A stretch of DNA of 33,825 bases. It comes from Dehalococcoidia bacterium (GTDB lineage Bacteria > Chloroflexota > Dehalococcoidia > UBA2247 > RBG-13-53-26). A model generated the notes under the pieces. That model did no database searches and was not told where the DNA came from. It saw only the letters and a list, made by a program, of their open reading frames with translations. The position numbers were made by a program, and so were the translations under genes. Below, piece by piece: positions 1-33,825 of the stretch. The stretch's first letter is position 1, and each line of letters starts with the position of its first letter. The stretch is taken from the NCBI GenBank assembly GCA_016932645.1, contig JAFGCL010000143.1, positions 1 through 33,825 of the forward strand. Reading direction: 5' to 3'.

Positions 1-785
1 GAGATGGTGTGGTTGGCAGCGACGTTGTCAAAGGTGTAGGTGGTGACTGCTCCCACCGAGGAGCCATCTACCAGGACATCGGCGACACAGTAGCCGGCAG
101 CTGGCGTGATGGCGAAGTCCTGGGTAGTGCCTTGGCTCAAGGTCACTGTGCCGGAGGGCGATATCAGGCCACCGTCACCTGCGCTGGCGGTGATGGTGTA
201 GGTGGTATAGGCGAAGCTGGCAGAAATGGTGTGGTCAGCCACAACGTTGTTGAAGGTGTAGGTGGTGACTGCCCCCACCGAGGAGCCATCCACCAGAACA
301 TCGGCGACACGGTAGCCGGGATCCGGCGTGATGGCAAAGTCCTGGCTGGCGCCGTGGCTGACCTTTGCCGCTCCGCAGGGAGATATCATGCCGTTGACGT
401 GAGCGCTGGCAGCGATGGTATGCGTGGCAGACGCACCGAGGGCGAAGCTGGCAGAAATGGTGTGGTTGGCAGCGACGTTGTCAAAGGTGTAGGTGGTGAC
501 TGCTCCCACCGAGGAGCCATCTACCAGAACATCGGCTACGTGGTAGCCGGCAGCCGGCGTGATGGCAAAGTCCTGGCTGACACCGTGGCCGACTATTACC
601 GCGCCGGAGGGCGATATCAGGCCGTTGGGGTCAGCGCTGGCGGTGATGGTGTATATGGTGTCACCAGTATAGGCGAGGATTGCTGTAAGACCTGCCACCA
701 AAGCCAAGAGCAAAGATGCCGCAAGAGCCATCAATCGCCTGCGGCCCTTCTGCATGAGAAGCGGGTCACCGGTGTCAGTTCCCAT
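1..785 (-). CDS. Exported InlB-type repeat protein, 3' end cut by window edge
   Basis: Reading the minus strand from ATG at 785 gives a basic N-terminus and hydrophobic signal segment (LMALAASLLLALVAGLT), followed by three near-identical repeats of about 73-76 residues that run off the left edge. Each repeat contains the phrases ITASA, GLISPSG, QDFAITPAAGY, VADVLVDGSSVGAV and TTYTFDNVAANHTISASFA. This is the pattern of the divergent InlB B-repeat family (Flg_new_2-like), a beta-rich extracellular module found in bacterial surface proteins. An in-frame stop lies at 813-815. ATG 785 has AAGG close upstream, and ATG 755 is the other possible start. The repeats are very alike in DNA, including an almost invariant stretch around 38-75, 257-294 and 485-522. 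This also creates the long but meaningless open frame on the opposite strand. Function beyond surface exposure or adhesion is unknown, and the C-terminus is outside the window. Confidence 0.85.
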   Translation of the reverse strand, partial: MGTDTGDPLLMQKGRRRLMALAASLLLALVAGLTAILAYTGDTIYTITASADPNGLISPSGAVIVGHGVSQDFAITPAAGYHVADVLVDGSSVGAVTTYTFDNVAANHTISASFALGASATHTIAASAHVNGMISPCGAAKVSHGASQDFAITPDPGYRVADVLVDGSSVGAVTTYTFNNVVADHTISASFAYTTYTITASAGDGGLISPSGTVTLSQGTTQDFAITPAAGYCVADVLVDGSSVGAVTTYTFDNVAANHTI

Positions 786-1485
786 CAGCCTTGGTGTTCC
801 TCGGGAGCTCGGTTAAATGGGCTCCGAAGGCTTCCTTCCCTCTTTAATTCGCGGCAAGGGGTGTCCGGCCCTGCGCTTGGCGAGTTTGAGAAATTTGCCC
901 CGCGGCACACTGTCTTGAGCTGCACTACGACAGCATTTCTCCAGACGGTCGCCGTGCCCAGCTGTGTCGAGAGTCAGAGACCAGTTCTTGAGTCGCTAGG
1001 GCAGGTGCTCTGCCAAAACGATCTGACCGCACGTCGATCACAGATGGAGTTCCAGAGAACGATCAAAACACCATGCCGACTTGAACAATGAACCACTTGA
1101 GTGACTCAAACTCCGCCAAACGAGACCGCACGAGACCGCAATCATGTATCTGCCAGAAAGCTCAACCTCAAGTCGGCCATGAGGGGCATCCACCAGAACG
1201 CCGCAGCACTAGCCGTTCTTTGTCTGCTGCTTGCCCAAGAGCTGCTAGCAGCCGTGACATTATACCATTCCAAATCCGCTGGAATACCGAGGAGGACGGA
1301 CTGGTGACCGAGGCCCCCTGAGCCCATGCGGCCAGTTGTCGCTGGCGTCCAGGGAGGTTCTGCAGTTGGCCTTGAACTCCGAAAACGATTGGTGTGCCCG
1401 TGGTCGCGAGCGCATCGTTAACACTAAGAAGGGCACGGCTAGGAAGGCAGATGTCTCTACCTAGTATCATCCTAGATTCTGTGCC
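786..1485. other. 700-bp non-coding gap between two minus-strand genes
   Basis: No open frame here has a recognisable domain, a good ribosome binding site or a signal peptide. A 10-bp tandem duplication (CGAGACCGCA twice) lies at 1121-1140. The gap should contain the promoter of the InlB-repeat gene and the 3' end of the PKD transcript, but I see no convincing -35/-10 pair or T-tailed hairpin. Confidence 0.4.
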
Positions 1486-2562
1486 TCACGACTGAGCCCG
1501 ATGCTGTTTCCTAGCTAGTCTTCTCCCAAAGAGAACAGCCAAGACAATCGCAGCCAAACCTGCCGCAATGCCGACGACAACCCAGACCCACTTGGCCGTA
1601 CCGGCGGCTGGATTCTCCGACAAGATGGCCCAAATGCCAAGCTGGGACGCTGTGGCGCTCAGAGTCTGGTCGTCTGCATTGACAGAGGGATCGACATGCG
1701 TCCATTGGTTTGTGTTTCTGTCAATATAGGCCAGCAGCAGGTCATTTGGGTCTCCTCCGGCAATGGCCACGTCTTCGTCACTGTACCTGATAGTCAACGT
1801 CACGGGTTGCAACAGGACGGAGATGGCCTGACCACTGACATCCACGGCCCTTAGCTCGATGCATTTGCTTCCTATCTTGAATCCATCAGGTGCCGCCGGA
1901 ATGGCCTCAACTGGCAGTTCAGTGACATACACCGTGGCATCGGCTGTTAGAGCGCCAGCTGGGAACTCGGCGACAATCTGGGTATCGGGGGTTTCTACTG
2001 TGCCTCCCTCGGCAGTCATGCCTTGCTGCGCTCGTTGGATAGGCGAGTCCGTAACATATACCGTCTTGGTCGCAGTGTCGCTCCCGGCTTGGCCAGATAC
2101 GGTCAGGGAGACCGTATAGGTCCCTACAGACGCATAGATGTGCGTGATACTCCCATCTCCGGGCTTGGTACTGTCGTTCCAGGCTATGGCATCAGTAGCA
2201 TCGCCGAAGTCCCATTGCCAGGAAGTAATGTCGCCTACGGAGCTGTCGGTGAACACCACTGGCTGTCCTACAGAGATGGTGGTGAAAACAGCAGCGAAAT
2301 CAGCCTCAGGCTGACCAGAGTTGACGTCTGACGCCACTTGTTCACCTGCATCGGTGGTTCCAGTAGATGGCACGCACGTGGGCAGGTTGCCGCACTGGCC
2401 CGCTGCCGTCACTTGGTTCGAGAGTATTGACCCAGGTGAACGTTCGGAGGCCTCGATACTCTGGTGAGAAGTAGCTGGCTGAGGCGAAACTGGAATTGCT
2501 AGGCAGATTGCAAAGCCGACGCAGGTTGAAGCCAAGACGAAGAGTCTTAGAAGCCTGAGCAT
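1486..2562 (-). CDS. Membrane-anchored PKD / ZU5-like domain protein
   Basis: A 358-residue exported protein. Residues 1-30 form a signal peptide (LRLLRLFVLASTCVGFAICL). A PKD domain follows at about 85-171, with the signature WQWDFGD near 116-121 and the strand GTYTVSLTV. About 185-320 is a ZU5-like beta domain: GGTVETPD, then AEFPAGALTADATVYV, ending in LGIWAILSE. Residues ~327-348 are one transmembrane helix (WVWVVVGIAAGLAAIVLAV) followed by a basic tail (RRLARKQHR), so the protein is anchored with its domains outside. The start at 2562 has an AGGAGG ribosome binding site, and a TATAAT box lies about 50 bp upstream. PKD domains usually mediate protein or polysaccharide contacts at the cell surface. 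There is no catalytic motif. The C-terminal anchor resembles that of the LRR protein at 5889-7376. Confidence 0.85.
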   Translation of the reverse strand: MLRLLRLFVLASTCVGFAICLAIPVSPQPATSHQSIEASERSPGSILSNQVTAAGQCGNLPTCVPSTGTTDAGEQVASDVNSGQPEADFAAVFTTISVGQPVVFTDSSVGDITSWQWDFGDATDAIAWNDSTKPGDGSITHIYASVGTYTVSLTVSGQAGSDTATKTVYVTDSPIQRAQQGMTAEGGTVETPDTQIVAEFPAGALTADATVYVTELPVEAIPAAPDGFKIGSKCIELRAVDVSGQAISVLLQPVTLTIRYSDEDVAIAGGDPNDLLLAYIDRNTNQWTHVDPSVNADDQTLSATASQLGIWAILSENPAAGTAKWVWVVVGIAAGLAAIVLAVLFGRRLARKQHRAQS

Positions 2563-2609
2563 GGCATGCCTCCTCAGCTGATTTTCGCTGTTCTACGATG
2601 CACTGTCCA

Positions 2610-2638
2610 ATTATACGTTATCTATGACGAGAACTGCA
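2610..2638 (-). promoter_or_regulatory. Candidate promoter of the PKD-protein gene
   Basis: A perfect TATAAT lies on the minus strand (2615-2610), about 50 bp before the ATG at 2562. The -35 region 17 bp upstream (TGCAGT) is poor, so the assignment rests on the -10 box and its position. Confidence 0.45.
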
Positions 2639-2884
2639 CCACAAAGGTTCCACTGCCGCAATATGCTCATTGCCTAGGTCGGGGCGAAGTACCACCTTTG
2701 GAAGAGACCATGACTGCAACGCGCACGTGAGATTTGAGCAGTCTCACTTCAGTGCCGGGCCACCGGCACGACTACGTCTAGTTCGGAAGAACCGTACAAC
2801 CCTGCCGAACGGCAAAGTGGGAGGTGCGATGACTATCAGGGCCACTCTATGACATAACACAATGATAACATCTCGGCCACGGTA

Positions 2885-2913
2885 TTGACATTTGTCGGTC
2901 TTAGCAGCATAAT
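2885..2913 (+). promoter_or_regulatory. Sigma70-type promoter ahead of the C39-like peptidase
   Basis: TTGACA at 2885-2890, a 17-bp spacer and CATAAT at 2908-2913 match the vegetative promoter consensus at 11 of 12 positions. Transcription would start near 2920, leaving a 5' leader of about 310 nt before the ATG at 3233. No other gene lies between. Confidence 0.65.
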
Positions 2914-2927
2914 GATGCTCTCTAGCA

Positions 2928-3007
2928 GGAGTGAAGCTCCAGACTGGACGTTTGCGGTACAGGGTGATAGTCCCGTCGGAGAACGACAGGGGGGTCGGTA
3001 TCACTCC
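2928..3007 (+). promoter_or_regulatory. Potential structured 5' leader with alternative pairings
   Basis: Just after the predicted start of transcription, GGAGTGA (2928-2934) is complementary to TCACTCC (3001-3007). Inside this span GTGATA (2964-2969) is complementary to TATCAC (2999-3004). It encloses a 7-bp stem CCCGTCG / CGAC-A-GGG (2972-2978 with 2984-2991) closed by a GAGAA loop. The two outer pairings share 3001-3004 and therefore exclude each other, which is typical of switching leaders. I cannot match it to a known riboswitch class. The pairing could be chance, so treat it as a candidate. Confidence 0.3.
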
Positions 3008-3232
3008 AAGCCTACAGGCCAGATCTCTGTGGTCGACCATTTGGTTTGCCATTGTATCGTGGCTTGGGACACACAGCTAGATGACACCGCAGCCGCATGG
3101 CTGGGAAGGGGGGTGACCTGCCAGTTGTAGTAATGGAGTTTTGCCCGTCTGTTGCATTTGTGATTAGTCCTTCGCTCAGATCCTTCGATATGCTGCTAAC
3201 AGTCCTAGATTCTTACAGGGGGAGAAGCAAAA

Positions 3233-4975
3233 ATGAGAAAGCGCAAAGCACTAACACTATTGGCGTCGCTGACGGCTGTCCTCATTCTAGTGCTTACCGG
3301 CTTCAGCGGCACAGCGTTGGCCACCAATGGGACCGATGATGCTCCTCTCGATACCTCGGTCGTCGTCGACACTGGCAGTGGGGAGGTCGAAAAGGTCATA
3401 ATTGACGGCAAACCACCGGATGTCTTAGCAGAGGCGGTAGAGGACCCGGTGCCCGACATCGAGGCCGGCATCAATGTCATAGGCGATGTGCCTGCGTATG
3501 ATTGGAGCTATGGATGCTCGGCTACATCGGCTGCCATGATGTTTGGTTTCTACGACAGGAATGGCTACACCAACATGTATACTGGCGGCACCAACTATGG
3601 CATCGCGCCTCTGACCAACGCTGTATGGGGTCACACAACGTACCCCAGTGTGACGTGTGGCGAGTGCCCTCTCAGTGCCACGCACCAGGGCGTGGACGGG
3701 AGAGCCATCAAGGGCCATGTGGATGATTATTGGGTCGACTACGGCGATCCAGGACCGGACCCTTACATTGGCAACTGGACAGAACACACACAGGGGGCTT
3801 GCACCGGCGATTACATGGGCACTAACCAGTCGGATGTGGGCAATTCTGACGGCTCGACTACTTTCTGGTATTACACCAACGGGGATCCTCTCTACGACTA
3901 CACTGGAGCCGAACCAGGAAGCAGGGATGGCTGCCATGGGATGAATCTCTTCGCTGAGTCCCGAGGCTACACTGTGGTCACGAATTTCAACCAGTACATA
4001 CTAGGCCAAGGCAGTGACCCTGCCAAGGGTTTCACCTTTGCCCAGTACTGCGCTGAGATAGATGCTGGCCGACCGGTGCTCATCCACGTCACGGGCCATA
4101 CCATGCTGGGATATGGCTACAACACCACGGGTAACGTGGTCTACCTTAAGGATACCTGGGACTACTCGAGCCACACCATGACTTGGGGCAGCACCTATTC
4201 TGGCCTGCAACACAAGGGGGTCAGTGTTATGAGACTCACCCCTCTCCTTGTGACAGAGACCATAGCATACCCGGGGTCATTTGACACTTGGTCGGTCGCC
4301 AGCAACCCGTATTGGTGGCATGCGGGCGACTCAGTCACCGGCACCAGAACACTATCGCTGCCCAGCGTGTGCGAGGTTGGCCTGTATATGAGGCTTTCGT
4401 ACAACTCTCTGAATGGTAATGGCTATGTGCATCAGTACCTCACCATTAATGGCCAGTGGATAGGTTCCTGGGACGTTTATCCAGGACAGACATCGGTCAG
4501 CAAGACATTCACCACGTTCTCCAACGTCTACGGTCCAACGTACACATTTGCGATCATAGAGACGAACACCGTGGGTAGCGGGCTAGGTAGTATTGCGATA
4601 GCAGCCGACAAATCAACTCTTAGGCTCCTTGGGGGAGTAACTGTCACGGTCAAGGAGGATGGTGGAGCTACGGCATCCGACATCATGGTATCAGATCCTT
4701 GGGGCTATGATACCGTGGGGCGCTGGGTACACTTCTCCGGCGGCGGTACATGGACGTCAGCCGTCGTGAAGGTGCAGACAGAGGCAAGCCAGCTTCCCCA
4801 GAAGCAGGTCTACAATACGTTTTCCATACCGGCTGGATATCCTGGCAGCACTGCCTTGCCTATTGCCATCACAGACTGGGGCAGCGTCACTACCTATGGG
4901 CAAGTCAGGATCATTGTCACTACCAGCACAGGGGCCAAGGGGATACTCATCTTACCGATTGTGCCCTACGTTTGA
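3233..4975 (+). CDS. Secreted C39-like cysteine peptidase
   Basis: A 580-residue secreted protein with a signal peptide at 1-30 (ALTLLASLTAVLILVLTGF, cleavage after ATALA-like TALA) and a short propeptide-like segment. The papain-like peptidase fold of the C39/C39-like family covers about 85-335. The likely nucleophile is Cys95 in YGCSATSAAMMFGFYDR, the histidine is His289 in GHTMLGYGYN, and the acid is Asp307 or Asp310 in YLKDTWDYSSHTMTW. The C-terminal ~240 residues are beta-rich, with two repeat-free sandwich-like regions and no transmembrane anchor. The protein is therefore probably released or non-covalently bound to the envelope. The start is supported by AGGGGGAG 8 nt upstream. It is preceded by a long leader and followed by a strong hairpin at 5051-5081, so it is most likely a single-gene transcript. 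The natural substrate is not evident: ABC-linked bacteriocin processing, typical of true C39, is not suggested by the neighbours. Confidence 0.85.
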   Translation: MRKRKALTLLASLTAVLILVLTGFSGTALATNGTDDAPLDTSVVVDTGSGEVEKVIIDGKPPDVLAEAVEDPVPDIEAGINVIGDVPAYDWSYGCSATSAAMMFGFYDRNGYTNMYTGGTNYGIAPLTNAVWGHTTYPSVTCGECPLSATHQGVDGRAIKGHVDDYWVDYGDPGPDPYIGNWTEHTQGACTGDYMGTNQSDVGNSDGSTTFWYYTNGDPLYDYTGAEPGSRDGCHGMNLFAESRGYTVVTNFNQYILGQGSDPAKGFTFAQYCAEIDAGRPVLIHVTGHTMLGYGYNTTGNVVYLKDTWDYSSHTMTWGSTYSGLQHKGVSVMRLTPLLVTETIAYPGSFDTWSVASNPYWWHAGDSVTGTRTLSLPSVCEVGLYMRLSYNSLNGNGYVHQYLTINGQWIGSWDVYPGQTSVSKTFTTFSNVYGPTYTFAIIETNTVGSGLGSIAIAADKSTLRLLGGVTVTVKEDGGATASDIMVSDPWGYDTVGRWVHFSGGGTWTSAVVKVQTEASQLPQKQVYNTFSIPAGYPGSTALPIAITDWGSVTTYGQVRIIVTTSTGAKGILILPIVPYV

Positions 4976-5050
4976 TGTGCTCAGTGGCAGGTCTCAGTAC
5001 TGACTTGGCACTAGGATAGGACGAACTCTCGGAGAGTCCGGCAGAAAGGT

Positions 5051-5081
5051 GAAGCGCGGAGGAGATGTACCTCCGCGCTTC
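5051..5081 (+). terminator. Hairpin terminator after the peptidase gene
   Basis: A perfect 12-bp inverted repeat (GAAGCGCGGAGG / CCTCCGCGCTTC) with a 7-nt loop lies 75 bp after the stop codon at 4975. The following sequence CTTCTGGG has few Ts, so it may act in a rho-assisted way or as an mRNA stabiliser. Confidence 0.6.
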
Positions 5082-5221
5082 CTTCTGGGTGAGCTGTGCA
5101 GCCAGACAACGACCCGGGAGTCCGTTGGCGTCTCGACCCAACTCCCGTGTAGGTGTTTCCAGCAAGAGCCCACGAGGAAACCGGCAGTGGTCAGCATGCG
5201 AGCTCGAAGGGGCGGATACGG

Positions 5222-5698
5222 ATGAACAGACAAGTCTCTTTGAAGTTGACCCTGGTCTGCCTATCCCTGATTGCTGTGTTGGCCATCTCCTGCGCACGAA
5301 AGCCGTCCGCTACACCCACACCAAGCAACCTTGGAGAAAGCCGTCAGAAAGCCGTGCCAATCGGAACAGCGCTGGAAATGTATGCCTACCCCGGAGCACA
5401 AGAGCTGACTGTCCTGGAGGCCGGAGTCTATCAGGGGAGCACCGACAATGGGCAGATGCTACGTGTGAAAGTGCGCATTCGAGCCATACAGGCTACGGAA
5501 TACTCCGCGTACCAATTCAAGGTAGTTGGGGCGGAAGACACCCCGCAGTACGAGATGCCGTACTGGCATAGGGAGATGGCAGCAGGCGCTATCTCGGTGG
5601 AGGAGTTCCTTTTTGACATTCGAGGCGAGGACTCTTCGCAGCTGTTCCTGCGGTGGAACCCGGCTGCAGGCGATCCGCGCTACTTCGCCCTGCAATAG
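5222..5698 (+). CDS. Small lipoprotein, unknown function
   Basis: A 158-residue protein starting at ATG 5222, preceded by GAAGGGGCGG. It begins MNRQVSLKLTLVCLSLIA and carries a lipobox (VLAISC, Cys23), so it should be lipid-anchored on the outer face of the membrane. A short Thr/Pro-rich linker (SATPTPS) leads to a beta-rich domain (residues ~45-158) with an alternating strand pattern, for example LRVKVRIRAI and AYQFKVVG. This reminds me of the DUF4352/telokin-like Ig fold of bacterial lipoproteins, but I cannot confirm that. The open frame extends further upstream, but those extra residues are not signal-like. The gene converges on the LRR gene and sits behind the peptidase terminator, so it probably has its own promoter, which I do not recognise. 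Confidence 0.75.
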   Translation: MNRQVSLKLTLVCLSLIAVLAISCARKPSATPTPSNLGESRQKAVPIGTALEMYAYPGAQELTVLEAGVYQGSTDNGQMLRVKVRIRAIQATEYSAYQFKVVGAEDTPQYEMPYWHREMAAGAISVEEFLFDIRGEDSSQLFLRWNPAAGDPRYFALQ

Positions 5699-5718
5699 CT
5701 TCCCGGGTCGCCATCACG

Positions 5719-5738
5719 GTCCGCAGGAGCCTGCGGGC
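5719..5738. terminator. GC-rich hairpin between convergent genes
   Basis: GTCCGCAGG-AG-CCTGCGGGC forms a near-perfect stem 20 bp after the lipoprotein stop codon. It lies between that gene and the convergent LRR gene. There is no T-tract on either side, so termination is only suggested by position. Confidence 0.3.
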
Positions 5739-5888
5739 ACCGGGGCCTTCTCACGGGAACCAACCCCGACATGTTCCTTCGTCGTTCTGCGCTATTTGCG
5801 TGGCAAGTGGCTGTGTTGCAGCAGAGGTTCCATGGCTGGGATGGGCACATATCCGGGGCAGTCAGCTCTTGACAGTTCTCTAGTGTCC

Positions 5889-7376
5889 TCAATTGCCCGA
5901 ATGGACTCGGCGTTTCCTGGACACAACCCAAGTTGCGACGGCAACCAAGACCGAGACTACGCCGGCGACTCCCACGACGACCCATAACCAGCGAAAAGAC
6001 GTGGACGTCGTGCCGAATCTTGTCTCGTTGGACCACATCGACCAGTCTCCCCGACCATCGCGGTATCTGACACGCCAGTAGTATTCAACTCTTGCCTTCA
6101 GAACACCCGCCGGGATATGCACGGACGTCAGGTTCATGGTATCAACGCCGCTGTCAAAGATCGGGCTGGAGTAGTCACCTGTCACTGTGGTGATTTGCCA
6201 CTGAGAGGCAGTATGAACGTCACCGTCGTCAGGATCGGAGAAAAGGGAGGATCGGAGGGATGGGTTTAGCGATTGGTCCTTCTCATTATCGGATGGAAGG
6301 ACGTTGTTCGGCTGTGATGGGACAGTGTTGATGGTATCCCAGGCCACTGTCGCGCCCCGGTCCAGAAGCAGCGGTATCCACGTATTCACCGAGGCGCTGT
6401 TTAAAGGATTCGAACTCAGGTCCACCAGGCTTCCTGCTCCCAACCCTGGGTTATCTGCAAGTGGCTCCACGTCGCAGATCTGATTGGCGGTAATGCTCAG
6501 TTCGGTCAAGGCGGTTAGACCGGCAAGGGGTCGGATGTCGCTTATCTCGTTGTAGCCCAGGCGCAGGTACTTCAGGCTGGTGAGACCGGAGAGATCTGAG
6601 ATATCTTCGATTCGATTGTGGTCTGCCGCAAGCCATGCCAGTCTGTCCATACCCACCAGAGGCGAGAGATCGCTGATCTTGTTGTAGTCGAGGCCCAGCC
6701 ACTCCAAGCTGGTGAGAGCGGCCAAGGTGGAGATGTCACTGATCTCATGATTACCGCCGATGCCGAGCGTGGCAAGTCCAGCAAGGCTGGAAATGGGTGA
6801 GATGTCGCTGATTTGGTTCCTGTAAAGGTACAGGGTGTCGAGGTTGGTGAGACCTGCAAGCGGCGAGACGTCGCTGATCAGATTGTCTCCCAGCCCCAGG
6901 TACTCGAGCTTCGTGAGACCCGCAAGCGGCGAAACATCGTTGATGGCATAGTTCTGATCGAGACCGAGTCTTGTCAGATTCGAAAGCCCGGCAAGTGGGG
7001 CTAGGTCGGTCATTTGGCATCCAAAGAGATACAACCTCTGCAGCCCGATTAGTCCTGCGATCGGGGAGATATCAACGATGTCATTGTCACGGAGCTCCAA
7101 TCCCGTCAAGCCGGAGCAGTACTCCAGACCGCTGAGGTCCGTCACGCCTCGTGCCCGAGCGTCCAGCCAACTGAGTGCCTGCACATCTGAATCGTACAAT
7201 TGGCCTGTCGGTTTCTGGATCGCTTCTCTTATTGCCGCCTCAAGTCCAGGATCAGGGAACGTGATCGGAGTCGAGGCACCCTGCGCTGGCTGCAATCCCG
7301 GCACCCGTGTCAGAACCGCACCAGCAGAGACAATAAGGAAGAGGAGGATTGTGATCACTCTGCCTAGTTTGGACAT
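5889..7376 (-). CDS. Membrane-anchored SDS22-type leucine-rich-repeat protein
   Basis: A 495-residue exported protein. The reading frame is open further upstream (to 7559), but ATG 7376 is preceded by GGGAGG and begins a proper signal peptide (VITILLFLIVSAGAVL), so I use it. After a cap region (FPDPGLEAAIREAI) come eleven ~22-residue leucine-rich repeats of the SDS22/internalin kind, with the unit SDISPLAGLTNLxxLxLxxN. An FN3-like segment follows (EYYWRVRYRDGRGDWSMW). A single C-terminal transmembrane helix (WLWVVVGVAGVVSVLVAVA) and a basic tail (VSRKRRVHSG) close the protein. LRR domains bind proteins or glycans; here the ectodomain faces outside. It is last in the minus-strand glycan run, 180 bp after the pyruvyl transferase gene, so it may be co-transcribed. 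The anchor is strikingly like that of the PKD protein at 1486-2562. Confidence 0.88.
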   Translation of the reverse strand: MSKLGRVITILLFLIVSAGAVLTRVPGLQPAQGASTPITFPDPGLEAAIREAIQKPTGQLYDSDVQALSWLDARARGVTDLSGLEYCSGLTGLELRDNDIVDISPIAGLIGLQRLYLFGCQMTDLAPLAGLSNLTRLGLDQNYAINDVSPLAGLTKLEYLGLGDNLISDVSPLAGLTNLDTLYLYRNQISDISPISSLAGLATLGIGGNHEISDISTLAALTSLEWLGLDYNKISDLSPLVGMDRLAWLAADHNRIEDISDLSGLTSLKYLRLGYNEISDIRPLAGLTALTELSITANQICDVEPLADNPGLGAGSLVDLSSNPLNSASVNTWIPLLLDRGATVAWDTINTVPSQPNNVLPSDNEKDQSLNPSLRSSLFSDPDDGDVHTASQWQITTVTGDYSSPIFDSGVDTMNLTSVHIPAGVLKARVEYYWRVRYRDGRGDWSMWSNETRFGTTSTSFRWLWVVVGVAGVVSVLVAVATWVVSRKRRVHSGN

Positions 7377-7555
7377 CGGAATCCTCCCTGCAATCGAAGG
7401 AGGAGCCTGCTCAAAGCAAGCCGGCCGGACACCCTCAATGCGATCCATCGGTCGGTGGGTCGACAGGACTTGACGGCAGGGGTTGTCTGCAACCCGGTCA
7501 AGCACGGCAGGCAGTCGACCGGGAGTCCCACCTGGCTCGTCCATCAATACACTCA

Positions 7556-8953
7556 TCATTGGGTTGCGACTGTTGCCTCTCGTTCGATCAAGGCTGCAAC
7601 CAACCTGGCATTCTCAAGGGCACGCTGCTTGATGGCATTCTTTCTCTCCGCCAATTCTGTTTTGGCGGTCTCCTTGTTGCGCCACAAAATGTCGAACTTA
7701 GCCATGACTTCTTCAACCGCGAACTTGCTGCAGACGTAGTCTTCTTGGCCCAGAAGCTGCATAATGCCATGAAACTTGTGATGATACTGTATCCCCAACG
7801 TAGGAACCCCCATCGAAAGCGCAGCAATGTTGGCATGCATCTTGGCTCCGACAAACAAGTCGCATTGCCCGATGACGGCCTTCAATTCAGCAGCCGAGTA
7901 GTCGCCATCCAACATGATTACACTCTCCGGGTGTCTTGTGCTCTGAAGAACTTGAGAACAGATCATCCTATCGTCAAGTACCGGATCGAGGTCATGTGGC
8001 ACCAGCACTACCATGGCGCCAATGCTCTCCACGAGGTGGTCCACCACTTGGGATATCCCTTCAACCCCGACGAAACTCAGCATATCGAGCCCTCTGAAAC
8101 GACCCGCCCGTTTCCGTAGATAGTCGGACCAAGTCTCTGGCATCAACAACCTAGTGGTGCGGAAGACTGATTGGAGGCATCTCAGATACGCCGATCTCTT
8201 GGCCTCGGTCATCAGAATCGTCCAACTGACTGTCATACCGACGAGTGGGTGATGGCCCGCACTAACCCCATGCGCGCGCAGAATTTCTCTGGCCCTTATT
8301 TCTGGAGCAGGATCGAGAGCAAAAGCCGGATCAGCAGTGACGTGTATCCGAGCCGAGTCAACGCCAAGTGTAGTCAGGTGCTTCACTGAGATCTCTTCTC
8401 TGACGTTGGCCAAGGCCAGCCTGCGAAGAGCCTGCCGTACTAGCCATCTCGTTGACCTCGATCTGAATGGACCCGGCGACTGCGCCCACATCACCACTGG
8501 TCTTGAGAGGAAAGCGCCGATCAGGATGTCTTTGGAGTGTTCGACGACCGTGATCATTCCGAAATCATCGCTGAAAGTGTCCATGCTGACATCCACTATG
8601 ACATCTGCACTGGCGTACTCCCTCAACTCCCTATCGCCAATTATGACTTTGGCGAGCAAGGGGATTCGCTTGTGCAGCAAGGCCCAGAACATAGACCGCA
8701 TGACATTGGAGGATGATTTGACCATGGTGAGAATGGAAAAAGACTTTGAAGAGAATGTCTTGTTTCTCACTACCCTCACGCCGCAGTCATCAGCAAAGGA
8801 TTCAGTCATCTGGATGTTTGTTGAGAACACAGCGTCAGGGATGTGCTCGCGGAGCATCATGATAGTAGACAATACGTGGGCAGAACTACCCTTGTTGTAC
8901 ACGCAACTCATGTTGTGAGCCAGCTGGCAGTTGGTGATGAAGATTGCTGCCAT
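7556..8953 (-). CDS. Polysaccharide pyruvyl transferase family protein
   Basis: A 465-residue cytoplasmic protein of the polysaccharide pyruvyl transferase family (CsaB/WcaK-like), which moves pyruvate from PEP to a sugar as a ketal or is otherwise tied to surface-glycan assembly. Recognisable elements are the N-terminal NKGSSAHVLSTI segment (the family's 'N.GD.a' region), VDVSMDTFSDDF, the RPVVMWAQSPGPF segment, LVPHDLDPVLDD and the C-terminal GAKMHANIAALSMGVPTLGIQYHHKFHG region (about residues 363-395). The last contains the conserved R/K-x-H and G-P-x-L-x-I-x-Y pattern. The C-terminus is a charged helix. It lies 147 bp after the GT-C-like gene in the same direction. The upstream ribosome binding site is weak. 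Whether it is a true pyruvyl transferase or one of the many family members with other roles cannot be told. Confidence 0.85.
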   Translation of the reverse strand: MAAIFITNCQLAHNMSCVYNKGSSAHVLSTIMMLREHIPDAVFSTNIQMTESFADDCGVRVVRNKTFSSKSFSILTMVKSSSNVMRSMFWALLHKRIPLLAKVIIGDRELREYASADVIVDVSMDTFSDDFGMITVVEHSKDILIGAFLSRPVVMWAQSPGPFRSRSTRWLVRQALRRLALANVREEISVKHLTTLGVDSARIHVTADPAFALDPAPEIRAREILRAHGVSAGHHPLVGMTVSWTILMTEAKRSAYLRCLQSVFRTTRLLMPETWSDYLRKRAGRFRGLDMLSFVGVEGISQVVDHLVESIGAMVVLVPHDLDPVLDDRMICSQVLQSTRHPESVIMLDGDYSAAELKAVIGQCDLFVGAKMHANIAALSMGVPTLGIQYHHKFHGIMQLLGQEDYVCSKFAVEEVMAKFDILWRNKETAKTELAERKNAIKQRALENARLVAALIEREATVATQ

Positions 8954-9100
8954 GATTTCGAACCTAGTCCATCGCTCTGCTACTCAGGCCAATCCACGAG
9001 AGCACGTCTTCTGCGCAGGAGAACTGGCCACCTGGGAATGAATAGGCATGCACCTTGGAGGGCCTGAACCGGCCATCTCGGATTCGCCCGCTTCCCTCCT

Positions 9101-10756
9101 CTAGTCCCTCTCTTCGCTGACGTAGATTGACGCATCGGGGCTGGCGTATATCAGGTCACAGTTCGTTGCAGAATCCAGTGATGTCTGTACAGTGTCAACC
9201 AGCGTTGGATTGTCCAACATGAATTCGTACATAGCGCGATCGTGCGCGGTCAGGCAGACGTAGACTGGATCATGCCCCATCTCTTCAGTGCGGATCAGTG
9301 TATTATCTTCAAACCCCAAGTCATCCAGTTGGACAGAATAGCGGTATTGCTCGAAGTTCTTCATCCGGCCTATTGGCAGGTCCGCAACCACCCACCCAGC
9401 TGTCGTCTCCTCATGAAAGAAGGTTGCGGAAGAGAGGTAATCTGTAGACAGACGATCGATCTCCTGATTACCGTACCTACATATGAAAACCAGCGGCACA
9501 GCGGCCACCAGGGCGATCACCATGATCGCCCTGGTGGGGGTATAGTGCAGCAACTTCACTGTGAAGTAGGCAATCGCGGGCAATAAGAAGGTGAAGACTC
9601 GCTGATATAGCTCGTGTCGATATCCTGCCCCGACAAGGATGGCTACGGCCAAACAAGCGAAAACGATTGAAAGCACCGTGACGTCTGCATAGCGGTTGTC
9701 TCTCAGTCGCCAACCCAAGAAAGCGCCCAAGGCAGCGAGTGCTAGGAACATCGCCGAGAACGCGAGACGCACCACCGCGACAGCCGCATGGGATGCATTC
9801 CCGGACAGAGGGCTGAGTATGCCGCTTTCGGTCGCCACATCCAGCCTGAACCCCTGCTCCACCAAGGTGGGCAGCCGCCATTCGAAGTAGGCAGCTGCCC
9901 CAAATAGCGACCATGCGACTATGAAGACGGCGGCCAAGATGGCCAGGTTCGGTGACCTCAGCCTTCTTGTGACGGTCATGCCCGCAACCACGGCAGCAGC
10001 AATAAGCGAGCCGAGGAGATGTGCTGGTGCGGAGACCGCAAGCAGCACGACTGCGAAGGTCTTGTGCCCGAAGGACTTGACCTTGTTGTTCCGCGTGGCT
10101 ATGAGTGTAAGGATAGATAGCGCACCGATGACAAAGAAGAACCCAAAGGCTTGAGCTCCGGTGTTCTGAGTCTCGAACCAATTCGCCAGATAGAAGACCC
10201 ACATTGCTGCCCAGGAGTAGTTGGGGTTCACTCTGCCAACAGTGTTGCGGAAGAGGAGGAATAGTGGCAGGATCATCACGGATTGCCAGAGGAACGGGAT
10301 CCACGGTATCAAAGCAGTCAGACCCTCCACGGTAGTGCCAGATGCCTCAATTCCTGAGGCCCAGAAGATCCAGGCTATGGGCCAGTTGTGTTGCCACAAG
10401 TCATTGGGATTGAGATGTCCTTCACGGGTGATGTACTCGACGAATCCCATGTCACCGTAGGCATCATAAGAGAATGGCTGCGCTCCTCTCACGACTACGG
10501 GTGCCAGCCAAATGGCCACGATTAGAAAGCACAGCTGGAGAAGGAGCAACTTCCAGTGGTTCTCCCTGGAAGTCCACAGTACGGCTGAGGCCAACGTGAG
10601 AACGCCCACGGCAATGAAGAAACATGCGGGGAAGCTACTGACGAGCCCAAAGAAACCGACCTTGAATTGGGCCTGAACAATGCTGTAGGACCATAGCACC
10701 AGTGCAAGGACAGTCAGCAATACGGATATGCGCTTCGCTAGCCACTCCGATGCCAT
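9101..10756 (-). CDS. Polytopic membrane glycosyltransferase, GT-C-like
   Basis: About 551 residues with some 12 transmembrane helices in the first ~420 residues (for example LLTVLALVLWSYSI, LLLLQLCFLIVAIWLA, AFGFFFVIGALSIL and AIMVIALVAAVPLVFI) and a soluble C-terminal part of ~130 residues. The first long outside loop carries an acidic motif (SYDAYGDMGF, then HNWPIAWIFWASG), as in GT-C enzymes (PMT/ArnT/DUF2206-like). Those enzymes take sugar from a polyprenyl-phosphate donor at the outer membrane face. The frame is open to 10798, but ATG 10756 has AGGTGG close upstream and is the better start. In this locus it would pair naturally with the DPM1-like GT2 at 13921-14718, which could make the lipid-linked donor. 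An O-antigen-polymerase-like role is the main alternative. Confidence 0.7.
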   Translation of the reverse strand: MASEWLAKRISVLLTVLALVLWSYSIVQAQFKVGFFGLVSSFPACFFIAVGVLTLASAVLWTSRENHWKLLLLQLCFLIVAIWLAPVVVRGAQPFSYDAYGDMGFVEYITREGHLNPNDLWQHNWPIAWIFWASGIEASGTTVEGLTALIPWIPFLWQSVMILPLFLLFRNTVGRVNPNYSWAAMWVFYLANWFETQNTGAQAFGFFFVIGALSILTLIATRNNKVKSFGHKTFAVVLLAVSAPAHLLGSLIAAAVVAGMTVTRRLRSPNLAILAAVFIVAWSLFGAAAYFEWRLPTLVEQGFRLDVATESGILSPLSGNASHAAVAVVRLAFSAMFLALAALGAFLGWRLRDNRYADVTVLSIVFACLAVAILVGAGYRHELYQRVFTFLLPAIAYFTVKLLHYTPTRAIMVIALVAAVPLVFICRYGNQEIDRLSTDYLSSATFFHEETTAGWVVADLPIGRMKNFEQYRYSVQLDDLGFEDNTLIRTEEMGHDPVYVCLTAHDRAMYEFMLDNPTLVDTVQTSLDSATNCDLIYASPDASIYVSEERD

Positions 10757-10825
10757 CTGGCCACCTGATCCTCGACTCATGGTTCTTGCTGCTTGCATAA
10801 GCTAGGGCACGCCTGGACTACTCGG

Positions 10826-10852
10826 GGAGGCTACGACGACCCTTGAGCCTCC
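10826..10852. other. Small hairpin in the gap before the GT-C-like gene
   Basis: GGAGGCT and AGCCTCC can pair across a 13-nt loop in the 185-bp gap between the unknown gene ending at 10942 and the GT-C-like gene. There is no T-tract. It may stabilise mRNA or weakly terminate. Confidence 0.25.
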
Positions 10853-10941
10853 TATTGTGCGTCCCTGACTGTCTAGTTGAGCAACGGACTCCAGACAGAC
10901 CCAAGCCGAGTTCACAGCTTGCGCTTCACCTGATGTCGCCA

Positions 10942-11853
10942 TCATGTCTGCAGTCCTTCATGAAATATTGCGAAGGTTTCGATGGCATGTCTCTCTTTTG
11001 ACACTCCTACTGCCACGCCTGTCAGCGACGGCAGCTGTGCCAGATATGCCGAGGCTTCGACAGGCTTGACATATCCGGCTGCCAGTACGCTGAAAGCGAT
11101 TACTTCCGTCTGTGGGATTGCCCGCAGGGCCTCTTCGCAGGTCTCTCTTGAAGGGCACATCTGGAAGCCTGCCGGGTTGAACGGGGCGGCGATTGCTACT
11201 TGACCGAAGTCAATCCCCCAGTGTTGAAACTTATCCACTAGATAGGGGAAGTTGCGAGTCTCGAATCCCGGCGTGATACGGCGTTCTGACATAAACTGCA
11301 GATGTGCATCAATGAGCCATCGCATGTTGAGGGCCAGAGCCATGTCCGTCACAACTTCATGCAGCATTATCGAGCCCAACTCAGATCTCTTGCCACCGGC
11401 AGACTTCAACCGGTACGTCTCATACCATAAATAACTCCTCAAGAGGCTGACTGGATCATTGCCTACCACCCCTTTCACTCCGTTGGCCACTGCTCTCAAA
11501 TTGCCGGATAAAAGAACCTGCTTCCCCAGTCTTCTGGCTAGACCAGGGACTCCTCCAGCAAGGACCGCCATGCGAACGAATTCGTAGGCGTATGGCACTA
11601 TAGCGTAGAGGCGCGGTTGGCGCTGTCGCTCTTCTCTCAGTATCCTAAGAATGGAGAGGGTGGTTTCGCTGACGGTAAACATGAAGCCGTCGGCGCCATT
11701 GTCGAGGGAGAGGCCAACAAGATGGGCCGCGTATCTGGGATTGTTCAGTTCATTCCCTCTCGATGCTGCCCTCGCCTGTGAGAGGTGGCTTATGCCATGA
11801 AAGGGATTGTCCCCGACCAGCAGCCTCTTATTTGTTGCCTCACTCTTGCTCAT
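10942..11853 (-). CDS. Uncharacterised protein, TIM-barrel-like, partner of oxidoreductase
   Basis: A 303-residue soluble protein I cannot assign to a named family. It begins with a striking phrase (RLLVGDNPFHGISHLSQ). It has alternating hydrophobic strands and helices in the order of a TIM barrel: GADGFMFTVSE, LYAIVPYAYEFVRMA, LGSIMLHEVVTDMAL, WLIDAHLQFM, FGQVAIAAPFNPAGF, VIAFSVLAAGYV and LTGVAVGVSKERHAIETF. The last segment resembles the end of aldo/keto reductases. No Asp-Tyr-Lys-His catalytic set of that family is evident, so that link is weak. Its start lies inside the upstream Gfo/Idh gene (14-nt overlap, AAGGCGAG as ribosome binding site), which implies translational coupling. It may therefore act on the same sugar or nucleotide-sugar. 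An aldolase-type enzyme or an isomerase would also fit. Confidence 0.75.
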   Translation of the reverse strand: MSKSEATNKRLLVGDNPFHGISHLSQARAASRGNELNNPRYAAHLVGLSLDNGADGFMFTVSETTLSILRILREERQRQPRLYAIVPYAYEFVRMAVLAGGVPGLARRLGKQVLLSGNLRAVANGVKGVVGNDPVSLLRSYLWYETYRLKSAGGKRSELGSIMLHEVVTDMALALNMRWLIDAHLQFMSERRITPGFETRNFPYLVDKFQHWGIDFGQVAIAAPFNPAGFQMCPSRETCEEALRAIPQTEVIAFSVLAAGYVKPVEASAYLAQLPSLTGVAVGVSKERHAIETFAIFHEGLQT

Positions 11854-12829
11854 TGCTCGCCTTCTTCACATGAGCGATAACCCGTTCGACTTCGGAGGCC
11901 GTCTGAAAGCTCGGCTCAGCGCAGGTGCCAGCCGATACAGAACGAAGGAATAGCTCATCCTCGCGTACATAGTCCGTTCCCCCGATGAAGAAGGGGACAT
12001 CATCGCCAAGATCATGCTTGTGCCATAGATACGAGTTGCCATTATCAAGATTCAACTGGACTTTGTCCTCATCCACCTTCATGTTGCCCTTGGATCCAGT
12101 CACTTTCAGTCCGATCTCAGGCATCCGGTAGTCTCCCTTGCACCAGGAGATCTCCACAACCCCGTTTACCCCTTCGTTGGACTTCAGACGGAAGGAGGCG
12201 GCATCTTCGGAGTTGCCCCCAAGAAGTGACTCCAGTTTGGTGCTCTGAACCTCCAGCCCTCCAAAGAACCAGAGCGCGAGGTCCACTACGTGGCATCCCA
12301 AGTCACTGATGACTCCTCCTCTAGAAGAGGCCGTCGACGCGGCCTTGGCTCCGAAGAAGTCGGAAGAGTAGGCGTATCCCTCAAAGGAAGTCAATGTGCC
12401 AATAGTACCCTCGTCCAGGATGTGCCTTCCCTTCCCGAAGGTAACCGAGAACCTCCTGTTGTAGCCTACCATGTTAACGCCGCCGTGGCTCTGTGCCAGA
12501 TTGCACAGCTCTTGTGCCTCGGAGTAGCTAGAGGCCAACGGCTTCTCAACAAACAAATGCTGGGCAATGCTGTCGGCATAGATCGCCTTCACTATGGGGA
12601 AGTGAGATGATGCGGGCGTGGTCACGTACACTGCATCAAGTCTCAAGCTGCGGAGATCTCCTAAGTCACGCACTATCTCGATGCCCGGAATAATTCTCTT
12701 GCCGAACCGGCGAACCATGGAACTTATCTCGCAGAACGCTACAAGCTCCACGCTCCGCATGGTAGCCAAGATGCTGGCATGAAGAAGTGCCATCTTGCCC
12801 AGTCCGATGACAGCAACGCGTTTCTTCAT
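11840..12829 (-). CDS. Gfo/Idh/MocA family oxidoreductase
   Basis: A 329-residue NAD(P)-dependent dehydrogenase. The Rossmann nucleotide-binding motif is at the N-terminus (VAVIGLGKMALLHA, residues 5-18). The family's EKP motif is at 95-97 (FVEKPLASS). The C-terminal beta-sheet domain includes NMVGYNRRF (119-127) and the SDLGCHVVDLALWFFGG helix, whose His/Asp pair is the usual catalytic and substrate site. In glycan loci such enzymes oxidise or reduce UDP-/dTDP-sugars at the 3- or 4-position. The substrate cannot be read from sequence. It is 70 bp behind the GT2 gene at 12900 and overlaps the next gene by 14 nt. The ribosome binding site is weak. Confidence 0.9.
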   Translation of the reverse strand: MKKRVAVIGLGKMALLHASILATMRSVELVAFCEISSMVRRFGKRIIPGIEIVRDLGDLRSLRLDAVYVTTPASSHFPIVKAIYADSIAQHLFVEKPLASSYSEAQELCNLAQSHGGVNMVGYNRRFSVTFGKGRHILDEGTIGTLTSFEGYAYSSDFFGAKAASTASSRGGVISDLGCHVVDLALWFFGGLEVQSTKLESLLGGNSEDAASFRLKSNEGVNGVVEISWCKGDYRMPEIGLKVTGSKGNMKVDEDKVQLNLDNGNSYLWHKHDLGDDVPFFIGGTDYVREDELFLRSVSAGTCAEPSFQTASEVERVIAHVKKASNEQE

Positions 12830-12899
12830 GACGTTTTCTGTAGTGAATGCTCAATTGTACAGAGGTCAGGCCAGTTTTGTTCCATCTGAGTTGCACGAC

Positions 12900-13853
12900 T
12901 CATTGACCATATATCCAACGGCCAAAGGCATAGCCTGTCGCCATGAGCGAGAGGTTCATGACGATGGCTGCTGCTTGAGGCAGACTGGTCGGACGATAGA
13001 AGTAGATCAGCCTCTGTACCATCGATCCGAAGACGAGTTTGCGAAGAAAGACACCCTCAGCCGCAAGCGGTTCGGTATTGTATTGTGACACCACTCCCTT
13101 CATCAGAGCCCTAGTGTGCCCTTCACGAAGGCAGAAGTCAAGCATATATCTCAGTCTTGCCCTGTTGTGTACAACCTTGTGATGCACGACGGCTTCAGGT
13201 CTGAAGATGATTCTGCCTTCAGGAATGCGGCTCTTGATTCGGAGGCACATTTCCGCTTCCTCTCCCCCAGAGGGATTGAACCTCTTTCTCTTGAGCTCGC
13301 ATCGCCCCAACCTCGTTTCCCAAAGCCCCGCCTTCTCAAAGACTTCCCGCCGAAAGGCCATGTTACTTCCGGTCACGTTTCGAATGGCACCATCAGGTCG
13401 CATCATGAGACCCTTGTGCTCCGTGCAGCCAACAACAAAGTCAAACTCCATTGGAAACCACAGCGGAGGAGATCCATCGGGCCAAGCGGCGACTGCCTGA
13501 CCACCCACCGCTACAACTCTGGGATCATCGAAGGCTGGAGCGAGGTTCTCCAGCCAACTCTCCTCAGCTACTGCGTCGTCATCGAGAAAGGCAACTATTT
13601 CGCCGGTTGACGATTGGATACCGGTATTCCGTGTGTTCGACAGTCCGGGCGTGCCCGTGTTGAGAACCACGCATATCTCGGATGGGAGCTCAATCCTGAG
13701 CCTGTGAAACAGATCCTCGTTGCGGTCAATGGCTAGTATCAGTTGGTGTGGCTTAAGCGTCTGGGCAAGGACGGAGTCCACTGCTTCATGGATGTCCTTC
13801 AGGCGCTCTTCAGTGTAGGCGCAAATGATGACCGACACACTGGGGTATTTCAT
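12900..13853 (-). CDS. Family 2 glycosyltransferase
   Basis: A 317-residue GT-A fold transferase. It opens with SVSVIICAYTEERL, has the metal-binding acidic triad AFLDDDA (Asp91-93), the acceptor-side segment NVTGSNMAFRREVFEKAG, and the late catalytic GGEEAEMCLRI motif corresponding to the family's 'ED.dl..R'. The C-terminal ~45 residues contain one or two hydrophobic stretches (AAAIVMNLSLMATGYAFG) that may tether it to the inner membrane face. It should transfer a nucleotide-activated sugar to a lipid-linked glycan. It sits between another GT2 (67 bp upstream) and the Gfo/Idh gene. Confidence 0.9.
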   Translation of the reverse strand: MKYPSVSVIICAYTEERLKDIHEAVDSVLAQTLKPHQLILAIDRNEDLFHRLRIELPSEICVVLNTGTPGLSNTRNTGIQSSTGEIVAFLDDDAVAEESWLENLAPAFDDPRVVAVGGQAVAAWPDGSPPLWFPMEFDFVVGCTEHKGLMMRPDGAIRNVTGSNMAFRREVFEKAGLWETRLGRCELKRKRFNPSGGEEAEMCLRIKSRIPEGRIIFRPEAVVHHKVVHNRARLRYMLDFCLREGHTRALMKGVVSQYNTEPLAAEGVFLRKLVFGSMVQRLIYFYRPTSLPQAAAIVMNLSLMATGYAFGRWIYGQ

Positions 13854-13920
13854 GATTGTTCTTGCTGCGTGCTGTGGGAAGGGGACTGGCCAATCGTCAG
13901 GAGTCCGATATCTGCACTTC

Positions 13921-14718
13921 TCAGCGTGCCATTTTCCCCGCCGGTCCGGGATGCCAGGTGGCGAGTTTGAGCATGATTCGCAAGTGCTGCCATCCTACCT
14001 GCAGGCCAGAGAGCTTGCTCTTGCCTATCCGCTCTTCGTAGTGAATGGGGATTTCACGCACTCCAAGGTTCATACGGCTCACCTTGATGGCAATCTCCGG
14101 TTCTATGGCAAAGCCTCGGGAGCAGATATTCATCCTCTGCAGTTGGTGCTTCCTTATCCCATAGAGACCTGTCGAATAGTCAGAGGCATGGAAACCATAC
14201 CCATACTTCATGATGGCCTGGAACGCGGCATTGCCCAGCCGATTCATGAGCGGAATGTTGTGCCGGCCTGTGCTTCGAGCGCAGTATACGGCTTCGCAAC
14301 ATTCAAGTATCTGGACCATTTGAGGGATGGCTTCCGGGGGGTAGGTACCGTCGGCATCGATGAAGATGACGTTCTTTCCGCGCGCATGTCTTGCCCCGGT
14401 CAGCATCGCTTCTCCTTTGCCGCGGTTCTGGCTGTGGCGTACTACTCCACAGCGGAATCGACTGGCGACCTGAGGCGTGGCGTCAGATGACCCATCGTCC
14501 ACCACAAGTACTTCGCACTGGCCATCAACACATGCGAAGAGTCGCTGTAGCACTACGGGCAGACCTTTCTCCTCGTTGTACGCCGGAATCACCACGGTAG
14601 CGACGAAGCCTGACTTTGTGTCAGGCCTTTTTACCACGACTTCCGAGGGTGTCAACTCACTGAGTGTTGCGCTTGCCGCTCCAGCTGACAGACTATCGAC
14701 ATCTGCACGTGTGTTCAT
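13921..14718 (-). CDS. DPM1/DPG-like polyprenyl-phosphate glycosyltransferase
   Basis: A 265-residue GT2 enzyme of the dolichol-phosphate-mannose-synthase type. Motifs in order: VVIPAYNEEKGLPVVL (43-58), VDDGSSDAT (73-81), the GKGEAMLTGARHA segment, IDADGTYPPEAI (DxD at 121-123), FHASDYSTGLYGIRK and EIPIHYEERIGKSKLSG. There is no C-terminal pair of transmembrane helices, so it is the short soluble or peripheral form. An unusual ~38-residue Ser/Thr-rich extension precedes the catalytic domain. ATG 14718 has GGGAGG upstream. It probably transfers a hexose from a nucleotide sugar to polyprenyl phosphate, giving the donor for the GT-C-like protein at 9101. A good promoter lies 830 bp upstream, with the repeated leader element between. 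Confidence 0.88.
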   Translation of the reverse strand: MNTRADVDSLSAGAASATLSELTPSEVVVKRPDTKSGFVATVVIPAYNEEKGLPVVLQRLFACVDGQCEVLVVDDGSSDATPQVASRFRCGVVRHSQNRGKGEAMLTGARHARGKNVIFIDADGTYPPEAIPQMVQILECCEAVYCARSTGRHNIPLMNRLGNAAFQAIMKYGYGFHASDYSTGLYGIRKHQLQRMNICSRGFAIEPEIAIKVSRMNLGVREIPIHYEERIGKSKLSGLQVGWQHLRIMLKLATWHPGPAGKMAR

Positions 14719-15010
14719 TCCCTCGTACCTCCCGTTTCAGCACGCGCCCACGGGTCTTCATGAACGTCCCAGCGATGCCAGAAGTCCCTCGTCACTTCAG
14801 TGCCAACACTATCAATCCCGCCTTGGCCATTGGCACTGATGAGCTTGCCACTAGCGCCGTACCTACATGAACTCTTCTCGTGTGACCTTACCAAGAAGTC
14901 TGCCCTTGACCATCGTCGAAGGGATGTCGACAGACTTGTGTATTGCATCAACCCCATAACAAAGATCCCGTTGTTCTTGTCAGTGCCAAGCTGTGCCAGT
15001 CCGTGTGCAG

Positions 15011-15150
15011 CCAGAAAACAACGAAACCGACCTCGAGGTCGGTTTCACTATTGGCTCCCTACCACCCAAGTGACCATTTACAGATGGCAGTTCAACACCC
15101 CCAGTGTCTGCTAGTTGGCCTTCAAGCTACGCTTCTCTCCCCGCCAGACC
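15011..15150 (-). repeat. Structured leader element, copy 2 (inverse of 25150-25296)
   Basis: Read on the minus strand this contains a GGGGxxAGAAG-like block, TAGCAGACACT (15113-15103), GTTGAAC (15096-15090), TGGTCACTT, CAATAGTGAAACCGACCT and TCGTTGTT..CTGG. All occur in the same order in the copy at 25.2 kb. The segment flanking TGGTCACTT can pair as CTGCCA/TGGTAG (one G-U). The corresponding arms in the other copy are CCCCTGCC/GGCAGGGG: different bases, but still paired. It lies ~300 bp before the DPM1-like gene and ends in a terminator. It could be an attenuator, a small RNA or a conserved 3' element. Confidence 0.6.
15023..15046 (-). terminator. Palindromic terminator in leader element copy 2
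   Basis: A perfect 24-bp palindrome (GAAACCGACCTC / GAGGTCGGTTTC) is followed on the minus strand by GTTGTTTTCTGG. The T-richness on that side and the identity with the + strand terminator at 25259 fix the orientation. Confidence 0.6.
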
Positions 15151-15556
15151 CATCTGTGGATCTGTTTGCGATTGCTCCAAGAACCTCCTGACCCTGCAGT
15201 CGATTGACCTCTACATGACCCTGGGTTCGGCAGCTGACTCTGACTGCGTGTCAGGGTCCACACTGCTGGCTTCAATATTCAAGAGGGGAATACTCCTGCA
15301 TCTCTGCGATCCTGCTGTACCCCCCGGCAGCATTTCAGGCGCAGTACACATCGAAACCAGGGAGACAGGGGTATGCCGCTAGCCGCACAACACCACCGAG
15401 TTGTTCCAGCGCCCTCGCAATCAGGTACTCGATGGCTCGCCCCTCCTCCCTGTCCACCTTTTGACCAACCCACTGGCAGCCGAGCATTTAGGATCTCGGT
15501 GGCCGTCCGACCACGGCACCATCCGTCTCTGCTGAGCGATCTAGTAGACTTAAGAA

Positions 15557-15585
15557 TATATACGATATTCGGTCAGATTTGTCAA
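15557..15585 (-). promoter_or_regulatory. Sigma70-type promoter facing the glycan operon
   Basis: On the minus strand TTGACA (15585-15580), a 17-bp spacer and TATATA (15562-15557) lie in an AT-rich patch. Transcription would start near 15550 and run through the repeated element to the DPM1-like gene at 14718. Confidence 0.6.
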
Positions 15586-15759
15586 GGATACTAGGTGACT
15601 CATGGGGAGTTGTACCGAAGATGGAGGCGACCTCACCTGGAACAGCCCTGACAAGTACCATGGTAAGAGCGGTGGGTCGTAACGTATCGATTCAGAAGTG
15701 GGAGAGACGAATATTAGACGAATCGGCAAGGATGAGCGACGGCCGCGCAGGTGCGGTGC

Positions 15760-16842
15760 TCATATTCGGATGCTCCTATCCCAGATTCTGCGTCGGTTCC
15801 TCCAAAGGTACTTCCTGTCATGGCAGACGCTACGGACCAGAACAGGTGTCTTTTCCATAATGGTCCTCGCGAGTGAGTATCTCTTCTCGTAGATGCGCAC
15901 AGGCACTCTGGTTCCCTTGAATCTCTCCTTAAAGAATGCCAGGCTCTCTGTATCTGTGTATCCAAGATCAGCATATCTGTAGCCGGTGTTGCAGGCATCC
16001 TCAATTGCTGTCTTCCAGCATAGTTTGTTGGCATTGTCAGTGTCCTTCTCGTAGCTCCCTACTCTGGCCAGATAGCATGTCGTGGGAGTGTAGTGGCACA
16101 ACAGCGTGACGATGGGCTTGTCGTCAAGCAAGGCGACGAATAGCTTCGTTCGATCCCGGAATACATCCAGTCGCACCATGATCTCATCTCTGTTGGGAGG
16201 TCTTGCCCCGCGCCGCTTCTCGTTTTCCGATAGCATGACTACGAAATCCTCGGCATACTTGAGCTCTTGATCCCAGAGAACCACCACTCCGCTTTTTGCC
16301 GCTTTCTTGATGGCCCTCCTGAAGTTGTCTGACCATCCTTTCCAGATGTTCTCTTGGAAGGGCAGTTTCAATGTGAGAACGTAGTCACAGGGTAGTCCAG
16401 TCTTGCTGTCGTATCTGCAGTGGAATCCACTATCGACCAGGGCCGCAGCAGGTCCTTCAGCCAGCGTGCCAGCCTTCGGGGGAGCACATGCCAGCCTGAA
16501 GGAAGAACACCTGCGAGAGTAGTGGGAATCAACATACTCCAAGAGTGCTGTGGTTGCGCCATGTCTTTCGTTGTCCGTTAGATCGCTCCTTAGTAGAAGG
16601 CCTTGTGCTCCGCCTCCGCTGCCGGAGTCGAGAGTTGAGTATAGTAGCCCGCTCTGTCTGACTATGGAAAGCACACCAACGAGCTGGGAGGAAGCAGTAT
16701 CGATCAAGAGCGGGATGAATTCGTTTCCTGCGGCCTCGTGGACATACTTCCAGCCGAAATACAGACAGAAACCTCCGCTTTCGCTATCCACGAAGGCGTC
16801 CCAAGCCGCCTTGTCAGCCGGAGTAGCTTCTCGTACTCTCAT
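15760..16842 (-). CDS. FemAB / GNAT-like transferase
   Basis: About 360 residues. The frame is open to a TTG at 16977, but the promoter at 16952-16981 implies transcription from ~16945, so ATG 16842 (MRVREATPADKAAWDAFV) is the sensible start. Two GNAT-type halves are visible, as in the FemAB/Acetyltransf_6 group. The first has FCLYFGWKYVHEAAGNEFIP, IPLLIDTASSQLVGVLSIV and GGGAQGLLLR. The second has the signature WKGWSDNFRRAIKKAAKSGV, FVALLDDKPIVTLLCHY and YADLGYTDTESLAFFKERF. Proteins of this group add amino acids from aminoacyl-tRNA to peptidoglycan, or act in exopolysaccharide biosynthesis loci, for example on sugar amines. Here the neighbours are glycan enzymes, so the second role is more likely. 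It heads the minus-strand run but is separated from the next gene by 1 kb. Confidence 0.82.
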   Translation of the reverse strand: MRVREATPADKAAWDAFVDSESGGFCLYFGWKYVHEAAGNEFIPLLIDTASSQLVGVLSIVRQSGLLYSTLDSGSGGGAQGLLLRSDLTDNERHGATTALLEYVDSHYSRRCSSFRLACAPPKAGTLAEGPAAALVDSGFHCRYDSKTGLPCDYVLTLKLPFQENIWKGWSDNFRRAIKKAAKSGVVVLWDQELKYAEDFVVMLSENEKRRGARPPNRDEIMVRLDVFRDRTKLFVALLDDKPIVTLLCHYTPTTCYLARVGSYEKDTDNANKLCWKTAIEDACNTGYRYADLGYTDTESLAFFKERFKGTRVPVRIYEKRYSLARTIMEKTPVLVRSVCHDRKYLWRNRRRIWDRSIRI

Positions 16843-16951
16843 ACGGTTTCTTTCAGCCCGGATTTCCTGCCCCGAAGACAGTGCGAGATTGCTGATGTCT
16901 TGGCGTGAGCGACTGGTGGCCCCAGCCGCAGCCGGCTCTCGGCCAGACCTG

Positions 16952-16981
16952 ATTGTATTCCTTTCTCGAGCCGGCAATCAA
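16952..16981 (-). promoter_or_regulatory. Promoter of the FemAB-like gene
   Basis: TTGATT (16981-16976), 18-bp spacer, TACAAT (16957-16952) on the minus strand, about 110 bp before ATG 16842. It is back to back with the + strand promoter at 17040. Confidence 0.5.
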
Positions 16982-17039
16982 CGCAAGTTGGCACCGCAGC
17001 AAGGGCTCCAAGTAGCCATGAAGCAGCCATATCTACCAG

Positions 17040-17069
17040 TTGACAGTCCCCGCTTGTTGGCACTATGAT
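17040..17069 (+). promoter_or_regulatory. Promoter of the Cys-rich gene pair
   Basis: TTGACA (17040-17045), 18-bp spacer, TATGAT (17064-17069): 11 of 12 consensus positions. It lies within the open frame that continues into the first Cys-rich gene, so that gene must start after ~17076. Confidence 0.65.
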
Positions 17070-17201
17070 CCAATGCGGCTTGTGCTTAACCACCTGGCGA
17101 GAGTGGTGCGCTCTGCTGTCAGCGACGCTCTTGGTCCCGAAGGAGCGGTCTCAAGACCAGTGGTTACCGCATCGCTAATGGCGTGGAGAGGCCGTGAGCA
17201 G

Positions 17202-17582
17202 ATGGTGAGTTGCATTGGGAAGATCCTTGAGCCTTTGCCGCTTCTCTTTCTGGGCAAGCGGAGTGCGGTGCACAAGTTCGCCGTAGGTGAGTCAGTGCGA
17301 GTCAAAGACGGGGAGAGGATATCGGAATCAGTACAGCCAGCAAACAAAAGGGATGGGTGCCTCTTCATGGATCAAATGTGGGGCTACTGTGGGAAGACGT
17401 ACAAAGTGTCAAAGGTGGTGGATTTCTTTCATAGCGAACGCAAGAGAGAGAACTTCCGACCGCGGTCGCCTCTCTACATACTGGAAGGATTGATTTGTGA
17501 AGGAAAGATGAGCCACTTTCCGTTCCCTTGCGATCGTGCCTGCCCCATCCTCTGGCATGAGGATTGGCTTGACAAGGTGTAG
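17202..17582 (+). CDS. Cys-rich protein of unknown function, paralogue 1
   Basis: A 126-residue protein from ATG 17202 (GAGAGG 10 nt upstream). The open frame begins at 17040, but that lies in the promoter; ATG 17178 has no ribosome binding site. After a short hydrophobic start (LEPLPLLFLGKRSAV) the domain reads GESVRVKDGERI, RDGCLFMDQMWGYCGKTYKV, LYILEGLICEG and CDRACPILWHEDWLDKV. Five cysteines (53, 63, 99, 110, 114) are shared with the next gene's product, and they could hold a metal ion or an Fe-S centre. I recognise the pattern as a recurring uncharacterised family often seen near polysaccharide genes, but I know of no function. It shows no signal peptide. The partner gene begins 67 bp downstream, so the two probably form one transcript. 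Confidence 0.78.
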   Translation: MVSCIGKILEPLPLLFLGKRSAVHKFAVGESVRVKDGERISESVQPANKRDGCLFMDQMWGYCGKTYKVSKVVDFFHSERKRENFRPRSPLYILEGLICEGKMSHFPFPCDRACPILWHEDWLDKV

Positions 17583-17649
17583 AAGTACCGTAGACTCGGT
17601 GGAGTACCTCCATCACCGATATCTCACTTGTCAGCGAAAGGCGTAGCAG

Positions 17650-18123
17650 ATGTGCCAACTGGAGTTCATCGAGGAGATTGAGCAAGAGAATAGTTGGCTG
17701 AACTCAAATTGGCAGCGCTTCACAAGAAGATGCTTACTCTTTCTGAGGTGGCCGAGAATTGCGGCTCGTCTCCCAATAGGGCGACCGCGTTGTTCTCAGA
17801 CTGACGGCAAGATCTTGGGACTGGACCATGGCCAAATCCAACCGGGTGATATGGTAAGGATTCGTTCAACAGATGAGATCAGGAAGATGCTGAACGGATC
17901 CGGGCGAACACGCGGATGCTTCTTCATGCCTGGAATGTACAAGCACTGCGGGAAGGAGTATAGAGTCTTCAAGAAGGTTGACCATTTCTTCGATGAAACA
18001 AGACGCGGAATGTGCAAGTGCAACAACCTGTTCCTTCTCGAAGGGGCTCACTGCAGCAAACCTGCCTGTGACCGAGACTGCTTCTTCTTCTGGCACGTCA
18101 GTTGGCTGGAGAAGATCCAGTAG
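17650..18123 (+). CDS. Cys-rich protein of unknown function, paralogue 2
   Basis: A 157-residue protein with a clear ribosome binding site (AAAGG, 9 nt before ATG 17650). The N-terminal ~65 residues (helical, basic, with RRCLLFLRWPRIAAR) do not match the neighbour. The core (66-157) does: GDMVRIRSTDEI, RGCFFMPGMYKHCGKEYRV, FKKVDHFFDE, LFLLEGAHC and CDRDCFFFWHVSWLEKI. Cysteines 90, 100, 135, 140 and 144 align with those of paralogue 1, and Cys122/124 are extra. The invariant W-LxK ending and the CDRxC motif suggest a compact metal-binding domain. The pair is transcribed away from the glycan operon but adjoins it. A minor TTGACA-N16-TAGACT at 17569-17596 could be a second promoter. Confidence 0.82.
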   Translation: MCQLEFIEEIEQENSWLNSNWQRFTRRCLLFLRWPRIAARLPIGRPRCSQTDGKILGLDHGQIQPGDMVRIRSTDEIRKMLNGSGRTRGCFFMPGMYKHCGKEYRVFKKVDHFFDETRRGMCKCNNLFLLEGAHCSKPACDRDCFFFWHVSWLEKIQ

Positions 18124-18271
18124 CTGACGCTATTACTCTGAGATGCCGCGCTTTCAGAAGCTATTGACATTGCTCACTGCTGGCCTGCAACCTTGTGCCT
18201 AGCATCCCGCGAACGCCGCAAGCGCAAGCAGGAGTGCCCCCGGCCGGTCGCCCATTATCTTGACCGTTCTG

Positions 18272-19942
18272 CTACGCTGCTGTGGCTACGATTGCGATGA
18301 GGTCTGCATTGTGACCTGTGCTCATCCCCAACTTTCCAACATGCTTGCCCCTTGAAGGGCGCTTGCTTGCTGCTTCTACCACCGCAAAACCCCCTGCCTT
18401 GGTACCGGTGCCATAGGGAGTGGTCACCGAGACATCCCTCAGCTCCAGAGCTGCGCTGGTGTCAATGGTGATGTTGATGGTTATCTGGTCCAGGCCATTG
18501 AGTTGCATACTATTGAATGTGAGGCTGTTCACCGTTATCCCTGGTCCGAAGTCTACGTTTGCCGCTCCGTCAAGGTACTGCCCGCTGATGACGACGGTGA
18601 GGGTCTGCCCCTGAGCTCCTTGACTGGGTAGAACGCTCCTGATAATGGGATGCTCGACAGGACTAATGGAGTAGTTCTCAAATGGCTGCATCAGCGGATA
18701 GTTGTCTTGCTGAGAGCCGCCCATGGAATAGGGGGTATCGCCAATGCCGTCGCCGTCCACGTCGTTTCCATAGTAGTTGCCCCAGTAGTTTCCCATGTAG
18801 CCCACACGAGTGCTTCCGTCATATTCATAGGTCAGCTGCCGAGGGAAGTTCAAGAGGTTTTCCTCGGTGGAGCACCCGTATGTGAACCTGAAGTTGTTGA
18901 GGTAGATTGTGTTGTTGACTGAGAGCCATGATTCCATGGCGTAGGCAGAGTCAAGGACGTCGTTCTCTGTTATAACATTACTTTCTGCAAGAGCCAGGTA
19001 GATCCCAAAGTAACTACCCAGAGTGTTCTTGGTCAACAGGTTGCATGTCGATTCATGCAGGTTGATGGCATACGTAGACCAGTTGATGATGTTGTTCTTC
19101 ACCGTACTGTTGACCGTGTTCCAGAGCTCTATGCCAACCGTGGTGCTGTCCAGCGTCAGGCCATCGACGGTGATGCGGTCGCAGTCTACGAGTATGACCT
19201 GGCCCACATCGGGTCCGGTGACTGTAGCGCCGGATACACCTTCGAGGTAGACCAGGGGTTTGCCATTGACCGTGTTATCCTCCACCGTATTGTGTCGAGC
19301 TGAGACATAGAGACCGCTATGTGTGAAGACATTGCCGGCTATGACGTTCTCGCTAGACTCGGAGCCCAAGTCGAGACCATAGTAGCCGGTGTCAGAGAAT
19401 GTGTTGCCCGACACTGTATTGCCATCTGAGCCAGCGATTCTAATGCCATAGTACCAATTGGCGGAAAGGTAGTTGCCAATCAGCGTGTTCGAATCCGAGT
19501 TCTCCAATTGAATTCCCGCGCAGTTGCTGATGAGGCTGTTGCCGGATATCGTGCAGTGGCTCACGTTCATGAGGCTGATTCCAGCGAACAACCATCCAGT
19601 GGCGTCTCTCACCGTGAGTCCACTTATGTTGACGCCGTCGGCTGTCACGCAGAAGACATCATCATCGCGATTCGCCGCTTGGACAGTTGTTGCTGCAGCA
19701 CCGTGCTCCGATTGTATCGTCACCGCCTTGGCTACATTCACATTATCCGTGAACAGACCGTCCCCCAGGATAATAGTGTCTCCAGGGCTTGCAGAGTCCA
19801 CAGCATCCTGGATACTCTCACCCGGATTCACATACCATGTCGTCGCTGCCCTCACCGGGCGCGCCGACGGCGGAACAAGCACGTAGACCAACGATAGACA
19901 TAGGGCCAAGGCAACGAGCATGGAAACAAGTCTGGCTGTCAT
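18272..19942 (-). CDS. Exported NosD-type beta-helix protein with TIG domain
   Basis: A 556-residue protein. The frame is open to 20026, but ATG 19942 has GGGGGG 5 nt upstream and opens a signal peptide (LVSMLVALALCLSLVYVL). Residues ~35-400 are a right-handed parallel beta-helix of the NosD/PbH1 type. It has the start motif SIQDAVDSASPGDTIILGDG, many NxxxGNxxSxN rungs (CTISGNSLISN, NTVSGNTFSD) and the classic NosD signature NYWGNYYGNDVDGDGIGD / DNYPLM near the end. An IPT/TIG domain follows at ~430-523 (SVLPSQGAQGQTLTVVISG to GTGTKAGGFAVV), then a ~33-residue tail without an anchor. Such proteins are secreted or surface-bound and may bind or cleave polysaccharide. No lyase residues can be assigned. 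Confidence 0.88.
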   Translation of the reverse strand: MTARLVSMLVALALCLSLVYVLVPPSARPVRAATTWYVNPGESIQDAVDSASPGDTIILGDGLFTDNVNVAKAVTIQSEHGAAATTVQAANRDDDVFCVTADGVNISGLTVRDATGWLFAGISLMNVSHCTISGNSLISNCAGIQLENSDSNTLIGNYLSANWYYGIRIAGSDGNTVSGNTFSDTGYYGLDLGSESSENVIAGNVFTHSGLYVSARHNTVEDNTVNGKPLVYLEGVSGATVTGPDVGQVILVDCDRITVDGLTLDSTTVGIELWNTVNSTVKNNIINWSTYAINLHESTCNLLTKNTLGSYFGIYLALAESNVITENDVLDSAYAMESWLSVNNTIYLNNFRFTYGCSTEENLLNFPRQLTYEYDGSTRVGYMGNYWGNYYGNDVDGDGIGDTPYSMGGSQQDNYPLMQPFENYSISPVEHPIIRSVLPSQGAQGQTLTVVISGQYLDGAANVDFGPGITVNSLTFNSMQLNGLDQITINITIDTSAALELRDVSVTTPYGTGTKAGGFAVVEAASKRPSRGKHVGKLGMSTGHNADLIAIVATAA

Positions 19943-20016
19943 TATCCCCCCTTTGCGTGCGCATGCATTCCTCGCCTGACTTGCCGATTGGCATGCAGGC
20001 TGCGATATCACATCGG

Positions 20017-20046
20017 ACAATAGCACGAGGAAACCTCGGCTGTCAA
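20017..20046 (-). promoter_or_regulatory. Promoter of the NosD/TIG gene
   Basis: TTGACA (20046-20041), 18-bp spacer, TATTGT (20022-20017) on the minus strand, 75 bp before ATG 19942. The same GATG-TTGACA-GC...N...TATTGTCC arrangement occurs at 30712-30741 before the PPC-repeat gene. Confidence 0.6.
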
Positions 20047-20164
20047 CATCGGCTTTGGGTATGGAAAGGTGCGCACAATGACTGTCTGGGGCTGACTGGT
20101 GGAGCTAGCAGTAACTGGTGAGCAGCTCGGCTCGTGCGCCAACTTCTCTGTGTGGGACTCTCTG

Positions 20165-23100
20165 CTATTCGGCCACAGCTCTCCTCAGTGCCAAATCTGC
20201 ATGTGCACCAAAGCCGATGCTGCCCTGATCGGTCTGGTCACCCGGTGGTTTGAGTACGCTCGTTGAGCCTGCCACAGTGAAGCCAAGAGCCTTGACGCCG
20301 GTACCTGCAGGAGTGGTGACCAAGACGTCTCTAACGCCAGGAGTGGCATCGCTGTCGATGGTGATGTTGACCGTTATCTGATCCAGACCATTGAACTGCA
20401 ACTCGTTCAGGCTGAAGCTGTTCACCGTTATCCCCGCGCCGAAGTCAACGCTGGTCACTCTGCCAAAGTACAGGCCGCTGATGACAACGGTGAGGGCCTG
20501 CACCTGGGCTCCCTGACTCGGCGAAAGCGCCACGACGACGGGCTGTTCGTTTGACAAAGTGAAGGACCATGGACTGGTCCATGGGCTCTCGCCGATGGCG
20601 TCATCTTCCGCTCTGACCCTCCAGTAGTAGATGCCATCAGCCAAGGCCTCAGTCAGAGTGTATTCCGAGATGCTCAATCCTGCCTCGTCGCGCACCGGAG
20701 AGGAGAACTCAGCGTTGTCATCGACCTGAACGTGGTAGGTCATGGCGGAGAGGGTTGACTCCTGGGCCATCTGGAGTTGCTGGATGACCACTGCTATATC
20801 AGAGACATCGCTCCAATCCAGCGTAGGAGTACCGTGGTTGAGGATAGCCCCATTGGCTGGGGACAGCAGGGCGGGAGGTATGATCATGGCAGGCGTGGTG
20901 AACCTCAGGTCATCCCCGTAGGCCGTGCCGTCGCCCACTGCCTTGGCCCTAAAATGGTAGGTCACACCTGGAGAAAGGGCACTGAGCTCAATCGTGAAGG
21001 CACCAACGTCAGTCATTGTCTGCGGCGTTGTCTCATTGCCGTAGCTCGGCGTAGGTCCCCACTCGAAGGACACCTCCACTGATGATGCCGAACCTAGTGA
21101 CACCAGATATCCTTCAAGGATGGCTGAGGCCGATGTGACATCACTGGCTATCAAGGTCGTGACGGATGGGTTAGCACTGGGCGCCCAGCCACTAGGATCC
21201 TGAAAGGGATAGCGATCCGCGACGGGGTAGTTCCCGTCCCAACCTTCAATGTGGTACGGCTGTGATCCATTACTGGGGTTGCCGGTGCAGGTGTGATCGT
21301 TCCAGTAGTTGCCCCCATCCACCGACCCGTTGTCCCAGCAGTTGGTTGTGGGCGTGATGCCGTCGGGAGGACTCCAGTCAGCAGCCTGACTCGAATCGCC
21401 TACATTGTCTATGAGGTTGTTGTGGTAGATCAGGTTGTAACCAGAGTAGTCAGTGAGATAGATGCCGAAGTCGGTGCCGTCCAAGATGCTATTGCCCCTA
21501 ATGATGTTCCTAAATGAGTAAAAGAGCCACATGCCATCGTCTCCGCTCGAAAGCACCCTGTTGTCCTCGATCAAGTTGTCGCCGTTGTACCCCCACATTT
21601 CCATGCCATTACCATTGTTGCTGGCCACCGTGTTGCCAGTGATCTGATTGTGGTTGGCATCCCAGTGGAGAAGAAAGCCATCGTTTTCGTTGAACGAGAC
21701 GTTGTTGTTCACAAACCTGTTGTTCTCCGAATAGAACAGGTAGACTCCGTCTTCGTTGTTGGAGCAAATGACATTCCCGCTGAAGGTATTGCCACATGAC
21801 TCGTAGAGGTAGACGCCATCACCGTTGCTTATGTTGGAGTTGGCCACAGTGATATTCGAGCAATATGCTAGCGTCAGGTGCGTCGTATCAAGGCCACCTA
21901 GCACCAGATCGGACTGACTGTAGTAGTAGTACACCGGCTTGCCGTTGACGGTGTTGGTGCTGTCAATCACATTGTTGAAGACATCCTGCTGTTTCCACCC
22001 AGGGTCCACGTGGATTCCATAGCCACCGCTATTGACTATGGTGTTGCCGGTTATCTGGTTCTGGCCATCATATAGGATGATTCCGCTGCAGACGTCAACA
22101 ATGGTATTACCAGTAATGACGTTGCCACTGCCCTCCATGTCTATGCCGGTTTCGAAGCCAGAAATGCTGTTGCCAGCTACAGTGTGACTGCCATCCTCTT
22201 CTTGTAGAGAATCTATCACAATGCCAGCGGAGGGACCACCACCCAGTATGATGTTGCCAGCTACCGTGCAGTTGTCATACCACTCTCCTGCAAAATGGCA
22301 GTCCTCTATGTGTATTCCGCACCCAGATGAGTTAGTCACCGCGAATCCCGAGACGGTCACATTCCCTTCACCCAGGTCAAAGTACCCTACGACGCTGGTA
22401 ACAGCAGGACCGTGCTCTGAGACTATGGTGAGACCAGGATAATCTATGTCAACGCATTCTGCATAGACTCCGTCCCTGACGATAATGGTATCCCCCTCAT
22501 CGTACTCGCCAGCACCGATTACAGCGGCCTGGATGGTGGGAAATTGGTCAGGCACGTAGATCGTTCGCGGTGCCGGAGGTAGGCCGATTGCAGCGCCATG
22601 ATAGACATAGGCCCGACCCTCATCGAACTCCTCGTTGTCGTATCCGTAGGCGCCGGCTATGGTGTCATCATAGCCGTCACCGTTCACATCCCCCGCCGAG
22701 GCTACTGAACAGCCGAACCAGGCTCCCTCTTGGTCGCTGTCTGCTGTCCAGTCGACAGTGGCGCTGAGCCCCATGGAGGAGCCATGGAAAACGTACGCTC
22801 GCCCCTCCTCTTCATGCCCGTTGTCACAATACTGCTCGCCGACAATGACATCCGCATATCCGTCCCCGTTGACGTCGCCGGCGCTGGCTACACTGCCGCC
22901 AAACTCGGCAGACCACTCTTCGCTGTCAGCGTGCCAATCGTAGCTGGCGCTCAACCCCGCGGCAGACCCATGGTAGACGTAAGCCAGATCTTCTCCCGGA
23001 GCGCCAATGATGACGTCGTCATAGCCATCACCGTTGACATCACCAATCCCACCCACGGAACTTCCCAATTCGTACCAGAAGGCCTCGCTGGCGGTCCAGT

Positions 23101-23992
23101 TGGGGCTGGTGCTCAAGCCGGTGGCGGAACCGTGGTAAGCATAAGCCACAGAGCCTCCCGGAGCGCCAATGATCACGTCGTCGTAGCTGTCACCGTTGAC
23201 ATCACCAGCTTCACCCACGGAACTGCCGAAGTCGTCGCAGAAGCCCTCAGTGGCGGTCCAGTTGGGGCTGGTGCTCAAGCCGGTGGCGGAACCGTGGTAG
23301 ACGTAAGCCACATCGTCTTCCGGAGCGCCAATGATGACGTCGTCATACCCATCACCGTTCACGTCTCCGGCGTTGGCTGCCGAATAGCCGAAGTAGGCGC
23401 CGGCTTGGTTGCTCTCCGCTGTCCAGTTGGGGGCAGTACTCAGACCACTTGCTGAACCATGGTAGACATACGCTCGACCTTCATCGGTCTCCCCATTGTC
23501 ATAGCAGTAGGCCCCCACTATAATGTCGTCGTAGCCATCACCATTGACGTCTCCCGCGGTGGCTGCCGAATAGCCGAAGTAGGCGCCGGCTTGGTTGCTC
23601 TCCGCTGTCCAGTCGGGGGCAGTACTCAGACCACTCGCTGAACCATGGTAGACATACGCTCGACCTTCATCTGCCTCTTCATTGTCATAACAGTACGCCC
23701 CCACGATGATGTCGTCGTACCCATCGCCATTGACGTCTCCGGCGTTGGCTACTGAGTAGCCGAAGTAGGCGCTGGCTTGGTTGCTCTCCGCTGTCCAGTT
23801 GTATTGGGTGGGCGCAGGAGTCCAATCCAACCCAGCAGGCACAGGCTGGTCGAGGGTCACTGCCCGAAGTGTCGTGTCGTCAGCAGCCAGATTCAGTGGG
23901 TGCACGTCTTGGGGAGACTCATACGCAGTGGCCAGAGCCAGGACTGCTATCAAGCATGCAAGTGTGGCAATGAACTGTCTCCTGATACTCAT
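20165..23992 (-). CDS. FG-GAP / beta-helix / FN3-like / TIG surface protein
   Basis: A 1275-residue exported protein: signal peptide at 1-23 (FIATLACLIAVLALATA), GGGGAGGT ribosome binding site. Residues ~76-475 carry seven FG-GAP repeats (FGYSVANAGDVNGDGYDDII...GRAYVYHGS), each with a DxNxDGxxD calcium-binding loop, as in integrin-alpha-like propellers. About 478-925 is a PbH1 beta-helix (IYVPDQFPTIQAAVI, then rungs such as NTFSGNVICSNN). Residues ~938-1032 are an FN3-like domain absent from the paralogue at 30909. About 1036-1145 is another beta-sandwich (PANGAILNHGTPTLDWSDVSD reads across it). About 1149-1240 is IPT/TIG, then a short tail. There is no membrane anchor. A large cell-surface adhesin or glycan-binding protein is likely. 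The repeats produce long antisense open frames that are not genes. Confidence 0.9.
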   Translation of the reverse strand: MSIRRQFIATLACLIAVLALATAYESPQDVHPLNLAADDTTLRAVTLDQPVPAGLDWTPAPTQYNWTAESNQASAYFGYSVANAGDVNGDGYDDIIVGAYCYDNEEADEGRAYVYHGSASGLSTAPDWTAESNQAGAYFGYSAATAGDVNGDGYDDIIVGAYCYDNGETDEGRAYVYHGSASGLSTAPNWTAESNQAGAYFGYSAANAGDVNGDGYDDVIIGAPEDDVAYVYHGSATGLSTSPNWTATEGFCDDFGSSVGEAGDVNGDSYDDVIIGAPGGSVAYAYHGSATGLSTSPNWTASEAFWYELGSSVGGIGDVNGDGYDDVIIGAPGEDLAYVYHGSAAGLSASYDWHADSEEWSAEFGGSVASAGDVNGDGYADVIVGEQYCDNGHEEEGRAYVFHGSSMGLSATVDWTADSDQEGAWFGCSVASAGDVNGDGYDDTIAGAYGYDNEEFDEGRAYVYHGAAIGLPPAPRTIYVPDQFPTIQAAVIGAGEYDEGDTIIVRDGVYAECVDIDYPGLTIVSEHGPAVTSVVGYFDLGEGNVTVSGFAVTNSSGCGIHIEDCHFAGEWYDNCTVAGNIILGGGPSAGIVIDSLQEEDGSHTVAGNSISGFETGIDMEGSGNVITGNTIVDVCSGIILYDGQNQITGNTIVNSGGYGIHVDPGWKQQDVFNNVIDSTNTVNGKPVYYYYSQSDLVLGGLDTTHLTLAYCSNITVANSNISNGDGVYLYESCGNTFSGNVICSNNEDGVYLFYSENNRFVNNNVSFNENDGFLLHWDANHNQITGNTVASNNGNGMEMWGYNGDNLIEDNRVLSSGDDGMWLFYSFRNIIRGNSILDGTDFGIYLTDYSGYNLIYHNNLIDNVGDSSQAADWSPPDGITPTTNCWDNGSVDGGNYWNDHTCTGNPSNGSQPYHIEGWDGNYPVADRYPFQDPSGWAPSANPSVTTLIASDVTSASAILEGYLVSLGSASSVEVSFEWGPTPSYGNETTPQTMTDVGAFTIELSALSPGVTYHFRAKAVGDGTAYGDDLRFTTPAMIIPPALLSPANGAILNHGTPTLDWSDVSDIAVVIQQLQMAQESTLSAMTYHVQVDDNAEFSSPVRDEAGLSISEYTLTEALADGIYYWRVRAEDDAIGESPWTSPWSFTLSNEQPVVVALSPSQGAQVQALTVVISGLYFGRVTSVDFGAGITVNSFSLNELQFNGLDQITVNITIDSDATPGVRDVLVTTPAGTGVKALGFTVAGSTSVLKPPGDQTDQGSIGFGAHADLALRRAVAE

Positions 23993-24284
23993 CTTGACCT
24001 CCCCATGTCGTCAGTATGCTGTACCCATTCGCATCTTGCCAGTGGATGTGCCAGGACACGAGGGGAGTTCTGGGACAAGGCCAGACCATGCCGCGGAACC
24101 CTTGAGGAACCATTTCTCGCTCACCCACGCTCCTCTATTGTGAACGGTCGGATCCGCAGGACCGAAAGGCGGCGACAGGTCTTGAAAATGGGAGTGGCTA
24201 CAGAACAGGAAAGGGACCTGCCACTCATCTTGCCCCCCATAAGTGCTGCTGACCAGTGGTTCTTGTGAGGACCGTGTTACGTGT

Positions 24285-24313
24285 AGGATAGTAACAAGAG
24301 GGGATGTTGTCAA
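24285..24313 (-). promoter_or_regulatory. Promoter of the FG-GAP surface-protein gene
   Basis: TTGACA (24313-24308), 17-bp spacer, TATCCT (24290-24285) on the minus strand. The predicted leader to ATG 23992 is about 285 nt. It is back to back with the promoter at 24440. Nothing else is recognisable between 23993 and 24439. Confidence 0.5.
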
Positions 24314-24439
24314 CCTGAGCGTCAGATCGCTTCTGGACGAAGCTTCAGTCATGGCATACCATGCTACTAGAGGGGCAACCCCCTTCTCTGGGAGCACCTC
24401 CGCAGGCAAGCTGACGGTTGGGACGGAGCACACTATCGT

Positions 24440-24468
24440 TTGACATAGTCCCAACCTCCCCCTACTAT
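24440..24468 (+). promoter_or_regulatory. Promoter of the YdjM-like gene
   Basis: TTGACA (24440-24445), 17-bp spacer, TACTAT (24463-24468), giving a leader of about 70 nt to ATG 24545. Confidence 0.55.
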
Positions 24469-24544
24469 TCTGATCTGATCCGACGAGTGCCCTCCAAGAT
24501 GACTGGTTGCGGGAGTTCGCTCTTCATTGCTCTGAGAGAGTGAC

Positions 24545-25024
24545 ATGGGGTTGTTGCGTCGTTCGTACAAAATGCTGAAATCATCCGGCGTGCTCAGGCC
24601 GGAGCTGGTTGTGGCCATCTTCTGTTTCCTCTTGCCGGACCTACTGGACAAGCCACTCTGGATGCTGGGAATAGGCATGGGCAGATTCGTCGGACATACA
24701 CTCCTCTTCGTCTTCCTTGTTGCGTTTGTCTTCTTTCTGATCAAGAGGTCATACGGTCTGTTTGCTCTGATCGGAGGGATGGCACATCTACTGTCAGACG
24801 TCAATGGTATCGTGCCATGGCTATACCCATTCAAGAAGTATGACTTTCCACAATGGGAGTTCTGGGACACTCTCAGATGGTATTGGGTGGTTAGATGGTT
24901 TGTGGAACTGATGTTGGTTGTCCTGGTGGTATTTCTCTTGCTGTTCTTCATGTCCCACAGAAAGAATCGGGGCGATCTGGGACCACGTGATGATGAGGCA
25001 ACTGGACGGACAGACAAGCCCTAG
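24545..25024 (+). CDS. YdjM/DUF457-like membrane protein
   Basis: A 159-residue integral membrane protein with about four hydrophobic helices (for example LVVAIFCFLLPD, FVGHTLLFVFLVAFVFFLI and MLVVLVVFLLLFFM) and a hydrophilic tail. The polar residues within the helices follow the pattern of the YdjM/DUF457 family of predicted membrane metal-dependent hydrolases: LPDLLDKP (Asp32, Asp35), GRFVGHTLL (His51) and GGMAHLLSDVNGIVPWLYPF (His81, Asp85). The family's biochemical function is poorly known. The start has only a modest ribosome binding site (GAGAG). It is followed by the repeated leader element and terminator, so it is probably a single-gene transcript with some read-through to the gene at 25446. 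Confidence 0.8.
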   Translation: MGLLRRSYKMLKSSGVLRPELVVAIFCFLLPDLLDKPLWMLGIGMGRFVGHTLLFVFLVAFVFFLIKRSYGLFALIGGMAHLLSDVNGIVPWLYPFKKYDFPQWEFWDTLRWYWVVRWFVELMLVVLVVFLLLFFMSHRKNRGDLGPRDDEATGRTDKP

Positions 25025-25149
25025 GCATCTGGAGTCCCCTGCAAAGCCTCCAATACCTCTCCATCCCGCCTCGGCCGCAATTGGCCGCAACCCGTCGCCA
25101 GCTTGGCGATGAAGGTCTGCGAAGGAATCGGCATCACAGTGACGACAAA

Positions 25150-25296
25150 TGTCTATGAGGGGCGCAGAAGAGACTAAGTAGCAGACACTCACGCACAAGC
25201 AGGAGACGTTGAACCCCTGCCTCTATGTGGTCACTTTGGCAGGGGTGAGTCAATAGTGAAACCGACCTCGGAAGGTCGGTTTTTTCGTTGTTCTGG
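25150..25296 (+). repeat. Structured leader element, copy 1 (inverse of 15011-15150)
   Basis: Contains GGGGCGCAGAAG, TAGCAGACACT (25179-25189), GTTGAAC, an 8-bp stem CCCCTGCC/GGCAGGGG (25214-25221 with 25238-25245) around TGGTCACTT, then CAATAGTGAAACCGACCT and the terminator. It lies between the YdjM-like gene and a small gene starting at 25446. No known riboswitch or T-box consensus fits. Confidence 0.6.
25259..25285 (+). terminator. Intrinsic terminator in leader element copy 1
   Basis: A 10-bp stem AAACCGACCT / AGGTCGGTTT with a 4-nt loop followed directly by a run of six Ts (25280-25285). It lies 235 bp after the YdjM-like stop codon and 160 bp before ATG 25446. Confidence 0.8.
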
Positions 25297-25445
25297 TTCG
25301 TCAAGAAAGGACGGGGCGCATTTTGACCCATCGAGGCTCTGAGGCGGAATTGTCAGATGACAGATTCTCGAACGTGTGTGGCCGGCCGGGAGTAGTGTCA
25401 CCAAGAGGCCAGTTGCCGGCTTGACCAGGGAGGAGAGGATCAGAA

Positions 25446-25928
25446 ATGCTAGCGCACAACTATGACTTCCCGCAGTCCCTAAGCCAGACCGAAGCCGCTG
25501 TTTCAGCAGACTCTCAGCCAAGTGTCGGCAACATCCGATCGACACACATCTCGGGAATGGTATCCTCCATCCGATTCATGGTGATGGTGCGTGTGCAAGC
25601 TTGTCTGCGGTGGTTCGAAGATCTTTGTGACGAGCCTGCTGAGGAGACGCAGTCTCTTGATGAGGTCACACTCACAGAGTCTGCGGATGATTATCTCAGT
25701 CATGCCGCCGGGGTCGACCAGCGAATCTGGTATCCCGGGCATTCGACAGAGGAATCATTGCCTGCAGCGGTTGCCAGGCCAGTTGTTCGTATTGTACAGG
25801 AACGGAAACCAGATATTGCCAGGACATTCTGGCCAAGATCCAACTTCGACTGGTTCATTCTGATGACGGCTGTGCTGGCCTTTACAGTGGTACCTTTGGT
25901 CTGGGCCATAGCGGCACTAGTCTTCTAG
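25446..25928 (+). CDS. Small tail-anchored protein, unknown function
   Basis: A 160-residue protein with a strong ribosome binding site (GGGAGGAGAGG before ATG 25446). I do not recognise the family. The first ~130 residues are soluble, with a basic/hydrophobic helix (VSSIRFMVMVRVQACLRWF) and an acidic stretch (CDEPAEETQSLDEV). The last ~28 residues are one transmembrane helix ending exactly at the C-terminus (FDWFILMTAVLAFTVVPLVW), with no signal peptide. It should therefore be tail-anchored with its N-terminal part in the cytoplasm. No good promoter is seen between the upstream terminator and the start, so expression may depend on read-through of that terminator. The surrounding genes give no functional clue. 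Confidence 0.7.
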   Translation: MLAHNYDFPQSLSQTEAAVSADSQPSVGNIRSTHISGMVSSIRFMVMVRVQACLRWFEDLCDEPAEETQSLDEVTLTESADDYLSHAAGVDQRIWYPGHSTEESLPAAVARPVVRIVQERKPDIARTFWPRSNFDWFILMTAVLAFTVVPLVWAIAALVF

Positions 25929-26210
25929 CCGCCATTGCGCCTTTCCCCGCTTGTGCCCTCTTGTCAGGGCGGATTCACTTCAACAACGCCTCGTTAGTGC
26001 TCGCTGCCCCGTTGGTCCCGCGTGGTCGTACGGCGTGTTTGGTGAGGCCAAGATCTGCCTGAACACGTCGGAGAGCGGCTTGACAGATGGTAGTCAAAGG
26101 AGTCCCAGTGGCATCCCAACTCGCATGACACAGGGAGACTGCAGACCTCTGACCACCCTGTCGAATGGCTGCGAATCTCCCTGCTGCCCGTTGCCCCGCG
26201 CCGCGCTTCC

Positions 26211-29200
26211 TCACTCCACCACGGTGAAGCCCCCTGTCTTCGTTCCGGTGCCGCTAGGGGTGGTCACCGAGACGTCCCTCAGACCCAGATCGGCGCCGGC
26301 ATCAATGGTGATGCTGACAGTTATCTGGTCCAGACCATTGAGATGCAGCTCGTTCAAGCTGAAGCTGTTCACCGTTATTCCTGTGCCGAAGTCTACGTCG
26401 GTCACTTCGCCAAAATACAAGCCGCTGACTACAACGGTGAGGGTCTGCCCGCGAGCGCCTTGGTCAGGAAAGACATGCAATATGATGGACTTCGGCCCCA
26501 GCACCGTGAAACCGCCCACAAGGGTGCCTGTGCCATTGGGAGTGCTCACTGAGACATTCCTGGCACCTAGCGTGGACAGACTGCTGATGGAGATCTGGGC
26601 CGTTATCTGGGTGGCGCTGTCCACTGTGAAGCTGTTCACCGCGACGCCTGGTCCAAAGTCCACATTGGAGGCGTCGGTGAAGTAGTTGCCCGCAATGATG
26701 GTGGTGAGGATCTCTCCTTGGCCCCCGTGGTCGGGGCTCACTGAGGTTACCACCGTTGGCGTGGTACCGGGGTTGAGCGAAAGCCTGTAGCTGCCCGTGT
26801 AGTATCCGTAGTGGTCGCCAGCCAGAACGGTGTACTGGCCGGCTGTCGGCAACGATTGGCTGATCTCGGCCAGGCTGCTGCCGTAGACCGTCTGAAGCAG
26901 AGTACCGTCGGGACTGTACAGTCTGATCTCGGGGTAGAAGCTAGTAGAAGCAGGTTCGGCCATCCTCACCAGGACGGCATCACCGGCATTGCCAGTGAAG
27001 GTGTAGCTATCCATCTCCGCGTACTGAGTGATTGAGGACGAGATGGTCTGGCCAAAACCGATAGCTGCAGCATTTCCGGGATTGTTGGTCCTCTGGACAA
27101 ACAGGCCATAGTCGCCGGCGTAGTATCCGTTGTGGTCGCCAGCCAGAATGGTGTACTGGCCGGCTGCCGGCAGCGATTGGCTGATCTCGGCCAGGTGGCT
27201 GCCGTAGACGGTCTGAAGCAGAGTGCCGTCGGGCCAGTACAGCCTGATCTCAGGGTAGAGGCTGGTGGCATGCTCGCCCATCCTCACCAGGACATCATCA
27301 CCGGCACCGGCCGTGAAGGTAAAACTGTTCATCTCCCCATACAGAGTGATGGAGGTGGGGATGGTCTGGCCAAAACCGACAGCGGTGGCATTTCCGGGAT
27401 TGTTGGTCCTCTGAACAAGCAGGCCATAGTTGCCGGTGTAGTATCCGTTGTGGTCTCCAGCTAGAACAGTATACTGGCCGGCTGTCGGCAGCGATTGGCT
27501 GATCTCGGCTAGACTGCTGTTGTACACCGTCTGAAGCAGAGTGCCGTCGGGGCCGTACAGTCTGATCTCAGGGTAGAGGCTGCTGACAGGTTCGCCTATC
27601 CTGACCAAGATGGCGTCACCGGCATTGGCCGTGAAGGTGTAGCTGTCCATCTCCGCATACAGGGTGATGGAGCCAGAAATGGTCTGGCCAAAACCGACAG
27701 CAGCGGCGTTCCCCGGATTGTTGGTCCTCTGAACAAACAGGCCGTAGTCCCCGGTATAATATCCGTTGTGGTCTCCAGCCAGAACGGTATACTGGCCGGT
27801 CGCCGGCAATGATTGACTGATCTGGGCCAGGCTGCTGCCATAGACGGTCTGAAGCAGAGCGCCGTCGGGTCCGTACAGTCTGATCTCGGGGGAGGCGCTG
27901 GTATAGTCGGCTATCCTCACCAGAACGGCGTCGCCGGCATTGGCGGCGAAGGTGTAGCTGTCCATCTCCGCATACAGGGCGGTGGAGGCTGCAATCGTCT
28001 GGCCAAAACCGATAGCAGCGGTGTTTCCCGGATCGTTGGTCCTCTGGACAAACAGGCCATAGTTGCCGCTATAGTACCCGTAGTGATCGCCAGCCAGGAT
28101 GGTGTACTGGCCGGTTGTCGGCAAGGATTGACTGATCTCGACCAAAGTACCGGCGTAGACGGTCTGAAGCAGAGCGCCGTCGGGACCGTACAGTCTGATC
28201 TCGGGGTAGAGGCTGCCGGTAGGTTCGGCTATCCTCACCAGGAGGGCATCACCGGCATTGGCGGTGATGGTGTAGCTGTCCATCTCCGCATACAGAGTGA
28301 GGGATGTAGAGATGGTCTGGCCAAAACCGATGGCAGTGGCATTTCCCGGATTGTTGGTCCTCTGGACAAACAATCCATAGTTGCCGGTGTAGTACCCGTT
28401 GTGGTCGCCAGCCAGGATGGTGTACTGGCCCGTTGTCGGCAACGATTCACTGATCTCGGCCAGGCTGCTGTCGTAGACAGTCCGAAGCAGAGCGCCGTCA
28501 GGCCCGTACAGTCTGATATCGGGGTAGACGCTGGTGTAGTCGGCTATTCTGACCAGGACATCATCGCCTGCACTGGCCGTGAAGGTGTAGCTGTCCATCT
28601 CCCCATACAGGGTGAGCGAGCCCGAAATCGTCTGACCAAGAGTGAAAGGAGTGGTATTTCCCGGATTGTTGGTCCTCTGGACAAACAGGCCATAGTTGCC
28701 GGTGTGGTATCCGTTGTAGTCGCCAGCCAGAACGGTGTAGAGGCCGGTTGTCGGCAACGATTGACTGATCTCGGCCAGGCTGCTGCTGTACACGGTCTGA
28801 AGCAGAGTGCCATCAGGGCCGTACAATCTGATCTCGGGGTAGATGCTGCCGGCAGGTTCGCCAATCCTCACCAGGACGTCATCGCCGGCATTGGCGGTGA
28901 AGGTGTAGCTGTCCATCTCCCCATAGAGGGCAATGGAAGTGGTAACAGTCTGGCCGAAAGTGAAAGGAGTGGCATTTCCCGGATTGTTGGTCCTCTGGAC
29001 AAACAGGCCATAGTTGCCGGTGTAGTAGCCGTTGTCATCGCCAGCCAGAAGGGTGTACTGACCGGCTGTTACCAACGATTGACTGATCTCGGCCAGGCTG
29101 CTGTTATAAACGTTCTGAAGGAGAGTGCCGTCGGGACCATACAGTCTGATCTCGGGGTAGAGGCTGGTGGAGTCTGCCATCCTTACTAGGACAGCGTCAC

Positions 29201-30497
29201 CAGCACTGACCGTGAAGGTGTAGCTGTCCATCTCCGCATACAGGGCAATGGAGGTAGAGACGATCTGGCCAAAACCGATGGCAGTGGCGTTTCCCGGATT
29301 GTTGGTCCTCTGAACAAACAGGCCATAGTTGCCGGTGTGGTATCCGTTGTAATCGCCAGCCAAAACGGTGTACTGGCCGGTTGTCGGCAGCGACTGACTG
29401 ATCTCGGCCAGACTGCTGCCGTACACGCTCTGAAGCAGGGTGCCGTCTGGCCCGTACAGTCTGATCTCGGGGTAGAGGCTGCCGGCAGGTTCGCCAATCC
29501 TCACCAGGACGGCATCACCGGCGTTGGCGGTGAAGGTGCAGCTGTCCATCTCCGCATACAGGGTGATGGAGGTGGAGATGGTCTGGCCAAAACCGATGGC
29601 AGTGGCATTTCCCGGATTGTTGGTCCTCTGGACAAACAGGCCATAGTTGCCGGTGTAGTACCCGTAGTGTTCGCCAGCCAGAACGGTGTACTGACCGGCT
29701 GTCGGCAACGATCGAGTGATCTCAGTTAGGCTGCTATCGTAGATGGTCTGAAGCAGAGCGCCGTCGGGTCCGTACAGTCTGATCTCGGGGTAGAGGCTGG
29801 TGGAGTCTGCCATCCTTACTAGGACAGCGTCACCAGCACTGGCCGTGAAGGTGTAGCTGTCCATCTCCGCATACAGGGTGATGGAGCCAGAAATGGTCTG
29901 ACCAAGAGTGAAAGGAGTGGTATTCCCGGGATTGTTGGTCCTCTGAAGAAACACGCCATAGTTGCCGGTGCGGTCTCCATAGTGGTCGGCAGCCACAACA
30001 GTATACTGGCCGGTTGTCGGCAACAATTGACTGATCTCGGCTAGACTGCTGCCGTAGACGGTCTGAAGCAGACTGCTGTCCGGTCCGTACAATCTGATCT
30101 CGGGGTAGAGGCTGCCAGCAGGTTCGGCCATCCTTACCAGGACGACATCGCCCGCGCTGCCCGAGAACAAATAGGTATCGGTTTCACCGGCAGAGTTTAT
30201 GGCACCCTGGATGGTGTCACCAAAGTTGATCGACACAGGGTCTGAACTCTGCCCCTCTCCTTCGGGTGGGTTCACTCTCTCGGTGGCAGTCACGTCCAAA
30301 TGTGCCGCCTCGTCTTGCTCGCTGGTTGAAATCGCAGATTGCGCATCCTCTCCGGCGTCACCCTGCCCCGACACCATCGAGGGCTGCGGCGCGGTGGGTG
30401 TTTCAGTAGACTGTGTCCGATGATAGATGGTCAAACCGGCGAGCAGCAATGCCAAACACAGGAACAGGGGCACCAACACGAAGGCTGAACGTCTCAT
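26211..30497 (-). CDS. Giant exported protein: 11 PPC-like repeats plus two TIG domains
   Basis: A 1428-residue protein: AGGAGGT ribosome binding site, signal segment at 5-24 (AFVLVPLFLCLALLLAGL), and a Glu/Asp/Ser-rich linker to ~90. Eleven tandem repeats of 105-106 residues follow (about 90-1245). Each repeat reads roughly DSYTFTANAGDAVLVRI, LYPEIRLYGPDGTLLQTVY, SLAEISQSLPTAGQYTVLAG and NGYYTGNYGLFVQRTNNPGN. This is the beta-jelly-roll pattern of pre-peptidase C-terminal (PPC) domains, which are usually attached to secreted peptidases, but no peptidase is present here. Two IPT/TIG domains close the protein (SVSPDHGGQGEILTTIIAG and HVFPDQGARGQTLTVVVSG). There is no membrane anchor. Its likely role is as a long extracellular fibre or adhesin. 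The repeats are very alike in DNA and may vary in number between strains. Confidence 0.9.
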   Translation of the reverse strand: MRRSAFVLVPLFLCLALLLAGLTIYHRTQSTETPTAPQPSMVSGQGDAGEDAQSAISTSEQDEAAHLDVTATERVNPPEGEGQSSDPVSINFGDTIQGAINSAGETDTYLFSGSAGDVVLVRMAEPAGSLYPEIRLYGPDSSLLQTVYGSSLAEISQLLPTTGQYTVVAADHYGDRTGNYGVFLQRTNNPGNTTPFTLGQTISGSITLYAEMDSYTFTASAGDAVLVRMADSTSLYPEIRLYGPDGALLQTIYDSSLTEITRSLPTAGQYTVLAGEHYGYYTGNYGLFVQRTNNPGNATAIGFGQTISTSITLYAEMDSCTFTANAGDAVLVRIGEPAGSLYPEIRLYGPDGTLLQSVYGSSLAEISQSLPTTGQYTVLAGDYNGYHTGNYGLFVQRTNNPGNATAIGFGQIVSTSIALYAEMDSYTFTVSAGDAVLVRMADSTSLYPEIRLYGPDGTLLQNVYNSSLAEISQSLVTAGQYTLLAGDDNGYYTGNYGLFVQRTNNPGNATPFTFGQTVTTSIALYGEMDSYTFTANAGDDVLVRIGEPAGSIYPEIRLYGPDGTLLQTVYSSSLAEISQSLPTTGLYTVLAGDYNGYHTGNYGLFVQRTNNPGNTTPFTLGQTISGSLTLYGEMDSYTFTASAGDDVLVRIADYTSVYPDIRLYGPDGALLRTVYDSSLAEISESLPTTGQYTILAGDHNGYYTGNYGLFVQRTNNPGNATAIGFGQTISTSLTLYAEMDSYTITANAGDALLVRIAEPTGSLYPEIRLYGPDGALLQTVYAGTLVEISQSLPTTGQYTILAGDHYGYYSGNYGLFVQRTNDPGNTAAIGFGQTIAASTALYAEMDSYTFAANAGDAVLVRIADYTSASPEIRLYGPDGALLQTVYGSSLAQISQSLPATGQYTVLAGDHNGYYTGDYGLFVQRTNNPGNAAAVGFGQTISGSITLYAEMDSYTFTANAGDAILVRIGEPVSSLYPEIRLYGPDGTLLQTVYNSSLAEISQSLPTAGQYTVLAGDHNGYYTGNYGLLVQRTNNPGNATAVGFGQTIPTSITLYGEMNSFTFTAGAGDDVLVRMGEHATSLYPEIRLYWPDGTLLQTVYGSHLAEISQSLPAAGQYTILAGDHNGYYAGDYGLFVQRTNNPGNAAAIGFGQTISSSITQYAEMDSYTFTGNAGDAVLVRMAEPASTSFYPEIRLYSPDGTLLQTVYGSSLAEISQSLPTAGQYTVLAGDHYGYYTGSYRLSLNPGTTPTVVTSVSPDHGGQGEILTTIIAGNYFTDASNVDFGPGVAVNSFTVDSATQITAQISISSLSTLGARNVSVSTPNGTGTLVGGFTVLGPKSIILHVFPDQGARGQTLTVVVSGLYFGEVTDVDFGTGITVNSFSLNELHLNGLDQITVSITIDAGADLGLRDVSVTTPSGTGTKTGGFTVVE
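26780..30225 (-). repeat. Eleven in-frame tandem repeats of about 318 bp
   Basis: The PPC-like repeats form a DNA tandem array. Repeats 1-8 alternate between a 106-residue type (EPAGSLYP or a close variant) and a 105-residue type (DSTSLYP or DYTS variants). This points to a two-repeat (~633-bp) unit having been duplicated. Repeats 9-11 are all of the longer kind. Confidence 0.85.
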
Positions 30498-30646
30498 CTG
30501 CGACCTCCTCTAGCACATGATTTTGGCATCAACGACAAGCCGCGCATGCCAGCTCAATCTCAGGTTGCCACTCGACGGAAAGGGACAGCTTGTGATGGCT
30601 GGGTGCGGCAGTTTGGAAGATTGAACCAATGGCCGAGACATATTCG

Positions 30647-30656
30647 CCCCCCCCCC
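30647..30656. repeat. Homopolymer of ten C in the leader of the PPC-repeat gene
   Basis: A run of 10 C (10 G on the transcribed minus strand) lies between the promoter at 30712-30741 and the ATG at 30497. Such runs slip during replication. It could also be a sequencing or assembly uncertainty. No gene lies in 30498-30908; apart from this run, the promoter and the hairpin at 30815, I see nothing there. Confidence 0.7.
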
Positions 30657-30711
30657 GTGGCTTCCATGGAAGTTCTGACCTGGATGGAAGCCTGACCGAA
30701 ATACTGATGGG

Positions 30712-30741
30712 ACAATACCACAGGCAATCTCACGCTGTCAA
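30712..30741 (-). promoter_or_regulatory. Promoter of the PPC-repeat gene
   Basis: TTGACA (30741-30736), 18-bp spacer, TATTGT (30717-30712) on the minus strand, giving a ~205-nt leader to ATG 30497. The boxes, spacer length, preceding GATG and following TCC are the same as at 20017-20046. Confidence 0.6.
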
Positions 30742-30814
30742 CATCACCGAGAAGACCGGCCCACGCTTTGTACATCTGATGATTGTCAAGGAATACTCAA
30801 GGTCACCATAACCT

Positions 30815-30831
30815 GCTCTTGGCGCAAGAGC
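30815..30831 (-). terminator. Candidate hairpin terminator after the right-edge gene
   Basis: A perfect 7-bp stem GCTCTTG/CAAGAGC with a 3-nt loop, 78 bp after the stop codon at 30909. There is no T-tract, so this is weak. Confidence 0.35.
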
Positions 30832-30908
30832 CCGACAAATGTCGCCAAGCCAGGATTTGCCAAGCGGGCTACATTGATGCTGATGCCCCTTGGTAGGCGT
30901 CTATCGGC

Positions 30909-33825
30909 TCACTCCAACACGGTGAAGCCTTCTGTCTTTGTTCCGGTGCCACCAGGGGTGGTCACCGAGACATCCCTCAGACCCAGCTCGGCGCCAGCAT
31001 CAATGGTGATGCTGACCGTAATCTGGTCCAGACCATTGAACTGCAATTCGTTCAGGCTGACGCTGTTCACCGTTATCCCCTCGCCGAAGTCTACGGTGGT
31101 CACTCCGCCAAGGTACAGGCCACTGATAACAACGGTGATGGTTTGCCCGCGAGCGCCCTGACTCGGCGAAATCCCCATGATGACCGGCTGGTTCTGCAGC
31201 ACCGTGAAGGACCACGGAGTGGTCCATTCACTCCTCTGATTACCAGCATCATCCTCTACCCTGACCCTCCAATAGTAGGTTCCATCAAGAAGAGCTTCAG
31301 GCACGGTGTATTCCGAAGTGGTCAGGCCTGCTTCCTCCCGGACCGGAGATGAGAAATCGGCATTGTCGTCCAGCTGAAGATGGTAAGTGATGTCTGATGG
31401 CCCTGACTGCTGAGCGATCTGAAGCTGTTGAATGGCCACTACGACATCGGAGACATCGCTCCAATCCAGCCTGGGAATGCCGTAGCTGATGGTAGCTCCA
31501 TTGGCCGGGGAGAGCAGGGTGGGAGGTATGATCATGGCACTGGGTGCCCAGCCATCGGGATCCTGGAAAGGATAGTGGTCCAGCGCAGTGGCATCACCAG
31601 CAAAACCCTCTATGTAGTATGGCTGTGATCCATCGCTCGGGTTGCCGGTGCAGCTGTGATCACTCCAGTAGTTGCCCCCATCGACAGCACCGTCGTCCCA
31701 AGAATTCGTCACGGGCGTGGCTCCATCGGGTTGACTGTAGTCCCCAGCCTGGCTTATATGACCTACGTTGTCAATGAGATTGTTGTGATAGATCAGGTTG
31801 TAGTCGCAACCCCAGAATAGATAGATCCCCCATGAGGTGCTCCCAGATACAGTATTGCCGCTGATCACATTGTTGTCTGAGTATCGCAGGTACACTCCGA
31901 TCCCATCGCTGGACAGCACGGTATTGCCCGTCACGAGGTTCCCATCGCTGTAATCCCAAAGGTATATGCCGTCCGTGTTGTGAGTGACCATATTGTCTAT
32001 GATTTGATTCCCGTCAGACCCTGACAGGTAGATGCCATCCCTCCGGTTGAAGGACAGAGTGTTGTTGGTGATCGTGTTGTTGTGCGACCAGAGGAAGTAG
32101 ACCCCATCCTCGCTGTTCGAAGATATGACATTGCCACTGAAGCTGTTGCCATCCGAGTAACGCAGGTAGACGCCATCACCATTGCTAATGCTGGAATTCC
32201 TCACAGTAGAGTTCGAGCAATAGGCCAGTGTCAGGTGTCCAGCATCTAGGCCATCGAGCACGAGACCGGATTGATCATAGTAGTAGTACACGGGCTTGCC
32301 ATTCACGGTGTTAGTTGTGTCGATGATATTGTCGAAGTCGGTCTTGGCACTCCCAAGCACACGAATGCCGCGCCCGGTGCTCTCTAGGATCGTGTTCTGT
32401 GTTATCTGATTTGTGCCGCCAGACACCGAGATGGCCATATCGTTTCCGACCAGGGTGTTGCCGGTGACGATGTTATAGCCACCACCGCTCGCCAGCTTGC
32501 CAACACTTATCCCAGTCTCACTGTTCGAGACGGTGTTATAGGAGATGATATTGCCTCCGTCATTTCCGACTTCTATGCCCCATTGCGTGCAGGAAGATAT
32601 GTGGTTGCTCGAGATTGTACTGCTGCTGCCCGAGAAGCTCAGCATTATGCCCTGTGCAGATCCCGAAATGGTGTTGTTGGTAATCCAGTTGTTGCTGGAG
32701 TCCCACATGTCGATGCCATGGGCATTGGACAACATGGTGTTGCCCGTTATGGTGTTGTTATCAGTGTCATGTAACCATATGCCATACGAGCCACTTGACA
32801 ATATGTAGTTGTCTTTGATGGTGGCACAGTCACTGTCTAGCGCACCCTGAATGCCATAGTAGTTGGAGAGTATGATGTTGCCGATGATGGAACAGTTGGT
32901 GGCGTCCCAGGGATATATCTCTATTCCTATGCTTCCCAAGGCTGAGGCTCCCGTTACGGTGAAACCGGATATAGTCACATCTTCTGCCCTTATGGTGAAC
33001 ACATCGCTGCTTATGCTCGGAGCCTGCACTGCTGTCGTCTCCGGGCCATTCTCCGACCTTATGGTCAGGTTGTCCGTGCTTACGGTCACGCTCTCGGTGT
33101 AAGTGCCGTCCCTGACAATGATGGTGTCTCCGGGGCTGGAGCCAGCCAACGCTGCAGTGATGGTCGGGTAGTCGTCGGGGACGTAGATGGGTGGTGTCGG
33201 CGGGAGTCCGCTCACGGAACCATGGTAGGCATAGGCCCGTCCCTCATTGCTCTCGCCGTTGTCATATGAATAGGCTCCCACGATAATGTCAGCGCAACTG
33301 TCGTCGTTGACGTCCCCGGCTGTAGCCAGCGAACAGCCAAAATAGGCGGACGCCTGGTCGATGTCCGCCGTCCAGCTGGCGATGGCATCCAACCCAGCAC
33401 CCGAGCCTAGATAGGCATAGGCCCGGCCTTCATCTGACTGTCCGTGGTCGTACTGGTAGGCACCGACGACGACATCAGCATATCCGTCAGCATTGACATC
33501 GCCTGCCGTTCCCACCGAGTAGCCGAAATAGGCATACACTTGATCGCTCTCCGCCGTCCAGCTTGGAGCGGCGTTGAGTCCAACAGAAGAGCCCTGGAAG
33601 AGATAGGCGCGCCCTTCGTTGCCCTCTCCATTGTCATATGTGTAGGCTCCGACGATGACGTCATCATAGCTATCACCATCCACGTCGCCGGCCGTTCCCA
33701 CCGAGTAGCCGAAGTAGGCATCGGCTTGGTCGCTCTCTGCCGTCCAGTTGGGAGTAGTGCTCAGGCCGGAGGCAGATCCACAGTAGACGAATGCCCGGCC
33801 TTCGTTGCTCTCCCCATTGTCATAC
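30909..33825 (-). CDS. FG-GAP / beta-helix / TIG surface protein, start outside window
   Basis: The frame is open to the right edge, so the N-terminus is missing; the apparent internal ATG at 33701 lies in the middle of an FG-GAP repeat and is not a start. Visible are one partial and three complete FG-GAP repeats (YFGYSVGTAGDVDGDSYDD...GRAYLFQGS), then a PbH1 beta-helix beginning IYVPDDYPTITAALAG and SPGDTIIVRDGTYTE. The rungs include NTISGSAQGIMLS and NVISGNTVSGST. A beta-sandwich (LLSPANGATISYG to WTTPWSFTV) and a C-terminal IPT/TIG domain (GISPSQGARGQTITVVISG to TKTEGFTVLE) follow. It is a close paralogue of the protein at 20165-23992, but lacks that protein's 95-residue FN3-like domain. 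At least 972 residues lie in the window. Probably a secreted or surface protein. Confidence 0.9.
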   Translation of the reverse strand, partial: YDNGESNEGRAFVYCGSASGLSTTPNWTAESDQADAYFGYSVGTAGDVDGDSYDDVIVGAYTYDNGEGNEGRAYLFQGSSVGLNAAPSWTAESDQVYAYFGYSVGTAGDVNADGYADVVVGAYQYDHGQSDEGRAYAYLGSGAGLDAIASWTADIDQASAYFGCSLATAGDVNDDSCADIIVGAYSYDNGESNEGRAYAYHGSVSGLPPTPPIYVPDDYPTITAALAGSSPGDTIIVRDGTYTESVTVSTDNLTIRSENGPETTAVQAPSISSDVFTIRAEDVTISGFTVTGASALGSIGIEIYPWDATNCSIIGNIILSNYYGIQGALDSDCATIKDNYILSSGSYGIWLHDTDNNTITGNTMLSNAHGIDMWDSSNNWITNNTISGSAQGIMLSFSGSSSTISSNHISSCTQWGIEVGNDGGNIISYNTVSNSETGISVGKLASGGGYNIVTGNTLVGNDMAISVSGGTNQITQNTILESTGRGIRVLGSAKTDFDNIIDTTNTVNGKPVYYYYDQSGLVLDGLDAGHLTLAYCSNSTVRNSSISNGDGVYLRYSDGNSFSGNVISSNSEDGVYFLWSHNNTITNNTLSFNRRDGIYLSGSDGNQIIDNMVTHNTDGIYLWDYSDGNLVTGNTVLSSDGIGVYLRYSDNNVISGNTVSGSTSWGIYLFWGCDYNLIYHNNLIDNVGHISQAGDYSQPDGATPVTNSWDDGAVDGGNYWSDHSCTGNPSDGSQPYYIEGFAGDATALDHYPFQDPDGWAPSAMIIPPTLLSPANGATISYGIPRLDWSDVSDVVVAIQQLQIAQQSGPSDITYHLQLDDNADFSSPVREEAGLTTSEYTVPEALLDGTYYWRVRVEDDAGNQRSEWTTPWSFTVLQNQPVIMGISPSQGARGQTITVVISGLYLGGVTTVDFGEGITVNSVSLNELQFNGLDQITVSITIDAGAELGLRDVSVTTPGGTGTKTEGFTVLE

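Follow-up and report, generated by a model that had tools for sequence, protein, structure and literature searches.

The window analyzed here, a 33,825-nt stretch of DNA, is a single contig belonging to a Dehalococcoidia (Chloroflexota) MAG that spans 2.43 Mb at 72.8% completeness. Two copies of a short RNA element lie in it in inverted orientation, each in the leader of a codirectional gene: copy A at 15110-15028 (-) and copy B at 25195-25276 (+), the Rfam bounds being taken as the element proper. The first gene after copy A encodes a GT2 glycosyltransferase (13921-14718, -; Pfam PF00535, E 3.6e-29), whose ATG is 318 nt from the aptamer core. The codirectional run continues at 7556-13853 (-) with a second GT2 enzyme, a GFO/IDH/MocA oxidoreductase, two unknown proteins and a polysaccharide pyruvyl transferase; judged by these annotations, copy A has cell-surface polysaccharide genes as its targets. 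Copy B precedes a gene at 25446-25928 (+), with GGAGGAG upstream, for a 160-aa protein with a hydrophobic C-terminal tail and without a known family. Large proteins are encoded around both elements (18272-20026, 20165-23992, 26211-30497 and 30909-33701, all -); most carry FG-GAP or beta-helix (NosD-like) repeats and one has PPC domains, architectures typical of big surface proteins. Several proteins of the window resemble archaeal glycosylation enzymes.

RNA class and fold

Searched against Rfam, both copies matched the c-di-GMP-II riboswitch, RF01786, over the full model and above its gathering score of 53.5 bits (copy A, 57.5 bits, E 2.2e-10; copy B, 65.3 bits, E 1.3e-12), copy A by a margin of only 4 bits. 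RF01786 outscored all other members of its clan at both sites. At E values up to 0.1, the window held no Rfam family besides RF01786 and overlapping members of the same clan, and the class-I c-di-GMP-I (GEMM) model had no match. A DNA search revealed more copies of the element elsewhere in the genome; together with the scores above the gathering threshold, these show that the likeness of copies A and B is not due to chance. The original prediction, made from the letters alone, had described two copies on these strands with a series of shared blocks and had proposed a structured cis-regulatory leader of the riboswitch or attenuator type. The blocks are present in both copies, and the proposed type agrees with the RF01786 matches and with the position in leaders of codirectional genes. 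What did not survive the Rfam scan is the suggestion of a possibly undescribed RNA: by sequence and structure model, this is the described class-II c-di-GMP riboswitch, and the RNA itself is not new. The GEMM consensus probably gave no match because class II is structurally unrelated to class I, with which it shares the ligand class and the role of a leader RNA controlling surface and motility genes.

Each element has the class-II architecture. In copy A, the variable stem pairs 15090-15083 with 15066-15059, the pseudoknot pairs 15075-15069 with 15049-15045 and 15042-15041, and the bulged AA is at 15044-15043 (all -). The equivalents in copy B are 25214-25221 with 25238-25245, 25229-25235 with 25255-25259 and 25262-25263, and 25260-25261 (all +). 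Pairing was counted for stems and pseudoknots. The arms that differ between the copies had been noted to stay complementary, and they do pair (CTGCCATC/GGGTGGTAG in copy A, CCCCTGCC/GGCAGGGG in copy B). The motif AACCG with its AA bulge, part of the RF01786 consensus, is retained in nearly all copies, including A and B; the AA bulge and the following G are presumably ligand-contact nucleotides. The closing stem P1 is reduced to about two pairs in the family of the window's genome.

Homologues from this family (37 aligned copies) bear out the selected stem that had been proposed, as their stems covary. All eight pairs of the variable stem and two of the three lower-stem pairs (10/11 together) have changed on both sides while keeping the pairing. 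Stem cells were paired in 96.5% of cases, versus 30–46% for slid partners, and none of 500 shuffles reached any of five measures. Pseudoknot pairs were formed in 99.6% of cells, a near-invariance that is largely due to the search pattern having fixed them. Compensatory pseudoknot variants (TCACT/AGTGA, TCACC/GGTGA and TCGCT/AGCGA) occur in copies found independently by the covariance model, and the pseudoknot thus covaries across the class.

Predicted switching mechanism

Both copies run into an intrinsic terminator. In copy A (15015-15044, -) it reads AACCGACC-TCGA-GGTCGGTT followed by a T-rich tract (hairpin 15044-15025, -11.7 kcal/mol); in copy B (25260-25289, +) it reads AACCGACCT-CGGA-AGGTCGGTT, likewise with a T-rich tract (hairpin 25260-25281, -13.0 kcal/mol). 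Neither U tract is continuous (TTCGTTGTTTT in copy A, TTTTTTCGTTGTT in copy B). A terminator before the gene had been predicted for each copy and is there, yet it is not merely downstream of the element: in both copies its 5' arm (AACCGACC) is also the 3' strand of the aptamer, comprising pseudoknot and closing strand. This overlap recurs in 85 of 100 copies, in which the arm finds at least six contiguous pairs downstream, then a T-rich stretch; the same arrangement arose in 19 of 5000 trials with shuffled downstream sequence. The terminator analysis revealed no separate antiterminator.

Because the terminator borrows the aptamer's own 3' strand, aptamer and terminator are mutually exclusive, and ligand binding should therefore prevent termination, which predicts an ON switch. 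Without ligand, AACCGACC at the 3' end of the aptamer would pair with GGTCGGTT and form the intrinsic terminator. With c-di-GMP bound, the strand would be kept in the pseudoknot and closing stem, no terminator would form, and the polymerase would read on. High c-di-GMP would thus raise expression of the surface-glycan operon behind copy A and of the small membrane protein behind copy B, the two copies presumably belonging to some ten such switches across the genome. In Clostridioides difficile, all four class-II switches are ON, and the genes downstream of them code for pili and adhesins (PMC6366702; PMC11477304).

Occurrence and neighbouring genes

The window's genome contains 10 RF01786 matches, eight of them above the cut-off. 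Across 60 genomes, including this one, 13 had matches and 11 had matches above the cut-off. These concentrate in g1 and g2, the genus of the window and a sister genus, with 7–12 matches per genome, versus zero or one in each of four other genera of the family. Two GGDEF domains are encoded in the window's genome, which indicates that c-di-GMP can be made. The archaeal SSU model, which also responds to bacterial SSU, had no match in the MAG, so the MAG lacks an SSU. Some riboswitches are paired on one strand at distances of 170–400 nt (L024 722-805 with L036 891-974 on the same contig; G055:C106 12354 and 12754; L083 6173 and 6434) and are possibly tandem switches. One c-di-GMP-II-like element (L102, JABXGV010000195.1) comes from a MAG labelled as an archaeon, whose contig could be mis-binned.

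Among copies with a called next gene, that gene is codirectional in 66 of 84, as it is for copies A and B; because genes were called mechanically, individual cases may be erroneous. Elsewhere in the window's genome, riboswitches precede genes for a GT2 enzyme, signal peptidase II, and HEAT-repeat, SnoaL-like and DUF3485 proteins, the last presumably EpsI-like. Several targets in this genome are related to the surface or envelope. Over all copies the downstream genes belong to diverse families, led by DUF5658 (6/65), and a regulon dominated by a single gene family was not found. The DUF3485 gene behind one riboswitch (L133) and a weak FemAB XrtA/PEP-CTERM-associated match adjoining copy A (15760-16977, -) hint at an exosortase-like surface system.

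A shared upstream motif and a candidate sigma factor

A bipartite motif resembling a promoter, GAGGGAT-N13/14-GCGACTAA, precedes most c-di-GMP-II riboswitches in g1 and g2, typically at a distance of about 45 nt from the aptamer. Scored with a weight matrix built without the window's own copies, the site ahead of copy B (GAAGGAA at 25121-25127, a 14-nt spacer and ACGACAAAT at 25142-25150, +) ranks first of 67,570 window positions and may act as a promoter. The same matrix gave no convincing motif for copy A, whose best-scoring site has rank 17 in the window. Exact CGACTAA occurs within 120 nt of 32 of 95 copies of all origins, versus 0.5% in shuffled sequence, and GACTAA accompanies 31 of 41 family copies (about one expected). 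A loose bipartite pattern yields about ten sites in the window's genome, five of them just upstream of riboswitches. Its backward-read control gave 14 hits, so the loose pattern alone is unspecific; it is the association with riboswitches that is specific, and in five sister genomes 17 of 26 motif sites precede one. The shared block TAGCAGACACT might represent an additional conserved leader element: 7 of 41 leaders contain AGACAC where one would be expected, a modest excess. At L139 (G000:C95:2496-2522, -), the promoter-like motif is followed by sequence resembling a decayed c-di-GMP-II riboswitch (ACGAAACTGACC) that the family search missed.

The motif also occurs at the stop codon of an ECF sigma gene (G000:C135:6762-7374; L142 914-1526), whose product has Sigma70_r2 and r4_2 domains. 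There it precedes a membrane protein with Fn3/PKD-like domains; orthologous sites exist in G001 and G002, and a related form, GAGTGAT-N14-ACGACTAT, stands at the equivalent place in G003 and G009. Sigma orthologues (53–100% identity) are present in all six riboswitch-rich genomes, whereas the family's four riboswitch-poor genera lack close ones (about 32% identity at best). The rich genera may form one group, which would make this one phyletic contrast rather than several independent ones. The position of the motif and the phyletic co-occurrence are circumstantial evidence that this sigma factor may recognize the motif; the Fn3/PKD-like membrane protein is its putative anti-sigma factor. A bipartite motif common to many leaders, and found beside genes for an ECF sigma factor and a membrane protein, recalls autoregulated ECF systems; in contrast, the -35-like box GAGGGAT differs from the usual ECF box, which contains AAC. 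Joint control of the riboswitch leaders by ECF sigma and c-di-GMP is plausible on this genomic pattern. In its full form, the hypothesis assigns initiation of these leader transcripts in g1 and g2 to a dedicated ECF sigma factor, and the decision on their completion to the c-di-GMP-II riboswitch that each one carries. The outcome would be a two-input regulon that comprises around ten transcription units in every genome, with several surface-related units among them. This is tentative, and we would put it slightly below even odds. To our knowledge, based on a small literature search, no described regulon couples a single alternative sigma factor to a single riboswitch class in a systematic way.

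Discussion

We conclude, with a probability of roughly 0.88, that both elements are class-II c-di-GMP riboswitches acting by transcription attenuation in a predicted ON direction. The analysis establishes family membership, strand overlap and covariation; ligand binding and direction are inferred. Weighing against the conclusion are the broken U tracts, the short P1 and, for copy A, the narrow score margin and the distance to its first ATG. They resemble RF01786 riboswitches in sequence, stems, pseudoknot, the AA bulge followed by CCG, leader position and a terminator as expression platform. Differences lie in the hosts (uncultured Dehalococcoidia versus Clostridia or Deinococcus), in the number of about ten copies per genome, in the very short P1, replaced here by the terminator overlap, and in the promoter-like motif common to leaders of g1 and g2. 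Class-II switches of C. difficile, such as Cdi-2-4 before pilA1, likewise join a class-II aptamer to a transcription terminator, control surface structures and share the ON direction predicted here. Their targets include type IV pili, whereas polysaccharide enzymes and unknown membrane proteins take that place here, and no group I intron was seen.

Several scattered copies, two of them inverted, might suggest a dispersed repeat, and a match to an IS or MITE end had been named from the outset as an outcome that would count against the prediction. The similarity tracks the Rfam structure with compensatory changes, however, and the flanks are unrelated beyond the promoter-like motif. A transposable-element origin was rejected on account of the unrelated flanks and compensatory stems, and we give the repeat reading practically no weight. 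It is also highly improbable that the class-II fold binds another ligand here, on the pattern of the variant families c-di-GMP-II-GAG and c-di-GMP-II-GCG listed in the literature (PMC12452182). Same-clan families do overlap both sites with lower-scoring matches, but the parent model outscores each of them and both copies keep its AACCG.

Ligand binding that promotes termination, the OFF direction common among class-I switches of C. difficile (PMC6366702), is very unlikely: bound aptamer and terminator exclude each other through their common strand, no separate antiterminator was seen, and four of four class-II switches in C. difficile are ON (PMC6366702). Copy A might be decaying or silent, leaving copy B alone active, given its lack of a convincing family promoter, its low margin above the cut-off, the distance to its first ATG and the seemingly degenerate relative L139 in the same genome. 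Its stems, pseudoknot, bulge and terminator are nevertheless all intact, and other copies have long leaders too, which makes loss of function in copy A an unlikely, if realistic, outcome.

Read as ON-type class-II riboswitches, the two elements owe their value to their setting in a little-studied lineage and not to the RNA class. Their aptamers and terminators are short, and the mechanism can be tested in vitro without culturing the organism. The part most worth following is the possible two-input ECF sigma/riboswitch regulon, which provides a concrete hypothesis. C. difficile strain 630 has 16 c-di-GMP riboswitches (PMC6366702). Our results indicate that riboswitches, in comparable numbers, serve uncultured Dehalococcoidia in the c-di-GMP control of surface-polysaccharide and envelope genes.

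Follow-up and report, generated by a model that had tools for sequence, protein, structure and literature searches.

The adjacent genes P1 and P2 encode small members of a protein family that is phylogenetically broad but rare and that probably serves in the assembly or export of surface glycans. Models confidently predict an SH3-like fold for the family's domain. Both genes lie on the forward strand of the window, by which is meant the whole 33,825-nucleotide stretch of Dehalococcoidia DNA analysed here, with the following features:

17040..17069, + strand: sigma-70-like promoter match ahead of P1, 11/12 (consensus match only)
17202..17582, + strand: P1, 126-aa single-domain family member; start backed by the gene of a same-family genome
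17265..17579, + strand: SH3-like cysteine domain of P1 (alignment A2, profile match)
17569..17596, + strand: second sigma-70-like match, ahead of P2, 10/12 (consensus match only)
17650..18123, + strand: P2, 157-aa member with an N-terminal Met-Cys-Gln and a low-confidence helical N-terminal extension
17653..17658, + strand: Cys-Gln motif of P2, like the invariant linker Cys-Gln of two-domain proteins (sequence)
17827..18120, + strand: SH3-like cysteine domain of P2 (block means of pLDDT 89-98, residue 61 onwards)

A preliminary description of this DNA had reported tandem paralogues here, and both open reading frames were confirmed in place, at 126 and 157 aa. All the motifs that it listed were found in the two proteins, reading CLFMDQMWGYCGKTYKV, LEGLIC, CDRAC and WLDK in P1 and CFFMPGMYKHCGKEYRV, LEGAHC, CDRDC and WLEK in P2. 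Paralogy held up as well, since BLASTP aligned the two at 35% identity over 98 aa with an E of 9e-19, which is not a chance likeness. The adjacent pair also occurs in one same-genus genome (G002) and one same-family genome (G009), or 3 of 100 relatives searched with the window's own genome (G000) included. Between the window and G009, P1 showed a dN of 0.145 and a dS of 1.02 (ratio about 0.14) and P2 a dN of 0.233 and a dS of 0.91 (ratio about 0.26), ratios which argue that both are real genes, maintained as proteins under purifying selection. The pair had also been credited with one good promoter; the 11/12 match ahead of P1 agrees with this, but there is a second match ahead of P2. A promoter and terminator scan around P1 and P2 gave no terminator-like site, and no RNA structure beyond that of shuffled sequences was found between the genes.

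The earlier statement that the family has no assigned function is borne out within the searches made, where each Pfam or NCBIfam model matched at most 1 of 116 members. The window proteins themselves had no Pfam match above cut-off (best Skp1, E 0.51), none to NCBIfam or PADLOC, and no convincing one to PHROG. When the 116 members were scanned singly, two Pfam models and one NCBIfam model each matched one member at E 0.003-0.008, and we take these matches as chance. In the PDB, sequence searches produced no hit with an E below 0.17, and literature searches for the family or its motifs returned nothing on it, an absence that is claimed for these searches only.

Within the phylum, a profile built from six close members found the family in 6 of 400 genomes, the window's own included: as a single domain in G204, G328 and G447, as two domains in one ORF in G234 and G417, and as the pair in the window. 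A tblastn search with the G234 protein then placed two-domain homologues on plasmids of Mesorhizobium and Bosea and in Nonomuraea. A scan of GTDB confirmed 190 relatives, among which single-domain forms are under-sampled because the scan was seeded with four two-domain proteins. The best 80 of the 190, which make up the loci set used below, span nine named phyla and one unassigned record: Pseudomonadota (41), Acidobacteriota (17), Actinomycetota (12), Myxococcota (3) and Nitrospirota (2), with one each from four other phyla and the one unassigned. Both domains were seen in all but one of these best 80 (L095 is cut by a contig end, and L043 holds two family copies), and the family's prevailing form is a single protein of ~320-370 aa in which a helical linker joins the two domains. 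Rates among sampled genomes were 7/149 in Acidobacteriota, 3/299 in Pseudomonadota, 1/145 in Verrucomicrobiota and 3/296 in Actinomycetota (centre genome included). The family had been called widespread, which is true across phyla but not among genomes, where it occurs in about 1-5% of those in the sampled phyla. A search of viral contigs with A1 found no relative, and no phage was found to carry the two-domain protein.

What ties the family to glycans is its neighbourhood. A role in glycan assembly, offered earlier as an inference, is strongly supported by neighbours across many phyla. In the following counts, the first number refers to clustered ORFs in the 80 loci (best 80 of 190) and the second to a dereplicated set of 33 loci of at least 14 kb drawn from them: NTP_transferase 58 and 25, PIG-L 57 and 25, dTDP-sugar isomerase 51 and 24 (the cluster representative is a long read-through frame, and the 51 may hold a few shadow frames), Polysacc_synt_3 flippase 44 and 20, epimerase 37 and 12, C-methyltransferase 35 and 16, DUF4910 29 and 12, GT2 29 and 15, GDP_Man_Dehyd 27 and 9, Bac_transf 19 and 7, and DRL_cat 18 and 9. 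The last is an oxidoreductase that we take to belong to a DXR-like enzyme family. All six cassette families were present in 8 of the 33 dereplicated loci and none in 6. The labelled families turned up in 11 of 14 family loci versus none of 20 control regions of 20 kb; this control drew on three holder genomes, its label set excluded dTDP-isomerase members longer than 260 aa, and its FemAB labels were taken from the window, G009 and G447, which makes three FemAB hits self-matches. The neighbour count passed over clusters 12, 21 and 40, whose ORFs overlap the family gene on the opposite strand. Clusters c5, c8, c13, c14 and c19 (40, 34, 22, 22 and 15 loci) were set aside as probable antisense ORFs, with the look of shadow frames and no Pfam family. 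The long ORFs of L090 and L091 had suggested a fusion to DUF4910, a candidate that was rejected as an overlapping frame.

The flippase is the immediate neighbour of the family gene in 26 of the 80 loci (best 80 of 190), lying upstream in 12, downstream in 12 and divergently in 2, and in 5 of these 26 the two genes share a start-stop overlap. Annotated Mesorhizobium genes overlap in the same way; Nonomuraea has a GTG overlapping the stop. On a conjugative plasmid of Bosea sp. AS-1 (L019), no glycan gene apart from a divergent flippase is annotated in the ~9-12 kb on either side; the plasmid also bears heavy-metal transport genes. A recurrent sugar cassette of nucleotidyltransferase, C-methyltransferase, dTDP-sugar isomerase, SDR, PIG-L and DUF4910 was seen in L018, L016 and many of L020-L099, and is common to Alphaproteobacteria and Actinomycetota.

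Nearer to the window, a GNAT/FemAB-like gene is a neighbour in 6 of 8 same-phylum genomes, the window counted. G204, G328 and G447 share a gene order of FemAB-like, family gene, Bac_transf, GDP_Man_Dehyd and NTP_transferase, the last of which has a shorter frame in G447. That genome's FemAB-like protein matches no Pfam family at E 0.001, and its 65%-identical homologue in G540, also beside the family gene, matches Acetyltransf_6. In G417, an Acetyltransf_6 gene is followed by a single open frame that holds two domains and Bac_transf, an internal start being possible. In G009, the pair is followed by a FemAB-like gene and, two ORFs further along, by a Wzz-like chain-length protein, while the contig of the pair in G002 has GT1, ATP-grasp, a flippase and a weak polysaccharide-deacetylase match. 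Polysacc_synt_3 flippases occur in all three tandem-pair genomes, one of them about 4 kb from the pair. The window itself offers these neighbours:

7556..8953, - strand: polysaccharide pyruvyl transferase (PS_pyruv_trans, E 1.3e-37)
12900..13853, - strand: family 2 glycosyltransferase (Glycos_transf_2, E 1.4e-22)
13921..14718, - strand: family 2 glycosyltransferase (Glycos_transf_2, E 3.6e-29)
15028..15110, - strand: c-di-GMP-II riboswitch facing the glycosyltransferase genes (57.5 bits, gathering 53.5)
15760..16977, - strand: GNAT/FemAB-like transferase, divergent neighbour (Acetyltransf_6, 31.4 bits, over cut-off; true start maybe internal)
25195..25276, + strand: second c-di-GMP-II riboswitch match (above gathering score)

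The pair had been said to adjoin a glycan locus, and the GT2 and pyruvyl-transferase genes are indeed present, but the direct upstream neighbour is the GNAT/FemAB-like gene on the opposite strand, which lies next to them. Among the window genes scanned, no flippase was recognised, the genome's flippases lying on other contigs, and none of the PIG-L/DUF4910 cassette families was recognised there beside the GNAT/FemAB-like, glycosyltransferase and pyruvyltransferase genes, in a comparison whose label set included genes of the window itself.

The cysteines are a second defining feature, although fewer of them than the preliminary description had supposed. Its interpretation was upheld by the neighbours as to a glycan role, but a five-cysteine domain is not supported as a definition of the family, since no more than two of the cysteines are invariant and the first one listed is local. 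The cysteine of LEG-x2-C and the first of CDRxC are present in 190/190 domains of a partly redundant set, P1 and P2 have both, and every one of the 190 has at least three cysteines. The CG(K) cysteine is lost in 9/190 (2/90 of type I, 6/90 of type II and 1/10 of the others), and none of the 90 type II domains has the final C of CDRxC. Conserved cysteine positions number five in type I, which has its own extra cysteine in between (KTCDT), and core cysteines are usually three in type II, the C-terminal domains. The first cysteine of the preliminary description is absent from 164/164 typed outside domains and from P1 of G002; it occurs only in the window's own lineage and in a handful of single-domain relatives, and elsewhere the position is mostly Leu or Met. 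All 6 type II domains without the CG cysteine have an extra cysteine between the two invariant ones, versus 40 of the 84 that keep CG, a pattern that is only a hint because, by their names and sequences, the 6 stem from about two lineages. The W and L of WL near the C-terminus are invariant in both domain types, and P1 and P2 have both residues. Finally, a Cys-Gln occurs in the interdomain linker of 79/79 two-domain proteins (from the best 80 of 190) and in the N-terminal part of single-domain proteins, as MCQ in P2, GCQ in G447, G204 and G328, and PCQ in G588; P1 lacks it, as do N-terminal domains. Two invariant cysteines, Cys-Gln and WL together provide a working definition for a family that lies outside the Pfam and NCBIfam models searched.

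AlphaFold2 models were built from 116 sequences for P2 and from 66 for the two-domain protein of Nonomuraea. The P2 domain is predicted well from residue 61 and its N-terminal part is poorly defined, with a mean pLDDT of 43 for residues 1-10, which include the Cys-Gln. Conservation of this Cys-Gln at residues 2-3, even at an N-terminus without confident structure, fits no explanation well yet. The Nonomuraea protein reached a mean pLDDT of 92.9 and a pTM of 0.89, and its helical linker and both barrels are therefore predicted as one body. In the P2 model, DSSP assigns the strands of a hairpin to 103-115 and 120-130, with C140 and C144 further along. The hairpin would place C100 opposite C135, and the four cysteines could form a metal site there. 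A metal or Fe-S site is plausible in a cytosolic protein whose conserved cysteines lie close to the base of a single beta-hairpin.

The best structural matches of the P2 domain are Mib repeats and the ribosomal proteins L24 and L21e, all SH3-like. The nearest solved folds are nonetheless weak matches, with best E values of 7.7e-4 and 1e-2 and best Z scores of 8.2 and 7.4. No match in the Foldseek lists indicates function, and absence of a fold from those lists is no evidence against it. The best alignment of the P2 domain is to the Mib repeat (REP) of Mind bomb 1, at Z 8.2 and an rmsd of 2.5 over 71 residues; this, however, is a eukaryotic peptide-binding repeat with 20% identity in the aligned part, and the likeness may be that of a mere shared fold.

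How might such a protein act? Tentatively, and with somewhat less than an even chance of being right, P1 and P2 can be read as a cytosolic, probably metal-stabilised, non-catalytic adaptor at the flippase/tailoring step of Wzx-type glycan assembly. Under this reading, the family would consist of small cytosolic proteins whose SH3-like barrel and conserved cysteine cluster serve flippase-dependent assembly, with the cysteines binding a metal of structural function, zinc being the simplest choice, at the base of the main beta-hairpin. On the cytoplasmic side of the membrane, the surface of the barrel would dock onto the flippase, onto enzymes that build or tailor the lipid-linked repeat unit, or onto both, the candidates being the flippase, a GNAT/FemAB-like transferase, a glycosyltransferase and sometimes an initiating sugar transferase. 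Docking would ensure that only a properly tailored repeat unit gets flipped. For a small cytosolic protein that acts on such machinery there is a precedent in EpsW, which works on the phosphoglycosyl transferase EpsZ (PMC12802240). In most lineages, two barrels and the helical bridge would form one rigid protein, while the window's lineage probably relies on two single-domain proteins, encoded side by side, that act together. The analysis shows the family itself, its conservation, a predicted fold, linkage to glycan genes and a single in-frame fusion; from these we infer the metal, the docking partner and the gating role. A general mechanism built on partnership with Bac_transf was considered and then abandoned for the flippase/tailoring step, because no PF02397 match turned up in the three tandem-pair genomes G000, G002 and G009 (completeness 72.8, 85 and 63%). 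The initiating sugar transferase therefore cannot be the general partner, nor can it be the partner in these genomes unless its gene lies in the missing part. To our knowledge, how bacteria ensure that only complete, correctly modified repeat units pass Wzx-type flippases is largely an open question. A conserved cytosolic family whose genes neighbour flippases in several phyla, and which can occur fused with an initiating sugar transferase, is a concrete candidate for such export checking, and it has cultivated hosts in Mesorhizobium, Nonomuraea and Bosea.

The window's pair could be a two-domain protein split into two genes or a separate duplication. In the tree, P1, P2 and three single-domain proteins fall on one side with a support of 93, and P1 and P2 are joined with a support of 89. 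Trees in which P1 is held with type I (p 0.53) or P2 with type II (p 0.34) were not rejected, and the Cys-Gln of P2 mildly favours a split protein. A broader version of the adaptor reading would make the family previously undescribed, cross-phylum, metal-bearing double-SH3 adaptors that license lipid-linked glycans for flipping, with the Cys-Gln as functional centre and not as a structural detail, and with the window's lineage as a natural two-gene split; taken as a whole, this is unlikely.

Much of the same evidence could be read as that of a sugar-tailoring enzyme or subunit, whose cysteines, with or without metal, would form with the Cys-Gln an active site on a nucleotide- or lipid-linked sugar. 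The Cys-Gln is present in every one of the 79 two-domain proteins from the best 80 of 190, in an ordered linker, and long columns are invariant, a degree of cross-phylum conservation that appears high for an adaptor. Linkage to sugar-modifying enzymes is strong, and the differing partners of different lineages also fit an enzyme acting on a common intermediate. SH3-like barrels, however, are usually binding modules; moreover, the tailoring genes vary by lineage, the window and loci of the G204 type have no PIG-L cassette, and the single-domain forms lack most of the linker. A catalytic role is somewhat unlikely. A described setting of a similar sort is the CA_C2195 cassette, where a part in the synthesis of modified carbohydrates has been proposed, on the strength of gene neighbourhoods, for DUF4910, a frequent neighbour of the present family (PMC4000134); the family itself was not seen named in the passages of that paper used here. 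The two-domain proteins likewise sit with a nucleotidyltransferase, an epimerase, a methyltransferase and an exporter, but DUF4910 is a metallopeptidase-like protein, and the window lacks the cassette.

A redox or Fe-S switch, in which the cysteines would sense oxidation or iron and alter binding to a glycan enzyme, is improbable. Its attraction lies in the conserved cysteines, in the c-di-GMP-II riboswitches that may give a signal input in the window's family, and in the precedent of Myxococcus EpsW, a single-domain response regulator that controls the phosphoglycosyl transferase EpsZ by direct contact (PMC12802240). EpsW demonstrates that a small cytosolic protein can control a Wzx/Wzy-type pathway, but it has another fold and another signal and was established by experiment, whereas the present family is known from sequence and models; the window's genome, furthermore, has no detected Bac_transf. 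The number of cysteines differs by domain type, and the gene order suggests a component of the pathway and not a separate regulator. As to the riboswitches, the window's genome has 10 matches and five further genomes of the same family have 7-12; 12 of 41 genomes, the window's included, have any.

It is very improbable that the family supplies a nitrile-hydratase-beta-like subunit or a maturation factor acting with a partner hydratase. Nitrile hydratase beta (the PF02211 region) does dominate the Foldseek list of the two-domain model, with a best E of 7.7e-4 and TM values of at most 0.31, and VIA-align gave a Z of 5.9 over 83 residues; the two would share an SH3-like barrel behind a helical region, and a first strand resembling PGD-x-VRV occurs in both. 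Comparison by hhalign with one genuine chain, however, aligned one strand only, at probabilities of 13% and 6%, with no sequence homology detected over the full domain, and PF02211 was unmatched in the window's genome and in the 116 members. The present family differs further in its cysteine cluster, its two barrels per chain and its glycan, not hydratase, neighbours. Equally far-fetched is an RNA- or ribosome-binding KOW-like protein that sits in glycan loci by chance, which the L24 and L21e barrels among the structural matches would suggest but which runs against the glycan linkage across phyla, the in-frame fusion to a sugar transferase and the start-stop overlaps with flippases.

Other genes near the pair deserve mention. 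In G002, a gene for a YdjM-type membrane protein (L131:8437-9324) lies directly before the pair, and a homologue occurs in the window at 24545-25024 (+), ~6.4 kb from P1 and P2. Beside the pair, the window also encodes very large, secreted-looking repeat proteins (18272-20026, 20165-23992, 26211-30497, 30909-33701 (-)), which by eye contain beta-helix, FG-GAP and other repeats and share a C-terminal IPT-like segment.
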